A DNA stretch of 64,000 nt. It comes from Calothrix sp. NIES-4101 (lineage in GTDB: Bacteria; Cyanobacteriota; Cyanobacteriia; Cyanobacteriales; Nostocaceae). Shown piece after piece: positions 1-64,000 of the stretch. Location of the stretch: NCBI GenBank assembly GCA_004296455.1, contig AP018280.1, forward strand, positions 4,216,001-4,280,000. The letters are read 5' to 3'. The stretch's first letter is position 1. The number at the start of each line of letters is the position of its first letter. The notes beneath the pieces were generated by a model. The model worked only from the letters and a program-made list of their open reading frames with translations. It ran no database searches and was not told the DNA's origin. The position numbers and the translations under genes were made by a program.

Positions 1-20
1 AATACCAAGATATAGTAATA

Positions 21-117
21 CCAATTCACAATTCGCAATTCGCAATTCGCAATTAAAAAACTTAGATGCAGCAAAGCTTTCAGGATTTACATCTGTATCA
101 TGTTTTTCGTGAAATGG
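21..117 (-). repeat. 97-bp MITE (copy A), IS630-related
   Basis: A 97-bp element bounded by near-perfect 9-bp inverted ends (CCATTTCAC on one side, CCAATTCAC on the other) and flanked by TA on both sides. One half carries three tandem TTGCGAA-type heptamers. It is the same length as the element at 20489-20585, matches it at about 78 of 97 positions by hand alignment, and its outer 24 bp match the ends of the IS630-like element at 29463-30596. It lacks coding capacity. It interrupts a transposase remnant immediately to its right. Confidence 0.8.
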
Positions 118-121
118 TATA

Positions 122-283
122 ACAGGAAATTTCAAACCAACTAAAATAACTTGTTGCCCTTGTTGGTGTAAATGGCGTAAAACTCTGCCATCAGACAACT
201 TACGACTAATAGCTACGCCTGTAATAGCATGATATTTAAGGCGACGGACACCTTCAAGGAATTCGACACTGCCAAAGGATTAG
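122..283 (-). pseudogene. Transposase remnant (DDE type)
   Basis: Read on the minus strand this stretch encodes residues such as SVEFLEGVRRLKYHAITG followed by RKLSDGR and LVGLKFPV, which I recognise as an internal piece of a cyanobacterial DDE transposase. The reading is preceded by a stop codon and ends exactly where the 97-bp MITE begins, so both ends of the gene are lost. Only about 54 codons remain. The family assignment rests on memory of similar proteins and is tentative. Confidence 0.5.
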
Positions 284-351
284 TAAGCTGAATAGCAAAT
301 GTATTTATGTTAGCGAAATAACTTGCGATCACAAATTATTTTCCTTGTATA

Positions 352-1380
352 TAGCGTTTCTCAGTCTGATGAGGTACGATATTTAATCAGGTAGTGCATC
401 TGGTAAAAATTCTAAATGAAACCATACTCAATTGACTTACGCCAGAAGATAGTTGATACCTATCTCGAAGATAAAATATCACAACGCGAGCTTGCAACTC
501 GATTTAAAGTTGCTTTAAGCTTTGTTCAAAAAATACTCAAACAATATCGAGAAACAGGAAATATTGCTCCGAAAGTGAGGGAAGAACAAACTCCACCGAA
601 ATTAAACGAACAGCAATTAAAAATTCTTGAAGAAATTGTAGAAGCAAATAATGATGCTACGTTGGCAGAAATTCGTATTTCTTTAGAACAAAAAACAGGT
701 GTTCTTATCGGTCGCTCAACAGTCGATAGAATGTTAAAGAAGATAGGCATCACGGTTAAAAAAAAACATTGCACGCTTCGGAAAAAGAAACTGAAAGAGT
801 TCAGAAGTTAAGAGTAGAGTTTTGGTTAAGAATTCAAGCCATTTTGCCTGAAAACCTTATATTTATTGATGAAGCAGGTGTTAATTTGTCTTTAATAAGA
901 AAAAATGCTCGTGCCCGTAAAGGAAAAAGGGCGTATAGTAAACGTCCCCATAAACGTAGCAAAAATGTTTCTTTAATTGGTGCAATAGGTATGAGAGGTC
1001 TCATTGCTCAATATAGTATTTTGGGTGCAACTGATGGATTAACATTTGAAGCTTTTATTTCTCAAAAATTAGTCCCAAAACTTTGGAAGGGTGCTTGTGT
1101 TGTTATGGATAATTGCTCTATTCATCTAGGTAAAGATATTGAGAAATTGATTGAAGATGCAGGAGCTATATTAATTTATTTACCACCATACTCTCCTGAG
1201 TTTTCACCAATTGAAAATTGCTGGTCAAAAATTAAAGAGACACTACGTTCTATTGGTGCCCGAACTTACCTAGATTTGGCACAAGCTATTGAAATAGCTT
1301 TTAATAAAGTCTCTTTAAATGAAATTCGTAATTGGTTTACTCATTGCTGTTACTGTACCTCACTAGCATAGGAAACGCTA
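352..1380 (+). mobile_element. IS630-like insertion sequence 1
   Basis: The element is 1029 bp long, starts TAGCGTTTC and ends GAAACGCTA, and is flanked by TA on both sides, as expected for IS630/Tc1-type insertion. Inside the outer 9-bp match, a second block (TGATGAGGTAC on the left, GTGAGGTAC on the inverted right end) is also conserved. It contains one transposase in two overlapping frames and looks intact. Its ends differ from those of the second IS630-like element in this window. Confidence 0.85.
416..1371 (+). CDS. IS630-family transposase, two overlapping frames
   Basis: The transposase cuts and joins DNA at TA dinucleotides. The first frame (416-811, 131 residues) carries helix-turn-helix segments (SIDLRQKIVDTYLED, SQRELATRFKV). 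The second frame (769-1371) carries the DDE catalytic core: FIDEAGVN, VVMDNCSIH and YSPEFSPIENCWSKIK supply the three acidic residues. The frames overlap, and the second lies in the -1 frame relative to the first. Nine consecutive A residues at 758-766 lie in the overlap, so the full protein is probably made by -1 ribosomal or transcriptional slippage, which is common in this family. The second frame has no ATG near its start. No other damage is seen, so the gene is probably active. Confidence 0.85.
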
Positions 1381-1430
1381 TAATTTCCTAATGAAATAAT
1401 TATAAATAAAATTTACAGTTGTTAAACAAA

Positions 1431-2261
1431 ATGAATAAAAATAATTATTATGACAAAATTTCCCAGATTTATGATCAAACACGTTGGTTGACAGAATCTG
1501 TAGCAGCAGAAGTTGCAGATTTTATGATCAAGCTTGTATCTGCAACACCTAAAACATCTTTTTTAGAACCTGGAGTTGGAACTGGATTAAATGTTATTCC
1601 TTTAGTCAAGCGTGGTTATTCGGTGACAGGGATTGATATTTCTGAACAGATGCTAAATCAGTTTCGGCAGAAGTTAAACGGAACTCCTGAAAACTTGACA
1701 CTAGTTCATGCAGATGCTTCTCAGTTACCATTTGAGAATGGCAGCTTTGACGTTGTATTAACCGTGCATATGCTGCATACTGTTAGCGATCGCCAAATAT
1801 TTTTAAATGAAATTGATCGAGTTTTGAAACCAAAAGGCTTTTTTCTCAATTGTCAGTGGATTACCCCACCAGCGAGAAGGGAATTTGAAGCCCATTTTCG
1901 AGCAATACAATCTAAATATGAGTCTAAACACAGTAATTCTGCACCAGAATCTAAATCCCCAGTTCATGCAATAGAGGAAGTCGATTTAGAGCAATATTTA
2001 CGCACCAAAGGCTATCAGTCAAATTACTTTATCGCCAAAGAATGGAAAGTTAGTAACACTATTGCCGAATTGCTGGATTTTTACAAATCGCGAGCCTATG
2101 GATTGTGTTGGCAAGTGCCGCAAGAAGACTATAACAAGGCAATAGCTGAGTTTGAGCAGTTTTGTACTAACCATTACGGTTCCCTAGAAAAAGTAATTTC
2201 CTCCGTCGCTAAGTTTGAAATTTGGGCTTATAGACATCCCACATCACCCTCAAATTCCTAA
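1431..2261 (+). CDS. Class I SAM-dependent methyltransferase
   Basis: Small-molecule methyltransferase of the UbiE/Methyltransf_11 type. The SAM-binding glycine motif FLEPGVGTGLNV lies near residue 45, the acidic loop GIDISEQML follows, and HADASQLPFENGSFDVV is the adenine-contact region; the C-terminal half probably caps the substrate pocket. I chose the ATG at 1431 over an in-frame TTG at 1419. The gene begins only about 50 bp after insertion sequence 1, so its original promoter may be lost. The substrate is not evident. It lies two genes from the VioE-like and oxidase genes on the opposite strand, so a role as a tailoring enzyme for that pathway is possible but unproven. Confidence 0.8.
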   Translation: MNKNNYYDKISQIYDQTRWLTESVAAEVADFMIKLVSATPKTSFLEPGVGTGLNVIPLVKRGYSVTGIDISEQMLNQFRQKLNGTPENLTLVHADASQLPFENGSFDVVLTVHMLHTVSDRQIFLNEIDRVLKPKGFFLNCQWITPPARREFEAHFRAIQSKYESKHSNSAPESKSPVHAIEEVDLEQYLRTKGYQSNYFIAKEWKVSNTIAELLDFYKSRAYGLCWQVPQEDYNKAIAEFEQFCTNHYGSLEKVISSVAKFEIWAYRHPTSPSNS

Positions 2262-2451
2262 ACTGGCTGGATTTTTCTGCATCGCTGAATATTTTGCAAT
2301 ACTTAATGTTAGAAAAACTAACAATTAGTGTATCATAAATCTTGTGATTGACAGTGCATATTGGTTGTAAGCCCCACCAAGACTTATTGAGCCAAAGTCT
2401 GCGTAAGTTTGGATTGGGAAGAGTTGGAAAGTCACTGAACAGGTGAAAAAA

Positions 2452-3882
2452 TCATTTCTGAAAATAACGTAGCAGTTGAGAATAGCCTTTTTCTAAATTG
2501 CCAGTTTTAGCTGTCGCTCCCCATTGAGCATAATAGCAGTAAGCTTCTTGCATATACCCAACTGCTATTTTTTCTTTCCCCAAAGCCAGATAAAATTTAG
2601 CTGCTAATTCCGACGCTAGGGCAACTTCAGGAATGTAGCCCTTTTCTTTGGCGATCGCAATAGCATAATCGTAATTTTCCCTAGCTGAGGCTTGATTACC
2701 TAAAACTCTTTGCCGTTCAGCCTCAACTAGATGCCATTTGTGCAGATGATTCATGGGGTTATGTTGCGCCCATTGAGCTAAAGTAGTTTGATGAGTCTCC
2801 ACCAAGGCAAGAATTTTAGCTTGCTCAATTTCTGACAGTGTAGAATATACAGCCAAATAGCTTAACCCGGCATAAAAATGGAAAACTTCAGTATAAATTG
2901 TTCCTATCATTGACCGCAAATATAGATTAGCTTGGGCAATGTAATCTAGAGCATGACTGTAATTGCCAAAAAAATAGGCAAGCATTATTTTGTGAATATA
3001 GACACTCTTGAGCACAGTAAAATCATTATCCTGGTGGTGCTTAGGAAGCATTACCGTTTCATCATAGAAAGTACCTCTTAATAAATCTGGTTGATTGACT
3101 ATTTTTCTCCAGTTCTGCACCGTTTGTTGTATCAACTTTAGTTGAGTTAGAGGGGAATTTTGCTTCATAGTCTCTAAAACAACACAGTAATTTTCAATTT
3201 CTGCTTCCCATTTGTTTAAACATACTCCTGCGTAGAAATTAGCATCTGCATAGATAGCTATACTGTAGCCTGCATGTCGGAAATCACCAGTTTCCATTCC
3301 AGCCAAATGGCACTTTTTCATGGTTGGGATTATTGCCCTCAGTCCTTCTTGACGATGTTGGAGAAAAGTACCAAATAAAAATAAAGTCAAGGGCTTGAAT
3401 TCCTGTGCATTCAAATGATTGACTAAATTCAACGCCAACTGTCCGAAACGATAGCCCTTTTCAACCTCTCCCAAAAAAGCAGACAGCACCATGCCATAGC
3501 TTACATACCCAATGGTTGATGCGGATGTATTTCCAAATTCAAGGGATAGATTGATCATTGTGGCGCAAAGCAGAGGTAGCAAGGTAGGACTTGCCCGAAA
3601 AATGGGACCAGATAACATTGCTAACAGTTGCATCGCCGCTATTGTAGTCGGATTACTCATCACAGGGAGACTAATCAATTCCTCAATCTGTTGACCTGAG
3701 ATTCGCTTGGAAAGGCTTTGTAATGCTTTACCTGTCAAGTGTTCTTCAGGTTCAGATGGTAAATTGACCCCCAATCGTGCTAGGGCATTTTGACCCAGAG
3801 CGATCGCTTCCAACATCTGAGCCTGATCTATTAGCGTTTGGATTTGAGCCTCGTAAATATTAACTGTTTCTAGTGTGTTCAT
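2452..3882 (-). CDS. TPR-rich segment of an HstK-type signalling protein
   Basis: A 476-residue all-helical protein with degenerate TPR-like pairs throughout (for example ARENYDYAIAIAKEKGYIPEVALASELAAK). It resembles the long helical region that lies between the AAA ATPase and GAF domains of cyanobacterial Ser/Thr kinase-ATPase-histidine kinase proteins, including the typical YYAQWGATAK near the C terminus. Kinase, ATPase and histidine kinase domains are absent, and it has its own start codon, so it is either a free-standing derivative or a fragment that still reads through. It follows the VioE-like gene on the same strand after about 140 bp and could be co-transcribed with it. Function in isolation is unknown. 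Confidence 0.6.
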   Translation of the reverse strand: MNTLETVNIYEAQIQTLIDQAQMLEAIALGQNALARLGVNLPSEPEEHLTGKALQSLSKRISGQQIEELISLPVMSNPTTIAAMQLLAMLSGPIFRASPTLLPLLCATMINLSLEFGNTSASTIGYVSYGMVLSAFLGEVEKGYRFGQLALNLVNHLNAQEFKPLTLFLFGTFLQHRQEGLRAIIPTMKKCHLAGMETGDFRHAGYSIAIYADANFYAGVCLNKWEAEIENYCVVLETMKQNSPLTQLKLIQQTVQNWRKIVNQPDLLRGTFYDETVMLPKHHQDNDFTVLKSVYIHKIMLAYFFGNYSHALDYIAQANLYLRSMIGTIYTEVFHFYAGLSYLAVYSTLSEIEQAKILALVETHQTTLAQWAQHNPMNHLHKWHLVEAERQRVLGNQASARENYDYAIAIAKEKGYIPEVALASELAAKFYLALGKEKIAVGYMQEAYCYYAQWGATAKTGNLEKGYSQLLRYFQK

Positions 3883-4022
3883 TATGACTTAATTTATACT
3901 TAAGTTAGCTAAAGTTAGTATTCCCGCATACGCAAAGAAGATGAACTCCAAAAGCACTATTACTTTTTTTGTGCAACAAAGCCGTTATTTTTTGTCATCC
4001 TCGTAAAACCGTAGAAGCGATT

Positions 4023-4625
4023 TTAGTACTTGACTAAGTTTTTACTAATACTAAAAATATGATCGGGAATGATGTGTGTATCGAAGTTAGGGAAATCCCG
4101 TACTGAGGCATGTGTATTTGGGTCTCCAGTAACCATACGTACTAAATGATTGGTTCCTTGCTGAAAATAATAGGTTGATTGCCCTTTTAAGGGTCGGCTA
4201 AATGTCCAAGCATCTGTTCGCATTGCCAATATTGTATGGCTACCTGCATAAGTCGCATTATTCCGAATCAAGATATCTTGCGTCAACAACAACTCATGAC
4301 ATGCATCCACATCATCACTTAAAGGAATTGCCTGATAAATGGTTTGTTCCCTACCCTCTGATTTAGTGTAGGCTATTTTCGCCTTACGTGTTTGTCCCTC
4401 TCCAGGGGTAAATATTTCCGACATCCAGAGGTTGTATCCAGTTTCTTCCTCAGCCCAGGGATTAAATAGACCATCAATGCGGCAAACATTTCGCCTGTAG
4501 TCAAACCAGCAATATCCTGAAGTCATTCTATCTTCCTCCAGCATAGGTTGCCAGTAGGAAACATAACTAGTACTCCATTGAATTGGAAGCATTGGTGGTG
4601 TCTTATATCTTTGTTCTAGTTCCAT
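4023..4625 (-). CDS. vioE: VioE-like enzyme (violacein-type indole chemistry)
   Basis: VioE is a cofactor-free enzyme that rearranges the coupled indole-3-pyruvate imine made by VioA and VioB into prodeoxyviolaceinic acid. This 200-residue protein matches it along its whole length (Chromobacterium VioE has 191 residues). Blocks such as YVSYW, TSGYCWFDY, CRIDGLFNPW, LWMSE, RMVTGD and RDFPN are shared. The residues reported as catalytic in VioE (Tyr17, Ser19, Phe50, Asn51, Glu66, Arg172) correspond to Tyr21, Ser23, Phe54, Asn55, Glu70 and Arg176 here, all conserved. It lies 54 bp downstream of an FAD amine oxidase on the same strand, which suggests an operon that turns tryptophan into an indolic product. 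No VioB-like protein is in the window, so the true substrate may differ from that of classical VioE. Confidence 0.85.
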   Translation of the reverse strand: MELEQRYKTPPMLPIQWSTSYVSYWQPMLEEDRMTSGYCWFDYRRNVCRIDGLFNPWAEEETGYNLWMSEIFTPGEGQTRKAKIAYTKSEGREQTIYQAIPLSDDVDACHELLLTQDILIRNNATYAGSHTILAMRTDAWTFSRPLKGQSTYYFQQGTNHLVRMVTGDPNTHASVRDFPNFDTHIIPDHIFSISKNLVKY

Positions 4626-4679
4626 TTTGCCTTTTTGGTTTTAAGTTCTGAGTACAGGGTTTGTAAACTGCAATGTCGG

Positions 4680-6263
4680 TCAATGGGTTGCGATACCTAG
4701 CTTTTTTGGTGCGGCTTTACCAACGCAGATAGCAGGAGTCAAGGGCTTATGAATCGCGATGTCGTAAACAGCTTGGAGTGCTGACTCAATAGAGCCTTCC
4801 ATCCATGCTGGAAGCCTAGAACAATGTTCGCCCGCAAAGAAAAGAGTCTTCTGGGATTTTGCGATGTCCTGGTAATGCCGATGTTCATATGACATATCAT
4901 GGTTCCAAGGAACAGAACATCCTCCAGCACTCCATTTGTAATTGCTCCAAGCAATACTTGCTGCATTAAAAATTATGCCTTCGGTTTGAATTTCTGGGTG
5001 AATTTTGCTCAGAGCATTTTGAACATAGACGTTGCGATCGCACTCTGGCATCATTCCTAGATTTTCCGCATCATTGCCAATAGTATAACTAGCGAGTAAT
5101 ACGCTTTCCTCAGAGGAGTTATTTTTGATTGAGGGATAATATATCTGGCGAATGCCTTCATCGCTGAAGGAAGCACCACCAAAGATTCCATCCTTTTCCC
5201 AAAAGGGGCGAGCGCAATGAAACAAAACCTTGGTTGCTGCCCAGTAAACTGTGTTGTGAATTGTAGTCAGCTTGTTATCGTCAAACCCACTTAAATTCAT
5301 TCGTCGCAGGACTGAGAATGGTATGGTGCATAATACATAGTCGCAGTGGCGCGTATACAATCGTCCTGACTCTAACCAGGAAACCTCAACACCATTGTCA
5401 AGTACTTTCAGGGCGACTACCTCTTGGTTATATCTAATTGGAGCCTTAATTGCTGTCGCTAAACTATCAGTCAATTGATCCATCCCTCCTTGCAGTTGGA
5501 ATAAATCATGGCTCGTTTCAACTAGAATATCGCCAAGGAATAAATCAAGTGCTGTACTGCATTTTTCTCGGAAGTTTGGATAAGTTTTGATAAATGCGTG
5601 GATGTCAATAGACTTACCTTGTTCGTTAAAGAAAGGTTGCAAATCTATCTTCTCCAGTTCATCCATCAAGTGCGAACTCAGGTCTTGCTCCAGACATTCC
5701 CGTAGTTCTCCACAGCTAATAGCATCAACTATAGTCTTGAACCAAGCCGCAAACAATCGGGTATTCTCGTTATACCGCTCGTCCTGGAAGAGTCCTTGAT
5801 AGCAGGTTTGCAGCACCATCTCAGACACATCTCGAACGCGAAAGACTTTTCCACGAATTCTCAGTCTGGCATTATGCTCCTCGAACATGGTCACAAACTT
5901 GCATAACTTATGGCTCAGTCCCATCTCGTGAATGTAATCCAAAACGTACTCATGGTTGTGAGGAATACGCATCGCTCCCAGTTCTCCATAAGGAACTCCA
6001 GAACCTCTGCCAAAACGATGTGTCCAGACTCGACCACCAATCCGTGGACTACCCTCCATAATATCGATTTGGTGACCCAAACGTTCGAGTTCATAAGCAG
6101 CTACCAAACCTGCAATACCAGCACCCAGGATGGTTATGCGCTTATTTTGTTGGTAATTGGCATCCTTACATTCTTGCCGCTTTGTTTTCAGATTTATTTT
6201 TAAAGCACTTTTGCTCTCTAAGTATTTATTAGTCTTATTTGCTACATAATTAAACATTGTCAC
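4680..6263 (-). CDS. FAD-dependent amine / L-amino-acid oxidase
   Basis: Flavin amine oxidase of 527 residues. The Rossmann motif GAGIAG lies at residues 47-52, the ribose-binding Glu at 70 and GGRVW at 76-80. The C-terminal FAD-contact segment FAGEHCSRLPAWMEGS is typical of snake-venom-type L-amino-acid oxidases. The first about 40 residues are basic and not conserved. The likely reaction is oxidation of an L-amino acid to its imino acid with release of peroxide. The adjacent VioE-like gene suggests tryptophan as substrate, giving indole-3-pyruvate imine as VioA does, but it is longer than VioA (about 418 residues) and more like general oxidases, so this is inference. It would be the first gene of an operon with the VioE-like gene. 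Confidence 0.85.
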   Translation of the reverse strand: MTMFNYVANKTNKYLESKSALKINLKTKRQECKDANYQQNKRITILGAGIAGLVAAYELERLGHQIDIMEGSPRIGGRVWTHRFGRGSGVPYGELGAMRIPHNHEYVLDYIHEMGLSHKLCKFVTMFEEHNARLRIRGKVFRVRDVSEMVLQTCYQGLFQDERYNENTRLFAAWFKTIVDAISCGELRECLEQDLSSHLMDELEKIDLQPFFNEQGKSIDIHAFIKTYPNFREKCSTALDLFLGDILVETSHDLFQLQGGMDQLTDSLATAIKAPIRYNQEVVALKVLDNGVEVSWLESGRLYTRHCDYVLCTIPFSVLRRMNLSGFDDNKLTTIHNTVYWAATKVLFHCARPFWEKDGIFGGASFSDEGIRQIYYPSIKNNSSEESVLLASYTIGNDAENLGMMPECDRNVYVQNALSKIHPEIQTEGIIFNAASIAWSNYKWSAGGCSVPWNHDMSYEHRHYQDIAKSQKTLFFAGEHCSRLPAWMEGSIESALQAVYDIAIHKPLTPAICVGKAAPKKLGIATH

Positions 6264-6656
6264 TGACTAATTAAGATTAATATTTGTTAGTTTAAGATGT
6301 GAGCGCTAAGAGGATGTTATGTATTGTAACAACTATAGTATCGAGCATCTTATAACAATCTTGAAATATTAGGCTGGAATTTCATAAGGGTAATAAAACG
6401 GTAATTCTTGCCAAGATAAGATGAAGGTAAATCAGTAATAACACTATATAATGTGTAAAAAATAAGTTTTAATTCATCTTAATTCATCATTTGTTATATT
6501 GAATTTGGCTAGTAATCAGAAACGTAATCATCAGATTAGGAATTAGTATTCATGTAAACAATAAATTGAACAAATTGAACAAGTAGTGTGGGCATCTTAC
6601 CCACCTTTGAGAAATAGCAAACGAGACGCTTGCACTACTTATTTTTAGATGATTCC
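6264..6656. other. Intergenic region with one dispersed hairpin
   Basis: This 393-bp AT-rich gap separates the oxidase start from the amidase stop. It should hold the promoter of the oxidase operon next to 6264. The only clear structure is an inverted repeat: AAGTAGTG at 6581-6588 pairs with CACTACTT at 6633-6640, and TGGG pairs with CCCA just inside. It lies right after the amidase stop and may act as a terminator or be a dispersed cyanobacterial repeat. No gene is seen. Confidence 0.5.
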
Positions 6657-8141
6657 TTAGTTGGAGTAACCGGATGGATTTTGAAAAGCACCAACTATAT
6701 GATCGATTTCTTGTGCTATTGCTAACATTTCTATCTCCTGCCAGCGCTTACTGACAACTTGCATCCCAATAGGTAAACCATTCTGAGTTTGTCCAATGGG
6801 AATTACAACCGCAGGATGTCCGCTCAGGTTAAATGGCATTGTGTATGCACCGTTGGCAACTCCGTGGGGATAAAGTTTACCGTTGATATCAACTGCACTC
6901 CAAGCTGGACGGTGGGTAAATGCAGATGTGGCTGCAACGGGCACAAGCCAAACATCCCACGGTTCCAAAGCTGCATCGATTTGGGCTGTGAAATTGTCCC
7001 GTTCCGTTAGTGTTTCAAAATATCCTTTGAGAGTGGGATTTAACAGTTCCGGTAAAAATCGGCTGAAATCTCCTAATTTTCGTAGTTGCTTGTCACCTTG
7101 GGTTGCAGTGCGATATATCAACTCCAAACTGCGACGGATGTTGTATTTGTCTTTGGGTTGGGCATAATTATTGATGTATGCAGTCATCCGCGAATAGAGG
7201 TTAAGCATATTAGAAATATTAAAATTTGGAGGAAGCCAACGTTTGGTTTCTACACCAGCTTGGGATAATTTCTGCATGACATTATGCATTGCAACTTTTG
7301 TTTCCCCACTCACGGGAACCTCTTCCCATTCATCAATCCAAGCTATTTTGAAATTCTGCAAAGCCTTTCCAGATGGCACATCTAGAGGGATTGGTGGTAC
7401 ATCGGGACGACGAATATCAGCACCTGCGATTAACGAGAAACATAGTCGAATATCTTCCAGAGAACGGGCAAAACAACCTACTGTCATCATTTGTCGCAGA
7501 CATATAGGCATTCCTGGTACTTCTGGAATTGTCCCTGCTGTAGAAATGCGACGGTCAGTTGGTTTTAATCCATACACACCGCAGAAATGAGCAGGTTGAC
7601 GCACCGAACCGGCAAAATCGTTACCCAAATCCAACGCTGAAAGTCCAGCGGCGATCGCAGCAGCACTACCTCCAGAACTGCCTCCAGGTGTGTATTCTAA
7701 ATTCCAAGGATTATTTGCCCGTGGGAATAGGGAATTAGTACTTTGGTAATCACCTGCTAATTCTGCCATGTTAGTTTTCCCTAAAATCACCGCTCCCACA
7801 CTTCGCAATCTGGCAACAACAGTGGCATCCTGCTGGGGAAGATAATTTTTAAGGGGAATATATCCCGCAGTCGTACGTAGGTTTGCTGTTTCAAAAATAT
7901 CTTTAATAGTGATGGGAACACCATGCAAAGCACCCCAATTTTCCCCTTTGGCTAAAGCTTCATCTGCAAGCTTGGCTTTAGTACGAGCATTGTCTGCATC
8001 CAAGGTACAAATGGCATTTAACTGGGAATTATATTTGCCAATTTGAGCCAGGTACGCATCGATGACTTCCACAGATGAAACTTCCTTTTCTCTAATCATC
8101 CGTGCTAATTGATGGGCAGAAGCAAAATTCAGGTTAGTCAT
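6657..8141 (-). CDS. Amidase signature family hydrolase
   Basis: Hydrolase of the amidase signature superfamily, which cleaves C-N amide bonds with a Ser-cisSer-Lys triad. With the ATG at 8141 as start, the Lys lies in TIKDIFE (about residue 80), the cis-Ser in GGSSGGSAAA (about 155) and the nucleophilic Ser in DFAGSVRQP (about 179). Length is normal at about 494 residues. I rejected an in-frame TTG three codons upstream. It diverges from a TetR-type gene across about 100 bp that holds a perfect palindrome, so it is probably repressed by that regulator. The substrate cannot be read from sequence; it is a family often used for aryl amides, nitrile-derived amides or GatA-like work, but GatB/GatC neighbours are absent. 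Confidence 0.88.
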   Translation of the reverse strand: MTNLNFASAHQLARMIREKEVSSVEVIDAYLAQIGKYNSQLNAICTLDADNARTKAKLADEALAKGENWGALHGVPITIKDIFETANLRTTAGYIPLKNYLPQQDATVVARLRSVGAVILGKTNMAELAGDYQSTNSLFPRANNPWNLEYTPGGSSGGSAAAIAAGLSALDLGNDFAGSVRQPAHFCGVYGLKPTDRRISTAGTIPEVPGMPICLRQMMTVGCFARSLEDIRLCFSLIAGADIRRPDVPPIPLDVPSGKALQNFKIAWIDEWEEVPVSGETKVAMHNVMQKLSQAGVETKRWLPPNFNISNMLNLYSRMTAYINNYAQPKDKYNIRRSLELIYRTATQGDKQLRKLGDFSRFLPELLNPTLKGYFETLTERDNFTAQIDAALEPWDVWLVPVAATSAFTHRPAWSAVDINGKLYPHGVANGAYTMPFNLSGHPAVVIPIGQTQNGLPIGMQVVSKRWQEIEMLAIAQEIDHIVGAFQNPSGYSN

Positions 8142-8185
8142 AAGCAGCAACCCAGTATTTCTTGATAAAGTTAATTCTATTCACT

Positions 8186-8208
8186 TTTAGTTAATTATAT
8201 TAACTAAA
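8186..8208. promoter_or_regulatory. Palindromic operator between amidase and tetR
   Basis: A perfect 23-bp inverted repeat: TTTAGTTAAT, three bases (TAT), then ATTAACTAAA. It lies between the divergent amidase and TetR-type genes, 34 bp before the regulator's ATG. Its position and symmetry are what a TetR-family dimer needs for autoregulation and for repression of the amidase. Confidence 0.75.
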
Positions 8209-8241
8209 TTCAAAATTACAAATTGCGAACTGTTCTGTTCT

Positions 8242-8841
8242 ATGGGTCGTCCAATTAAAGAAAAATCCTTGACACCACAAGATGTGATTAATGCTGCGAT
8301 CGCATGTTTGGATAAAGAGGGTGAAAGTGCTTTGGGTGTAAATCGTGTGGCACGAGAATTGGGGATTAAACCTCCGGCTATTTACAAGCACCTGGATGGG
8401 AATACGGGATTGCGACGAGCCGTAGCTTTGGCTATTTGGCGAAGTTATTTAGTCGATTGCCAAGAACAGACCACTGAGATTATGGAACCTCATGACTTGT
8501 TTCGTGCTACTGCACTTTGCACGCGAAACTTTGCGCGATCGCATCCGGCTCAATACACTGTGATGATACAGTATCAAATGAAACCTACTGATCCAGAAGA
8601 GGCGGAAATTATTCGGGAGTCTTTGCGTTTATTTCAAAATGCTCTGCAACTATACGAATTGAGTGACGATGCTTTAATTGACGCAATGCGGATGGTGAAT
8701 GCAGCAATTTACGGTTTTATTCTCAGGGAACAGTCGGAATTAATGACGCTGAACCGCTCTGCCGACGATAGTTATGGGGTAATGTTAGATGCCTTAATTG
8801 TAGCGATCGAATATATTCATCGTATCAATACAAGTAGCTAG
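8242..8841 (+). CDS. TetR/AcrR-family transcriptional regulator
   Basis: A 199-residue regulator. The N-terminal helix-turn-helix is visible as GVNRVARELGIKPPAIYKHL at about residues 33-52, followed by a C-terminal helical ligand-binding region that varies between TetR proteins. It starts with ATG GGT CGT CCA and diverges from the amidase gene. The palindrome at 8186-8208 is its most likely operator. By the common logic of such pairs, the amidase substrate or product is probably the inducer. The C-terminal half resembles TetR_C domains rather than any named drug regulator. Confidence 0.88.
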   Translation: MGRPIKEKSLTPQDVINAAIACLDKEGESALGVNRVARELGIKPPAIYKHLDGNTGLRRAVALAIWRSYLVDCQEQTTEIMEPHDLFRATALCTRNFARSHPAQYTVMIQYQMKPTDPEEAEIIRESLRLFQNALQLYELSDDALIDAMRMVNAAIYGFILREQSELMTLNRSADDSYGVMLDALIVAIEYIHRINTSS

Positions 8842-9010
8842 ACACGAGAAATACGTTCATGAAGAGACTCCGGTAGGAATATCGCATTCTTGATAAATCC
8901 GAATAATGATCGCCAGTAACAGAAAATTGTCACAAACCAAATAATATACATTTTATGGACAACGATAACGATAAAAATGTTTGGTGGTCAATTCGTAAAA
9001 AAGCAATTGC

Positions 9011-10354
9011 TTACGGTAAAAGAAGTCTGGAATGGAATGCAAAAACTAATTCTTTACCTCCATTGTATTTCACTGATTCTATAAACCTTAAACAAAGTGC
9101 TCTCAGTTCTGAATCGGACAATTCTTCAAAAAAGTCCGCTTGATTTAAAGCCTCAAGTATATAAATATCTTCTTCAGTTTTAGACTCACGAACGCTCTTT
9201 TGTTGTTCGTGAATTTTTATTTGATACTCTGTTTCTGCGATTGTGGAATTAATCAAATCATTTTTTGGAAGAGTTTGTAATGTTGCTAACTGATGCTTTA
9301 AGGCAAGTAATTCTTCAGAAGTTTCTATTTGCTTCGCTATTGTTGAACTATTAACTGCATCCAAGATACTTTCAGCAAATTTGATTAATTCTCCAATAGT
9401 TATTTGTTTTACAATTGATGCCGAAATTTGCTTACTATTGCTACAAACAGATTTTCCGAATTTTTTATATTTTATACACTGGAATCTTAAAGAATTATTA
9501 CTGTCTTTTGAACCCGCACCAGTTTTGGACATACCAGCACCACATATCCCACAACGGAATAACCCAGCCAAAAAATGTGTTTTAAATTTGGCAGGGTCTT
9601 TTTTATGTAAAAAGGATGTAAGTTTTGATAATTCTTCGTATTGCTGTTGAGTAATTAAAGCTTCATGTGTCCCGTAATGCTTTTCTGTTTCTCCTGTCTT
9701 TAATTTGTAAAATGTATGTCCCCGAAGTGCAGGATTATGCAACCACTTGAGAATACTAGTAGGATACATTTTAATACTATGTTGCTCCACTAACCACCGA
9801 GAAAGAGATGTGAAGGAATTTTCGTAAAGCTTGTTAATTATTTCTTTTGCGATCGCCCAATTAGTAGGGTGCGGAGTACATTTTGAATTTTCATCTTTAG
9901 TATACCCAAATGGGGGCTTACCAAAGTATTTGAGATTGGAACGAAAATACTCAGTTCCAAAGGAAACTCTCTCAGATAGCAATCGACTTTCAAATTCTGC
10001 TAACCCGGCAATATTATTAATAGTTAGCCACCCAAAAGCAGAATTCGTATTCCCTAGCGGGGAATCTAGAATTGTTAGTTTTACTCCTACTTTTTGCAGT
10101 GTTTCTATTGTCCTGTGGATACTAATAACATTTCTCCCAAGTCGATCTAAGCGCGTAACAATTATTTCGGTTGCTACTCCATTTTTGGCAAGGTTAATTA
10201 ATTGGTTAAAATTCTTCCGCGTATCTTTTCTTCCAGACTCAATATCATATAGGATTTTTTCAGCACCAGCTTTTTCTAATCTATGAATTTGCTGATCGAG
10301 GGCTTCTGTATCTGCTTGATGGCGAGTAGATACACGAGCATAACCTATACGCAT
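9011..10354 (-). CDS. Large serine recombinase (XisF-type) of left nifD element
   Basis: Site-specific recombinase of 447 residues. The catalytic serine is Ser9 in GYARVST, with supporting arginines Arg68 and Arg71 in [10 protein letters not shown] Recombinase domain follows (about residues 170-260), then a zinc ribbon with CGICG and a later cysteine in VCSN (about 265-310), then a coiled-coil region. This is the layout of the large serine recombinases that excise the fdxN element (XisF) and several other nif interruptions in heterocystous cyanobacteria. Its start codon lies 60 bp from the point where nifD is broken, and it points away from nifD into its own element, as expected for an excisase encoded at the element edge. 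It would be expected to act in differentiating heterocysts. Confidence 0.9.
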
Positions 10355-10413
10355 AGAGGTTTTTTGAGATATTTCATGGATGAAATCAATCTTACCACAT
10401 TATATTTATAATC
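10355..10413. other. Element edge and attachment site, 3' side of nifD segment
   Basis: Between the recombinase start and the last nifD codon that matches nitrogenase (Met of FQKM) lies 59 bp of non-nif sequence. On the nifD strand it reads on for 23 codons to a stop and includes the inverted repeat TTTCAT-CC-ATGAAA. The breakpoint is at or just after AAGATG(G). The excision partner, with the remaining nifD 3' end (GlyXxxProPheArg, then the FeMo-cofactor histidine region), should lie to the left of the window. The exact crossover bases cannot be fixed without the partner site. Confidence 0.7.
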
Positions 10414-11022
10414 CATCTTCTGGAAGACGTACTTCTCTTTAATCCCTGAAGCGATTAAGTCAGGTTTCTTAGCTTTGACAAACTCTTCAAACTCATAAGC
10501 GGTAACATCATCGTAAATGATGGTCGCATTATCAATGTAGTCAGTAGTACGTTTGTAATCGTCATTGTGTGCAAACTCGTAACCAGTACCAACAACCTTG
10601 ATACCCAAGTCTTCAAACGCAGGTACAACGTGACGGGGACGCAAACCACCAACATAAAGCATAACGGTGTTACCTTCCAAACGGGGACGGTATTTCTTCA
10701 GCACCGCATCCATTGTTGGTTGGTATTTAGCGATAACTTTCTCAGCGTTATCTTGAATTTTCTTGTCGAACTTAGCAGCAATCTCACGCAATGAAGCAGC
10801 AATTTTGTGAGGTCCGAAGAAGTTAAATTCCATCCAAGGTAAGCCGTATGATTCTTCCAAACTACGACAGATGTAGTTCATGGAACGGTAGCAGTGGATC
10901 AAAATTAACTTAGCTGCGGGTCCTTGGATCAATTCGTTGATGGTACCGTCACCAGACCATTGAGCAACAACGCGCAAGCCCATTTCTTCGAGCAACATCC
11001 GACTTGCCCATGCGTCACCACC
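10414..11022 (-). CDS. nifD: nifD internal exon-like segment, interrupted on both sides
   Basis: NifD is the alpha subunit of the molybdenum-iron nitrogenase. This 203-codon open segment runs from [15 protein letters not shown] to KEKYVFQKM and matches NifD without gaps or stops. It contains the FeMo-cofactor cysteine (in [10 protein letters not shown], codon 44 of the segment), GLRPRHV and [12 protein letters not shown], but lacks the N-terminal half with the P-cluster cysteines and the C-terminal part with the cofactor histidine. Upstream of GGDAW the frame meets a stop after one codon (TAG at 11026-11028). Downstream it runs into 23 unrelated codons. A start at the internal ATG (10998) would be meaningless. 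The good conservation argues that it is still used after excision of both flanking elements. Confidence 0.93.
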
Positions 11023-11084
11023 AAACTAATATTGTACAACACAGAATTTTGTAGTATCCTTGTGAAAAACTACTATTTGACGGT
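11023..11084. other. Element edge and attachment site, 5' side of nifD segment
   Basis: 62 bp separate the first nifD-matching codon (GGT GGT GAC GCA) from the ATG of the right-hand recombinase. On the nifD strand the element side reads TACAATATTAGTTT before GGTGGTGAC. TACAATAT resembles the Tyr-Asn-Ile codons expected just before Gly-Gly-Asp in NifD, so the shared core may lie here, followed by a few element-specific bases. A weak inverted repeat (GTAGT / ACTAC) lies in the element arm. The partner site with the nifD 5' part should lie to the right, outside the window. Confidence 0.65.
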
Positions 11085-12425
11085 ATGCGAGTAGGATATG
11101 CCAGGGTCAGTACTGGGGAACAAGATGACGCACTTGTACAACAAATGGCGCGTTTAGAGAAAACTGGAGTTGATAAAATTTTCTCAGATATCAAGTCGGG
11201 CAAATCAAACAAGCGTAAAGAATTTAACAAACTATTGTCCTTGTGCAAAAAAGGAGAAATAAAGGAAATAGTCATTACTCGGATTGACAGGTTAGCGCGT
11301 TCAGTAGTTTCAATGTCCCGCGCGATCGCACTGTTTGAGGAAATGAACATTAAACTAACAATCCTTGATGCACCAGTTGAGAATATATCGAATCCATTCT
11401 CGAAATTCTCTATCAATCAAATGGGTGCATTAGCTCAGTTTGAGAGCGATTTGTTGCAAAGTCGAGTCAGGCATGGGTACAACTATTTCCGAGAAAAAAA
11501 TAAAGCACCTTCCCACGTTCCCTTCGGCTACGCTCGAATCGATGAAAAATATGCTCCGGACTTATCTCTGCATGAATCAGGTAAAACCAATTGGGCGATC
11601 GCCCGTGAAATTATCGATTGGATGATTGCCAATAAAGCATCCATTAGAGGAACAGCGCATTACACTCAATCCCAGTATGGCATCCGTTGGTCGATCACTG
11701 GTTTTCATAACTGGCTGAAAAATCCCGTACTCCGGGGACACACTCGTTACAATGTCCATAATAAACAGCACAAGCCGGAAGAATGGGATGTCAGGAAAGA
11801 TACCCACACAGCACTCATTGACCCAATAACCGACGAGCAATTGCGATCGCTAATGGAACAGAACCAGCGCATTTGGGGTGGAAATCGACTACAAGGAAAT
11901 CGCGGTACGGGTTTACTTTCTGGTCAGATTTACTGCAACTGCTGTGGAGGGAAGTGTTACGTTAGTCGCAAAGACAAGGATTTATTAACTTGTTCCAAAA
12001 GGAACACTTACGGTAAGACCTATTGCTCAAATAAACGTGCAACACCTTTATCTAAGGTAGTTGAGTACGTTGACAATGCCTTAAGCGAAAAGGCGATCGC
12101 ACTACGTGATTATGCATTGTCCGAAGATGAACCAGAACCAAACGAATTAATCGAATTGCGACATAAATTAGAAAGTCTGGAAAAAATACCCAAAGACGAT
12201 GTTATCGAAGATGCTATAGCAAGGATAAAAATAAAAATTCATCAATACAAGAAAATTACACCCAACCTAGCTTTAGTAGATGAATGGGTGCACACCTTCT
12301 CAGATATTAGATATTTTCAATTACTGCCACAAGAGAAGAAGTCGGAGTTATACCGAAAGTTTCTTCATGCAGTCGTTATCGATAGCGGCTCTGTTGTCCG
12401 TGTCGAATTTGTCGAGATTATCTAG
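11085..12425 (+). CDS. Large serine recombinase (XisF-type) of right nifD element
   Basis: 446-residue recombinase with catalytic Ser9 in GYARVST, Arg66 and Arg69 in TRIDRLARS, the Recombinase domain from about residue 160 to 250 and a zinc ribbon (CNCCGG ... TYCSN, about 280-310), then a charged helical tail. It is clearly a different protein from the recombinase at 9011-10354: identity is confined to catalytic and zinc motifs. It starts 62 bp from the 5' break in nifD and points away from nifD, so it should belong to a second element that extends to the right. The pair is arranged as a mirror image around the nifD segment. Confidence 0.9.
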   Translation: MRVGYARVSTGEQDDALVQQMARLEKTGVDKIFSDIKSGKSNKRKEFNKLLSLCKKGEIKEIVITRIDRLARSVVSMSRAIALFEEMNIKLTILDAPVENISNPFSKFSINQMGALAQFESDLLQSRVRHGYNYFREKNKAPSHVPFGYARIDEKYAPDLSLHESGKTNWAIAREIIDWMIANKASIRGTAHYTQSQYGIRWSITGFHNWLKNPVLRGHTRYNVHNKQHKPEEWDVRKDTHTALIDPITDEQLRSLMEQNQRIWGGNRLQGNRGTGLLSGQIYCNCCGGKCYVSRKDKDLLTCSKRNTYGKTYCSNKRATPLSKVVEYVDNALSEKAIALRDYALSEDEPEPNELIELRHKLESLEKIPKDDVIEDAIARIKIKIHQYKKITPNLALVDEWVHTFSDIRYFQLLPQEKKSELYRKFLHAVVIDSGSVVRVEFVEII

Positions 12426-12563
12426 CACTAGTTCGGGGTGAGCCAAATAATATTTAACTGTTTCATCGTCTAAGTGCTTCACTTTCTGATACACAATCGC
12501 TGTCTTTTTTAACCAGGAAGGAAGCGATTCTTTTTTAGTGACATCCATAATCGTGTTTTGCAT
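12348..12563 (-). CDS. Possible small protein overlapping the recombinase 3' end
   Basis: A 71-codon frame that is convergent with, and overlaps by 78 bp, the 3' end of the right-hand recombinase. The part outside the overlap (residues 1-45) is charged and helical (KKESLPSWLKKTAIVYQKV, DDETVKYYLAHPELVLD) and does not look like random antisense sequence, but I recognise no family and no strong ribosome-binding site. It may be the remains of a longer gene whose 3' end was replaced by the recombinase. Confidence 0.3.
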   Translation of the reverse strand: MQNTIMDVTKKESLPSWLKKTAIVYQKVKHLDDETVKYYLAHPELVLDNLDKFDTDNRAAIDNDCMKKLSV

Positions 12564-13943
12564 CTGTGGCGCTCTTGATTAAGTTTACTCAAGGGTCGAA
12601 ATATTTCTGTTACAGGCAATCTTTTTACGATAAATCTTCATCCCGCTAACGCGATATTCTTATAGAATGCTGCACATCGCATTTAGACATTGAAAGAATG
12701 ACAGTGATATTAATATTTAATGATCCGATTTCATTGCAACGACAGCAATAAATGAAATTCGCATTTGCCATAATGAATTACCATACTCCAACAGGGAGTG
12801 ATACTTAAGTCATACGGTTAAACTACGCCGACCTAATGTCTCAAATTTTGTGCGACATACCTAATTTTTTTCAGTAAGAACTTAGGCAAAAAACAAGCCT
12901 TTCTCATACTGCAACTAGACCTTTATCTAACAGCAGAGAAAGAATAGTCGATCAGCATAATCTAAATGCACTTAACTAGATGAATTTGCAGCGGAACAAC
13001 TTCCAACATAGTAACACATTTATCTCCATTTTGACAATTTTCTTACTCTCTCAGAGAATTAATACTTATATATTAGTCTATATAATATTGTTGTATTTAT
13101 TTTTTTTTACACGTAAGTAGGTGGGTTGAATTAAATATAAAATGATATAGCACTACATAATTCTTATTTCACGGGCTTTTAAGAGGATTAATCATTTTAC
13201 AAATAATTACGCCTTCCTACTTATCAAACACCAATTATATATCGATTCAAAGGTTTGTCAGACAAGAATTATACTACAGACACAGTGTTGATAGAGGAAT
13301 AAATAAAGTGTAATAAATAGTAGTTAATATACGAATACTGAATTTTTATCTGATTATAAAATTAAAATGATAAAAATTGCCAAAAGCACCGGAAATGCTG
13401 GCTCATAGCTGTGTGGGAATCCTGTTCAAGTTCTATATGAGCGATTGAATATGGTTGATTACCCAGCCCATTGGCGAGAAATTATCGAAACGTTTTTGGG
13501 ATCATGAAGAAAAATCTCGATATCAGTCACCGAGTAATTGAGTAATTTACGGATATCATAGATTCCAAAAATGTTAATTTCCAACTTGCCTGTTTTCTCA
13601 GAAACATCTAATAGTTGATTGCAAATTAGTTCGTCTTAACATAAATCAAGTTCACATAAACATTTGCGCTACACCAGTAATATTATCCCCACCAGACCCA
13701 ACTGCTCACATATCCCCATAAATCTGACAAATCGCAGTAGATAATGGTGATTTTAACTTAATCGAATCAGGATTGTAATAAAAATTTTAAAATTTACAAA
13801 TATTTTTCTGCCGACAAATAATCTTGCATTTTTTGCTTTTAATTATGATTTAAATAGTATCCACAGTAACTAACCAAAATCACAGGCGAAAACATCATAA
13901 AAATCAACATTTGATTCGTTACTAATCGATGATTTAATTATCA
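12564..13943. other. 1.38-kb AT-rich region without a recognised gene
   Basis: No frame of convincing length or composition is seen on either strand. The sequence is much richer in A and T than its neighbours, contains poly-T stretches near 13100, and lacks HIP1 sites over its whole length, unlike most of the window. It may be a decayed region between the recombinase and the truncated GNAT gene. A very short frame near 13451 reads MVDYPAHWREIIETFLGS and then stops; it may be a fragment of a lost gene. Confidence 0.5.
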
Positions 13944-14207
13944 TCAGCAACCAGCGATTAGATATAGATGCCATGTTCCTTCAGTCATACTTTCCGGTGC
14001 AAAATAGGCAACCCCCATCAAATTGCGATGGTCGGAGACCGGGCTTTGCCCATCGCAAAGCCAAATGCCAGAACTATCAGTTGCATCGTCGAAGCAAGCA
14101 GCCAGTATTTGAGCGAGTCCCCCAATTTCCTCTGATTGGAATAAACCAGTCGCCTCAGCTAAAGCCAATAATGCGGTAGTATCATCGGGTACAATTGCTC
14201 GAATCAT
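13944..14207 (-). pseudogene. 5' fragment of a GNAT acetyltransferase gene
   Basis: 87 codons corresponding to the first half of a GNAT N-acetyltransferase: MIRAIVPDDTTALLALAE, then LMGVAYFAPESMTEGTWHLYLIA, where the acetyl-CoA fold would continue with the pyrophosphate loop. The frame instead ends after AGC at 13944, so the acetyl-CoA binding half is missing and the protein cannot be functional. In the middle, a 36-bp dispersed palindrome (14023-14058) is inserted in frame and adds the residues CDGQSPVSDHRN. The sequence beyond the break is AT-rich and unrelated. Confidence 0.7.
14023..14058. repeat. Small dispersed palindromic repeat, copy 1
   Basis: TTGCGATGG and CCATCGCAA form a 9-bp stem around a centre that includes GGAGACCGGGCTTTGC. 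The 32-bp core recurs at 25833-25864 (inverted, about 28 of 32 identical) and at 52852-52883. This copy lies inside a coding frame without shifting it, so it behaves as a mobile peptide-coding insertion. Confidence 0.7.
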
Positions 14208-14342
14208 GCCAACTCCCCATAAAGTTCAAACATTAACATTTATCCACGGCACGCAGCTTAACAACAAAAATTAGTAAGTAAATTATTTTACCGCTACAAC
14301 GAATTAATCAACTTTCAATGTTTTATACTACTATTTAGTAGT

Positions 14343-15005
14343 ATGTATTTACTAATCAATCCTGTCAATGTGAGCCAGAAAAAAATCATTCACATCGACA
14401 TGGATGCTTTTTATGCATCCGTCGAGCAGCGCGACAATCCCGAATATCGAGGTAAACCTTTAGTGGTAGGTAGTTTACCCAGTCAACGCGGGGTAGTCGC
14501 AGCCGCAAGTTACGAGGCAAGGAAATTTGGGATTCATTCAGCCATGCCTTCGAGTTTAGCAGTTGCCAAATGTCCCCATCTAATCATTGTTCGTCCTAGA
14601 TTTGAGGTATACCGAGCCATATCGACTCAAATCCACAACATATTTAGACTCTACACCGACATTTTTGAACCCGTGGCATTGGATGAAGCCTACCTTGATG
14701 TCACCGAAAATAAAGGGAAATTAGCCTACGCTTCCACCGTTGCCCGACAAATTCGCTCGCAGATATTCCACGAAACCAACCTGACTGCATCCGCAGGAAT
14801 ATCGGTCAATAAATTCTTGGCAAAAATGGCATCTGGATTGAAGAAACCCAACGGGATGACAGTGATATTACCGGAAGAAGCCGAAAGCTTTGTCGAAGCG
14901 TTACCAATTGAAAAGTTTCACGGAATTGGTAGGGTGACAGCAGCCAAAATGCAATCCTTGGGGATTCGCAGTGGGGCAGATTTAAAGGCACGTTCACTCC
15001 GTTAA
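14343..15005 (+). pseudogene. dinB: 5' part of DNA polymerase IV (dinB)
   Basis: The frame encodes the first about 215 residues of a Y-family translesion polymerase: IHIDMDAFYASVEQRD (metal site), AASYEARKFGIHSAMPS, then EPVALDEAYLDVT (catalytic Asp-Glu) and the start of the helix-hairpin-helix region, GADLKARS. A full enzyme has about 350-400 residues; the little-finger DNA-binding domain is missing. The frame ends where it meets, in opposite orientation, the truncated FtsK-like gene, so both genes lost their 3' halves in one rearrangement. Without the little finger it is unlikely to be active. Upstream, TATACTACTATTTAGTAGTATG around 14325-14345 contains an inverted repeat ACTACTA/TAGTAGT that could be an operator. 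Confidence 0.85.
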
Positions 15006-16116
15006 AGCAAGTCAAGGAAACCAACTTCACATCGCTCAGAGCAAGTCTGACTAAACTGGGAGGATAGCGCAACGCTAAATATAAAACCATCGCTTTTTCA
15101 AACTGACTCTTTCCACCACCAGTCATCCCTCCTCCCAAGGTATGGTAAACATTTGAGTCAAACAGGGAGATTTCGATATACTTCCCATCGACATCTACAC
15201 CACCGGGGATAACAACGCGGTTAATATCAATCTCATTGGTTAAATCCACATAATCTGCGAAATTAGCAATTTGGCGATCGCATCTGGGAATATCGAATAC
15301 GACAGCACCGGGTATAACAGATATCATCGGTGGGTTATCAAATCCCAGTTGTTCCCCCAATTGTTGAACCAAATCGCTACCAAGTCCTTGAACTTTCTTG
15401 AAGCTAACCCCTTTCCCCAACTTGATTTTGATGCGTTTGAAGGTGGGACCAGTTTTCGTATCGAGGTAACTACAGGTAATGCCAAAATCATTCAGGGTTT
15501 CGACTAAGTTGTCACCAACTTGAGAATTAAAATTTTCTGCGATCGCGATATTATCATAATCGGGATTATTAGTATTTACAGCATTTTGAGCAACGACTAA
15601 AGATGGAACTTCTCCAGTCTTCTTAGCAACTAATTCAGCCGTTTTATAAACAAGTTGCTTCAAATAAATATTTTTAGTGGATTCCGCAGTCTTGATTAAA
15701 CTTTGATAGGATTTACTTTTTTGATATTGCTGATATAAATCGACAATAAAAGCATCACGTTCATATTTACTAATGTAGCGATTGGTTAAAATATATTCCA
15801 AAGCCAACTTAGAAAAAGCCAAATCTTCTAAGTTTAATTCTGCCCAACAAACATCGATAATTTCTTCAGCAGAAGTGCCACTAATTACAGCCTGATAAAT
15901 GAGTTCAAATAAATAATTATGGTCATAACTCTTGGTGGGTCGAATGATTTTACTGCCAAAATCCGATTCTTCAAGAACATCAATAATATACTGCTGCTGA
16001 CTTAAATCAAATATTTGCTCGGCTTCTGTGATGATTTCCTGATTTGATAATCCTTGCGATTTGAGGCTATACACTGCATTAGCGATCTCCTGATGATTAT
16101 AATCAGACATTATCAA
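14990..16116 (-). pseudogene. FtsK/SpoIIIE-like DNA translocase, 3' end lost
   Basis: About 370 residues of a plasmid-type FtsK-like translocase. The N-terminal half is helical and species-specific; the motor starts with GKGVSFKKVQGLGSDLVQQL and continues to the Walker A GMTGGGKSQ (about residue 330) and LALSDVK, where the Walker B region should follow. At about 14990-15000 the sequence runs into antisense dinB, so the rest of the motor is missing; the frame stays open to 14806 only by chance. It is the last gene of the minus-strand operon starting at 20339 and overlaps the lysozyme gene by 4 bp. In an intact conjugative element this motor would pump DNA to the transfer channel. Confidence 0.8.
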
Positions 16117-16913
16117 CCTCCCAAGGCTAACAATTGCTGTTGGTAATAATTATTCAACTCCTGCATACTTTTGGGATTTTGATTGTAGGAATTACAAGGA
16201 AAGGAAGCCCAAATCTTGCCAACTTTACATGCTGCTTTCGTGAAATTACCAGATTCAATATCCGCGATCGCATTGTTCCGACGAATGTACTCAACAGCCA
16301 TCCTGTCCTGGGATTGGGGTGAAAAATCAGTTAGTTTGAGCTTAGGTTGCAAGTCCCACCAAGACTTATCTAGCATTTGGTAAGCACCAGCAGCAGTTGA
16401 ACAAACTCGTTTACCATTAATTGGGGCACATTGCTTGATTAATGGATGTGTTGAAAAGTTATTAAAAGTACCATTAAAAACTAATTTACGATAACTTTCT
16501 TTTGTATTTGTTCCAGTTTCAGCCCAGCGAATAGTTGCTAAAAAAGCTTGCATTTTCGGAGAATATTTAGAATTTACTCCAATATTAGTCTGAAGAGAAC
16601 TAGTTTTAAATCCAAAAGTTTGAGAACCTAACAAACAGTAAATACCCAAACAAGAAATCGAAGCTAAAGATAAATGAATTGGTTTAATTTTACTGGCAAC
16701 ACGGTGATAATCTACTCCAGGAAATAGTCCAAATATACCACCAATAATAAAACCTAATTTCCAACTATCAGTTGACTTCCCAAAAGCGCTAACGAGGCAT
16801 ATTTTATCAGTATTAGGAGAAACTAAACCGCATGAAACAGAAGCAATTCCATAACTCAAAGCAACCGAACTCGCAGCACCAATTAAGCCGGAGATGAATA
16901 TTTTCCATAACAT
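16113..16913 (-). CDS. Membrane-anchored lambda-R-like lytic transglycosylase
   Basis: 266 residues. The N-terminal third has three hydrophobic segments (about 5-30, 52-66 and 82-98). The rest matches lambda endolysin R: FLATIRWAETGT with the catalytic Glu at 132, STAAGAYQMLDKSWWD, LTDFSPQSQDRMAVEYI and GKIWASFP. Enzymes of this type cut the glycan strand of peptidoglycan without lysozyme hydrolysis. The membrane anchor and the position between an M23 peptidase and an FtsK-like translocase suggest that it opens the cell wall for a transfer apparatus, like VirB1, rather than lysing the cell. It overlaps the downstream translocase gene by 4 bp and follows the M23 gene after 1 bp. Confidence 0.85.
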   Translation of the reverse strand: MLWKIFISGLIGAASSVALSYGIASVSCGLVSPNTDKICLVSAFGKSTDSWKLGFIIGGIFGLFPGVDYHRVASKIKPIHLSLASISCLGIYCLLGSQTFGFKTSSLQTNIGVNSKYSPKMQAFLATIRWAETGTNTKESYRKLVFNGTFNNFSTHPLIKQCAPINGKRVCSTAAGAYQMLDKSWWDLQPKLKLTDFSPQSQDRMAVEYIRRNNAIADIESGNFTKAACKVGKIWASFPCNSYNQNPKSMQELNNYYQQQLLALGG

Positions 16914-16914
16914 A

Positions 16915-17565
16915 TTACCGACCTGCTAAATATTGCTGCAAGTAAGGACGAGGATTAATAGGTTTATCGTTCACTCGAACCTCAAAATGTAGATGTGGTG
17001 CAGTGGACATACCTGTGCTACCCACTGCTGCGATCGCTTGTCCCCGTCTAACCTGCTGTCCTTCTTGCACATAAAGTTTGCTTGCATGACCATAAAGCGT
17101 TGATTTTCCCCCTCCATGATTCACAATTACAGCGTTACCATACCCACCTCTTTTCCCTGCAAACTCAACCTTTCCGTTGCTGATCGCATAAATTGGAGTA
17201 CCCATCGCAGCACCAAAATCTATACCAGTATGAAATCTGCGTTCTCCGGTAATTGGGTGAATTCTCCAGCCAAATCCACTCGTCACAGGGGTGTTTTTGA
17301 CTGTAGGAAAAGCGATTTGACTGGTACTTCTATCATTCGTAATACTTGTATTGCCTTCACCAATCAGGTTTTGCAGAGATTTGACCAATGGTTGCGATTC
17401 AATCCAGGAAGAGATTTGAGGATGTGCGATCGCAATAGTCAAGAGTAAAGTTGCAAAAGCATAATACCAATTTCTATCAATTGAGTTACGTTCAAATTTT
17501 CTAGCTCCAATTGACGTATCTTCTGAAGCAGTTTTAGTACTATCAATTTCCAGCTTGATTCGCAT
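16915..17565 (-). CDS. M23-family peptidoglycan endopeptidase
   Basis: 216 residues with an N-terminal transmembrane anchor (about 34-50) and a C-terminal LytM/M23 domain. The zinc ligands are visible in HTGIDFGAAMGT (His, Asp) and APHLHFEV (HxH). GWRIHPITGERRFHTGID and NHGGGKSTLYGHAS are typical. It cuts peptide cross-links in the cell wall. It overlaps the upstream small membrane protein gene by 23 bp and is followed 1 bp later by the transglycosylase gene, so the two wall enzymes are made together as part of one envelope-penetrating machine. Confidence 0.9.
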   Translation of the reverse strand: MRIKLEIDSTKTASEDTSIGARKFERNSIDRNWYYAFATLLLTIAIAHPQISSWIESQPLVKSLQNLIGEGNTSITNDRSTSQIAFPTVKNTPVTSGFGWRIHPITGERRFHTGIDFGAAMGTPIYAISNGKVEFAGKRGGYGNAVIVNHGGGKSTLYGHASKLYVQEGQQVRRGQAIAAVGSTGMSTAPHLHFEVRVNDKPINPRPYLQQYLAGR

Positions 17566-17794
17566 TTTTACAACTCGAATTAGTGGAACTTAGTAACTTC
17601 TCAAAATTATTTTTTGGGTTATTACAAATCGAATCAGTGGGGGTTGATGTCGGTTGAGAAAGAACTGCACTATTGATGGGAAATTTAATCTTTGAATTTA
17701 CGTTTTTCAAGTTATAAAACTTGAGGTATCCAGGTTGGAGAATATCTAGTAACCACACCAATAATGTAAATCCAAAGCAAACTTTTACCCACAT
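17543..17794 (-). CDS. Small single-pass membrane protein of the transfer-like operon
   Basis: 83 residues: a hydrophobic N-terminal segment (VCFGFTLLVWLLDILQP) and a polar Ser/Thr/Asn-rich tail that would lie in the periplasm. It overlaps the start of the M23 peptidase gene and shares 1 bp with the gene before it (17794-18144). I do not recognise a family. By position it is an accessory subunit of the envelope complex encoded by this operon. Confidence 0.6.
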   Translation of the reverse strand: MWVKVCFGFTLLVWLLDILQPGYLKFYNLKNVNSKIKFPINSAVLSQPTSTPTDSICNNPKNNFEKLLSSTNSSCKNANQAGN

Positions 17795-18144
17795 TATTCC
17801 AACTGCCGAAATACTGGCATCGCAAATGATGGTACTTTTTCTGGCACAACTTCAATCTTTTTCCCCGAAGCATAACCGGGTCCTGTATAACTGCCATTGA
17901 GTAAAAAATTAATCAGCAGTACGAACAACCATAATCCAACAGCACCTACACCAATAGGAGATTTGATACAGTCACCAAGAAAATAGGCAGGATACCAAAC
18001 AAAACGCCAGGTGTTTTGGGGATGCAATCTGTGGGCTTTCCATACTTCCACATAAGGGATTTCGATGTGGGGAACTCTAGGTTTTTGGGAAGCTTGGGAG
18101 TTGACATATCGAACCTCTAAGGGTTGAGTATCTATCACAGGCAT
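17794..18144 (-). CDS. Small membrane protein of the transfer-like operon
   Basis: 116 residues with a polar N-terminal half containing EVWKAHRLHPQNTWRFVWYPAY and one strong membrane segment (VGAVGLWLFVLLINFLL, about residues 68-84), then a short tail with GPGYASGKK. A good ribosome-binding site (GGAGG) lies about 20 bp upstream of the ATG. It overlaps the next gene by one base. I recognise no family. Confidence 0.6.
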   Translation of the reverse strand: MPVIDTQPLEVRYVNSQASQKPRVPHIEIPYVEVWKAHRLHPQNTWRFVWYPAYFLGDCIKSPIGVGAVGLWLFVLLINFLLNGSYTGPGYASGKKIEVVPEKVPSFAMPVFRQLE

Positions 18145-18174
18145 TCCCGATTGTTGGTTGACAATTCCTCCTTG

Positions 18175-18273
18175 TTATTGAACTTGATTTAACATTCCTT
18201 GCAAGCGAGTAGTAGGAATAATTGCCCCACTTTCGGAATAATCAACATTAAAATTACGGCGGTTTTTATTCAT
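18175..18273 (-). CDS. 32-residue small ORF within the operon
   Basis: A frame of 33 codons starting ATG AAT AAA AAC CGC with a well-placed GAGGT ribosome-binding site 6 bp upstream, and ending TAA just before the GGAGG of the next gene. The peptide (NRRNFNVDYSESG, then TTRLQGMLNQ) is polar without a membrane segment. It fills the only gap in an otherwise overlapping operon, which argues that it is real. No family is recognised. Confidence 0.5.
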   Translation of the reverse strand: MNKNRRNFNVDYSESGAIIPTTRLQGMLNQVQ

Positions 18274-18289
18274 GATTACCTCGACAAAA

Positions 18290-18796
18290 TTAACTAGCAG
18301 AGGGATTATTATTTGTATCTTCCTTATCTTCCCAATAATCTTCTTGTTGAAGTTGAGAATAGAACTCTTCAGGAGATAAGATTTGAGATTGTGTTTCTGA
18401 ATTTAAAGTGGAATTGGAGGATACACGAGGGGTAAATTGAATAATATTTTTTCCAGAAATAACAGAATTAATTGATGGAGATGATGGAGTACTTGCAGAA
18501 GTAACTAAATTATTTTGATTGGGCAAATCTTCAGCTATTTCCTCTCTTTCCAGCGAACAGTTATATTCAGAAATTCCCCAACTCAAAAAAACTGCAAATC
18601 CAGCAATAAAAATAGCTGCACTCAGCCAATGTACAGAAGAATTGGGAGATGGCATCATCTCAACAGTTGTGCGAGTGGAACCTTCAAGAGTGGTACGAAT
18701 CGGAGTACGTTTGACTGCCGCAACAACATTGAGCGAACACAAGGTAATACAAATTATGGCAGCAGTAAACTTAACGTACATGATGCATTTCCTCAA
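18290..18796 (-). CDS. Signal-peptide-bearing membrane protein of the operon
   Basis: 168 residues. A signal-like segment (FTAAIICITLCSLNVVAA, about residues 10-27) is followed by a Thr/Arg-rich stretch, a second hydrophobic segment (LSAAIFIAGFAVFLSWGI, about 58-75) and a polar, disordered C-terminal tail rich in Ser, Asn and Gln. It overlaps the preceding gene by 4 bp. The topology fits a small VirB2/VirB3-like subunit in general shape, but I see no sequence support for that name. Confidence 0.6.
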   Translation of the reverse strand: MRKCIMYVKFTAAIICITLCSLNVVAAVKRTPIRTTLEGSTRTTVEMMPSPNSSVHWLSAAIFIAGFAVFLSWGISEYNCSLEREEIAEDLPNQNNLVTSASTPSSPSINSVISGKNIIQFTPRVSSNSTLNSETQSQILSPEEFYSQLQQEDYWEDKEDTNNNPSAS

Positions 18797-19617
18797 TCTT
18801 GGGGACTTGGTATTTTGGGTCGAACTGTTTCCTTCATTCCATTCAGATACAGCTTTCGTTCTTGCTCTTGTTGTTTAATTTGTTCGCGAATTTCCCGTAC
18901 ACGAGCGAGTTGTTCCACAGGGTCAGAATATCCGCGCGATCGCAATAACTGCGCTTGAGCTAAAGAATAGGGTTCTTGAGCATTGCGAATCTGAATCAAC
19001 ATTTGGTTTAAATCCACCGATGGTTGCGATTCCAGGTTTTGCGCGTAATCGATTGCTTCTAATTTTCCCAGTATCATCACCGCAGCAGCACCCGTGGAAA
19101 TCTTCTCTTCCACCTTCGTCCCGTCGGTTTTACGATATCCCCAGTAAAACGAGTCATTACCAGAAGCCGCTTCTAGTAAAACATCCAGCGAGTTGAATTT
19201 AACGATTTCTAATGCAGGCATATAGTGAAGTCGATAGAAACCCGACTTATCATCGCTCTGCATCTTTGCAATTTCCCCCTTCAATTGCTGTCCCCACAAT
19301 GCTGCGGCTAATTGTCGCCAACCTGTCAAAGTCGGTGTTCCCTCGGATGAATAACTAGCAAGTTGATTGATGTTGTAATCGGTGCGGGATAATTTTTCTA
19401 AGTAAACCTCCCGAAGTTCAGCAACCTGTGATTTGGCTGTTTGCACTTCATTGGATTGATTTGCTGGGATTTGTTGTTTCCAGCCCACTGTCAACGCCAC
19501 TATCCCAATCAAGGAAACCGCTCCAACCGTTGCACAGGTTGTCAGTAAAGGTACATTTACTTTTTTTGAGGAGTGCAATTTGCGATCACGCAACGGTTTC
19601 GCACTAAACATTACCAA
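18793..19617 (-). CDS. Bitopic envelope protein of the transfer-like operon
   Basis: 274 residues: a short basic cytoplasmic start, one membrane segment (TTCATVGAVSLIGIVALTVGW, about 26-46), then a large periplasmic region. The latter contains a helical part, a mixed region around GFYRLHYMPALEIVKFNSLD and a C-terminal coiled coil rich in Glu, Gln and Arg (ARVREIREQIKQQEQERK). The one-anchor-plus-periplasmic-domain architecture is like VirB8 or VirB10 type scaffold proteins, but motifs are lacking. It overlaps both neighbours by a few bases. Confidence 0.6.
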   Translation of the reverse strand: MVMFSAKPLRDRKLHSSKKVNVPLLTTCATVGAVSLIGIVALTVGWKQQIPANQSNEVQTAKSQVAELREVYLEKLSRTDYNINQLASYSSEGTPTLTGWRQLAAALWGQQLKGEIAKMQSDDKSGFYRLHYMPALEIVKFNSLDVLLEAASGNDSFYWGYRKTDGTKVEEKISTGAAAVMILGKLEAIDYAQNLESQPSVDLNQMLIQIRNAQEPYSLAQAQLLRSRGYSDPVEQLARVREIREQIKQQEQERKLYLNGMKETVRPKIPSPQD

Positions 19618-19847
19618 ACCTCACCCGTGTTATCGACTACCAAATATAGATGGGGACGCTTGTTGAGTTCACGAGCGATCGCAATCCCCGCACCACCAAC
19701 AATTATCCCAGTCATCAACAACAATGGATGTAGGGCAAGAGTTGCACCAACTCCCATAAATTGCCCCACCATCCCAGAAACACCCAAATTCATCAACAAC
19801 CCACATGCTGTATTTACCAAAAAATCAAATGCTGCGCTCATTTTCAC
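19611..19847 (-). CDS. Small two-pass membrane protein of the operon
   Basis: 78 residues, mostly hydrophobic: two membrane segments (about 9-31 and 38-57) rich in Gly and Ala, then a short polar end (ELNKRPHLYLVVDNTGEVW). It overlaps the gene before it by 23 bp and the next gene by 7 bp. The size and composition resemble VirB2-like pilin or VirB3-like proteins only in general terms. No family recognised. Confidence 0.6.
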   Translation of the reverse strand: MKMSAAFDFLVNTACGLLMNLGVSGMVGQFMGVGATLALHPLLLMTGIIVGGAGIAIARELNKRPHLYLVVDNTGEVW

Positions 19848-20088
19848 ACCGTATCCAAATTACTAAAAGTGCCAAAATTAACCCTATAATTTCGCCGATT
19901 CCTACGCCAATCAAAATTGGTTGAATGCTGGTTATTTCTTGCTTCTCTTGAGTTGGGGGAACTGTTACCCACGTTCCAAGCACCGTACCAGCGACAAGCG
20001 AAAGAAGATTTATGCCCACTGCCAGAGTCGATGTTTTGCGTAAAACCAGCAAACTCTCATCTCGAAGTTGGTAGCAAATCGGTAACAT
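19825..20088 (-). CDS. Small two-pass membrane protein of the operon
   Basis: 87 residues with two hydrophobic segments (about 22-44 and 60-79) separated by a short polar loop (PPTQEKQEITS). It lies 8 bp after the gene at 20097 and overlaps the next. It is one of five small membrane proteins in a row on this strand. Its function is unknown; the operon context suggests part of a trans-envelope complex. Confidence 0.55.
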   Translation of the reverse strand: MLPICYQLRDESLLVLRKTSTLAVGINLLSLVAGTVLGTWVTVPPTQEKQEITSIQPILIGVGIGEIIGLILALLVIWIRCENERSI

Positions 20089-20096
20089 TTGCGCGA

Positions 20097-20339
20097 CTAC
20101 TTCTTCGGAGATTGTCCGGTTTTCGTCTGCGAGGATTTCAACTGTTTCGGCTGCGGTATGGAAGTACTGACTAGTAATGGATGACTTCCTTCCCCCCAGT
20201 TGACTTTGGCGAAAAAATCATCATCTATGCGCGAATTTATACGTTCCTGTGCTTGGGAATATTCGTCAGTTGTTAAATTTCCCCCTGTTCCGTTAAACAC
20301 AAATTCTTCCAAAGCAAGGGTCGAAGTTTCCAGCACCAC
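20097..20339 (-). CDS. First gene of the transfer-like operon, soluble, unknown
   Basis: 80 residues, hydrophilic, with a Lys/Ser/Gln-rich C-terminal tail. No domain is recognised. It is the most upstream member of the minus-strand operon that ends at the truncated translocase. Just upstream lie about 150 bp and then a 97-bp MITE and an IS701-like element, so earlier genes of the operon and its promoter may have been displaced by these insertions. Confidence 0.5.
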   Translation of the reverse strand: MVLETSTLALEEFVFNGTGGNLTTDEYSQAQERINSRIDDDFFAKVNWGEGSHPLLVSTSIPQPKQLKSSQTKTGQSPKK

Positions 20340-20488
20340 CTTATCGCTCTTTTATGTCTCTGGCGGGAGAAAAATATATAGATTTTTAAAATTATTTCAG
20401 TTTTTAAAGAAAATATACCTTTCAGAGCGCTTTTTGAGGCACAGAGAGTCAATATATATTATAAAAAGATACATAGAATAGCCTTATA

Positions 20489-20585
20489 CCATTTCACTAA
20501 AATCGTGAAACATATCCAAATTCTGAAACCCTTGTAAAATCAGGATTTATTAATTGCGAATTGCGAATTGCGAATTGTGAATTGG
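20489..20585 (+). repeat. 97-bp MITE (copy B), IS630-related
   Basis: Same element as at 21-117, in the other orientation: it starts CCATTTCACTAAAAT, ends GTGAATTGG, is flanked by TA on both sides and is again exactly 97 bp long. The last 36 bp, including three TTGCGAA heptamers, are identical between the copies. The first 24 bp match the right end of the IS630-like element at 29463-30596 at 21 positions. Confidence 0.85.
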
Positions 20586-20733
20586 TATTACAGGTGACAT
20601 GATTTATCACTTAATCTGTAAAGCAGAAAAAGCCTACGTGAATATTTGTAGACTGAATTGGTAGCGTGCGTTGTATTCGACACACATCAATAGTGAATGA
20701 CTGAAAATTTGTGATTTAAACACAGGCTTGTTT

Positions 20734-22035
20734 TTATCCAGAATCCACAGGTATATAACCTTGAAATAGGTTCATGATTTCTAGAATTTTCTGAAATCCT
20801 AAAAGCAAGTTTTTATTAATAAAGACTGCTAACCAAGGCTGAATTAAATTCCAGAAAATATATGGCTGAACAATTAATCTTAAATTGTTTAATGTTGATT
20901 TCCACCCTCTTTTATAATCCCACCACTTGTGCTTACTAAAATCTGATGGCTCTGGGGCATTTCCCTCGGGTGATTGCTTATCATATGATTCATTTCTTGC
21001 TTGCGCCTGTAAACTTACAAAAAAATAAACGCTCATAACAATTTCCCACCATTTATCTATTTGGTGGTATTGTGTAAGTCTAAAATCTGCCCAACCCAGT
21101 TCATTTTTACCTTGTTTAAAAGCATATTCTACCCAATTGCGAAATCCATATAAATTTCCTAATTGTTCTGCTACCTCGCCTTTTAAATCTGTTTTAACAT
21201 ACCAAGTCTGATTTTTTTGCAACTTTTCTGGGTCGCTGGTAATCCGCCAATATGTTTCTGGTTTGGATTCGCTAAAAATTATTTGTTGTATATATCTTTT
21301 TTCGGATTTTCCATCACTAAATACACGTTCAAATTCCTGCCAATCACTATATATGGCTGTTTGCAGAGGTGATGCTAATTCTCTATTATTACTTCTAATC
21401 GCTAGTAGATAGTGCTTGTTATATTTTGATAAGGTTGAGACAAATGTTGGACTTTCACCATAAAGACTATCTGCTAAAACCAAATCAAAGTTAAATCCTA
21501 ATTCAATGAGTGTTTCAATTATTTCTACAGCCAACTGAGGTTTAGTTTTATATGCTTCTCCTTCTTTAAGTGTTTTTCTTGGTTTAAAGACTAGAAATAT
21601 TAAAGGAAACGTTAAGTCTCCTAAGACTCCATAAGCATTAACTGAAACCATCCCATTATCAACTTTACCTAAGTTCCCAATATATTGTCTTGCCACATAG
21701 TCTGTATGGTTTCCTTTCTTTTTATCTCCGGTTTCATCGATTACCAACTTAAATGCACGTCCATTTAACATTTTTAATGTCAGTTCTAATCTTCTATTTC
21801 TTAAATCCACTATTGACCAAGGTGAATTTGTCAGAAAATTTTGTAGTGGTTGTGCATCATGTAAACCTACAGCCTTTGCTATTTCTGGTAAGGATTTACG
21901 TTTAATCTCAGACAAAATTCCTACGTGAAGATATTTGAAATTCTCGAATGTCCTCACTTCTGGGAATAAGTCCTTATATTCATCGCAGTATTGGTCTACT
22001 ACGGTGATGGTTGCGGTAGCTTGTCTTGGAAACAA
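20734..22035 (-). CDS. IS701/IS4-type transposase
   Basis: 433-residue DDE transposase of the DUF4338/IS701 kind common in Nostocales. Visible catalytic blocks are FKLVIDETGDKKKGNHTDYV (first Asp), DLVLADSLYGES (second Asp) and YGFRNWVEYAFKQGKNELGW (Glu). The frame is complete. It starts with TTG at 22035, only about 10 bp before the stop of the gene at 22046. I could not identify clear terminal inverted repeats by eye, so the element borders are open. It has interrupted, or landed next to, a minus-strand plasmid-type gene pair. Confidence 0.85.
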   Translation of the reverse strand: MFPRQATATITVVDQYCDEYKDLFPEVRTFENFKYLHVGILSEIKRKSLPEIAKAVGLHDAQPLQNFLTNSPWSIVDLRNRRLELTLKMLNGRAFKLVIDETGDKKKGNHTDYVARQYIGNLGKVDNGMVSVNAYGVLGDLTFPLIFLVFKPRKTLKEGEAYKTKPQLAVEIIETLIELGFNFDLVLADSLYGESPTFVSTLSKYNKHYLLAIRSNNRELASPLQTAIYSDWQEFERVFSDGKSEKRYIQQIIFSESKPETYWRITSDPEKLQKNQTWYVKTDLKGEVAEQLGNLYGFRNWVEYAFKQGKNELGWADFRLTQYHQIDKWWEIVMSVYFFVSLQAQARNESYDKQSPEGNAPEPSDFSKHKWWDYKRGWKSTLNNLRLIVQPYIFWNLIQPWLAVFINKNLLLGFQKILEIMNLFQGYIPVDSG

Positions 22036-22045
22036 TCTAACACCC

Positions 22046-22465
22046 TTACAAAGTTAAAGTAACAATAGGCTTATTATACTCCTGCGAGAGTAATAAAAAA
22101 GCGTTATGACGCAATTCTCCTAGTTGAGTACCGCGATGGGTGTCTTGGTAGAGCATTCCCACAAAACTATCTGGTGCTGCGGTTTCTGGATCGACTCCAA
22201 AGCGTTGTTTGATGTAATCGCGCTTGTTGAAACGATGTTCTTCGTCGGCAGTGCTACGAGTTTCCCGCATTACTAATAAATGCTCTGCTGCTTCCTCCAA
22301 AGTCATATTTTCTTTGCTTGCAGCAGCTTTTAAATTTACCACTTGCAATTCAACTTGTTCGCTAACCGTATCTCCACTAATTTCTAAATCGAGGGTTTTA
22401 CAAATATTACGAATAATTTCAGGCGATATTTGTAGCTGAATAGCTAGCTGATTTATATGCTTCAT
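22046..22465 (-). CDS. Helical protein of unknown function, possibly 3'-truncated
   Basis: 139 residues, predicted helical, starting with a helix-turn-helix-like segment (NQLAIQLQISPEIIRNICKTLDL) that could bind DNA. The C terminus (SQEYNKPIVTLTL) ends right where the IS701-like element begins, so the gene may have lost its 3' end. It overlaps the gene at 22419-22817 by 47 bp in another frame, as in a translationally coupled pair. No family recognised. Confidence 0.5.
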   Translation of the reverse strand: MKHINQLAIQLQISPEIIRNICKTLDLEISGDTVSEQVELQVVNLKAAASKENMTLEEAAEHLLVMRETRSTADEEHRFNKRDYIKQRFGVDPETAAPDSFVGMLYQDTHRGTQLGELRHNAFLLLSQEYNKPIVTLTL

Positions 22466-22817
22466 AACGATCGATTCTCCTAATTACTGCTTGGACAATT
22501 TCGTTTTCTCTTTCTTGCGGGGAAATATATTTAGTTAGAAAGTCATAGAGGGTGATTTTATTTACCTTTTGCAAATAAGCATCCAACCCACCCACAGGAA
22601 TTACCTGCTGTAAATATTCCTCAAAGGTTAATCTTCTGATTCTGATGGCGACATAAAATATGTCAGCTATCTCCACCGTTGCTGCGTCAAAATAGCCCCC
22701 GCGTTTTTTGGGTTTGACAATTCCCGCGTAGGGATACCATTGTTGCAATGCGGCAATTGAAATTCCGTACCTTTTGGCAAGTGTCTTCTGGGTATGGATT
22801 ACATTTTCATATACCAT
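22419..22817 (-). CDS. MerR-like helix-turn-helix protein of plasmid type
   Basis: 132 residues. The N-terminal part (TQKTLAKRYGISIAALQQWYPYAGI) reads as a helix-turn-helix in the MerR style, followed by KKRGGYFDAATVEIADI and a helical C-terminal half. It is probably the DNA-binding partner of the overlapping downstream gene. A palindrome-poor, AT-rich 400-bp region with the promoter lies upstream. I know of no named function. Confidence 0.5.
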   Translation of the reverse strand: MVYENVIHTQKTLAKRYGISIAALQQWYPYAGIVKPKKRGGYFDAATVEIADIFYVAIRIRRLTFEEYLQQVIPVGGLDAYLQKVNKITLYDFLTKYISPQERENEIVQAVIRRIDRYEAYKSASYSATNIA

Positions 22818-23213
22818 GCTCGCTCAATTCCAACTGAATATGAGTGTTGATGCTGCAAGGGATAAACTCAAGTTGGACGATAATGTTTGTGGAATAAAAA
22901 ATATTTCACAAATCCAGTTGCTTTAGTTAGGATTGAACTCAACTAAAGCTGAGTTTAATTTCTGTCCAATTCAACAAACAATTGTTAGGTTACAAACTAG
23001 GTATGGGTAATGCAACTATGTTTGTGTATTGGGTTGTAAATCAATATAAAAATTACTTTTGAGTATAATTTTCTATTGCGGAAATATGTAGTGATAACTA
23101 TTTGGACCAAATTTAACTCACAGTTGTGGCAACGAATTGAGTATACTATTCCTGTCTGAGGGATAAGCAAATAGTGACATACTCCTACATAGACTGAATA
23201 CACTACAGTGTAG
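22818..23213. other. Intergenic region, no gene seen
   Basis: A roughly 400-bp AT-rich stretch between the HTH gene and a 5'-truncated membrane protein gene. Related words recur (for example CAACTAAAGCTGAGTTTAATT near 22940), but no stable hairpin or frame of note is seen. Confidence 0.4.
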
Positions 23214-23654
23214 GCTTCTCATCGACTCCAGCTATTGCTATCTCCTTCGGAGAAAGATTTTCAACGTAAATATTTAGAACAAATTAAAAATGACTATGGA
23301 AGTTTGAATATTGGTATTGGTATGACGTTACTTAGCAATTTGATTAATGCAATTCGAGGGGTGACAGAAATCGAAAGTTCGGAGCGCGATCGCACTTTCC
23401 AAAGTACCATAGCAATTGTTGGTGTTGGCTTGGCTGTTAGTTCTTTTGTTGCTTCTATTGCTGGACAATTTCCAGGTGCGACAAATCCCAAGGAAGCGGC
23501 TAAGTATCCTGTCGGTTTAGTAATATCACAGTTGGGAGTGGCAGAACCTTGGCTTTCTCCTGTGATATCTGCAACGATTAGTTTAGGATTTGGGATATTA
23601 TTTGCGTTTGTTATTTGGTTGGGAATAAAAGTGTTTGAATCTCTCCGAAAGTAA
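23214..23654 (+). pseudogene. 3' end of a membrane protein gene
   Basis: The frame is open from just after a stop at 23211-23213 and reads ASHRLQLLLSPSEKDFQRKYLEQI, then two hydrophobic segments (about 52-70 and 107-129 counted from the TTG at 23235). There is no ATG at the start and no ribosome-binding site, and the charged N-terminal stretch looks like the middle of a larger protein. I therefore read it as the C-terminal part of a longer membrane protein. Its function is unknown. An alternative is a genuine small protein starting at TTG 23235. Confidence 0.45.
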
Positions 23655-23777
23655 CGGGTATTGTTTGAGGGGAGTAGTCTAAAATTGATTATTTTCAGGC
23701 TACGTGGAAATTACAGATTGATAAATTTCACCTTTTTTAAGGAAAATATCGAGAAAAATTTTATTTGACAAAATTAT

Positions 23778-24197
23778 TTATTCAGAATTTGTTAATTCCT
23801 GAATCAACTGTTGAAGAGTCAGAATTCGTGGGGTAGTTACTGGAAAATCACTACTGTTGCGAGTAACAATTACATCAAAGTTATTTAGTGCCGCAGTGCT
23901 GTATTTTATTGTATCTTCAAAATCCCGAAAGTTGATGGTGAGTGCCATGTTGATTACATTACTATCTACTGTTGCAACCTGACATAATGTTACAATTTCT
24001 CGCAAAAACTCCAACGCTAAATCTCGACCTTTAGCTTTGCGGATAATATAGTAAAGGTCGCCAAATGAAGATGCACAAATATAGCCTTCAATCAGCCCCT
24101 GTTCAACTAGCGATATAATTGTCTCGCTGTCGTCAAAAAATGGTTGCCGTTCAAGAGCAACGTCTAAAATGACGTTTGTGTCTAGCAAGACTTTCAC
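23778..24197 (-). CDS. PIN-domain toxin (VapC-like), pair 1
   Basis: 139-residue PIN-domain ribonuclease. The first acidic residue lies in MKVLLDTNVILD, a second cluster in SFGDLYYI and the third in NFRDFEDTIKYSTA, followed by FDVIVTRNSSDF; together these form the Mg-binding site of VapC-type toxins. It overlaps the end of the antitoxin gene by 4 bp, the usual coupling in type II toxin-antitoxin operons. The likely action is RNA cleavage when the antitoxin is lost, which would stabilise the element that carries it. Confidence 0.85.
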   Translation of the reverse strand: MKVLLDTNVILDVALERQPFFDDSETIISLVEQGLIEGYICASSFGDLYYIIRKAKGRDLALEFLREIVTLCQVATVDSNVINMALTINFRDFEDTIKYSTAALNNFDVIVTRNSSDFPVTTPRILTLQQLIQELTNSE

Positions 24198-24472
24198 AGG
24201 TTATGTTTCTCCTTTAAAGCTTCCCATCTCGCCTCATCTGGGTCAAAATCAGCAGAGGTAGGTTGTGTCTTTTCAAACCACTCTTGTAAAGCTTTAATTT
24301 TCGTTCTTCGTTTTGGTGTTTCTGGTTGTGGTTCGTTTATATTTACTGGAGAAACCGTCTCGGCAGATAGTAAGACAATTACTTCCACGTCCCCAGGTGG
24401 CATTTGAATGGGTTCGGTAATAACTAAGTTACCAGTCGCGTCGATTTTGCCCTTAAGCTTGTATGCTTGCAT
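24194..24472 (-). CDS. Antitoxin partner of PIN toxin, pair 1
   Basis: 92 residues from the ATG at 24472 (MQAYKLKGKIDATGNL). I prefer this start because the four upstream in-frame residues do not match relatives. The N-terminal half is a small beta-rich domain, and the C-terminal half, rich in Pro, Lys and Glu (RTKIKALQEWFEKTQPTSAD), is the part that usually wraps the toxin. The N-terminal pattern (KLKGKIDATGNLVI) is similar to that of the antitoxin at 28876 (KLAAIIDDSGNLHL), so both belong to one family. It probably autoregulates the operon. Confidence 0.75.
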   Translation of the reverse strand: MQAYKLKGKIDATGNLVITEPIQMPPGDVEVIVLLSAETVSPVNINEPQPETPKRRTKIKALQEWFEKTQPTSADFDPDEARWEALKEKHNL

Positions 24473-24589
24473 AATCATTGCCCATATCATTCTATTTCTA
24501 GAGTATCTCGCGTTGACAAGAAGATTTATTGAGTATTTTCCTCTTTTTGATTTACTTTCGCAGCGACTAACCGCACCAACTCAATATCT

Positions 24590-24613
24590 AATACCAATTC
24601 GCAATTCGTAATA
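24590..24613. repeat. Partial heptanucleotide repeat / MITE end
   Basis: TAATACCAATTCGCAATTCGTAATAC resembles the heptamer-bearing end of the 97-bp MITEs (CCAATTCAC plus heptamers) but lacks the other half. Directly after it, 24615-24655 holds a GC-rich palindrome-like stretch (TCGCGTAGGCGCAAGCCTTC) of the dispersed cyanobacterial type. It is probably a decayed MITE. Confidence 0.45.
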
Positions 24614-24706
24614 CTCGCTGTCGCGTAGGCGCAAGCCTTCTCGAAGAGTGAAGCGGTCGATTCCGGATACAGTTAATAATGCTGTCATGGTGGTGGCGGT
24701 TTGTTT

Positions 24707-25516
24707 CTAGTCAAACCTCATGCGAGATATTAGCCGTTTGAGATTCGCTGGTTCTAGACCAAACTGATGAGCAATATTATGTTCCTCATCTTCCGTCGGT
24801 AGTGCATCAAGCGTTAGTAAGTAATTTAAAAACGGTTGTAAATTCCCCGAAGCTAAATCTCTATGTCGAACATTTGATGCTTCTTGGGCAACTACCAGAT
24901 TCTGTAACCATTCCCGTACTTTCCCTTTTTCCGGTAACTGCACACCGAGCGCTTGACATGACGCTATAAATTCTTGCGCGATCGCAGCATTACTATCTAA
25001 TTGTCCTAACCAAACATCAAATTCCTCACCTTGAGGTAATTCTATTCCTCGTTTCCAGCTAAATGTTTGTAACCTTTTACCCAAACGAATTCTTTCTAAA
25101 AGGTTTGTAGCAGTATCTTCATCCTGATTAATAATTTGAGGGTCATTCGACCCAAAAGCCATTTTATCTAAAAGCCAAATGGCAACTTGTCCAGGTTTGG
25201 GAGTAGACAAATTGAGAGTTTCGCAGGCAACAGCCAATTCGGTTCCCAAAGACGTGTAACTAGCAAGCCATTCCTCAACATGACCAGAACGAGGGGTTGT
25301 AAGCCCTTTCTGAGATAACCCAACAACCTCCAAACCTAAATTTACTAGGCTTCTAACTACCATTGACAAGCTTTTACCCATATCAGGTATCAGCTTCTCA
25401 ATTTGAGTACGTGTATCAACATTAATATGAAACGTCACGCGGTCTTTTTCCATATCAACTGGACGACCACGTTTTGGAGGTTGTTTCGGGTTTTGCTCGG
25501 ACTGTTGTTTACTCAT
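24707..25516 (-). CDS. Plasmid-type DNA-binding protein, unknown
   Basis: 269 residues. The start is basic and Pro-rich (KQPPKRGRPVDMEKDRVTFH), then NVDTRTQIEKLIPDMGKSLSMVVRSLVN reads like a ribbon-helix-helix or CopG-type segment. The rest is helical and shows repeats of a pattern with a Trp in VEEWLASY, VAIWLLDK, FDVWLGQL and VREWLQNL, spaced 40 to 60 residues apart. Such proteins occur on cyanobacterial plasmids and may act in replication control or partition. The family is not recognised with confidence. Confidence 0.5.
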   Translation of the reverse strand: MSKQQSEQNPKQPPKRGRPVDMEKDRVTFHINVDTRTQIEKLIPDMGKSLSMVVRSLVNLGLEVVGLSQKGLTTPRSGHVEEWLASYTSLGTELAVACETLNLSTPKPGQVAIWLLDKMAFGSNDPQIINQDEDTATNLLERIRLGKRLQTFSWKRGIELPQGEEFDVWLGQLDSNAAIAQEFIASCQALGVQLPEKGKVREWLQNLVVAQEASNVRHRDLASGNLQPFLNYLLTLDALPTEDEEHNIAHQFGLEPANLKRLISRMRFD

Positions 25517-25938
25517 TGTTAATTCAGTTTACCGAAACCACAAGGCATATTTGAAGCGTTTTTAAACAATAATTTTAAAAAACGTAACGATTAAACTGTG
25601 GTAAAGTATTTAAGCACTGCTAATAAATGAAGATATGTAAATAAAACACATACAAGATTATTACCTTTGGTATTCTTGAACCAAAGGCACAAAAAGTTGA
25701 GATGACATGAGATTACTTGTTTGGGTCTCAAGACCTGGTGGGAAGGGAAATCGACTTTATATATATCGATAGGATTACGACCATTATGGAAAACTAACAG
25801 TAAATACGATACTTTCAAAGGGAATGACAGCCGCGATGGGCAAAGCCCAGTATACGAACATCGCATGTGTAAGGGCGTTAATCATGATAGATGACTTTTA
25901 TCAATTACTTTCGTATTCATCTACCGCCTTGACTTGCT
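25517..25938. other. Intergenic region with dispersed repeat copy 2
   Basis: About 420 bp without a convincing gene. At 25833-25864 it carries the second copy of the 32-bp palindromic repeat (GCGATGGGCAAAGCCC ... GAACATCGC), in the opposite orientation to the copy at 14023. The rest is AT-rich and probably holds the promoter for the gene at 24707-25516. Confidence 0.55.
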
Positions 25939-26148
25939 TTACTGCTGCTTATTATTCCCATTCTCATCTGGATATTTAATCTTGCCCTGCTCCTCAGCTA
26001 TTTCCACGTCCCTACGCAACAAATAAGATGCTAGGTCAGCCAAGCTTGTGCCTTGAATGTCAGCCCACTTCTGTAACTTCTCGTGGGTCAAATCGGGGAT
26101 AGAAACGCTAATTCTTTTGGTCACAACAGATTTTCTTCTAGCTTTCAT
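25939..26148 (-). CDS. Ribbon-helix-helix (CopG/Arc-type) regulator
   Basis: 69 residues. RISVSIPDLTHEKLQKWADI is the beta strand plus first helix of an RHH fold and TSLADLASYLLRRDV the second helix. Such proteins act as small dimeric repressors of plasmid or toxin-antitoxin operons. No toxin partner is adjacent, so a role in copy-number control or transcription of its own gene is more likely. It is basic at the N terminus and acidic at the C terminus, as is usual. Confidence 0.7.
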   Translation of the reverse strand: MKARRKSVVTKRISVSIPDLTHEKLQKWADIQGTSLADLASYLLRRDVEIAEEQGKIKYPDENGNNKQQ

Positions 26149-26413
26149 GTTTCATCGTACCTTCGATCTGAATTACTTATTGCTGCGATATAGCATCTTT
26201 TCCGATGTAAAATAATTGTATAAACGATGAGCGTTCTAGTTGACGTGTCCAAACATCTACCCAAAGACCATTTTTTAGGTAAAGCGAAAAGTTAAACCAC
26301 TCCCATGAAACAGCAGCAAAATATTGCATCCAAGCAAGCTGCGAATTACCAAGCCGCCTGAAAATTAATATTTTTGCTCCATATCCCTGCCAAATGACAC
26401 AAGGAGGTTTGAT

Positions 26414-26677
26414 TTATTTGGAATCCTGTTTATCAAGAAGTTCCTTTAATTCAGCTAAAGTCATCCCTTGGCTTTGAGCTAAATCCTCAAGCTGTTGGTT
26501 AATGAGGTCGAAATTCACTTCCAGTCGCGCTGAGATAATCTGACTTGCATAAGCACTAGGAGTTTTACCGCTAATGGCAGCCCAATACTTTAGCCTTTGG
26601 AGGTTATAGCGGGAAATTGTAATATTCAGTCTGACATTTTCTTCAAGCGGCATTGTTTCAACTTGGAGCTTTGACAC
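26414..26677 (-). CDS. Ribbon-helix-helix-type small protein
   Basis: 87 residues. RLNITISRYNLQRLKYWAAI and GKTPSAYASQIISARLEVN fit an RHH fold, followed by a helical tail (DLAQSQGMTLAELKELLDK). It is similar in layout to the protein at 25939-26148, but they are not close copies. It diverges from the plasmid-type gene at 26890 across about 210 bp and may control it. Confidence 0.6.
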   Translation of the reverse strand: MSKLQVETMPLEENVRLNITISRYNLQRLKYWAAISGKTPSAYASQIISARLEVNFDLINQQLEDLAQSQGMTLAELKELLDKQDSK

Positions 26678-26889
26678 GTTTATCCTCCCTTAAAAATACA
26701 CCCTAGAGATGCTATCGAACTCACAAGCCAAAACAAGAGTTACATCTTTGAAAGTCCACTCTTTTCGTTGACACAATAACTTATAGCGTCTCTTTAGTTA
26801 CGTTGTGCTATCTATACAGTGTATAATATTTGAAATTGAATTTGTGAAATATTTGAGTTTGCCCCGAATAAGCGATCAAGAATATTCCT

Positions 26890-27474
26890 ATGAACTATCT
26901 GCTCAAACACCTGCCAAACCAAGGCTTAGAACCCCGACAATTCCTTCGCCATTGCTTTGGTATCGCCGATTTAACTCCCGCAGAACTACTAGAAGAAGAA
27001 ACCGACTCCCAATACCGCAAAAAATGCATCACCGTACTCTGCGCTATCTTCGACATCCAACGCGCAACGGTTCGCAAATGGGGAAGTGACCTCAATTTTG
27101 ATGGAATGCCCAATTACTGCAAAATCACCCTGGCTTATATCCACACAGGCGGGATTATGCCTTATGAGCTAAACAGTATTCTCAAAGGTGAATACAAACC
27201 ACCTTCGATTGATGCTCAAACCTTTCTCGAAAAAATTCTCCTCAACGGTTTAACAGAACAGCAAGTATTGCAAACTGTCTCCCATGCCAACTTTCGCACA
27301 ACTTGCATCAGAACCCTCACCCAAGTCCTACATATCGGCACCAAGTCGGTTCAAGATTGGGGACAGGATATTTCATTTCGGAAAATGCCCCGCATCCACA
27401 AACACACCTTGGCTTATGCCTTAGCTGCGATTTCCCAAGCGCAAACATCTAACACATGGCACAAAGCAGCCTGA
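26890..27474 (+). CDS. Plasmid-type protein with an internal duplication
   Basis: 194 residues with two similar halves. YRKKCITVLCAIFDIQRATVRKWG (about 40-63) aligns with FRTTCIRTLTQVLHIGTKSVQDWG (about 138-161), and MPNYCKITLAYI aligns with MPRIHKHTLAYA. Each half looks like a small helix-turn-helix unit, so the protein may bind a repeated DNA site. It lies at the head of a plus-strand pair with the gene at 27565. I do not recognise a named function. Confidence 0.6.
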   Translation: MNYLLKHLPNQGLEPRQFLRHCFGIADLTPAELLEEETDSQYRKKCITVLCAIFDIQRATVRKWGSDLNFDGMPNYCKITLAYIHTGGIMPYELNSILKGEYKPPSIDAQTFLEKILLNGLTEQQVLQTVSHANFRTTCIRTLTQVLHIGTKSVQDWGQDISFRKMPRIHKHTLAYALAAISQAQTSNTWHKAA

Positions 27475-27564
27475 GTTATCTTTTCAGCTATTCAAGTTGG
27501 TCAAATTAGAGAAATTGGTCTTTTATACAGACCAAGAATCAAATAAAAGCACCCAAAATCTACC

Positions 27565-28662
27565 ATGACAGCACTAACTATTGCAACCGAAAGTTACGAA
27601 CAACATCATCAAATCAGTTCCAACCCCACGGTGCATATCGAGCAAAGTACCTTGGAGTATTTGCACACAGCTTTCCTACTCTACAAATGCAAGCAAACCC
27701 ACAGCAAGCGAGAATACCGGGTATTGTTATCAGAATATAGTTGGGATAAGGGGAATGCAGAGGAAAAGCGATCGCTCAAAATTGCCGAACATTTCCAAGC
27801 TTTCGTTAATCGTCCTGAAGACTTGGCTGTGTTACCAGTGCCAGTACTATTACGTCTATGCTCGCGCAACTACAAAGTATTGATTCACGAGTTGCAAGGA
27901 TATCGCCAATTTAGCTGCACTGAAGTATTGGAACTAATCGAAGAGAGAAGGGCATTTCTCAAATCCCAGAGTAAAGATAAAAAAGAAGGAAATTGGCGAG
28001 CTACACCTGATGGTAATCGCTATTACACCTTTGGTAAGATTATGGAAGATGACCAGCAAACGGGAGTGCTGACTGAGAAGTTGATAGAACAAACGGGATT
28101 GTCACCACAGCGTATTGTCCGGATGGCGATCGCGGATTTATACGAAAAACAGCAAACCGAAATCACCCAAGATGAAATTGATGATTTTGTCGCAGCAACC
28201 ACAGGGGAAGTGGATGTGGTTGAGGATGCTGACTGGGAATATTTGCAAGAACCGGAAGAATTAGATATTGGCTGCGAAGAAGATGGATACGTTGAAGTTA
28301 CAAATCAAACTTCATTATCTGATACACAAACGGATGCCGAAATCCTTGCAGATATACTGCGTAGTGCCTGGGATTATGAGGAGGTGCGGAGAGGTTTGTA
28401 TCAATATCAATCAGTAAAAGAAGAAGCATGGCATTTGCTTTCTAATTCGGAGCGTCAATCTGTATGCCAATTGTTGCCAGAACCAATCAAAAAGTTGAGC
28501 CATGCCAAACAGGAGAGATTGATTGTTAACTTTTATGAATTAGAGTCGGGGGGAATGTATGCAGTTTTTACTGCGGATTGTCATTTGATTGAGAGAATTG
28601 TTAGCATTCACAGTTTGGATCAGTTTTTAGATGACTTGAGAGCGAAGCTGAAGTTCGATTAG
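27565..28662 (+). CDS. Plasmid-type protein of unknown function
   Basis: 365 residues, acidic, mostly helical. An N-terminal region with a central basic block (ERRAFLKSQSKDKKEGN) is followed by GVLTEKLIEQTGLSPQRIVRMAIADLY, which resembles a helix-turn-helix. A low-complexity acidic linker follows (VDVVEDADWEYLQEPEEL) and then a C-terminal domain ending FYELESGGMYAVF. It is 90 bp downstream of the duplicated HTH protein on the same strand and probably belongs to the same replication or maintenance unit. No family recognised. Confidence 0.5.
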   Translation: MTALTIATESYEQHHQISSNPTVHIEQSTLEYLHTAFLLYKCKQTHSKREYRVLLSEYSWDKGNAEEKRSLKIAEHFQAFVNRPEDLAVLPVPVLLRLCSRNYKVLIHELQGYRQFSCTEVLELIEERRAFLKSQSKDKKEGNWRATPDGNRYYTFGKIMEDDQQTGVLTEKLIEQTGLSPQRIVRMAIADLYEKQQTEITQDEIDDFVAATTGEVDVVEDADWEYLQEPEELDIGCEEDGYVEVTNQTSLSDTQTDAEILADILRSAWDYEEVRRGLYQYQSVKEEAWHLLSNSERQSVCQLLPEPIKKLSHAKQERLIVNFYELESGGMYAVFTADCHLIERIVSIHSLDQFLDDLRAKLKFD

Positions 28663-28875
28663 AGCATTTTTAAATATAAATTCAAATATACAAAAGTGGT
28701 AGAAAAGGAAAATTCATATTCTGGTAAGATACATTGGTACTGGTTCGGTTGAAATGGTTATACACAAGCTGTGCGGTAAGCGAAGCTATGCCGAAGGCTA
28801 TCGCCTGACCGTTCAGATAACGAGTGTTTACTGGTTGCCACTTATAATAAATGGTGATAGCTATAAAGTCAGAAG
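28663..28875. other. Intergenic region with a dispersed palindrome
   Basis: 213 bp that must contain the promoter of toxin-antitoxin pair 2. Around 28769-28812 there is a GC-rich repeat (GCGGTAAGCGAAGCTATGCC ... GCCTGACCG) of the type scattered through Nostoc genomes; it forms imperfect hairpins. Confidence 0.45.
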
Positions 28876-29100
28876 ATGAAAGTTATAAAACTGGCGGCAA
28901 TTATCGATGATTCGGGTAATTTACACCTTGATATTCCCACCGAATTATCATCTGGTACGGTTGATGTGGTTGTTGTTGTCAATCCAAGCACCCCAGATAC
29001 TCCTCAGATGAAATCCTACGATTTTTCTGATTTAGCAGGACGTTTAAATTGGCAGGGTGATAGCATCGCCGAAACAAGGAAGTTACGTGATGAGTGGTAA
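28876..29100 (+). CDS. Antitoxin partner of PIN toxin, pair 2
   Basis: 74 residues. A beta-rich N-terminal part (KLAAIIDDSGNLHLDIP) resembles the antitoxin at 24194-24472, followed by SYDFSDLAGRLNWQGDS and a helical Arg/Glu-rich tail that would contact the toxin. Its stop codon overlaps the start of the toxin gene, which supports translational coupling. It probably binds the promoter with the toxin and represses the operon. Confidence 0.75.
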   Translation: MKVIKLAAIIDDSGNLHLDIPTELSSGTVDVVVVVNPSTPDTPQMKSYDFSDLAGRLNWQGDSIAETRKLRDEW

Positions 29101-29482
29101 ACGTTACCTACTAGATACAAATGCCATAGTTGCTTTATTAAAGGGTTCTCCAGCGTTAGTGACATTATTGCAAAACGCCGAATGGGTAGGAATTTCCGTC
29201 ATCAGTCAAATTGAATTTCTAGCATTTTCCGGGTTGAGTGAAAGCGATATAAATTTATTTGCAGAACTTATCAAACGTGTTGAAGTAATTGATTTAGTTG
29301 CAAGTAACAATTTATTAATCGAACAAATTATTCAAATTCGGTTGCAATATCGGGTAAAACTTCCTGATGCAATTATTGCTTCAACTGCGCTTCAAGCTGG
29401 AGCTAGTTTAGTAACTGCCGATAATGAGTTAACAAAGGTAACAAGTTTGACAATTGTTAATACCATTTCACGAAAAGCCTAA
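29090..29482 (+). CDS. PIN-domain toxin (VapC-like), pair 2, C terminus altered
   Basis: 130-residue PIN ribonuclease from the ATG at 29090, which overlaps the antitoxin stop; a start 33 bp further upstream would lie inside the antitoxin. The acidic site is visible in RYLLDTNAIVALL, ISQIEFLA, LPDAIIASTAL and VTADNE. The last codons (TISRKA) are contributed by the left end of the IS630-like element at 29463, so the original C terminus has been replaced by about seven foreign residues. All catalytic residues are upstream of this point, and the protein may still be active. Confidence 0.85.
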   Translation: MSGKRYLLDTNAIVALLKGSPALVTLLQNAEWVGISVISQIEFLAFSGLSESDINLFAELIKRVEVIDLVASNNLLIEQIIQIRLQYRVKLPDAIIASTALQAGASLVTADNELTKVTSLTIVNTISRKA

Positions 29483-30596
29483 TACAAATAACGCCTCTAA
29501 AATAAAATCCCATCCAGCGATAGATTTAATTTGAGAAGTAGTCAATTTATTTAGCTGTTTCCAAACTGCTTCTTTTAACTCATCTAATGTCTGAAAGTAT
29601 TCCCATTTTAAACCTTTCTTAATCTCTTTCCAAAGCCTCTCAATTGGATTAACTTCTGGTGTGTATGGAGGTTGAAATAAGAGAATTATATTCTCTGGTA
29701 CTTGGAGATATTTACTAAAATGAAATGCGCCATTATCTACTTGAATTACATGTATGTCTTCCGGGTATAATTGAGCTAAATTTTCTAGAAATATTCCAAA
29801 ACACAGAGTATCTAAATGCGAAAATTCAAGAGCGAAGTTCTCTCCTGTTAATGGTTCTACTACTCCGTATATATAAAAATTATCTCGTTTCCATTGAGTA
29901 TAACCTACTGGCTTTACACCTGTAATTGTAATTAACCTTCCTGTTACAGTTTGCAGTCCAAATCTGCTTTCATCACCACACCAATAACGTATCTGACGAT
30001 GCTGCTCACACGGCGGTATTAAATACTTCTTTATCACTTTTAACAATGAAGGAAGTTTTTTTTAAACTCTTCTTCCGCTCCTTTATTTTGCTTGACGCTG
30101 CGTGGACGTGGTGCTTTTAATTTTGCTTTCAATTTATAGCGCACAACTTCATGCACAACTTTATATGATGCTTCGACTCCAAATTCAGCTAAAAGCCAAG
30201 TGCGGACTTCCTCGTAGCTTTTAAACCCTGACGAGTATGAGAGTTCCTTTTGGATTTGCGATCGCACATCCAGTGGTATCTTTTTTGGTCGTCCTGAACT
30301 CTTACGCGCACACAGCAGGTTGCTTAAACCCCCTTCTCTGTAGAGTTTTAACCATCTTTGTATCGTTATACGTCCTCGACCCAATATGACAGCTAGGTGT
30401 TGTACTGTTTCTACCTGACCTGTTTTCAGCAAGTACAACGCTTGAACTCGTTCCTTACCTGACCCTGTTTTCTGTTCTCTCAACAGTTCCTGGAGTTCTG
30501 CTTGTGTTTCATTTATCTCCAGTTTGATAACTCGACACATTTTTCTAAATCAGTAATTTCTCTCCTATTAAATGTATCATTATTTTAGTGAAATGG
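29463..30596 (-). mobile_element. IS630-like insertion sequence 2, parent of the 97-bp MITEs
   Basis: The element spans 1134 bp between CCATTTCACGAAAA on the left and the inverted CCATTTCACTAAAA on the right, with TA on both sides. It contains one transposase in two frames. Its end sequences are shared with the MITEs at 21-117 and 20489-20585, so its transposase is the probable driver of those elements. It is inserted in the last codons of the toxin gene of pair 2. Confidence 0.85.
29468..30540 (-). CDS. IS630-family transposase, two overlapping frames
   Basis: The first frame (30540 to 30040, 166 residues) carries the HTH domains (ETVQHLAVILGRGRITIQRWL, then KSYEEVRTWLLAEFGVE). The second (30046 to 29468) carries the DDE core: WCGDESRFG, VIQVDNGAFH and PYTPEVNPIERLWKEIK. 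The frames differ by -1, and a run of eight A (coding strand; 30056-30063) just before the end of the first frame is the likely slip site, giving one fused protein. It is of the Nostoc type with an N-terminal part distinct from that of insertion sequence 1. Confidence 0.85.
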
Positions 30597-30761
30597 TATA
30601 ACTGGTAATGACGATCGAGCGAAATATCCAAACTATGTGTATCAGAAAAAATCGCTTAGTTTAGTTTGCTGGTATCAGATAAATTGCATTCAAATGGATA
30701 ATTTTATATTTCTTAACTAGGGCAATTTTCAACTATTCAAATGTAAAATGATAAATCCTAC

Positions 30762-32439
30762 GTAGTTTTTCACTCTCCTGCATCAAAAAAGGATTAAGAA
30801 GCAACAGGAATGGGGGGATGTTTTATACCTTTACGAGCCTGAGTAAGAACCATTGCAATATAACCCCAAGGATCAACTTTTCTGAGACGACAAGTTTCAA
30901 TGACACTCAAAACAGAGCAGTAAGCTAAACTGCCTTCAGTAGTGCGAGTACCATAGCTAATACGTCGAGCAATAACGGCATGTCGTAAAGCCCGTTCAGC
31001 CTCATTATTGGTTGCTGGTAATTGCGGATGATAAAAACACGCAACCACAGCGTCCCAATCAGCTAAAATTTCTTTTGCTAGAGCCTTTAACTTACTATGC
31101 TCTGCAAGCGTAGCCAATCGGCAGACTCTGTATAGGCGAGCGGGGTGTGAGTCTTTTTCATCTGTATCCCCGTCGCCGATAGCAAGTGTATGTATTAGTT
31201 CCCTCAGTTCCTCTAAAAGCCACTGCCCTAAATCCGCCACTTCTTTATCTACTGCTTCGGTCAAAGCGATCGCTTTACGAATCAGATGAGCTAAACAATG
31301 TTGGCGTTTTGGGTAATGACTGTAGGCTCCATACCCATCAGTTACTAACCATCCCACAAATGCATCACTGATCAACCGCAGTAATTCTTCTTGACGACGA
31401 CTACCGATGTGGTAAACGGCAATTGTTTTCGTAATCGCTACCCATAACCACCGATATTTCCCTTTCTCATACCAGGGTGTTTCATCAAGGTGGATTATTT
31501 CTGACGATTGCAATTGTTCAATTAATTCCTCAACGACTGGGGAACAAGCTATTCCTACCTCTCGAATACATCTGTCGATTGTTCCGACTGACAGCGATAC
31601 ACCTACCCAATCGTTCAATAACTCTCTTATTTTCGGTCGGGACATACGGTATCGTATTGCAACAGAAGCAATAAACGTTGCCAGCATCGGACCGACAAGT
31701 CCATACTCCTGCAAGCTTAAATCTCTGCTTCTTCCTTCAACTACCGAAACATACCCGACTAAAGGCTTTTCTTTTGTTTGGTGTCCACAGGTGCAAGTCG
31801 CCTGATAGTAATGATGAAGCGTACACTTTACCTCAATTCCAGACTCTAATTTTTCCAGTTCCAATACGTAATAGCCCATGTGGGGTTTTGCTTGTTGGTC
31901 TATTTCTAATCCACTGTTACACGATGCACAAGTTTTTGGGTAATGGGATATGGTTTGGTTTGGCACTAAGGGTGCTGTCCGCCATATCCCCTTAGCCCCT
32001 GGTTGTTTTCCCGGCTTTTTTAGAGCGAATCCCTTACTTTTTGGTTTTTCCCTGGATTCGGAAACAACCTTATCTTCTTGCTTTGGTTCTGTTTGTGATT
32101 CTGAGTGCGGTGTTTGTTCTTCTTGGTGTAACCCTGATTTTTCCTTACTTTTGAATTGGTCTGATGATGGGGGTAAGGAACTATTGCTCGAATTTTGCTC
32201 TAATTTTTCTAGTTGCTCGACTGCTAGTTTATGAAGATTTCCCGCAACTTCCACCAATTTCTGCTTGTCCAGAGATTGGAAGTAGTCCCGGTTCATTTGT
32301 GCTAAGTCTTCTTTACTCAGTCGGTTCATGAGCTTTTGGTTTGCATTGCACAATGATTTTTTACATTACCATATGAACTACACCCCTAGTTTTACCTACA
32401 CTGCAAACTCTTGTTTTAGGGGGGAAAGTGAAAAACTAC
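30762..32439 (-). mobile_element. IS66-family element
   Basis: The IS66 transposase gene is bordered by GTAGTTTTTCACT at 30762-30774 and its inverse at the right (AGTGAAAAACTAC ending at 32439); the similarity continues for a few more bases. No convincing 8-bp target duplication is seen. The right end overlaps the start codon of tnsB, so the insertion lies at the very 5' end of the Tn7-like operon. Only the TnpC-type gene is present; TnpA and TnpB are absent, as in many cyanobacterial relatives. Confidence 0.75.
30794..32329 (-). CDS. IS66-family transposase (TnpC type)
   Basis: About 511 residues from ATG 32329 (MNRLSKEDLAQMN); an upstream TTG is also in frame. N-terminal coiled coil with the typical LEKLEQNSSNSSLPPSSD, a Lys/Glu-rich linker, a zinc-finger-like CASCNSG with CTCGHQ, and the DDE domain: IIHLDETPWYEKGKYRWLWV, LVTDGYGAYSHY and NNEAERALRHAVIARR. 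The C terminus has the TnpC end motif DPWGYI. The frame is intact. Confidence 0.9.
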   Translation of the reverse strand: MNRLSKEDLAQMNRDYFQSLDKQKLVEVAGNLHKLAVEQLEKLEQNSSNSSLPPSSDQFKSKEKSGLHQEEQTPHSESQTEPKQEDKVVSESREKPKSKGFALKKPGKQPGAKGIWRTAPLVPNQTISHYPKTCASCNSGLEIDQQAKPHMGYYVLELEKLESGIEVKCTLHHYYQATCTCGHQTKEKPLVGYVSVVEGRSRDLSLQEYGLVGPMLATFIASVAIRYRMSRPKIRELLNDWVGVSLSVGTIDRCIREVGIACSPVVEELIEQLQSSEIIHLDETPWYEKGKYRWLWVAITKTIAVYHIGSRRQEELLRLISDAFVGWLVTDGYGAYSHYPKRQHCLAHLIRKAIALTEAVDKEVADLGQWLLEELRELIHTLAIGDGDTDEKDSHPARLYRVCRLATLAEHSKLKALAKEILADWDAVVACFYHPQLPATNNEAERALRHAVIARRISYGTRTTEGSLAYCSVLSVIETCRLRKVDPWGYIAMVLTQARKGIKHPPIPVAS

Positions 32440-34137
32440 CTCAAAACAGCTAATAAACGTTTTCAAGAAATCGAGCAATTCCTCAGCGGTATTACTTCTA
32501 AGTCAACCACTCGTACACAAAGACGTTGGATAAAAAATTATCAAACTGCACAAAGAATTTACGGTAGAGGTCTGCTTGGGCTAATTCCCAAACATCACAA
32601 TAAAGGATGGCGTAGGAAAAGTCTCGAACAAGAAGTATTTGAACTGATGTTATCAGACATTGAAGAAAATTATGAAAACATCAAACAACCTTCAATTCGC
32701 CATGCATACGAATCTTTCAAAGAAAAATGCATTGCGAATGGATTTAAAGCTCCATCAAAAGAAACATATCGGCTAACAGTGAGAAAACGACCCCAACATC
32801 AGCTTCAAAGCAAACGTATGGGTAGCCGAGCAGCTTATAAAGAAGAACCATTTTACTGGTATATGCATCTCGAAGGAACACCAACTCACGGAGACCGTCC
32901 ATTTGAAATTTGCCACATCGACCATACAGAAGTAGATGTGGAATTACTGAGTTCAATTATGTTGAAATATGGTGTGTGCGAGTCATCTTTATCTGAATCT
33001 GAACAACTCGAACAAATCAATATGGGAAGAGCTTGGGCAACATTAATGATTGATGCTTACTCCCGACGAATACTTGCAGTCTACATGACTTTTGACCCAC
33101 CTTCTTATCGTTCTAATATGATGGTTTTGAGAATCTGCGTTGCCAGATATGGAAAACTGCCTCAAATTATCGTGGTGGACTGTGGAACAGATTTTGACAG
33201 TACTGATTTTGAAACCCTTTTAGCTTATTTTGGGATTACCAAAAAGCAAAGACCCCCAGCTAAACCTCGCTATGGTTCAGTAATTGAGTCTTTTTTTGGA
33301 GTAGCGGACAAAGAATTTTGGCATAATCTGATGGGGAATACCCAAATTATGAAAAATGTTCGCCAAGTCACAAGCTCAGTAAATCCCAAGAATAATGCAA
33401 TTTGGACATTACCGAAGTTGTACGCATACTTCTGTGAGTATTGTTATGAAGTATATGATAATTGTCCGCACCCAGGATTGAGAATGAGTCCACGGGAAGC
33501 TTTTAATATTGGAAACGCAAATGCAGGTAATCGAGAACAGACTTTGGTTAATTCTGAAGAATTTAAATTAGTGGCACTACCATCTGTGACTACCCTTGCT
33601 GGTAAAAGAAAAGTAACACAGGATGGTGTAAAAGTTAACTATATATACTACTGGCATTCGTCATTCAGCTTGATTCGCGGAAAAAAAGTAGATGTTAAGT
33701 ACGATCCATTCGACATCACAGTAGCCTATGCTTACGTACAAGGTGAGTGGGTGCAATGTCAATCTCGCTACATCTGGGAGTTGTCTGGACACTCAGTACG
33801 AGAATTGATGATAGCTGCTTCCGAACTTAGAAAGCTTAACAAACTTCAAAATTATCAGTTTGGTGATGTCACGGCTAAAAAACTGGCTGGATTCTTCAAA
33901 CGTATTGAAATGGAAGAGAGTTTGCTCACCCCAGCTTGGCTTCAAGCTAAAAAAGCTGTACAACAGCAGCATCTAAAAGATGCAGAACTAAAACAAGTAA
34001 TTGCATTTGTCTCAGAAAATCCGATTCATCCAGAACAACAACCGACATTGCTCGCAACAGAAACCAAAGTACAACTTTCTGAAGTTGTTGTGTCTGAAGT
34101 CATAAACGAAACTTTTGAACCTTTGGAGGAATGGTAA
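32428..34137 (+). CDS. tnsB: TnsB-like transposase of a Tn7-like element
   Basis: 569-residue transposase of the rve/Mu type. HTH modules at the N terminus (TRTQRRWIKNYQ) are followed by the RNase H core, with the catalytic residues in FEICHIDHTEVDV, IIVVDCGTDFDS and YGSVIESFFGVADKEFW, and the Mu-type beta barrel with TLAGKRKVTQDGVKVNYIYY. TnsB cuts the 3' ends and joins them to the target. The chosen GTG lies inside the terminal repeat of the IS66 element, and the frame is open back to a stop at 32374-32376, so the first residues of the original protein may have been replaced. It overlaps the next gene in a TAATG. Confidence 0.88.
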   Translation: MKNYLKTANKRFQEIEQFLSGITSKSTTRTQRRWIKNYQTAQRIYGRGLLGLIPKHHNKGWRRKSLEQEVFELMLSDIEENYENIKQPSIRHAYESFKEKCIANGFKAPSKETYRLTVRKRPQHQLQSKRMGSRAAYKEEPFYWYMHLEGTPTHGDRPFEICHIDHTEVDVELLSSIMLKYGVCESSLSESEQLEQINMGRAWATLMIDAYSRRILAVYMTFDPPSYRSNMMVLRICVARYGKLPQIIVVDCGTDFDSTDFETLLAYFGITKKQRPPAKPRYGSVIESFFGVADKEFWHNLMGNTQIMKNVRQVTSSVNPKNNAIWTLPKLYAYFCEYCYEVYDNCPHPGLRMSPREAFNIGNANAGNREQTLVNSEEFKLVALPSVTTLAGKRKVTQDGVKVNYIYYWHSSFSLIRGKKVDVKYDPFDITVAYAYVQGEWVQCQSRYIWELSGHSVRELMIAASELRKLNKLQNYQFGDVTAKKLAGFFKRIEMEESLLTPAWLQAKKAVQQQHLKDAELKQVIAFVSENPIHPEQQPTLLATETKVQLSEVVVSEVINETFEPLEEW

Positions 34138-35333
34138 TGACTAATGAATATGGATTCCCACCATCTCTTCTTGAGGCACCACTGGAGCAAAGATTGCTTT
34201 ATTTTAAAAATCCCAATGTTGCAATTATGCACCAAAAATTAAAAATAGCCTTTAACAAGGTTTTTCGTACTATTCATGAACCAGCAGGAGCCTCAATCAT
34301 TCTAGTAATTGGTCCATCAGGTGTTGGAAAATCAACCTTGCTATCTCTGCTCGAAAAGAAGATATTGCTTGAGAGCATACAACAAATGTCCGCTGACCCT
34401 GGCTGGGTTCCAATTGTTCGTGTTGAAGCACTTGCACCAGGAAAAGGAACTTTTCGCTGGAAAAATTTTTACAAAACCATATTATTAGCGGTTGATGAAC
34501 CAGGTATTGAGCAAAAAATTGATTACGAATCAGATGGTATTAGTCGAAATCATCAGGGAAGATTGATGATAGGTTTGAAAGCAACGGAGGATTCTTTACG
34601 TTTTTCTATGGAAAAAGCGTTGATTCATCGTCACCCTTATACCTTAGCAGTTGATGAATTTCAGCACATCGGTAAGATGGCAGGTGCAGAACTTCTACAA
34701 GCACATATGGACTGTGTAAAGTCGGCAGTCAATCTAACTAAGGTTCCTTGGACTGGATTTGGTACTTATCAGTTACTGAATTTTTTGGAGTTAAGTCCAC
34801 AACTTTCACGACGCACTAAAATTATCCATTTTCCACGCTATAGTCTGGATTGTGATAAAGATATTAATGAATTTTTAAGAGTGTTGGAACATCTTCAATT
34901 GAAAATGCCACTTGTGCAAACTCCACCTTTGCGACAGAAATACTGGGAATTTTGTTACGAACGCAGTATTGGAAATATTGGCACTCTTATTGGTTGGCTA
35001 ACAGACGCTTATGACCTATGTATTTCTGAAAATGCAACGACTCTAACATTTGAACATCTTCAAGAAACAGCTAAATCGGCTCGTGAATGTGAGCAAATGG
35101 CATCCGAAGCAATCCAAGGGGAAGAAAAACTGATAGATAATAAATATATAAATAAGAATCTACGTGCCATTCTTGGATTTGATAATAGTCAGACTAAAAT
35201 GCATAAGCATGATGGGTTAAATAGTGACGATAATCAACAAGTTAATAATTACAAGTCCAGACAAAAAAGAAAACCATTTCAACGTAATCCCAAACGCGAT
35301 AAAGTTGGAATTCGCGAATCAGAAAAATCATAA
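34137..35333 (+). CDS. tnsC: TnsC/TniB-like AAA+ transposition regulator
   Basis: 398-residue AAA+ ATPase. Walker A is LVIGPSGVGKSTL (about residues 56-68), Walker B LAVDEFQHIG, and sensor residues follow in WTGFGTYQLL. TnsC links target selection by TniQ/TnsD to the transposase. I chose the ATG at 34137 (overlapping the tnsB stop as TAATG, 9 bp after GGAGG) rather than 34131. It is longer than the TnsC of type V-K CRISPR transposons (about 275 residues) because of a basic, disordered C-terminal tail (residues about 330-398) that may bind DNA or partners. Confidence 0.88.
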   Translation: MTNEYGFPPSLLEAPLEQRLLYFKNPNVAIMHQKLKIAFNKVFRTIHEPAGASIILVIGPSGVGKSTLLSLLEKKILLESIQQMSADPGWVPIVRVEALAPGKGTFRWKNFYKTILLAVDEPGIEQKIDYESDGISRNHQGRLMIGLKATEDSLRFSMEKALIHRHPYTLAVDEFQHIGKMAGAELLQAHMDCVKSAVNLTKVPWTGFGTYQLLNFLELSPQLSRRTKIIHFPRYSLDCDKDINEFLRVLEHLQLKMPLVQTPPLRQKYWEFCYERSIGNIGTLIGWLTDAYDLCISENATTLTFEHLQETAKSARECEQMASEAIQGEEKLIDNKYINKNLRAILGFDNSQTKMHKHDGLNSDDNQQVNNYKSRQKRKPFQRNPKRDKVGIRESEKS

Positions 35334-35390
35334 ATAAATTATTTTGTCACGAGAATATCTCAATTATCGAAACAATCGGGTCTAAAACCT

Positions 35391-35441
35391 CGCCTTTTAA
35401 GGCGAACAGTTTTGTCACGGAGTTAAAACCCTGTGACAAAA
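35391..35441. terminator. Two hairpins after tnsC
   Basis: CGCCTTTTAAGGCG (35391-35404) is a perfect palindrome. It is followed by a larger hairpin in which TTTTGTCACGG (35410-35420) pairs with CCCTGTGACAAAA (35429-35441). A further TTTTGTCACG lies at 35342-35351. They could end tnsC transcription. Alternatively, the three TGTCAC words may be TnsB-type binding sites. Confidence 0.45.
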
Positions 35442-35444
35442 CGT

Positions 35445-35478
35445 AATTGCGAATTGCGAATTACGAATTGCGAATTGG
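35445..35478. repeat. Heptanucleotide short tandem repeat
   Basis: Four to five copies of AATTGCG, one of them altered to AATTACG, between tnsC and tniQ. They are of the short tandemly repeated type known from Nostoc and Calothrix. They end GAATTGG like the MITEs, but the left MITE end is missing. Confidence 0.7.
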
Positions 35479-35532
35479 TTTATATCTCTTCAAAAAAGTT
35501 TCAAGCATTTAAATAAACATGAGGAAAAATAT

Positions 35533-37101
35533 ATGATATTGAAATTTAAACCATTAGAAATATACGATTTAGGCTTACCTGATATTCCCAAACGTAGTCA
35601 CTTATATCACCTAAAGCCTATCGGGATTTCAACGCCTGATGTCGAAAGCTTAACTGGTTACATTGCTCGTTTAGCTCAAACACATTGTATGTCTACTGGA
35701 CAGTTAATATGTCGGGAAGTGATGCCAATGTTAAAGCCAGAATATGCGTCTGATATCACGGATATATATAAAAACTTTCTTAGTGAAAAAGAAAGTAGAG
35801 CATATAATGGTACAGGTTTGATGGCAAGTAATGTTGTTAATGCCTGTCAGACTTTAACCGGGTGCAATCAATTACAATTTTTAACACTATTGGCATTTAG
35901 AGAAGTTTTGTATCCAAAGGATTTGTTCCGACCTTTTAAAGCCTGGTGCCCAATTTGTTATCAACAGTGGCAGATGACAGGGCAAGTATTATTTGAGCCT
36001 TTAATTTGGTCATTGAATCAAGTTACTATTTGTCAGCACCATCTCCAATCATTGCAAACTAATTGTCCTCATTGTCAGAAACGGATGTACTTTATAGAAT
36101 TCCATTCTCGACCTGGATACTGTTCTAAGTGCGGAGGATGGCTTGGAACTCCTTTGATATCAGAAACTCAAGGATTGCCTGAAAAAGAAATAGAATCGCA
36201 ACTTTGGATAATCAGAAATGTTGGAAAGTTAATAGCAACAGTTCCTAATTTGTCTTTTACCCCTAAAAGAGAAATAATTGCCAAATCAATAAATGATTAT
36301 ATTAATCAATTAACTCCAGCCAATCAAACTGCTTTTGCTCAAATTTGTGGGATATCTCATGGAGGACTATTTAAGTGGATTACGGGTAACTCAATTCCTA
36401 CATTAACTAAAGCGTTGCAAATTTGTGCCTGTTTAAATATAGAACTAATAGATTTCTTGAATGGACAGATTTGCGAATTATCTAATGATATAATAGTTAG
36501 TCTATTAACATCTCATCAACAATCAAAAATTAGGCAATATGAAGAAAAGCCTAAAAGAAAACCTCTGGGTTTGCGTAAAATTAAGCAAGAACTGTTAAAG
36601 GCTTTGAAAGAGTATCCTCCAAAATCTGTAACAGACATTCGGAAACGTTTGGGACTAAAAGCCAATTCAACTTTCTATTACTACTTTCCTGAAATTAGTC
36701 GTCAAATTTCTGCAAACTATGCTTTATACCGTAAAAATGATAAACATCAGCAAATAGAAAATGCACTTTTTTCTCAAAATTATCAGGATGAGTATCCTCC
36801 CTCTAGTTTGACAGAAGTTTCTAAAAGGATAGGAATAGGCATCCGAGCATTATACGAACATTTTCCCGAAAAGTGCTATGAAATTGCTGAAAAGTATGCT
36901 AAGTACAAACTTGAATCTGCGCTTCAAAAGCGAGAAGAAATCCGGCAACAGGTTCGTTTTGCTGCTTTACAACTCCATAATCAGAGTATTAAACCTACCT
37001 CCGCAAAAATTAATCAATTTTTAAATAATCCAGGATATATGTTCAAGAAAACTGCTCAAATAACATTGTCTGAAATATTGCACGAGTTGGGTTATAAATA
37101 A
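35533..37101 (+). CDS. tniQ: TniQ/TnsD-like target selector
   Basis: 522 residues. The N-terminal TniQ domain (GISTPDVESLTGYIARLA, then AWCPICYQQW, LEPLIWSLNQVTICQHH-like region, CPHCQKRM, CSKCGGWLG) has the usual zinc sites. The long C-terminal part contains an HTH of XRE-like appearance (FAQICGISHGGLFKWITGNS) and three repeated winged-helix-like units (YPPKSVTDIRKRLGLKANST, YPPSSLTEVSKRIGIG, and IKPTSAKINQFLNN). The length points to a TnsD-type protein that recognises a fixed attachment site rather than the short TniQ of CRISPR-guided systems. It starts with ATG 10 bp after GAGGAA. Confidence 0.85.
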   Translation: MILKFKPLEIYDLGLPDIPKRSHLYHLKPIGISTPDVESLTGYIARLAQTHCMSTGQLICREVMPMLKPEYASDITDIYKNFLSEKESRAYNGTGLMASNVVNACQTLTGCNQLQFLTLLAFREVLYPKDLFRPFKAWCPICYQQWQMTGQVLFEPLIWSLNQVTICQHHLQSLQTNCPHCQKRMYFIEFHSRPGYCSKCGGWLGTPLISETQGLPEKEIESQLWIIRNVGKLIATVPNLSFTPKREIIAKSINDYINQLTPANQTAFAQICGISHGGLFKWITGNSIPTLTKALQICACLNIELIDFLNGQICELSNDIIVSLLTSHQQSKIRQYEEKPKRKPLGLRKIKQELLKALKEYPPKSVTDIRKRLGLKANSTFYYYFPEISRQISANYALYRKNDKHQQIENALFSQNYQDEYPPSSLTEVSKRIGIGIRALYEHFPEKCYEIAEKYAKYKLESALQKREEIRQQVRFAALQLHNQSIKPTSAKINQFLNNPGYMFKKTAQITLSEILHELGYK

Positions 37102-37149
37102 AATATTTTCTGGATTATTTACAAAACCGGGGTTTTGATATTTAGACCC

Positions 37150-37220
37150 AAGGTCAATATACAATGAAGATTTAGACAAGCATTAGTTGACCATAAGTAA
37201 ATACAAGCATTAAATGTACA
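37150..37220. other. Candidate right end of the Tn7-like transposon
   Basis: Read inward on the minus strand from 37220 the sequence starts TGTACATTTAATGCTTGT and repeats TAATGCTTGT 28 bp further in (TAATGCTTGTATTTA, TAATGCTTGTCTAAA). A terminal TGTACA with repeated inner sites is the layout of Tn7-like ends. The neighbouring gene is 5'-truncated just beyond this point, which supports a border here. I did not find the matching left end. Confidence 0.5.
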
Positions 37221-37237
37221 TTTTGGACAACTTATGA

Positions 37238-37834
37238 TTGTTGTCGCACATTCCAACATACGCTGCAAAATATGGGTTGGATAATTCGATTTGTGGTGAT
37301 TGCCCGTTAAAGTTGAGCGAAACTGGTAGCTGCTACGTCAATCTCCTCACTCCAAATAATATTTATCACTCCTATCTCACTGGTAATTATCCTCGATTTA
37401 GCGAGAAAGAATTAGCACTTTTACAACACTATCATTATCCAATTCGACTTGGTTCGTATGGAGACCCGACAGTAGTACCCTTAGAAGTTTGGGAGCCGAT
37501 TGTTTTGGCATCGGGAAAATACACGGGCTATACCCATAATTGGCGAGACACAAATAGCTTATGGAAACAGTATTTAATGGCTTCAGTGCATAGTATCCCG
37601 GAAGCAAAGCAAGCACAAAGTCAGGGATGGAGAACGTTTAGAATCATTGCTCCCGACGCACCATTAAGCGATAACGAAATACTTTGCCGACACACGGAAG
37701 ACGACCGAAATAATTGTAGCACATGTCTTTTATGTGATGGGAAATCATCTAAGCCAAATATTGCTGACAAAGTTCATGGTTTGAATTGGAAAGTATCAAA
37801 TTTTCTCAAATATCTTGAATCAAAATCAAATTAA
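37238..37834 (+). CDS. Phage/plasmid-type zinc-cysteine protein, 5'-truncated
   Basis: 198 residues, no ATG (TTG at 37238). Motifs include DNSICGDCPLK, GSCYVNLL, YPIRLGSYGDPTVVPLEVWE, TGYTHNW, GWRTFRI and a closing C-x2-C pair in NCSTCLLCDGK. I recognise this as a protein common in actinobacterial and cyanobacterial phages and plasmids, normally about 40-60 residues longer at the N terminus. The start is lost just after the presumed transposon end at 37220, so the gene was probably the insertion target. The function is unknown; cysteine pairs suggest iron-sulfur or zinc binding. Confidence 0.6.
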   Translation: MLSHIPTYAAKYGLDNSICGDCPLKLSETGSCYVNLLTPNNIYHSYLTGNYPRFSEKELALLQHYHYPIRLGSYGDPTVVPLEVWEPIVLASGKYTGYTHNWRDTNSLWKQYLMASVHSIPEAKQAQSQGWRTFRIIAPDAPLSDNEILCRHTEDDRNNCSTCLLCDGKSSKPNIADKVHGLNWKVSNFLKYLESKSN

Positions 37835-37929
37835 TCCAGGAAAGGTAGAAATGAAAATCTTCATTCCGCCTTTCTCATTTATTAGCCTTACGGCAAAAAT
37901 ATGTAAAAAAGTGAATTGGGAGAAAAATT

Positions 37930-38154
37930 ATGGCAGATGTTTTGAGTGAGCCGCAATTTCAAGTATTAACTCATCAGTATACGGGAGAGAAAACCGGAAG
38001 AATTTACTTTCCGGCTTTGTTTTTGGCTGAGTTTCACAACAGTGTTATTCAATGGTTGCAGCAGCAGGAGATTATTTTCTACGAGATGGATGTAAAGTAT
38101 TACGGGGATGGCTCGTTTCGATTATATTTTCGAGTAAATAATCCCTTAGAATAG
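37930..38154 (+). CDS. Small soluble protein of unknown function
   Basis: 74 residues (VLTHQYTGEKTGRIYFPA, then FLAEFHNSVIQWLQQQEIIFYEMD). ATG at 37930 follows GGGAGAAAAATT, a fair ribosome-binding site. Predicted alpha/beta, no membrane segment, no known family. It lies 95 bp after the phage-type gene on the same strand. Confidence 0.5.
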   Translation: MADVLSEPQFQVLTHQYTGEKTGRIYFPALFLAEFHNSVIQWLQQQEIIFYEMDVKYYGDGSFRLYFRVNNPLE

Positions 38155-38244
38155 GAATATTTTCGATTAGTAAATGCTCTCATGCAGAAAAGTACATCTT
38201 TAGACATATTCCAAAAGGAATAAAGTGGGTATAAGTTCGGTTTT

Positions 38245-38307
38245 ATGGGAAAAGAACCGATAATAACCAACGAAGGAGTAGATGATATACCCCTGTTGCT
38301 AAAACAA
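38245..38307 (+). pseudogene. 5' fragment of a transposase gene
   Basis: ATG GGA AAA followed by EPIITNEGVDDIPLLLKQL resembles the beginning of a DUF4277/IS1634-type transposase. The similarity stops exactly at the left end of the inverted-repeat element at 38308, and no continuation is found after 38571. It is a remnant. Confidence 0.4.
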
Positions 38308-38571
38308 CTAGTACAGCATGGCGGAAATAACCAGAGCATTATATCTGGAGACCATGAAGAAGCGTGGTCTCCCAGCATTGAAGGCTCCACCTTCATTCAC
38401 GAGATAAGCTTAGACGCATCTAAATGACATTTTGAAACATGAAAGCCTTGCTATAGCGTTTTCTAGATTACAATTTAAGCGCGTTTTAGCTTAGTAGCCT
38501 CGCAGATTATGCTCCCATGCTCCGCGTGGGAGCTAGGAAAAGATAGGCGTATTTCCGCCATGCTGTACTAG
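38308..38571. repeat. 264-bp MITE-like element with 22-bp inverted repeats
   Basis: The ends CTAGTACAGCATGGCGGAAATA (38308-38329) and its perfect inverse (38550-38571) enclose about 220 bp without a gene. Inside are three nested hairpins: GGAGACCA/TGGTCTCC near 38348, TGAAGG/CCTTCA near 38379 and GCTCCCA/TGGGAGC near 38511. It interrupts a transposase remnant. No transposase with matching ends occurs in the window. Confidence 0.7.
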
Positions 38572-38659
38572 GCTTTCCAAACAGTATTTACACTCAGCTT
38601 GATGGTCAGTCTTTTACTCCTGAGTAGTTTTTCTTCTAACTCTCAAAAAAATGAGCGAA

Positions 38660-38815
38660 CTGGGAGTTAACACTTGCCTTGCTGCGACTTCCACCAGTTT
38701 CTCGCTGCTATCTCACCCTTGTTTCAATTTGGCTTCTAGGGTATATCGCAGAGGGACATCAGGCGATCGCACTTCTCAAATAATGCGTTTTTGTTCTGTA
38801 AGCGGGGAAAGACAA
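38660..38815 (-). pseudogene. hsdS: Degenerate hsdS 3' end, copy 2
   Basis: On the minus strand this stretch reads TEQKRII, LEAKLKQG, DSSEKLVEVAARQVLT across several stops and frameshifts. At DNA level it matches the hsdS tail at about 43061-43205 almost base for base over some 140 bp (for example CTGCGACTTCCACCAGTTTC against CTGCGACTTCCATCAGTTTC). Two direct copies of the hsdS end thus bracket the CHAT region. Confidence 0.75.
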
Positions 38816-38984
38816 AGTGAACTACCCCACCCTAAAAAGGGATGCTGTCTAAAAAATTTGTGCGATCGCAAGCAAGATTGTTTCTACTGTTGATTTTGTG
38901 TGAGCGTAATTTCCATGTTTCGAGATTAGGCATGAAATGTATAATTATCTAATTATTCGTGTATTTACGGCTTAAAACTATTAA

Positions 38985-39353
38985 ATGCTTACCGTTACAC
39001 CAGAGGAAATTACTCAGTTTCGCAGCCAGTTGGCAGATAGTCCAGAGGCTTTAGTCGCTTTGGACACTATCGAAGAGTGTGAAGGTTATTTAGACGATGC
39101 TGTTCCACTGCTGGTTATGCGGGAAACTGCACAGGAAGCAGATAGAGGATTAAATGATTGGTTGGAAAAATGCCGCCAATTTGTTTGTCAGGAGGAAGTT
39201 AGAGAAGCCTTGGAATCTGGATTGCTTGCTCCAGCTATAGAAGCGATCGCAATAGGTGCTTCCATTCCTCCTGGTATAGCAACTGCACTCAGTATTTGTG
39301 TGTTTAAACTGGGTGCGAAAAAGTTTTGTAAAGTCCCCGAATCTGGTGCCTAA
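38985..39353 (+). CDS. Small helical protein next to the CHAT protease
   Basis: 122 residues: LDTIEECEGYLDDAVPLLVMRE, then WLEKCRQFVCQEEVREAL, then a hydrophobic end (AIEAIAIGASIPPGIATALSI) that could cross or touch a membrane. It is convergent with the CHAT gene and overlaps it by 4 bp at the 3' ends. Small acidic helical partners beside CHAT proteases are common in cyanobacteria, so a substrate or regulatory role is possible, but I recognise no family. The ATG at 38985 is the only reasonable start. Confidence 0.6.
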   Translation: MLTVTPEEITQFRSQLADSPEALVALDTIEECEGYLDDAVPLLVMRETAQEADRGLNDWLEKCRQFVCQEEVREALESGLLAPAIEAIAIGASIPPGIATALSICVFKLGAKKFCKVPESGA

Positions 39354-42300
39354 AGTCCAGAAGCTGTAAATCCAGCCCAGTAGTAGGGATTTGCAAAAGG
39401 TAGGGGTTGACGTTGCTTGATTAGTTTTAAAGATTCTTGAAACCTGATGCGTTGTCCTACTCTTAATTGAGCTAGGACGGTTTCAATCTGGGTTTTGTGT
39501 TCCTCCAAAAATCTGTCTAATCCCTCAATAGTCAGATTTCGCAGCCAGTTTTGAGCTTGTTTCAGGGCTATGGCGATATCTCCTGGTTCCAGATTATCAA
39601 GTTTGAATAAGTTTTCGTAGAATTTAATCATCAAAAAGCTGGTGGAAAGGTCTTCTACTTTCCATAGGGAACTAACGACACTGGGACTACCAGCTAATAG
39701 AAAACCGCTAGGTAAACCAATATATTCATCACTGGTATTTTGAAAATCAATTAATCCAGTTTCGCAGGCGGAAAGGGTGACAAGGCGACATTTTTCTAAT
39801 TTGAGACTGAAGATTTTATCTAAGGTAAGGCATTTGTCTAAATCGTGGGTTTCCCCTACCCGCACATTCAGGTAACGTTCTGGGTTGGGTGTTGTTGATG
39901 TGTCTGTGATGGGTTCATTTGCCAAGATTAGGGCTGATTTACTGGCATTGGTCAAGTTAAAATATCCGTGACAACTAAAATGGGCGCAGTGGTAAGTATT
40001 TAAGTCAGTATTATTAATAGCTGCGAGTGTCGCTGCTGTTTTTTTCAGGACATTGGCAGTATTAAAGTAGTTTTGAATAACTTGTACTTCTAAGTCGGTG
40101 TAGTTTAAATCGCCTGTGGGGTTTTGAATTGCAAATAGGGATTGAAAATCAGGACGTTTGCGCTGTTGTACCTGTTGCAGTAGTTGACAACTGGGTGCAT
40201 AGCTCACACCACCAGCAAATAAATCCAGCAGACAAGACGAATTTTCAGAATTTTGATTTACTGGGAGTGCATGAAGGGGTAATAAGTGCAAAAACCGATG
40301 GGGAATTAGGATGAGTTTGTCGCAGTGCTTTAGTATCTGGTTTAATATTTCATCAATGTGCAGAATTGAGGCTAATTTATTGAGTGCCTCTCCTAAGCTA
40401 TTCAACCATTGGTCTTTTTGCTCGTAGTAGTTTTGTAAATATTTATCTCCCCAATTTCCTAAAGCTTCTAGGTCTTCTGGTTGGGATTGCCAAACAGTTA
40501 CCCCTCCTTGTTTTGTGACAATAAACGCCAGAATTTTATCATTGAGAATATACCACTCGATAATGGCTATACGCTCATCCAAAGTAGCCTGTAATGAGTC
40601 GAATTTGAAACCATAACCAACAGGTAAGTATTGGTTTTGCAATTCATTACGCTGCTGTCGCAATTGTTGGAGATGTTGTGCTAATTGTTGGGGATTTTCA
40701 GCTTTGCCATTTTGGATTTTATATTGTCCTACGGCTATTTCATCCCTGTATGTTTCTAGTTGAGTGACTACTTCTGGAGGGAAGAAGGTTTTAGAGTCGC
40801 GTTCGAGGATTTGTTCAACTAAATTGCGGGTTTTACTACGTTCAACATATTCAATCGCCTCGGTGATTTTATTTAATTCCAGGCAAACTTCTACCATGCG
40901 GCTATAAACTTGGTTAAAGGATTCCGCTTGTTTACGTTTGCTTTCTTCTCCAGATAGTATTTCTTCCCGTAAAGATTCTATGGTGATAATTGCAGATTTA
41001 AACCGATCGTAAGCTGAGGTAAACTGGTCTTCATCTTGGTAAGTAATTGCCAGGTTAAATAAAGTTTTTGCATGGTCTTGGGGAAAGGTTTCGAGGGTTC
41101 TGATAGTTAAAGCAGCAGTAAAAGCCGCGATCGCATTTTCCAGATTCTCGGCTTTCTCTCCTAAGATTCTATTACCGTAAGCAGCCCCCAGATTATTTTG
41201 CGTCATTGCCCAATCTTCAGGAGAGGCACTGCGCGTTAAGACTTCCAGAGCCGCAATATAAGCTTTGATCGCATTTTCCAGATTCTCGGCTTTCTCTCCT
41301 AAGATTCTATTACCGTAAGCAGCCCCCAGATTATTTTGCGTCCTTGCCCAATTTACAGGAAAGGCACTGCGGGTTCTGACTTCCAGCGCAGCTTGATATG
41401 CAGCGATCGCACATTCAATATTCTCAGCGCGTTCTCCCAATATTCTGTCACGGTAAGCCTCTCCCAAATTATTTTGCGTCATTGCCCATTTTTCAGGAAA
41501 GGCACTGCGGGTTCTGACTTCTAGTGCAGCTTGATATGCAGCGATCGCACATTCAATATTCTCGGCTTTCTCTCCCAGGATTCTTTTATGGCAAGCAATC
41601 CCCAGATTATTTTGTGTCATTGCCCAATCTTCAGGAAAGGCGTTGCGAGTTAATACTTCTAGTGCAGCTTTATATGCAGCGATCGCAAATTCAATGTTCT
41701 CAGAGCGTTCTCCCAAAATTCTGTTACGGTAAGCCTCTCCCAGATGATTTTGCGTCCTTGCCCAATCTACAGGAAAGGCATTGCGAGTGAAGACTTCCAG
41801 CGCCACAGTATAAACCGCTATCGCTTGTTCCAAATTCTCGGCTTTGTCTCCGAGTATTCTGTTACAGTAAGCATTCCCCAGGTTATTTTGCGTCATTGCC
41901 CAATCTACAGGAAAATTGCTGCGGGTGTAAACAGTTTGGATGATTTCGTAACCAGTAATGGCAATTTCCAAATTATTGGCTGTGCTACCCAAAGGAAACT
42001 GCATAATTAGATTACTAAAATTACCAATTACATCAACGATGAATGTTTTTCGATCTGGTTCTACTTCTGCTAAAGTATTTTTTGCCCAATGGTGCAATTG
42101 TTCTGCAAAAATGGGGTTGAGTTTATCAGTACTGGCTGCCAGCAACGGGTAAATTACTTGAGGATCGCCGTCGCTCTCTGCTGTTTTTCGCAATACTTCT
42201 AAGATAAATGACAGGTAAACATCTATATCTTCTTCCGTGATGGCGGTAGTTTCTGGGCTGAGTTGTGCGGCTAAGTTCCTCAACCAATTAGCGGCGTTTT

Positions 42301-42466
42301 CCTCTCCCTGTTCTGCAAAATGCTCTGCTACTGCTGCTACTACCTGCACAAAATCCGCATCCAGCAATTCTGTATTTGCTGCTAATATCTCCGGTGCGTT
42401 TCCGCTAGGGCAAGTTAGCAGAATTTGAATTAGCTGGTAATAAGCTTGTAGGCGCTGTTCCTTCAT
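39350..42466 (-). CDS. TPR-CHAT protein (caspase-like protease)
   Basis: 1038 residues. The N-terminal about 150 residues are helical. About residues 160-470 hold seven or so near-identical 46-residue TPR-type repeats (TQNNLG, NRILGEKAENLE, AIAAY, AALEVLTR). A coiled-coil region and the C-terminal CHAT domain (about 690-1038) follow. The catalytic His lies in HFSCHGYF (about residue 833) and the Cys in LSACETG (about 901). CHAT proteases are caspase-like and often work in immune or cell-death systems, with the TPR part sensing a partner. The repeats are nearly identical at DNA level, so their number probably varies. A 38-bp tandem array lies upstream of the start. It sits in a defence-type neighbourhood. 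Confidence 0.9.
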   Translation of the reverse strand: MKEQRLQAYYQLIQILLTCPSGNAPEILAANTELLDADFVQVVAAVAEHFAEQGEENAANWLRNLAAQLSPETTAITEEDIDVYLSFILEVLRKTAESDGDPQVIYPLLAASTDKLNPIFAEQLHHWAKNTLAEVEPDRKTFIVDVIGNFSNLIMQFPLGSTANNLEIAITGYEIIQTVYTRSNFPVDWAMTQNNLGNAYCNRILGDKAENLEQAIAVYTVALEVFTRNAFPVDWARTQNHLGEAYRNRILGERSENIEFAIAAYKAALEVLTRNAFPEDWAMTQNNLGIACHKRILGEKAENIECAIAAYQAALEVRTRSAFPEKWAMTQNNLGEAYRDRILGERAENIECAIAAYQAALEVRTRSAFPVNWARTQNNLGAAYGNRILGEKAENLENAIKAYIAALEVLTRSASPEDWAMTQNNLGAAYGNRILGEKAENLENAIAAFTAALTIRTLETFPQDHAKTLFNLAITYQDEDQFTSAYDRFKSAIITIESLREEILSGEESKRKQAESFNQVYSRMVEVCLELNKITEAIEYVERSKTRNLVEQILERDSKTFFPPEVVTQLETYRDEIAVGQYKIQNGKAENPQQLAQHLQQLRQQRNELQNQYLPVGYGFKFDSLQATLDERIAIIEWYILNDKILAFIVTKQGGVTVWQSQPEDLEALGNWGDKYLQNYYEQKDQWLNSLGEALNKLASILHIDEILNQILKHCDKLILIPHRFLHLLPLHALPVNQNSENSSCLLDLFAGGVSYAPSCQLLQQVQQRKRPDFQSLFAIQNPTGDLNYTDLEVQVIQNYFNTANVLKKTAATLAAINNTDLNTYHCAHFSCHGYFNLTNASKSALILANEPITDTSTTPNPERYLNVRVGETHDLDKCLTLDKIFSLKLEKCRLVTLSACETGLIDFQNTSDEYIGLPSGFLLAGSPSVVSSLWKVEDLSTSFLMIKFYENLFKLDNLEPGDIAIALKQAQNWLRNLTIEGLDRFLEEHKTQIETVLAQLRVGQRIRFQESLKLIKQRQPLPFANPYYWAGFTASGL

Positions 42467-42745
42467 GGGCAGGTGTAGTTAGACGCATCGTGATGAAGCT
42501 TCAACAGTATTATCCTCCATTTATGAAAAATGAGAGGGTAAAAGTTTTAGCTCTTTCTTAAAAATGCAACGGTGTACATGCAATTTATGGAATTACCCCA
42601 CCCTCCCTTTTATAAGGTTAGGAAACTGGATTTTCTGGTTTCCCCTTTGCAATCTTATTTTGGCGATCGCATTAGACTTTGAAACCCTGTCAGGTCAATA
42701 GTTAGCTCTTTTTTCTTGGGGGAAAGTTCAGTTCAAAAGTTGGGT

Positions 42746-43021
42746 GCGATCGCCCTCCCCCAACTTTATAATTAACAGTATTGTGCGATCGCCCTCCCCA
42801 AATTTTGGATTAACAATATTCAGCGATCGCCCTCCCCAAATTTTGGATTAACAATATTCAGCGATCGCCCTCCCCAAATTTTGGATTAACAATATTCAGC
42901 GATCGCCCTCCCCAAATTTTGGATTAACAATATTCAGCGATCGCCCTCCCCAATCTTTGAGTTAACAGTATTGAGTGATCGCACTCCCCCAACTTTATAA
43001 TTAACAGTATTGAGCGATCGC
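42746..43021. repeat. 38-bp tandem array carrying HIP1 in every unit
   Basis: Eight GCGATCGC sites (one is GTGATCGC) at 42746, 42785, 42823, 42861, 42899, 42937, 42975 and 43014, i.e. at 38-39-bp intervals. The units read GCGATCGCCCTCCCC, then AAATTTTGGATTAACA, then ATATTCA; the central four are identical. There are no spacers, so it is not a CRISPR array. It lies between the hsdS fragment and the CHAT start and may include the CHAT promoter region. Confidence 0.9.
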
Positions 43022-43056
43022 CTGCAAGCTGATTGAATGGAAACGCTAGGAAGTTA

Positions 43057-43317
43057 TCAGGCTGTTAAAACTTGCTTTGCTGCGACTTCCATCAGTTTCT
43101 CGCTACTATCTCGCCCTTGTTTCAATTTGGCTTCTAGGGTATCGCAGAGAGACATCAGGCGATCGCACTTCTCTACAATCCGTTTTTGTTCTGCAAGTGG
43201 TGGTAAAGGAATTAAAAGTTTTTCCAGAATAGCCAGGTTAATATTTTTTTGTGCTGTAGATGGTGCATAGTCCTGAAGATTTTCTTTAGCCGTTCGCACA
43301 AAATAGTCAAAATAACG
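43057..43317 (-). pseudogene. hsdS: hsdS fragment (3' end), copy 1
   Basis: HsdS is the DNA-specificity subunit of type I restriction-modification systems. Only the last about 85 codons remain: RYFDYFVRTAKENLQ, STAQKNINLAILEKLLIPLP, then the conserved coiled coil LMSLCDTLEAKLKQGRDSSE. The first target-recognition domain, the central helix and most of the second are lost. The fragment starts inside the last codons of hsdM in another frame, so a deletion fused hsdM directly to this tail. Without recognition domains the system cannot methylate or cut specific DNA. Confidence 0.85.
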
Positions 43318-44701
43318 AAGCCAACTCTGCCATCAGTTTTTGATGCTCTGCTAACATCTCATCTAAATCAGCGTGTTCTACATCAACTTTGTGAGGATTT
43401 TTAATATCTAGGTTGTAATTATTCGCTTTCAAATCAGCAATTGAAACCTGCCAAGCAAATTCATTTTCCTCGCGGTTATCCCACCATTCTTTCTCCGGTG
43501 CAAACTCCTCAAAGCGAATCGGCTTAGTTTTCGAGTATGACTTATACCCTGCTGGATAAGGGTGTTCATAATACCAAATAGTTTCTGTTGGTTCCCCTTT
43601 AGTGAAAAACAGCAGATTAGTTTTAATACCTGTGTAGGGATTAAATACACCATTTGGTAAGCGCACAATTGTATGCAGATTGCAATCTTGCAATAGTTTT
43701 TCTTTAATGCGCGTTTTTACACCTTCCCCAAACAGCGTACCATCTGGTAAAACTATTGCGCCTCTACCGCCTTCTTTGAGTAAATGAGCAATCAGCACTA
43801 GAAATAAATCTGCTGTTTCTCTGGTGCGGAATGTAGCGGGAAAATTATCCTCAATTCCATCTTCTTCCATCCCACCAAAAGGCGGATTTGTAATAATTAC
43901 ATCCACCCGTTCTTGCGGACTATAATCGCGTAATGGTCGTGCCAAAGTGTTATCATGTTCTGCTTCTGGTACATCAATACCATGTAAAACCAAATTCGTT
44001 ACACAAAGGTTATAAGGTAACGGCTTTTTCTCAGTTCCGCGAATCGTCCGTTACAGAATTTCTGGTACATCAGCACTTTGAAAATGTTGGCGAATGTAAT
44101 CAATTGCTGCTGTTAAAAAGCCACCAGTACCGCAAGCAGGATCGAGGACAATTTCCCCTAATTGCGGCTTAACTCTATCAACAATAAACTTTGTCACCGC
44201 ACGGGGAGTATAATATTCTCCCGCATTTCCCGCGCTTTGCAAATCCTTGAGAATCTTCTCGTAAATTTCGCTGAATTGTTTTTTCTGCTCTTTTTTATTA
44301 AAGTCAACTTCGTTAAGTTTATTAATTACTTGGCGGATGAGAGTACCATTTTTCATATAGTTGTAGGCATCCTCAAACACCTTACCAATCATCCGCCCAT
44401 GGTCATCGGTTGCTTTAGTTCTCAGTTCCTTGAGGGTTTTAAATAAAGCATTATCAACAAAATCTAGTAAAGCATCTCCAGTAATGCCTTCTGCATCTGC
44501 TGCCCAGTTACGCCAACGCAACCCTTCAGGAATCGGAGATTTATAATTATCCTCTAGCAGTTCATATTCTTCTTCACGCGCATCAAAAACTTTGAGAAAT
44601 ATCATCCAAACTAACTGGTTAATGCGTTGCGCGTCACCATCAACGCCCGCATCTTTCCGCATGATATCTTGAATAGTTTTAATTGTAGTGCCAATGGACA
44701 T
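43307..44701 (-). pseudogene. hsdM: hsdM with one in-frame stop, 3' end fused
   Basis: Type I adenine methyltransferase subunit. The first part (44701-44054) has the N-terminal helical domain and the SAM site LDPACGTGGFL. A single TAA at 44051-44053 interrupts the frame between VPEIL and RTIRGTEKKPLPYNL. Reading continues in the same frame to the catalytic NPPFGGMEEDG and beyond to 43307. No bases are missing or added, and CAA (Gln) to TAA is the simplest cause. The C terminus (LMAELASLF) is cut by the deletion that removed most of hsdS. Translation would give a 216-residue stub without the catalytic loop. Confidence 0.88.
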
Positions 44702-44780
44702 AATTAGTTTGGTGCTGTTTTGCTGCTAGGGAATTGGAGCTAACTAACCCGAAAAAACATCATATCGTAATTCCAGGTTG

Positions 44781-45245
44781 TCAAGAAACTCGATATAATT
44801 CTTCCTTCAGCACCGACAAGGCTTGTAAATAACCTTGCTTACCACCAAAAATCTTAATTATCTCTAAAGGTGTCCCTAAATCACTAATTGGTTTAACCTT
44901 CAACACATCCAAACTTTCAATATCTTCAATCCCCTCATCCGCATACTTATCCAACAAAGCATTTAAAACCGTTCTGGCTGGTTCGCCATACTTGCTAAAA
45001 TAATCACGCTTGCGGACATTATTCGCCCTTTCTTGACGTGTTAATGGCGGTTGATCAAAAACAACATGACAAATCAAATCTAAGGGGTCAAAATCCTTAC
45101 CCACCTCTTTTTCTAAGCCTTCCAAAGGCACACCCAATTCTTGTAACTCTTGGATAATAGCCTGCTTCTGTTCGCTCGAATGCCATTTATGTAAAAAAGC
45201 ATCTAACGAAGCATACTCTTTGCTAACTGTTTTGCGGGTATAGTC
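44781..45245 (-). pseudogene. hsdR: hsdR 3' part, separated by an insertion
   Basis: Encodes the C-terminal about 155 residues of the type I restriction subunit: [41 protein letters not shown], and [19 protein letters not shown]. It continues in frame from the 5' part at 46925 if the 1679-bp insertion sequence and one copy of the 9-bp duplication GGTATAGTC are removed. The frame that starts within the insertion ([10 protein letters not shown]) is an artefact. It ends about 80 bp before hsdM. Confidence 0.85.
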
Positions 45246-45283
45246 TAGGCTGTTGACTCTGTGCCTTTTGACATGGTAAAAGT

Positions 45284-46585
45284 TCATGCACTTTTAATGT
45301 CGTCACAATCCCCTGAAAACAACGTTTTTCGTTTTGATAGTGTGGATTGACCAAAAACTTCAGATAGCCATGCTTCAACGTCTGAAAAACTAATTGTTTC
45401 AAGTGCGTTTTTAATCAAAGCTGTCGTCAGATTCATAGTAGATAAACAGATGGTTAGCAGCATCTGACCCATTTCTTTAAATGGACAGCGCGCGGAAAAT
45501 TGCTTATATTTTCCAAACAATGACTCAATCACATCAGAAGTAGCTAAAAAAGTAGATTGGTTTTTAATTTTTCGGCATTGAACAGACAAATAACCCAAAA
45601 TACTTTGTTGAAGTTTCTGGAGAGAATTATCATCAAATATAACTTTATTTTGTTCAAAAAAATCGAGAGTTTTATGACTAATTCCTGATTGTTTGAGTTG
45701 AGTTTCAACACCTCGTGTGAGTGACACCATTTGGTTCCATTGAATTAGGTCTGATTCGTAGTCAACTAACCATCCCAATTTATCTACTATTTTCTGAGTA
45801 ATCAGCGAAGGGTCAGAATCTGGCATTAATTTAATTAAAGTGTCTGGAGAAGAATTTAGTAATTTAATCCCCCAATTTGTCAACCTTTCTACATTAAAAA
45901 AACGACATTGAGAACGTTGTGTTGGAGGAGATAAAAATGATAAATCTGTTTGTTGTAATTTTTGTCTGCTGATATTACATTTTTGAATAAATGACTGATA
46001 TCTCTCATCCGAATCTAGCTGGTATTTTAAAAGTAAAGCCATTGCATGAGTCACATCATGGGTATAGATAATATCTGGGTGATTTTGCTGGTATAGCTTG
46101 ATTCCACGAGCTAGGTCGCTACCATTGTCCGCTACTATTTGTACTGGTACGCCGACTTTTTGACTGATTTTTTCTAGTTTTGATTCTATAATCTCTCCTT
46201 TCGTAGAATCCATAATTTCTAATCCGAAAATTTTCACGTCTTCATGCGCCAACCCTCTTTTCTGCTTCATCACATTTTCTTCAATATGCTGCTGTGAAAC
46301 GCCTAAAATTACCAACGCTTTTTGTTTCCCTAATTCTAATGTCAAATCGACAATAAATATCCAATCATCACGATATTCTTTCTCTTTTGTCAATTCATAT
46401 ATTCCAATCCGAGCCAACCACTTTCTCACACAACTGAAACTTGGAGTTGCCTGCTCTTCATAATTATTAAACAACTCAAATACTTTTTCTACTCCTCTAA
46501 AACTGATACCACATTCAATTAAAAGTAAGAGTGCTTGCTGAATTATTTTGGCATCATAATGATGACCCTTCACATTTAATTCCAT
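45284..46585 (-). CDS. Transposase of unclassified family
   Basis: 433 residues. An N-terminal HTH-like part ([20 protein letters not shown] and [14 protein letters not shown]) is followed by an RNase H-like core with candidate acidic residues in [26 protein letters not shown] and [17 protein letters not shown]. The element's ends and target duplication prove that it is a mobile element. The sequence does not fit IS4, IS5, IS66, IS630 or IS701 as I know them. Similar proteins are annotated in cyanobacteria only as transposase or hypothetical protein. Confidence 0.75.
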
Positions 46586-46590
46586 AGCTT

Positions 46591-46842
46591 CTATGATTTC
46601 TGCTTCGACTTGAATTTCCTCTTTTTTTCGTCTAAATCTCCTTCAATGTTTAACTCTTTTAGTTTTGACTCTGCCATCAACGCGCGATTTTTCCATTCTT
46701 CTCTTGAATCTAATAGATCTCTAACCTTGATTTCTAAGGCTCTAATCTTTTTTTGTTTTAATAGTGCTTTTTCTTTCCAGTTATCTCGACCTTTCTGAAA
46801 CAAACGTGCTAATCTACTAACTGGGCTTTTAAACTCCTGCAT
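46591..46842 (-). CDS. Small coiled-coil protein of the insertion sequence
   Basis: 83 residues, strongly basic and helical (NWKEKALLKQKKIRALEIKV, then DSREEWKNRALMAESKLKEL), predicted coiled coil. It lies 5 bp upstream of the transposase gene on the same strand and inside the element borders. It may be an accessory DNA-binding or dimerisation factor, or the transposase N-terminal part separated from the rest. No family is recognised. Confidence 0.6.
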   Translation of the reverse strand: MQEFKSPVSRLARLFQKGRDNWKEKALLKQKKIRALEIKVRDLLDSREEWKNRALMAESKLKELNIEGDLDEKKRKFKSKQKS

Positions 46843-46924
46843 GGGCTTTGAATGTGCTAAGTATTAACGACACTATTATTGTATGAAGCAATGGTGCCTT
46901 AAAACCAACAAAGTCAACAGCCTA

Positions 46925-48793
46925 GGTATAGTCTTTAATTGATTCCGTAATCAGCTTACCGTCCCTACCGTGGTATTGCTCGCGAATAAAAGCAATAGAA
47001 ACCTCTTCGTCTGTAATTACATACTTTTCTCGCTTTTGCTTGCGCTCAAGCTCCCCATCATCTACGATTTCCCCATCATCAGGAGGATTAATTGGCTCAT
47101 CGGGTTTGGGTTGATAAACTTGTACAGGTTCCCCATCAAACTCAGGGTCAGCAAATAACTGGGTCGCTTGTTTAAAATCGATAATTGTGAAGAACATTTT
47201 CCCGTAGTCTTCATCAATGCGCGTTCCGCGACCGACAATTTGCTTAAATTTAGTCATCGACAGAATGCGCTGATCTAAAACAATCAATTTGCAAGTTTTC
47301 GCATCAACCCCCGTCGTCAGTAACTCAGAAGTAGTCACAATCGTGGGATATTTACTTTCCGGGTCAATGAAATTATCTAATTCTGCCTTACCTTGAGCAT
47401 CATCCCCCGTAATTCGCATAATATAGCGGCTATTTTCTGCCACCAAATCAGTATTTTCATTCACCAACGCTACCCGCATCCGTTCCGCGTGGTCAATCGT
47501 CTCACAAAAAACGATGGTTTTAGCAAAGCGATCGCCTGATTTGAGATAATCAGAAATTATCCTGGCTACTAACTCAGTCCGCTTCTCTAAAACCAAAGTT
47601 CTATCAAAATCTCGCTGATTAAATACTTGGTCGGGAATTTCTTTACCATATTTATCCCGTTGTCCTGGCTTTGGCTTCCATCCACTCAAATCTTTATCTA
47701 AGTCAATGCGAATCACTTTGTAGGGAGCTAAAAAACCATCCTCAATCCCTTGTTTGAGGGAATAGGTAAAGATAGACTCACCAAAATAAAAGCTGTTAGA
47801 AACTTCTTCTGTTTCCCTGGGAGTAGCCGTTAAGCCAATCTGCGTAGCATTTCTAAAATATTCCAAAATCTCTCGCCATGCAGAATCCTCAGCCGCGCTT
47901 CCCCGATGACATTCATCTATAATAATCAAGTCAAAAAAATCTGGCGAAAACTGCCGATAAATATTTTTCGCCTCCTCATTTCCCGTTACCGCCTGATACA
48001 AACATAGATAAATTTCGTAAGATTTATCTATCTGTCGCTTCTGAATTTTAGTCATTCTCGCACCAAAGGGTTTAAAGTCATTCACCCTAGTTTGGTCAAT
48101 CAAAATATTCCTATCTGCCAAAAATAGAATACGCTTTTTCGCCCCCGACTTCCACAACCGCCAAATAATTTGAAAGGCTGTAAAAGTCTTACCTGTACCC
48201 GTAGCCATTACTAATAGGATACGGTTTTGTCCCTTGGCGATCGCTTCAATTGTCCGATTAATGGCAATCTGTTGATAATAGCGTGGCTGTTTTTTATCAG
48301 GACTGGGATAATAATCTTGAGCCACAATCGGCTGAATCTCCGAGTCAATCCCCTTCCAATCGCAGTATTTTTGCCAAAGTTCCCCTGGTGTCGGAAACTG
48401 GTCAAGGGGAATTTCTCGCTCTCGCTGTCCTTCGGTCACTGTGCGATCGCACATCATAAAAGCGTCGCCATTCGAGCTAAAGATGAATGGTACATCAATT
48501 AATTCACCAGTTGCGATCGCCTGTTGCATTCCCGCACTGACACCGTGATTATTATCCTTAGCCTCAATCACAGCCAAAGGTACACCAGGCTTGTAATACA
48601 ACACATAATCAGCCCGTTTCTGCTCACCCCGACTAGCAAGCTTACCCCTCACAATCACCCTACCCTTTGTCAGCGTCACTTCCTCTCGAATCTGAGTATT
48701 AATATCCCATCCCCGACTAACTAAAGCAGGTGTAATATATTTCGTACAGATATCACGTTCACTCAGAGATTTTTTGTCAATTACTTCTGACAT
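46925..48793 (-). pseudogene. hsdR: hsdR 5' part (type I restriction endonuclease)
   Basis: About 620 residues of the motor and nuclease subunit, EcoEI type. The N-terminal nuclease site includes [12 protein letters not shown]. The helicase has Walker [14 protein letters not shown], the DECH box in [18 protein letters not shown], and motif VI in [13 protein letters not shown] prefer the ATG at 48793 (MSEVIDKKS) to 48799. The frame stops in the insertion sequence right after the target duplication, so the C-terminal domain that binds HsdM/HsdS is missing. Together with damaged hsdM and hsdS, the whole system is inactive. Confidence 0.9.
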
Positions 48794-48799
48794 AAACAC

Positions 48800-49672
48800 A
48801 GGTCGGCATTCGGTTGAGAGGGTTGCGTAAGTATAATTCTAGACTTAAATTCCCGCCTGCTGTTAAGTATGAAACGATATATTGCTATGTGAAAGACGTA
48901 CCGGAGATAGCCATAAAGTTAGCCTGCAATGTTTGCACAGAATTGTGCCAGGTCATTCATAACAACTAAAAGTGAAGCAAATAATTGCAGCACGCAGCAT
49001 AGTAGTCTTGAATGCGAAGAGAATTCGATAAACATTAGTAAAAGCTTTGTATTGTCATCTTCACGAATACAAAACTTTGAACAAGAACAGGTTATGGTAA
49101 TAAAATTGTAATAGGAATGTTGAGCTTAAAGTTTTCTCGACATAGTACGATAGTACTAAAACTTAATTGATATGCAAATACGGTTTAAGTTTCACCCTGA
49201 GAAAGCTGTTGAAGCTGCATCGGCTCCTCAGTTATTTTTATGGAAAATTAACACTAAAGTGCCAGTTTAATAAACTGCGTAATCTAAAATTGCGGCTCTT
49301 CAGTTCTTTTTATGGAAAACTTAGCTAAAAATCCTTGAAAGCCTTATTACATAGGAATTTAGCCTCAAAAAGTATCATAGTTGCTTGTAATCATTGTTTT
49401 GTAAGGGTTTTACTGCAAAAAAACCTCAAGCTCCATAAAACTTGCCGAAGAGCCAAAATTGCTAAAGTTACGAAAGCCATATCCAAGCCTTTTAATCAAT
49501 GGTTGAACAGATGGGGTCAGATTCATCTAACATAAAAGAAATCAGATGCCGCCATGAGTCAAAAAGAAAGTAAGTAGTTAAGGTACGCAAATCATTGAAG
49601 AAACGTTTGCGCGTGCCCAAAAGAGAGCGAATCTGTTGGTAGTCCGTATGCGAACGAAGGATTAGGTGAAAT
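48800..49672. other. Intergenic region with transposase debris
   Basis: About 870 bp without an intact gene. On the minus strand, 49500-49625 reads LLGTRKRFFNDLRTLTTYF then FDSWRHLISFMLD, which resembles the C-terminal end of a cyanobacterial transposase. A degenerate direct repeat of about 35 bp (CTCCTCAGTTATTTTTATGG near 49215 and CTCTTCAGTTCTTTTTATGG near 49291) is also present. The rest is AT-rich. Confidence 0.45.
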
Positions 49673-50206
49673 TTAATCCCACCAATAGGAAATAACGACT
49701 GCATCCCTATCGCGTTGTTTATCCTCTCCCCATAATGCTCCTTCAAATCGATATCTTAATTGCCGCTTGAGTCGAAAGCTGTAATTTTCATCTGTCCCAT
49801 CGGTGACATCTACTGAATCAGCCCGCCATTTCTTACCAAAATTCACTAATTGAGATACCTTTGTATCTTGATTTTCCGTGAGTATATGTAGAGTATCTGC
49901 GGGATAATTAACAAAATGAATAATGCTATCTTCTGGCATCGGTCGATAATTTGCCATTGCCAAGAGAGTATCAATTACACCACCAAAACTCAAACCATTT
50001 TCATCTGGGGCGAAAATCGGCTTGGTAAACAAAAAACTACACCATAAATGGGGATTTTGAAAAAGGTCAGTAATTACCCTGTCACCATAAAAATTATTAA
50101 AACGACGCTGCCAAACTAAAGCAGCAAACATTTCCTGGGGAGAATAGGTTTGAGCAAGTGTTTGAATTCTTATTAAGTCCAGCATAGTCTTTTTGATAGT
50201 ACGCAA
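49673..50206 (-). CDS. Conserved hypothetical protein
   Basis: 177 residues, aromatic-rich (ALVWQRRFNNFYGDRVITD, HLWCSFLFTKP, YRFEGALWGEDKQRDRDAVVISYWWD). No membrane segment and no motif that I can name. It lies on the same strand as, and 44 bp downstream of, the gene at 50250, so they may be co-transcribed. It is outside the direct-repeat-bounded block. Confidence 0.45.
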   Translation of the reverse strand: MRTIKKTMLDLIRIQTLAQTYSPQEMFAALVWQRRFNNFYGDRVITDLFQNPHLWCSFLFTKPIFAPDENGLSFGGVIDTLLAMANYRPMPEDSIIHFVNYPADTLHILTENQDTKVSQLVNFGKKWRADSVDVTDGTDENYSFRLKRQLRYRFEGALWGEDKQRDRDAVVISYWWD

Positions 50207-50249
50207 ATACTGCCTTTAACAACAGTATACAGTTCGCCAGAGTTAAAGA

Positions 50250-50839
50250 CTAAATCCTTGCTGATGAATTTACCTCTGTTAACCCACCCTCCACAGGATA
50301 ACGTCGCATCATCTCCCCAATTTCTACCGCTTCCCCATCGCTCATATAAACAAAACCTGCCGACATCGCAATAACAATCCGTTCCCTCCGCAAAGACTCA
50401 AACCAGGATTTTACCCCCGCATCGACAGTATTTTTGGGTTTTTCGCCACTTTTACAGCTATTGATAAACAAACCAGTCGGATTATTACACCATCCCTCGT
50501 TTATCGCTTCTTTTACACGAGCAAGTGCCCCAGCAACATTCTCCCAATGTTTCTTAATCACCCCCAAACATTGCTCCGGATTAATTCGTAATCGTTTTAA
50601 CTCAGTACATATTTCTCTAATTTCGGATTTATTTTGCTTATCCGAAGTTGATACAACTTCGACTTCCTCTGCCGCTCCCCCGGAAAAATTGTCCTCATGA
50701 CTATCTTCAAGACTAATCGAGTTAACTTGTTCTATGTCTTCAACGTAGCGATTAATCTTTGCGAAGTTGCCGGACAGAATCTTCTGTCCCGGCACATTCG
50801 CGGACTGCTCCCAGTCTTCGGTTTGTTGAGCTAACTTAT
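50250..50839 (-). pseudogene. Direct repeat copy 1: gene with intact 3' end, 5' cut
   Basis: The frame ends normally (YPVEGGLTEVNSSARI) and matches the gene at 63260-63838 from NKLAQQTEDWEQSA to YPVEGG with about nine residue changes in 170. Upstream of NKL, at 50839, the similarity stops and the sequence becomes an unrelated VOC-type gene. The protein has a helical core (SEIREICTELKRLRINPE, HWENVAGALARVKEAINEGW) that recalls C-terminal parts of plasmid replication or DnaD-like proteins, but this is only an impression. A start at the ATG-less GTG at 50795 is possible. Confidence 0.7.
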
Positions 50840-51205
50840 TGCACTGCTGCTGGACGGACGTACAATAATCCCGAACGGACAGGTTCTATTGTGGCGATGT
50901 TCCCAACATTCCCACAGATGAGTGGGAGAAACAACCTCAGATTTTGCTTCTGCGGGAGCATGAACCCACAGCAATTCCAACATCGCATTATGAAAAAAGA
51001 AGCGACGATTGGCTGTACCTTGACCGGGATGGGTATTCGATGTTCCCTCCACCAATCCAAATGCTATCCCTTACGGGTTCGTCAGTTGCTTCAACGCGGG
51101 GAACCCGCGCAACGCACTGACTCACAATTCCTCAGCTTCCGGGGCACCAATTTCGGTCAAAACAAATAAATGGTCTAATTCAAATGGGATAGCTGCAATT
51201 TCCAT
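50840..51205 (-). pseudogene. VOC/glyoxalase-like gene, interrupted and truncated
   Basis: The gene starts with ATG at 51205 (MEIAAIPFELDHLFVLTEIG) and stops after APEAEEL at 51124. After about 65 bp of an inserted palindromic repeat, the similarity resumes with FGLVEGTSNTHPGQGTANRR, LELLWVHAPAEAKSEV and CPFGIIVRP, down to 50840 where it is cut by the direct-repeat junction. VOC proteins bind metals and act on glyoxal, antibiotics or aromatics. Insertion and truncation make this copy non-functional. Confidence 0.7.
51060..51123. repeat. Palindromic dispersed repeat inserted in the VOC gene
   Basis: GTCAGTTGCTTCAACGCGGG pairs with the inverse CCCGCGCAACGCACTGAC over most of its length, forming a long imperfect hairpin around GGAACC. 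Its presence between two parts of a recognisable gene shows that this small repeat moves as a unit. Confidence 0.65.
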
Positions 51206-51231
51206 AGCTTGCGAAGTAAATTTCTATTTTT

Positions 51232-51786
51232 TTATCGATCGCGAACTTGATAGCAAAGCTCGACAAAACTATCTCCATAAGTTGTCGCTGACAGTAACTT
51301 GAGTGGAGGTGTGATAATTTTTCTTGGTAATAAAGGTGCCCCACTACCAAGAGTTACCGATGCCACCGTCACAATTATCTCATCCAGCAAACCGTGATCG
51401 TAAAATTGCCCAACTAAATCACCTCCACCCACCAACCAAATATTCTTATCCCCTGCTGCTGTAACCATTTGTTGATGTACCGCTCGCACATCTCCACTGA
51501 CAAATCGAATATCTGCTCCCTCAATTGCTGGTAAATTGCGAGAAGAAAAAACCCAAGCAGGCTGTTCGTACATCCATTTTTGTGGCTTTTCGGCATCTTC
51601 GTTAATATGGTGAGCCAAAATCCATTCGTAGGTAGTCGAACCCATAGCGATCGCCCCAACATCTCGAAGAAAATTGCCATAGCTATCCCCTTCCATCTCA
51701 CCAAATTGAAATAGCCAATCGAGGGAATTGCGATCGTCGGCAATAAATCCATCCAAACTCGTTGCAGTATAATACTGAGTTTTCAT
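51232..51786 (-). CDS. RibD C-terminal / dihydrofolate-reductase-like protein
   Basis: 184 residues of the RibD_C fold: YTATSLDGFIADDRNSLDWL at the start (as in YyaP/YwjB-type reductases), GAIAMGSTTYEW, and the NADPH-binding GNIWLVGGGDLVGQFYDHGL-like segment DKNIWLVGGGDLV. A reductase role on a pteridine or similar compound is expected, but these small stand-alone proteins have no fixed substrate. It is intact with ATG at 51786. Confidence 0.85.
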   Translation of the reverse strand: MKTQYYTATSLDGFIADDRNSLDWLFQFGEMEGDSYGNFLRDVGAIAMGSTTYEWILAHHINEDAEKPQKWMYEQPAWVFSSRNLPAIEGADIRFVSGDVRAVHQQMVTAAGDKNIWLVGGGDLVGQFYDHGLLDEIIVTVASVTLGSGAPLLPRKIITPPLKLLSATTYGDSFVELCYQVRDR

Positions 51787-51908
51787 AACTACGCAAGAGA
51801 TATCACGATTATGGCAAGATAGAAATTGCTCTACCCATATATTCCCACAGTAACAATGTCACAGATATTCAAGCACTCTTTCTAGAATCTGTCGAGCGCA
51901 AAATTATC

Positions 51909-52772
51909 CTATCGATCGCCACGCAAATCATCAAGAAGCGATCGCACATACTCAAGCCAATCGGGAAATTCCGGTGATAGTGCATATACCCAAACGATTC
52001 CGTGTAACTTTCGCAATTGTTGATATATTTCCAACATTTCTGGTTCGACGATTTCTCCGTAAGCTGTTCTCCCTACATCGTCAATATTTACCAAATCCCA
52101 CTCGACTAAACCCCTGCAAGTATCTTCAAAATCGTTCCATAAAAACCCTTTTGCCGTTGCAATTAAATTTCCGGCATGAGCATCGCCGTGTAATGGTTGT
52201 AACAAACCTCCAGGATTTTCTAATCTTGGTAACAAGCGATCGTAAGTTTCCCTCAGTAAATTCAAATCATCGGCATTCAAAATATCACCAATTTCTTGCA
52301 AGCGAGCGATTCCCCTGGGAATATCGTTCAACGGAGGTGCTAGCAGGGGCAAATCACCGGAATAGTTCTGCAAAACTGGATGCAATTCAGCCAGCATTTT
52401 CCCAACTGTTTCCGAGTCGGGAACAACATCTAGGGGACTAATGTACTGCCAAAAGGTCATAAACAGCCCATCGTGACAGTGGACATCGACGGGTAAAAGG
52501 TCGCTAACAGGAACGACAGGAACACCTTGGGAGTGCAAAAATCCTACCACTGCAAGCTCGCGCTGTAACCATGTCGTAATTGGCTGACGCAATATAGATG
52601 TAATCGTACTCACACGAGCAGCAATTGGGGCAGGTTGGAGATGAACCCGCACAGAATAGGCATCGGCAATAATTTTAGGCTCATCAACCTCGATACCGTA
52701 CTGTTTTGCAACAGCCACGGAAGCCGAAATCGCGCGGGTTGTCAGACCATAACGGTCAAATTTTGCGGACAT
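51909..52772 (-). CDS. Aminoglycoside-phosphotransferase-like kinase
   Basis: About 287 residues of the APH/choline-kinase family. The catalytic loop is LLQPLHGDAHAGNLI with HGDxHxxN, and the metal-binding Asp is in FLWNDFEDTCRG. The N-terminal lobe is short (VRVHLQPAPIAARV). I prefer the ATG at 52772 (MSAKFDRYG) over one 12 bp upstream. Such proteins phosphorylate small hydroxyl compounds, sometimes antibiotics; the natural substrate here is unknown. It lies with other resistance-type genes. Confidence 0.85.
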   Translation of the reverse strand: MSAKFDRYGLTTRAISASVAVAKQYGIEVDEPKIIADAYSVRVHLQPAPIAARVSTITSILRQPITTWLQRELAVVGFLHSQGVPVVPVSDLLPVDVHCHDGLFMTFWQYISPLDVVPDSETVGKMLAELHPVLQNYSGDLPLLAPPLNDIPRGIARLQEIGDILNADDLNLLRETYDRLLPRLENPGGLLQPLHGDAHAGNLIATAKGFLWNDFEDTCRGLVEWDLVNIDDVGRTAYGEIVEPEMLEIYQQLRKLHGIVWVYALSPEFPDWLEYVRSLLDDLRGDR

Positions 52773-52851
52773 GAAAGTACACAATCTATATTTCTTTTAT
52801 GCTACAAATTATATTACAATTAACTTGATCGAAGTCTTTCGAGTCAGACAT

Positions 52852-52940
52852 ACGATGGTCGGAGTCCAGGTTTTGCCCATCACGAAATGTAGTGGGTATT
52901 CTACGTAACTCGCCATTTTTAGTCACCTGATATCCGATTC
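52852..52940 (-). pseudogene. GST-gene scrap joined to dispersed repeat copy 3
   Basis: 52884-52940 on the minus strand reads VTKNGELRRIPTTFR, matching the N-terminal part of the xi-class GST at 58626-59572 (RTQNGEFHEIPTTFR) also at DNA level. The match stops at 52883, where the third copy of the 32-bp palindromic repeat begins (52852-52883, ACGATGGTCGGAGTCC). It is a tiny duplicated remnant. Confidence 0.6.
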
Positions 52941-52995
52941 GATTTCGAGCAATTTAAAAATCTCTCTTTGAAAATACTAATCAGGAGGTTGAACT

Positions 52996-53124
52996 ATGAC
53001 TGTATTTACTGCCATCTCTGTCGAAATATCGCCACAAAACCGACGCAAGAAGCAGAATTCTTGGTTCAGCTTTCCCTATCTCGCTTTTTCATCTAGATTT
53101 TTCAATTTTGCTGTTCCAGTCTAG
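52996..53124 (+). CDS. 42-residue ORF with a strong ribosome-binding site
   Basis: ATG at 52996 follows AGGAGGTTGAACT, the best Shine-Dalgarno sequence seen in the window. The peptide is basic in the middle (QNRRKKQNSWFSFPYL) and ends FFNFAVPV. It may be a genuine small protein, or the 5' end of a gene lost by rearrangement. It precedes rsgA by 88 bp on the same strand and could act as its leader. Confidence 0.4.
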   Translation: MTVFTAISVEISPQNRRKKQNSWFSFPYLAFSSRFFNFAVPV

Positions 53125-53212
53125 AAAATTAGACCTAAACACTTGGGAATGAACTAATAGATTCTTCTGCGTGCCTTGTGTCGCACAAGTAACACGTATT
53201 GAGGAAATCACA

Positions 53213-54277
53213 ATGAATTTGGAATTATGGGGTTGGAATGATTTTTTTGCCAACCACTTTGAACCCTACCGTCAACAAGGATTTTCGGTGGCTAGGGTTA
53301 TAATTGAGTGCAGAAATAGTTACATTCTGCAAAGTGAAAATGCCGAACTATCGGCGGAAATTTCAGGTAAACTCCGCTACCGTGCAAGTGATGCTCGCCA
53401 AGATTTTCCCGCAGTTGGTGATTGGGTTGTTATCCGTGCGAGGGAAAAGGGAGGAACTGCAACCATCCACGAGATTTTACCCCGCAAAAGCAAATTTTCC
53501 CGCAAAGCAGCTGGTGCGGAAACCAGAGAGCAAATAGTAGCTACCAACATCGATACGGTATTTTTAGTTTCCGGTTTGGACGGTGATTTTAATCCCCGAA
53601 GAATCGAACGCTATCTAATTTTGGCATGGGAAAGCGGTGCCAATCCCGTAATTGTTCTTAACAAAGCCGATGTTTGTCCCAACCTGGAGAAATGTTTGAC
53701 GGAAGTTGAGTCAGTTGCATTGGGTGTACCAATTATTACGATTAGTGCGACTATCGATCAAGAATTAGCAGCACTGCGATCGTACTTACAACCCGGACAA
53801 ACTGTAGCTTTATTGGGTTCTTCCGGGGTCGGGAAATCGACGATTACCAACCAACTTCTGAGGGAAACAGTGCAAACAGTTCAAACCGTGCGTCAGGGAG
53901 ATAGTCGCGGTAAACATACCACCACCCACCGAGAATTGATGCGACTTCCCACGGGAGGTTTAATTATAGACACTCCAGGAATGCGGGAATTACAGATATG
54001 GAGTGGGGAGGAAGGAATATCGGGAAGCTTTGCAGACATCGAAGAATTAGCAGGGCAATGTCGTTTTCGCGACTGCCAACACGAACGCGAACCTGGTTGC
54101 GCGGTACGTCAAGCTTTGCAGGATGGGAGTTTGGATGAATCGCGGTTTGCGAATTACCAAAAGTTACAGAAGGAAATTAAGTACATGGAAAGAAAACAAG
54201 ACCAAAGGGAGTATATCGCCGAAAAGGAGAAATGGAAAAAGATAACTAAATCAATGCGAAATTATCAGAAAGGCTGA
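53213..54277 (+). CDS. rsgA: RsgA-type circularly permuted GTPase
   Basis: 354 residues from the ATG at 53213, preceded by GAGGAAATCACA; an upstream in-frame start would add 14 unconserved residues. OB-fold N-terminal domain, then the permuted GTPase: NKAD (G4), GSSGVGKST (G1), DTPGM (G3) and a C-terminal zinc site ([16 protein letters not shown]). RsgA removes late 30S maturation factors in a GTP-dependent way. Its N-terminal part ([21 protein letters not shown]) is the form often found as a second copy beside antibiotic-type genes rather than the housekeeping gene, which I infer also exists elsewhere. Confidence 0.88.
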
Positions 54278-54476
54278 GATTTATAAGGGTTTGCAGGAAA
54301 ATTTTTACCAAAATATCTGTTGCATAAAATCCTGAAAAGTTCGTGATACATGAATAGGGTGTGACTAAATCTTCGGAATTAATCACACCCAATATGAATG
54401 TATTTATGTGGTGATTTTTGGTGGGATAAAGTTTTCTCAATGGGAAAATATCAGCAATCTTAATTACAAAATAACT

Positions 54477-54941
54477 ATGGCATTACATAATTTATCTATT
54501 TGGTTATTAGGGCTTGCCTTAATTTTGCATACAATCGCCGAAGTATGGCTACCAGCCTACGCAAAAGTTAAACCCGACTGGCATTTGCTTGTTTTCGATC
54601 GCCTATTATTTTTAGAAAATATACCCGTATTTCTCTTTGCCTTTGTTACAGCCCTTGCGGGATGGCAATGGCAAATTCTAGGGATGATTTTACCTGCTGT
54701 TGGTCTCACCCATCCCCTACTCGACCATCTATTTTTGAGTTGGAAATATCGACAGTTCCGTCCTGGTACTTTGACAGGATTATTGTTATTATTTCCCTTA
54801 AGTATGTGGGTTTATTACCTGGGATGTACCCGACATTTACTAACCCTAACAGCAGGGTTAATTAGTGGTGTGATCGGTTTGGCAATATCAATATGGTTAC
54901 TTTGGGAGGTAATGAAAGCACCTCAGAGTGAAATTTCGTGA
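54477..54941 (+). CDS. Four-pass membrane protein, HXXEE-like
   Basis: 154 residues with five hydrophobic stretches (SIWLLGLALILHTIAEVWLP, PVFLFAFVTALAGWQ, ILGMILPAVGL, LTGLLLLFPLSMWVYYLG, LISGVIGLAISIWLLW). Histidine and glutamate in the first segment (HTIAE), and THPLLDHLF later, resemble HXXEE-type membrane proteins of unknown function. I prefer ATG 54477 (MALHNLS) over the longer frame at 54408. Confidence 0.65.
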   Translation: MALHNLSIWLLGLALILHTIAEVWLPAYAKVKPDWHLLVFDRLLFLENIPVFLFAFVTALAGWQWQILGMILPAVGLTHPLLDHLFLSWKYRQFRPGTLTGLLLLFPLSMWVYYLGCTRHLLTLTAGLISGVIGLAISIWLLWEVMKAPQSEIS

Positions 54942-54948
54942 GCAATTT

Positions 54949-55764
54949 TTATGCTTGGCACTTCGATATTGCTGCTTGCAATAACTCAGTATCAACATCC
55001 CACCAATCTTGCAATTTAACTAATGCGGAATACAGGCGATTATCGCCCATTGTCATTGCCGCTTCCACGCATAATCTTCCCACGCAACCGCTTTCTAGTT
55101 CTGCAATCAATGGTTCAATTACCCGTTCATCTTTTCTAATCGCCAAACCCAATAATGCTTCTCCACGAATTTCGGCAATTGTGCCATCTTCTCCTACTTC
55201 AGAAATGATACGTTTATATAACGCATCTCGAATTTCCTGGGTATCGATCGCTATTTGCGAACCCAAGCCAAAGGTTGCCCAATTTCTGATATCCTCATCT
55301 TCGTCACTAGAAAGTTCTATTAATGTTTGAATAGCTAACTCATCTTCCTGACAATTCAACCCGAAAACAACACCCATCTGCACGTCACTATCAGCATGAT
55401 TTTTTAGTTTAATTAATGGCAAAATTCCCCTTGCATCTTGTAAATGACCAAAAGCATAGCCAATTGCAGCTAAAACATCTTTATCTTTTTCTTCTTGTGA
55501 CAGTAGCTTTAATAAAACATCTCCGCGATCAAGAATACAGAATTGCTTTTTTGTCGTTCCTAATTGCGCTAAAATGTTAACTCCTAAAGTTCTTTCCTGG
55601 GAATTTTCACTTTCACATAATTTTGATGCTGCTGTAAATTCCCCATCACCTCCACGGATATGTAAAACATATACCAAATCCCAATAAATATCTTCATTTT
55701 CTGCGGTTAAAGCAGCTTGAATTATTTCCTGGGTGCTGCTTTCGTTTGGTGTTAAATGTTCCAC
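54949..55764 (-). CDS. HEAT-repeat protein
   Basis: 271 residues made almost entirely of about seven HEAT/PBS-lyase-like repeats: GVNILAQLGTTKK, VLAAIGYAFGHLQDARGILP, VQMGVVFGLNCQEDELAIQT, IRNWATFGLGSQ, IRGEALLGLAIRKDERVIEP. Such proteins are usually binding scaffolds. Not close to the phycobilin lyases (CpcE/F) in repeat detail. It is convergent with the membrane protein gene, with 7 bp between stops. Confidence 0.8.
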   Translation of the reverse strand: MEHLTPNESSTQEIIQAALTAENEDIYWDLVYVLHIRGGDGEFTAASKLCESENSQERTLGVNILAQLGTTKKQFCILDRGDVLLKLLSQEEKDKDVLAAIGYAFGHLQDARGILPLIKLKNHADSDVQMGVVFGLNCQEDELAIQTLIELSSDEDEDIRNWATFGLGSQIAIDTQEIRDALYKRIISEVGEDGTIAEIRGEALLGLAIRKDERVIEPLIAELESGCVGRLCVEAAMTMGDNRLYSALVKLQDWWDVDTELLQAAISKCQA

Positions 55765-55854
55765 TTGGTTTGGCTCAGATATAAAATATCATTATAGAAC
55801 TGTGAGGTATTTACTATAGAAATTAGCAATGAAGACAGGGAGCAACTCGAACGC

Positions 55855-56199
55855 TTGGAGCAAGAGTTATGGGACTCAGATATTGATAACGAGCGTCTTC
55901 AGGAATTGCTAGCAGAAGATTTTTTTGAATTTGGACGTTCTGGACGTGTTTGGTATCGAAAAGACACAATTACAACAGTGCGTCAGAAAAAAGATATCAT
56001 TTTTCCCTTACCAGAATTCCATATTCGTCTGCTTGATGAGAATATTACCCAAGTTACCTACGATAGTGCATTCACTTATGATGATGGTGTTGTCGAACAT
56101 ACCCATAGAAGTTCAATTTGGTCGCGAACAACTAATGGTTGGGAACTTCGGTTTCATCAGGGAACACCTTTTTCTTTGCCATTAGAAAATGGAGAATAA
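55855..56199 (+). CDS. DUF4440/SnoaL-type small protein
   Basis: 114 residues with the DUF4440 pattern: LQELLAEDFFEFGRSGRVWY, then VTYDSAFTY, then HRSSIWSRTTNGWELRFHQGTPF. This NTF2-like cone fold is used for binding or isomerising small molecules. The frame is open further upstream (NEDREQLERLEQELWDSD), so the true start could be earlier than the TTG at 55855, possibly a non-ATG codon near 55822. Confidence 0.7.
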   Translation: MEQELWDSDIDNERLQELLAEDFFEFGRSGRVWYRKDTITTVRQKKDIIFPLPEFHIRLLDENITQVTYDSAFTYDDGVVEHTHRSSIWSRTTNGWELRFHQGTPFSLPLENGE

Positions 56200-56200
56200 A

Positions 56201-56371
56201 ATGGAAAATTCAACTAATTCTACCCATTTAACTCCCAGTTCTAAAAAAAACAATGAACACAATTATCTACAGACCATCCAGCCAAAAAAAATGCGTTTGC
56301 TGCGACCAATAAGCGAAGATGAAATGATTGCTGTGTTTCTCAAATCCGAAATTGCTTCCCAACGTTGGTAA
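56201..56371 (+). pseudogene. N-terminal gene fragment
   Basis: The frame overlaps the end of the DUF4440 gene and reads NNEHNYLQTIQPKKMRLLRP, then ISEDEMIAVFLKSEIASQRW, then stops. The last part looks like the start of a longer protein whose remainder is missing; the next GNAT gene begins 10 bp later in another frame. Probably a remnant. Confidence 0.35.
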
Positions 56372-56380
56372 GACCAAGAA

Positions 56381-56914
56381 ATGATCCAAGCACCTGAAAT
56401 ATTCACAACACCAAGGCTAATTTTACGTCGTTCTTGCCTTGAGGATGCAGAGGCTATTTTTGAGTATGCAAGCGACCCTCAAGTAATACACTACATGGAT
56501 TATCGCCCTCGTACTGATATCAACGATGTGACTAAATCTATTACAAATCGTCCCTTACTTTGGAACCAAGGGAAAGAATTTACTTGGATTCTTACCGTTA
56601 AACCCGATGACCGAGCAATTGGGACTATCGGTTGTTGTGTAGAAGGACACATGGCGGATTTTGGCTATTTACTCAATCGCAAGTATTGGGGAAACGGATA
56701 CGCAACAGAAGCAGGAAATGCTGTTGTCAACTGGTTAATGAGCATTCCAGAAATTTACCGAGTTTGGGCAATTTGCGATACAGAAAATCTCGCATCCGCA
56801 AGGGTTTTAGAGAAAATTGGTTTAGTGCGCGAGGGGATCTTACGTTCTCATACAATTCGTCCCAATATCTCACCAATTCCAAGAGATGTGTTTATTTATG
56901 CGAAGGTATGTTAA
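56381..56914 (+). CDS. GNAT acetyltransferase, RimJ/RimL type
   Basis: 177 residues. TPRLILRRSCLEDAEAIFEYASDP at the start and the acetyl-CoA loop in LNRKYWGNGYATEAGNAVVNW are typical of RimJ/RimL-like enzymes, which acetylate N-terminal amines or small amines. The C terminus has LASARVLEKIGLVREGILR. It is intact. In this gene block a resistance or detoxification role is possible; the substrate is unknown. Confidence 0.88.
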   Translation: MIQAPEIFTTPRLILRRSCLEDAEAIFEYASDPQVIHYMDYRPRTDINDVTKSITNRPLLWNQGKEFTWILTVKPDDRAIGTIGCCVEGHMADFGYLLNRKYWGNGYATEAGNAVVNWLMSIPEIYRVWAICDTENLASARVLEKIGLVREGILRSHTIRPNISPIPRDVFIYAKVC

Positions 56915-56958
56915 ACCATCGCCGTTTAGAGATGTAATATTTATCCAGGATAGGGCAA

Positions 56959-57450
56959 ATGAATACAAAAGGAACTTTGATATTTTTCTGCGGGAAAATG
57001 GGTGCGGGAAAATCAACTTTATCTCGACAAATTTCTCAGGAATTGAATGCAATTCTCTTATCTGAAGATGATTGGTTATCGACTCTTTACCCGGAAGAAA
57101 TCCAGAATTTTGATAATTATTTGAAATACGCAAATCGTCTCAAGCCATTATTAAAATCTCATATCATAAATATACTTAATTCTGGTATTTCTGTTGTTAT
57201 GGATTTTCCCGCCAATACGAAAAATCAAAGAGCATGGTTCAAGGATATATTTTGCGATCGAGACATTCCCCATCGGTTAATTTATCTTGATGTTGATGAT
57301 AAAACGTGCCTAGAACAAATTGCCCAGCGACGGGAAACCAATCCCGAAAGGGGAATATTTGATACGGAAGAAGTTTTCCATCATGTCACCAGTTTCTTTC
57401 AACCACCATCTACAGATGAGGGTTTTGCGATTGAAGTTATCAAACGCTGA
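56959..57450 (+). CDS. P-loop kinase-like protein
   Basis: 163 residues. Walker A is FFCGKMGAGKSTLSRQIS at residues about 9-26, a lid-like region holds VVMDFPANTKNQRAWFKDIF, and CLEQIAQRRETNPERG is the arginine-rich lid of small-molecule kinases. This zeta/AAA_33 group includes chloramphenicol phosphotransferase-like and gluconate-kinase-like enzymes. The substrate is unknown. It follows the GNAT gene by 44 bp on the same strand. Confidence 0.8.
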   Translation: MNTKGTLIFFCGKMGAGKSTLSRQISQELNAILLSEDDWLSTLYPEEIQNFDNYLKYANRLKPLLKSHIINILNSGISVVMDFPANTKNQRAWFKDIFCDRDIPHRLIYLDVDDKTCLEQIAQRRETNPERGIFDTEEVFHHVTSFFQPPSTDEGFAIEVIKR

Positions 57451-57649
57451 ATCTGGAGCGCTTAATCGTGAATATACCATCTCAATTGCATCTCTTGATT
57501 TTACCGATCGACTTTTCTGGAATTATCGAATCCAAAGCTGTTGCTAACTAAATACTAATTATGAAAATTTTAGTTTGAAAGTATCAAGATGAGATTTAAA
57601 AATAAATTTATCTCATGTCTGTATTTATAGACATATTAGGAGTATCGAA

Positions 57650-58102
57650 ATGAACGAAGAAACAATATCCAACCATTCCCAACTCGATCGGCAATTGCCT
57701 CAAAAACTAACTGAATTAATCGTTATCCGTCCCGATCGCGAAACTTTAAATAGCAGCAGCTTATCTAATTTTGTTGGTATTTCTGCGAACACAGTAGGAG
57801 CAAAGGGAATCGCCATGTATCTAACAATTATTCCTCCTGGAGCGATCGCTGAACCCCATTTCCATCCAGACCATGAAACTGGAATTTATCTGCTTAAGGG
57901 TCGAGTCGAACTCAGATATGGGGAAGGACTCAGCCAATTTCAAATTTGTGAAGCCGGAGATTTCATTTTCACTCCTCCCGGTATTCCCCACCAACCTCGA
58001 AATTTGAGCGCAACGGAACCTGTTTATGTGTTAGCTGCTCGCAACGATGCAGATGAGGTGGAGAAAGTTGTCCCCTACAATCCAGAGAAAGGAAAACAGT
58101 AA
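57650..58102 (+). CDS. Cupin-domain protein
   Basis: 150 residues. The metal-binding cupin motifs are EPHFHPDHETGIYLLKGRVEL (first, with His and Glu ligands) and FIFTPPGIPHQPRN (second, with the last His). Small single-domain cupins often bind Mn or Fe and may act as enzymes or sensors. A ribosome-binding site (AGGAG) lies about 10 bp before the ATG. The next GNAT gene starts 4 bp after its stop. Confidence 0.85.
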   Translation: MNEETISNHSQLDRQLPQKLTELIVIRPDRETLNSSSLSNFVGISANTVGAKGIAMYLTIIPPGAIAEPHFHPDHETGIYLLKGRVELRYGEGLSQFQICEAGDFIFTPPGIPHQPRNLSATEPVYVLAARNDADEVEKVVPYNPEKGKQ

Positions 58103-58106
58103 GCGA

Positions 58107-58574
58107 ATGAAAATCAGACATGCAAATCCCAATGATATTTCACTTATTTTCTCGTTTATCCAGAAAAAAGCCGAATTCGATCACGATATTGGTGCATTTT
58201 CTGGAGTGTTGCAAGTTTCCCCAGAGAAAATCAGCAAGACGCTTTTTGGCAAAAACCCTTTTGCTTATGTTTTGCTCGCAGAATCTTCGGGATATGAGAT
58301 TGGATTTGCATTGTTTGGATTCAGGTATTCGTCATTTATCGGTCAACCGAGTATTTGGCTCGATGATTTGTACGTAGATGAAAATAGCAGAAGCCAAGGT
58401 GCGGGAACTGCACTGATGGATAAGCTAGCTGAAATTGCCAAGGAAAACGATTGTAGCCATCTTGCTTGGAATGCGGATGCTCGAAATCTTCGCGGACTTA
58501 GTTTTTATTCTCGATTGGGTGCAGAAATTATCGATCGACAAGGGAATCGATGTTTCTTGAGATGGTTCCCGTAA
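58107..58574 (+). CDS. GNAT acetyltransferase, diamine type
   Basis: 155 residues from the ATG at 58107 (MKIRHANPNDISLIFSFIQK); the frame upstream is antisense-like and overlaps the cupin. The acetyl-CoA loop is VDENSRSQGAGTALMDKLAE, preceded by SIWLDDLYVDE, as in spermidine/diamine or thialysine acetyltransferases, and the end has LSFYSRLGAEIIDR. Probably co-transcribed with the cupin. Confidence 0.87.
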   Translation: MKIRHANPNDISLIFSFIQKKAEFDHDIGAFSGVLQVSPEKISKTLFGKNPFAYVLLAESSGYEIGFALFGFRYSSFIGQPSIWLDDLYVDENSRSQGAGTALMDKLAEIAKENDCSHLAWNADARNLRGLSFYSRLGAEIIDRQGNRCFLRWFP

Positions 58575-58625
58575 TTGGATCGAACGTAGCTCATCGCGAA
58601 ATTGTAATTAAAAAATAAACCATCT

Positions 58626-59572
58626 TTAATTATCAAAATCAACAATCGATCCGATGGGTACAATACGATTGGGATTAATATCCGTCATGCTCGTGTAATA
58701 GCCACGCTTGATATGGTCGAGGTTACAGGTAACTTTGAACTCAGGAATTTGATACAGAGTTTTTAAATAATTCCAGAGATTAGGATAATCCATAATTCGG
58801 CGTAAATTGCATTTGAACAGACCGTAATATACTGAGTCGAAACGACACAAGGTAACAAACATGCAGATATCTGCTTCAGTAAGCTTGTCTCCACACAAAT
58901 AACGCTGTTTACCTAAGATTATTTCCCATTTATCTAAATTCTCGAAAAGTTCTGTCACGGCTCGATCGTATGCTACTTGGGAAGTCGCAAAACCAGCTTG
59001 ATATACTCCTCGATTAATTGGTATATAAATTGCATCGATAGTTTCATCGATTTGCTGTTGTAATTCAGGTGGATATAAATCTATTTTCTGGGCTGCCAAA
59101 GAAGCAAATTCTACATCAAACATCCGCATAATTTCGCGGGATTCATTATTGACGATGGTTTGGGTTTGCTTATCCCACAACACTGGAACTGTAATTCGTC
59201 CTGTAAATTTGGGATTGGCTTTGAGATAAATTTCTTGCAAGTATTGGGCGTAATTAACCGTATCTGGAATCGTTCCCGGAGCATCCGAAAACATCCAACC
59301 CTTGTCGCTCATAATTGGATCGACAATCGCAACCGAAATTACATCCTGCAACCCTTTGAGTTCCCGCATAATTAGGGTACGATGCGCCCAGGGACAAGCC
59401 AAGCCAAAGCAACATAGAGGTGATAGCGTCCAGTTTCCGCTTTGAATCCAGAATCACCATCTGCGGTAATGTAACTGCGAAATGTAGTGGGTATCTCATG
59501 GAACTCACCATTTTGAGTGCGCTGATTCCCGTCCGCGATCCATTGACCTGCAACCATGATTCCCGAAGCCAT
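58626..59572 (-). pseudogene. Xi-class glutathione transferase, frameshifted
   Basis: Glutathionyl-hydroquinone reductase (YqjG/ECM4) family. The N-terminal part (59572 down to about 59400: MASGIMVAGQWIADGNQRTQ, GRYHLYVALA) and the rest (ACPWAHRTLIMRELKG, with the catalytic CPW, to SIVDFDN) lie in different frames. At the joint the sequence reads TTGGCTTGGCTTGTCCC; removing one of two tandem GGCTT units would restore TTG GCT TGT CCC TGG and the frame. The gene is otherwise complete (about 315 codons), so it was inactivated recently by a 5-bp duplication, or the error lies in the assembly. Confidence 0.85.
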
Positions 59573-59714
59573 GATTTATCTCCTGGGTGGGATGATATCA
59601 TTTATTTTGCCTTCTCTAATTTGGGAATACACCTATCCTTGGGAATATGGTGTGGCTTGTGTTGCTGAGTGAGAAACTATTCTTAAAAGGCATGGTTTAG
59701 GGAGAATACTCTGT

Positions 59715-60170
59715 ATGTCCAAATCCGACCTCGAAGTAACGCTGCGTGAGATTACTAAGGAAAACTGGCGTGATATCCTCCGCTTAAAAGTAGCCCCACA
59801 CCAAGAGCAGTTCGTGGCATCCAACGCTATGTCGATCGCAGAAGCGCATTTCAACCCAGAGGTTGCTTGGTTCCGCGCGATCTACGCTGGCGATGTGGCA
59901 GTCGGGTTTTTGATGTTGGAGGACAACGTAGCACAACAAGAATATTTTCTGTGGCGCTTTATGATAGACGAAAAATACCAGGGGTGTGGGTATGGGCAAA
60001 AGGCGCTGGAGTTGTTCTTCGCACACCTCAAAACACGTCCTGGAGCAGATGCAGTCGAAACAAGTTGTGTACCAGCCGAAGGTGGTCCCTGTCCTTTCTA
60101 CGAGAAGATGGGTTTTGTTTACACCGGAAAAGAAGAGGATGGCGAACTTGTGATGCGACGTGAATTGTGA
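59715..60170 (+). CDS. GNAT acetyltransferase, BltD/PaiA type
   Basis: 151 residues: LREITKENWRDILRLKVAPHQEQFVA, YLWRFMIDEKYQGCGYGQKAL-like loop (FLWRFMIDEKYQGCGYG) and CPFYEKMGFVYTG at the end. It resembles spermidine-type N-acetyltransferases of bacilli. It has the highest GC content in this block and few HIP1 sites, which suggests a different recent origin. The ATG at 59715 is well supported by conservation of the first residues. Confidence 0.87.
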   Translation: MSKSDLEVTLREITKENWRDILRLKVAPHQEQFVASNAMSIAEAHFNPEVAWFRAIYAGDVAVGFLMLEDNVAQQEYFLWRFMIDEKYQGCGYGQKALELFFAHLKTRPGADAVETSCVPAEGGPCPFYEKMGFVYTGKEEDGELVMRREL

Positions 60171-60298
60171 ACTAGAAATCGGTTTTTGTCCCTCTCCGGC
60201 ATAAATGCGAACAAAGTAAAAATGTAATATGCGTATTACAATAGAGTCTAGTTTAGCGATAGACTTCTAGTCCGCTTGCGCGAACGCATGGAGCAAAT

Positions 60299-60778
60299 AT
60301 GCAGATAGAACCTTACAATCCCCAGCATCTAGATACAGTTATTCGTCTTTCCCTGCGATCGTGGAGTCCGGTGTTTGATTCAATTCAGAAAGCCTTGGAC
60401 ACCGAGGTATACAAGCATTTTTATCCCGATGGTTGGCGAAATAGCCAGCAAAAAGTAGTCGAGGATGTTTGTGCTGCGGAAGATACTCATATCTGGGTTG
60501 CAATAGATACTGATGTGACTGTGGGTTTTGTCGCAGTCAAACTCGATTGCGAGAGTAGTATGGGCGAAATCTATATGATTGCAGTCGATCCAGGTTTTCA
60601 AGGTCGCGGTATTGGTTCTGCTTTGTTGAAATTTGCTCTCGATTGGATGAAGGAAGCGGGAATGGTTGTTGCAATGGTGGAAACGGGAGCCGATCCCGGT
60701 CATGCACCTGCCCGTCATACCTATGAAAAAGCTGGTTTTGGACTGTTTCCCGTTGCTAGATATTTTAAAAAGCTGTGA
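60299..60778 (+). CDS. GNAT acetyltransferase
   Basis: 159 residues: MQIEPYNPQHLDTVIRLSLR, then GEIYMIAVDPGFQGRGIGSALLK (acetyl-CoA loop), then GADPGHAPARHTYEKAGF, which is typical of a group sometimes called aminoglycoside-type or phosphinothricin-like acetyltransferases. The substrate cannot be deduced. It is intact and on the same strand as the next two genes. Confidence 0.87.
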   Translation: MQIEPYNPQHLDTVIRLSLRSWSPVFDSIQKALDTEVYKHFYPDGWRNSQQKVVEDVCAAEDTHIWVAIDTDVTVGFVAVKLDCESSMGEIYMIAVDPGFQGRGIGSALLKFALDWMKEAGMVVAMVETGADPGHAPARHTYEKAGFGLFPVARYFKKL

Positions 60779-60859
60779 GCGTCAGAGGCGATCGCATTGC
60801 TTTAATGCTTTTAGTCAATTACAGATGTCATCTATTTTGAAAGTTGGGAGTAATCGATT

Positions 60860-61492
60860 TTGTACGGAGCAAATCCCAAAGATAAACATCCGATGAAGGG
60901 ATTTCCACAAATCTGCTTCATTCAGAATACGGTGTTGAATCCCAACATTATTATTGGAGATTACACTTATTACGATGACCCAGAAGATTCAGAAAATTTT
61001 GAGCGCAACGTTTTGTATCATTTTCCTTTTATTGGCGATCGCTTAATCATTGGCAAGTTTTGTGCCTTGGCGCGAGGCGTGAAGTTTATCATGCATGGGG
61101 CAAATCATAAAATGGATGGTTTTTCAACCTATCCGTTTCAAATTTTTGGTAATGGCTGGGAAAAAATAGATCCTCAACCAGATGAGCTACCCTACAAAGG
61201 TGATACGGTGATTGGCAATGATGTATGGATTGGCTATGAAGCGGTGATTATGCCAGGAGTAAAAGTCGGAGACGGAGCTATTATTGCCGCAAAGTCAGTC
61301 GTGGTGAGTAATGTTGCACCTTATACCATTGTTGGTGGCAATCCAGCAAAGTTTATACGCCAGCGCTTTGATGATAATGCGATCCAAGTACTACTTGAAG
61401 TCGCTTGGTGGAATTGGGACATCGAGAAAATTACGCGCAATCTGGAGAAAATTGTAGCCGCAGATATTGAAGCTCTGAAGGATTGCCAATAG
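60860..61492 (+). CDS. vat: Vat-like streptogramin A acetyltransferase
   Basis: 210-residue hexapeptide acyltransferase matching the Vat group along its whole length: IIIGDYTYYDDPEDSENFE, VLYHFPFIGDRLIIGKFC, MHGANHKMDG (catalytic His), FGNGWEK, then left-handed beta-helix repeats (GNDVWIGYEAVIMPGVKVG) and VGGNPAKFIRQRF with WWNWDIEKI. Vat enzymes acetylate streptogramin A antibiotics with acetyl-CoA; chromosomal relatives are also called xenobiotic acetyltransferases. I keep the TTG at 60860 because YGANPKDKHPMKGFPQ matches relatives; ATG 60893 is the alternative. Confidence 0.88.
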   Translation: MYGANPKDKHPMKGFPQICFIQNTVLNPNIIIGDYTYYDDPEDSENFERNVLYHFPFIGDRLIIGKFCALARGVKFIMHGANHKMDGFSTYPFQIFGNGWEKIDPQPDELPYKGDTVIGNDVWIGYEAVIMPGVKVGDGAIIAAKSVVVSNVAPYTIVGGNPAKFIRQRFDDNAIQVLLEVAWWNWDIEKITRNLEKIVAADIEALKDCQ

Positions 61493-61863
61493 CAGCGCAG
61501 TCGAACAATTCGGTGTTGGTAAGTGAGCATATGAATTTTAACGAAACGTCTAGAGTTTAAGCCTGTGTTCATCTCACTATTTACCAACGTCACTTCGCGA
61601 TCGCTATTTGATGCGGGAACCATTTTTATACTACAATATAATACAGCTAGTTTATTAGTTATCTTTGACACCCCAAAGTCTATGAAATATCCTCCCTGGT
61701 AATCCTCTAGCGAAACACCGCAACGGCAATTTGAATTAAAACTTTTCCAGTTTTGTTCTCCCAGAAAAACCACAAATACCCCTACGACGTGGATTCCTCC
61801 ATCAACAAGCCAACGATTTTGATTTGTGTTGGTTACTTAATGTTGGAAATAGGAGAATGCACA

Positions 61864-63054
61864 ATGTCATTGCGCGGTAAAAACAAAACTGCAAACAAAG
61901 TATTTTTATTAACCATTATTTTTCTCATCGTCGAATTTCTAGATGAACTAGTTGATGGAGTTTATAGTCCAGCTTTACCCCTAATCCGCAGCAATTTACA
62001 CCTGAGCTACACCCAAATTGGGCTGTTACTGACCATACCCAATACCGTTGGTAGTATCATCGAGCCGATATTGGGAATTTGGGCAGATATCGGTCAACGG
62101 CGATCGTTGATTTTGGGTGGTGGGATTGCTTTTGCGGGGGCTTTATTACTAATTTCCCTCAGTCATAATTTTCCCCTATTATTGATAGCTCTGATTTTGT
62201 TTAATCCCGCATCGGGTGCTTTTGTTAGCCTTGGACAAGTAACCTTGATGGACATCGAACCGCAGCGTCACGAGCAAAATATGGCACGTTGGGCTTTAGC
62301 TGGTTCTCTGGGAAATACAATTGGTCCTGTTATATTTGTATTTGCATTGGGATTAACAAAAAGTTGGCGAAGTGCTTTTTTTAGCTTGGCAACACTGACG
62401 CTGTTGTTGTTGGTAGGGTTATGGAAATATCGTCAACTCATTCCCAATACACCTTCCCAAATTGACGAACCAGTAGGGGGTTTGGGGGAGGGAATTGGTA
62501 ATGCAATTAAAGCTTTAAAGCGGGGTGAAGTATGGCGATGGTTAACTTTGTTGCAATTTTCCGATTTAATGCTGGATGTATTACGTGGGTTTGTGGCGCT
62601 GTATTTTGTTGATGTAGTCGGTGCAACTAATACCCAAGGGAGTTTAGCGACCGCTATTTGGTTAGGATGTGGTTTACTGGGAGATTTTTTATTGATTCCA
62701 TTACTTGAAAAAGTACGGGGAATCACTTATTTGAAATTAAGTGCGATAGTCGTTTTGTTTGCTTACCCAGCTTTTTTACTCGTACCAAGTATCAGTATTA
62801 AGTTATTAATTCTGGGTTTACTAGGCTTCTTTAATGCAGGTTGGTACTCGATTCTCCAAGGACAATTGTATACAGCAATGCCAGAAAAAAGTGGTACAGT
62901 TCTGACCTTGAGTAATTTGTTTGGTTTAGTTGGCGGTTTCATCCCTTTGGGGTTGGGTTTATTGGCTCAGTATTATGGATTGGGAAGCACGATGTGGCTA
63001 TTGGTTATTGCACCAATTACTTTATTAATCGGACTTTTCACCCACCAAACGTAA
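61864..63054 (+). CDS. Major facilitator superfamily exporter
   Basis: 396 residues from the ATG at 61864 (MSLRGKNKTANK); the longer frame from 61753 is rejected for lack of a ribosome-binding site. Twelve hydrophobic segments are visible, with the motif-A-like GIWADIGQRRSLILGGG after the second helix. It resembles drug exporters of the fosmidomycin-resistance (Fsr) group. It probably removes a toxic compound from the cytoplasm by proton antiport. It follows Vat on the same strand with about 370 bp between. Confidence 0.85.
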   Translation: MSLRGKNKTANKVFLLTIIFLIVEFLDELVDGVYSPALPLIRSNLHLSYTQIGLLLTIPNTVGSIIEPILGIWADIGQRRSLILGGGIAFAGALLLISLSHNFPLLLIALILFNPASGAFVSLGQVTLMDIEPQRHEQNMARWALAGSLGNTIGPVIFVFALGLTKSWRSAFFSLATLTLLLLVGLWKYRQLIPNTPSQIDEPVGGLGEGIGNAIKALKRGEVWRWLTLLQFSDLMLDVLRGFVALYFVDVVGATNTQGSLATAIWLGCGLLGDFLLIPLLEKVRGITYLKLSAIVVLFAYPAFLLVPSISIKLLILGLLGFFNAGWYSILQGQLYTAMPEKSGTVLTLSNLFGLVGGFIPLGLGLLAQYYGLGSTMWLLVIAPITLLIGLFTHQT

Positions 63055-63258
63055 TACTAAATGTTCCTCATCGAAATAATTTCCATTAATAAATAAAGCA
63101 TCGCACTCCAAGCCAAAAACCTCAAACCCTCGTGATTTGTAAAGGGAAGATGCGGCTAAATTGCTTGCAGTGACTGTGAGGATAATTTGCCGCAAACCAT
63201 CTAAGTGTCGTAGATGAGATAATGCTCGGTCGAGAAGTACTGCTCGCAATATTACCCA
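63025..63258 (-). pseudogene. 3' fragment of a GNAT gene
   Basis: Encodes only the C-terminal part: AVLLDRALSHLRHLDGLRQI, LTVTASNLAASSLYKSRGFE and a normal end. The acetyl-CoA loop is missing; the upstream side is replaced at about 63258 by the 3'-cut direct repeat copy 2. It overlaps the MFS gene end by about 30 bp. It is a border remnant of the inserted block. Confidence 0.7.
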
Positions 63259-63259
63259 C

Positions 63260-64000
63260 CCTCCATAGGATACCGTCGCATCATCTCCCCAATTTCCACG
63301 GCTTCTCCCTCAGACGTATACACAAAACCTGCCGACATCGCGATCGCAATCCGCTCCCTCCTCAACGATTCAAACCAGTCTTTAACCTCCGCATCTACAG
63401 TATTTTTGGGTTTTTCGCCACTTTTACAGCTATTGATAAACAAACCCGTGGGATTATTACACCATCCCTCGTTTATCGCTTCCTTCACACGAGCAAGTGC
63501 CCCAGCAACATTCTCCCAATGTTTCTTAATCACCCCCAAACATGGCTCCGGGTTAATTCGTAATCTTTTTAACTCAGTACAAATTTCCCGAATTTCGGAT
63601 TTATTTTGCTTATCCGAAGTTGTATCAACTTCGACTTCTTCTGCCGCTCCCCCGGAAAAATTATCCTCATGACTATCTTCAAGACTAATCGAGTTAACTT
63701 GTTCTATGTCTTCAACGTAGCGAGTAATCTTTGCGAAGTTGCCGGACAGAATCTTCTGTCCCGGCACATTCGCAGACTGCTCCCAGTCTTCGGTTTGTTG
63801 AGCTAACTTATTCCAGTCCACTTCTTCTTTTTCCCTAGGGCGTGTTTCTGAGGAGAGTTTTCTTCTGGAGGGTAGTCTTTGATATCATCTGTTGATTTTG
63901 AACAGATCGAATTGTTTAATGCGATCGCATCGATCTGTTCATTTTGACAAAGTGCTTGCACTGCCTCGGTTTGGAGTGTGTACCAATTTGCTTGGTAATA
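63260..64000 (-). pseudogene. Direct repeat copy 2: gene with 5' side, 3' end cut
   Basis: The same gene as at 50250-50839, here from EKEEVDWNKLAQQTEDWEQS to YPMEGG, where it is cut. To the right the coding sequence seems to continue in another frame to the window edge (YYQANWYTLQTEAVQALCQN ... STDDIKDYPPEENSPQK), suggesting a frameshift near 63830 and a longer original protein. The part beyond 64000 is not visible. The function is unknown. Confidence 0.65.

Follow-up and report, generated by a model that had tools for sequence, protein, structure and literature searches.

Nine breaks in the nif operon of Calothrix sp. NIES-4101 and their probable repair by excision and inversion

The nitrogenase gene pieces of Calothrix sp. 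NIES-4101 are spread over ca. 350,000 bases, with some flipped and displaced from their usual order. The operon has nine breaks (two in nifB, three in nifH, three in nifD, and one in nifK) that are each adjoined by a recombinase gene. We consider it probable that the nif operon is stored in pieces and rebuilt by the nine element recombinases via excision and inversion in heterocysts. An earlier, sequence-only reading had confined the interruption to nifD, but nifB, nifH, and nifK are also broken, and parts of the operon are inverted and permuted. The window, i.e., the whole stretch of 64,000 nucleotides that we analyzed, would represent the middle of this operon, in pieces, on the chromosome of a hetR-bearing member of the Calothrix elsteri genus; a hetR-family gene is present in the genome. 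It contains the following features:

10413 to 11022, minus strand: nifD piece 2 (codons 238 to 440, ending with the AAGATGG core), matching TIGR01282 positions 213 to 425 with E = 8.3e-105
11085 to 12425, plus strand: XisF-family serine recombinase of the D1 element (codon 237/238 break), NF041201 492.8 bits (cut-off 375)
9011 to 10354, minus strand: XisF-family serine recombinase of the D2 element (FQKM break), NF041201 457.3 bits (cut-off 375)
11023 to 11024, unstranded: D1 attachment core TT, adjoining nifD piece 2, with an in-frame join to codon 237 at C1:4383892
10413 to 10419, unstranded: D2 attachment core, reading AAGATGG on the minus strand and closing nifD piece 2 at its 3' end, with the same 7 bp before the micro-piece at C1:4164846
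11023 to 64000, unstranded: left-hand portion of the D1 element (156.9 kb), which runs on to C1:4383891
1 to 10412, unstranded: right-hand portion of the D2 element (61.6 kb), which starts at ca. C1:4164847

The TIGR01282 match of nifD piece 2 is far beyond chance, and its 203 codons are open as had been read from the letters. The two large serine recombinases reported to flank it were borne out by their scores above the NCBIfam XisF cut-off, as were their outward direction and their starts ca. 60 bp from the nifD breaks; the D1 enzyme has Resolvase, Recombinase, and zinc-ribbon domains and is 34.8% identical to that of D2. The right-hand break of this nifD piece is real but had to be placed after codon 237 (bp 711), with merely TT as shared core. 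ATTAGTT was rejected as D1 core because it is out of frame, whereas TT keeps the frame, agrees with the reference sequence, and has symmetric arms.

As a whole, nifD consists of four pieces in the same orientation on one 7.24-Mb contig (C1), with the other three lying 157 kb to the right and 61.6 and 66 kb to the left, and is broken at ca. bp 711 (D1), ca. bp 1318 (D2), and bp 1349 to 1360 (D3). The sequence-only reading had counted two interruptions and three pieces and thus missed the third break, which lies outside the window, but it had correctly predicted the remaining nifD parts to the right and left, where they do occur in the genome, all oriented alike. The residues following FQKM indeed lie on the left, though not as one piece, with a 39-bp micro-piece (C1:4164846-4164808) being separated from the C-terminal piece (C1:4160066-4159942) by an XisA-type element. 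Likewise, both breaks in the window differ from the XisA site as proposed, yet the XisA element has not been replaced, since an ordinary one is present at WDYSGP. This D3 break falls at GGATTACTCCG, which we take to be the repeat of the XisA-type nifD site of Anabaena 7120 (nifD ca. 1355), beside an XisA-like gene (C1:4160347-4161660) whose product is 75-86% identical to copies at the same junction in relatives, reaches 24.2 bits with Phage_integrase (Pfam cut-off 27.1), and matched no NCBIfam model. Joined at their shared cores, the four pieces give an open NifD of 494 aa that scores 864.7 bits (curated cut-off 653.55). A second intact nifD, named beforehand as the observation that would speak against an interrupted gene, was not found in a search of the whole own genome. 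The nifD elements would then be excised during heterocyst formation.

Across the operon, gene parts share their orientation at D1, D2, D3, K, B1, and H1, which deletion can restore; they lie in opposite orientation at B2 and H3 and in the same orientation with reversed order at H2. With operon parts inverted and permuted, deletion alone cannot restore the operon. Cores of 2-17 bp are shared in gene orientation at all nine junctions and every join is in frame, with the cores of D1 and K measuring only 2 bp and having been selected by consulting the frame and the reference gene. All pieces join without stops, and the rebuilt proteins exceed their cut-offs for NifB (674.3 vs 343.65 bits), NifH (472.8 vs 394.35 bits), and NifK (890.6 vs 427.3 bits). 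The 5' piece of nifB was not matched by a regular expression (400 and 800 kb) or an upstream pattern (whole genome) and was recognized as a weak protein match (E = 0.058; C1:4408458-4408547) that gained confirmation from a shared core of 15 bp. For an ORF upstream of nifB, a topoisomerase-like label was considered and dropped, as it has no Pfam match. Like for nifD, no intact nifK or nifB was found elsewhere in the genome; an intact second nifH is present at C1:1620269-1621123, so nifH alone might not need repair.

The recombinase ORFs at the nine junctions are all long and open, eight of them encoding serine recombinases of the XisF family and one an XisA-like protein. All eight pass the NCBIfam XisF model (390.5-493.5 bits vs 375; the one of the nifK element was scored without its first ca. 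28 codons). In Anabaena 7120, XisF excises the fdxN element together with XisH and XisI. By contrast, the enzymes described here lie at breaks of nifB, nifH, nifD, and nifK whose cores differ, fdxN is uninterrupted in the NIES-4101 genome, and a search for a directionality factor via XisH found none within the nif elements, with three XisH genes located outside them. Symmetric arms were detected in five of the seven serine sites tested (all except B1), each matched by at most 61 of 2000 shuffles: in the rebuilt D1 element site, 16 of 20 positions are symmetric (equaled by 0/2000 shuffles), and in the D2 site 15 of 20 (3/2000). The symmetry of the element site is not significant for H2 (964/2000), K (274/2000), and the XisA-type D3 (1881/2000).

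When recombination was simulated in random orders, 200 of 200 runs (and 60 of 60 in an earlier series) arrived at the same complete linear operon plus seven circles (4.7, 8.6, 14.3, 14.6, 61.6, 62.4, and 156.9 kb; 323 kb in total), using excisions together with either two inversions or one re-integration of a circle. In differentiating heterocysts, each recombinase would act on its own site pair and either excise the intervening DNA as a circle, where gene parts have the same orientation, or invert it, where they are opposed. Irrespective of order, the end product would be one contiguous nifB-fdxN-nifS-nifU-nifH-nifD-nifK operon besides the circles. The pieces, their shared cores, the recombinases, the open frames, and the purifying selection are directly seen; we infer expression, timing, the reaction as such, and how the inversions came about. 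The simplest origin of the scramble would be two ordinary inversions with breakpoints outside coding sequence, one reaching from the second nifH element to a point ca. 17 kb upstream of nifB and the other from the second element of nifB to the third of nifH, which may have been tolerated because the site-specific reactions would restore the genes in whichever orientation.

Relatives share part of this architecture (tblastn comparisons filtered at 45-60% identity). Recombinases related to that of D1 are found at the same break in Calothrix sp. CSU_2_0 (96% identical) and in Calothrix elsteri (G001; 85%), and relatives of the D2 recombinase at the same break in the congeners G001 and G002 (93-94%), with the G002 copy being two overlapping reading-frame pieces. 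Contigs of G001 have D1 and D2 breaks at the same places, accompanied by the same recombinases. Its micro-piece is still fused to the nifD C-terminus, so that the site of the third element is naturally empty there. In G002, nifB-C, fdxN, nifS, nifU, and nifD1 all lie in one orientation, so the scramble is not genus-wide, and nifH is a short fused remnant. Compared with G001, the pieces are under purifying selection, with dN/dS of 0.045 for nifD piece 2 and 0.02-0.10 for seven pieces or piece groups.

In their 2016 survey of heterocyst interruption elements, Hilton, Meeks, and Zehr set aside seven opposite-orientation cases as probable mis-assembly (PMC4874684); besides these, no report on inverted or scrambled nif genes was among the papers listed in literature searches that covered few subscription journals. 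We lean toward the view that these cases are real, that heterocyst formers harbor truly scrambled, ciliate-like nif operons, and that orthogonal invert-and-delete recombinases make order and orientation irrelevant, so that ordinary inversions would accumulate neutrally inside elements. The published dismissal is re-opened by split nifE genes, among which inverted halves are not rare: With both halves on one contig, their orientation is opposite in 5 of 11 scorable genomes (including the drafts G062, G093, and G166). This tally started from 18 genomes, comprising 15 of the 16 genomes among 193 with a best nifE match below the cut-off (G025, with a best nifE E of 2.7e-22, was left out) and G005, G090, and G110, which were added for a split nifE beside another nifE-like gene, such that similar genomes could be missed. 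It excludes seven of the 18, with halves on separate contigs in G014, G033, G094, G118, G139, and G158 and no listed C-half in G092. At the XisA site of nifD, a count by eye among the matches listed gave inverted halves in none of 15 genomes (G000, G003, G005, G006, G008, G012, G014, G017, G021, G022, G023, G027, G029, G033, and G034; Fisher P = 0.007 vs nifE, ignoring relatedness). Two species, G005 and G110, are colinear across an inverted nifK/nifE block with low dN/dS (nifK2, 0.00; nifE-N, 0.03; nifE-C, 0.009; nifK1, 0.11), which makes mis-assembly or decay unlikely there; it seems that one inversion persisted through a speciation while strong purifying selection acted.

For NIES-4101 itself, the nifD elements might be ordinary and the inverted and permuted nifB/nifH part an assembly error, with a true order in which all nine elements are directly oriented within a normal operon. 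This would agree with the judgment of the 2016 survey on its seven cases (PMC4874684), with the related G002 contig lacking the same scramble, and with insertion-sequence-like repeats in the region (ca. 1.7 kb, 99.8-100% identity), and the inverted and permuted part is known from one assembly of this strain. We nevertheless regard such an error as unlikely, given that it requires two false inversions with breakpoints solely outside coding pieces in a 7.24-Mb contig. No inverted repeat of at least 300 bp is shared between intervals X1 and X3, or between X2b and part of X5, in the 400 kb examined, a result that also disposed of long inverted repeats as a cause of the inversions. Moreover, a comparable inversion is colinear in the two other species, where the phenomenon is therefore very probably real.

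Joining of the pieces at the level of RNA or protein (trans-splicing, inteins) instead of DNA rearrangement appears extremely improbable in view of the recombinase gene and shared core at every break, the symmetric arms at five of seven serine sites tested (at most 61/2000 shuffles), and the closest known systems, which work on DNA (PMC4874684). Somewhat less remote, yet still quite improbable, is a loss of nitrogen fixation that left elements unable to recombine and pieces decaying as relics. While the scramble prevents repair by simple deletion at three of the nine junctions and nifH of the congener G002 has shrunk to its remnant, every piece joins in frame without stops, all four rebuilt proteins score above curated cut-offs, dN/dS is 0.02-0.10 for the pieces tested, and none of the nine recombinase ORFs is short or closed.

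If the operon is indeed rebuilt by excision and inversion, it could be a bacterial counterpart of scrambled ciliate genes, whose segments are put in order during somatic-cell differentiation. As in Oxytricha (PMC9797194), gene segments of the inherited genome are inverted and permuted, with short shared junction sequences, here in one assembly. Unlike in ciliates, each junction seemingly has its own site-specific recombinase, which suggests something other than RNA-guided, general elimination of the ciliate type, to which nothing points; the system works alike without being a member of the same class. Gene scrambling and unscrambling would then also exist in bacteria with a simpler, testable machinery, the origin of scrambled genes would become testable in culture-collection relatives with a terminal cell type, and up to eight possibly orthogonal pairs of serine recombinase and site from one genome could find use in DNA assembly tools. 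The sigK/skin and spsM/SP-beta systems of spore formers similarly restore a developmental gene through a recombinase excising an element but differ in that one element leaves one gene, with inverted or permuted parts unmentioned in the abstracts (PMC5025042, PMC4191935).

The 2016 survey covers elements in nifD, fdxN, hupL, nifH, nifK, and other genes, with several elements per gene (four in nifD of Rivularia 7116), 11 elements in Calothrix 7103, and sizes up to nearly 1 Mb (PMC4874684). As there, recombinase-bearing elements interrupt nif genes of NIES-4101, and at all nine junctions both gene parts are intact and join in frame, an identical direct repeat (2-17 bp) is present on both sides, and the xis gene lies inside the element near one end, pointing inward from one junction. 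Different from what the survey describes are the presence of nine elements in one operon, cores down to 2 bp, two elements separated by a gene piece of 39 bp, and inverted and permuted gene parts, with B2, H3, and H2 not being restored in place by one deletion. The nifD sites at ca. 711 and ca. 1318 are absent from the positions named in the survey's main text (227, 895, and 1355; PMC4874684), and at most one of them can be its fourth. D3 resembles XisA-type nifD elements in its break at GGATTACTCCG, the adjoining XisA-like gene, and an EF-G gene as in some surveyed elements but spans only 4.7 kb, with its site at most 39 bp from that of another element.

The nifD segment in the window (10413-11022, minus strand) is a stop-free run of codons 238-440 that matches positions 213-425 of TIGR01282 in a profile search (E = 8.3e-105), and it lies between two recombinase genes that are 34.8% identical. 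The coordinates, orientation and distances that the sequence-only reading gave for the segment and both recombinases all hold, and the missing gene parts were found on either side in the 7.59-Mb genome (6 contigs, with the window at C1:4216001-4280000), while a search of the whole genome found no second intact nifD or any further copy. The three-piece nifD proposed by that reading turned out to have four pieces: about ten NifD residues were absent between FQKM and the XisA-type repeat before a six-frame search of 400 kb recovered a piece of 39 bp.

Window 11085-12425, plus strand: XisF-family serine recombinase above the curated cut-off, with Resolvase, Recombinase and zinc-ribbon domains
Window 9011-10354, minus strand: XisF-family serine recombinase above the curated cut-off, with the same three domains
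C1, ending at 4383892, same strand as the window piece: nifD codons 1-237, 157 kb to the right
C1, starting at 4160067: C-terminal nifD piece to the left, from the XisA-type repeat
C1:4164846-4164808: 39-bp nifD piece encoding GLPFRQMHSW plus the XisA-type repeat

Fused at their cores (the short sequences common to both ends of a junction) TT, AAGATGG and GGATTACTCCG, the four pieces form a stop-free frame of 494 codons, which scores 864.7 bits (cut-off 653.55). The intervening elements are D1 (break at codon 237/238, 156.9 kb), D2 (after FQKM, 61.6 kb) and the XisA-type D3 (4.7 kb).

Searches with nifH and nifK, together with a tblastn using the intact cluster of a relative (G011), showed that nifK is split into two pieces 8.6 kb apart (element K), nifH into four (elements H1 to H3) and nifB into three (B1 and B2). 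In ascending order along C1, nifE, nifK2, nifK1, nifD4, the 39-bp micro-piece, nifD2, nifD1, nifH-d, nifB-N and a nifB 5' piece all lie on the minus strand and are followed on the plus strand by nifH-c, a block of nifB-C, fdxN, nifS, nifU and nifH-a, and nifH-b; part of the operon is therefore inverted and displaced from its normal order. A recombinase gene adjoins every one of the nine junctions, eight encoding XisF-family serine recombinases (390.5-493.5 bits against the XisF cut-off of 375) and one an XisA-like protein (Phage_integrase 24.2, slightly under the Pfam cut-off of 27.1). Downstream of the nif genes (C1:4132396-4133883, minus strand) there is a further XisA-like gene with 49% identity. 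The genome also carries a second, intact nifH and a gene of family PF03574 (HetR).

When the nine site pairs were recombined in silico on a 400-kb sequence in 60 and then 200 random orders, the outcome was always a single 76,901-bp linear molecule plus seven circles (4741, 8621, 14312, 14608, 61566, 62382 and 156869 bp), with identical linear products in 200/200 orders. This product encodes, open and in operon order, NifB (485 aa), NifH (295 aa), NifD (494 aa) and NifK (511 aa), of which rebuilt NifB, NifH and NifK each exceed their own cut-off, and it retains the interval upstream of nifB with a DAHP synthase gene. Deletion alone was never enough: 141 of the 200 orders used seven excisions and two inversions, and 59 used eight excisions and the re-integration of one circle. 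Reacted one at a time on the DNA as it stands, seven of the site pairs excise and two, B2 and H3, invert; the circle that H2 releases on its own carries nif genes. Judging from the layout of the pieces, the present order could derive from a normal operon by one inversion between the H2 element and a point ca. 17 kb upstream of nifB and another between the B2 and H3 elements; the recombination itself, when it would take place and the factor that would set its direction are inferred.

With sites reconstructed as on the circle and compared with 2000 shuffles (eight sites, all but B1), symmetry about the core was matched by no shuffle for B2, H3 and D1, by 3/2000 for D2 and by 61/2000 for H1; it was not significant for K (274/2000), H2 (964/2000) or the XisA-type D3 (1881/2000).

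The catalogue of Hilton et al. 2016 (PMC4874684) counts 101 elements, 34 of them in nifD at four positions (227, 895 and 1355 being named), with up to four per nifD and sizes up to nearly 1 Mb, so that multiplicity, large size and the use of serine recombinases all have precedent. Seven cases with opposite gene halves are called likely mis-assembly there, and in the literature searched we found no account that treats inverted and permuted gene parts as genuine and resolvable. In the present genome the scrambled arrangement is known from one assembly. Among 18 relatives, 11 were scorable for split nifE with both halves on one contig; the halves are opposite in five (G005, G110, G021, G074 and G166) and parallel in six (G105, G062, G093, G020, G090 and G164), G021 being a single contig and G166, G062 and G093 drafts. 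Splits of nifD at the XisA site are inverted in 0/15 of the matches listed. The species G005 and G110 belong to one genus, and in both a block made up of nifK-C and nifE-N points the opposite way to its surroundings. Their genomes are colinear across this structure, in segments 87-96% identical that are interrupted by some gaps, and G110 has ca. 5 kb extra near nifK1. Synonymous/nonsynonymous changes between them number 7/0 in nifK2, 9/1 in nifE-N, 29/1 in nifE-C and 31/13 in nifK1. A mis-assembly common to both is unlikely, and dead genes would not show such conservation.

Relative to G001 (judged to be Calothrix elsteri CCALA 953), dN/dS is 0.045 for nifD2, 0.038 for micro-piece plus C-terminus, 0.079 for nifH-c, 0.07 for nifH-b, 0.022 for nifB-N, 0.086 for nifB-C and 0.101 for nifK1, a set that leaves out nifH-a, nifH-d, nifD1 and nifK2; the window recombinases give 0.057 (at a dS of 1.9, near saturation) and 0.103. 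Judged by these ratios, the pieces tested are not relics. C. elsteri has the D1 and D2 breaks as here and a recombinase (on contig NZ_NTFS01000450.1) 85% identical to that of window 11085-12425; it lacks the third nifD element, and its micro-piece is continuous with the C-terminus. All three genomes of the genus that were examined (this one, C. elsteri and G002) have the breaks near bp 711 and 1318, the former of which is also present in Calothrix sp. CSU_2_0. An additional break near codon 258-262 is seen in CSU_2_0, G002 and G022 (L148 2600-3010; L059 ~4000; G022:C32 and C54), where in CSU_2_0 it cuts off, next to the break at codon 237, a nifD piece just ca. 25 codons long. In G002, the nifH beside nifD1 (G002:C198, L058 8719-8870) is a short fused remnant of ca. 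24 N-terminal codons, a few middle codons and the final ca. 19, which looks as if wrongly joined and could be an assembly artefact; an intact nifH lies elsewhere (G002:C38:69650-70504). The D2 recombinase of G002 (L059 4557-5941, G002:C59) matches as two overlapping pieces in different frames and therefore may be frameshifted, or the draft may be wrong.

Genes and repeats within the elements:

Window 32428-37101, plus strand: Tn7-like set of Mu-type transposase, TniB-type ATPase and TniQ, within D1
Window 14806-20088, minus strand: FtsK/SpoIIIE-domain protein, D1
Window 14343-15005: Y-family polymerase fragment overlapping the FtsK/SpoIIIE-domain protein
Window 50282-50843 and 63254-63815: two D1 copies of a short ORF with no known function (562 bp at 92.7% identity)
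Window 56956-57450, 57768-58084 and 58633-59647: D1 stretches paralogous with the first nifH element
C1:4484837-4490831: their counterparts in the first nifH element
C1:4161905-4163995, minus strand: elongation factor G gene, occupying much of the 4.7-kb XisA-type element

No Cas12k-sized ORF was among those listed beside the Tn7-like set. ORFs near the FtsK/SpoIIIE-domain protein resemble, by eye, peptidoglycan enzymes and small membrane proteins (the two scanned had no Pfam match), and together they perhaps form a conjugation module of D1. Paralogues of elongation factor G are reported in other elements in the 2016 survey (PMC4874684). The three paralogous stretches (80-83% DNA identity; by eye kinase-like, cupin-like and glutathione-transferase-like) are common to D1 and the first nifH element, so these elements seem to exchange genes.
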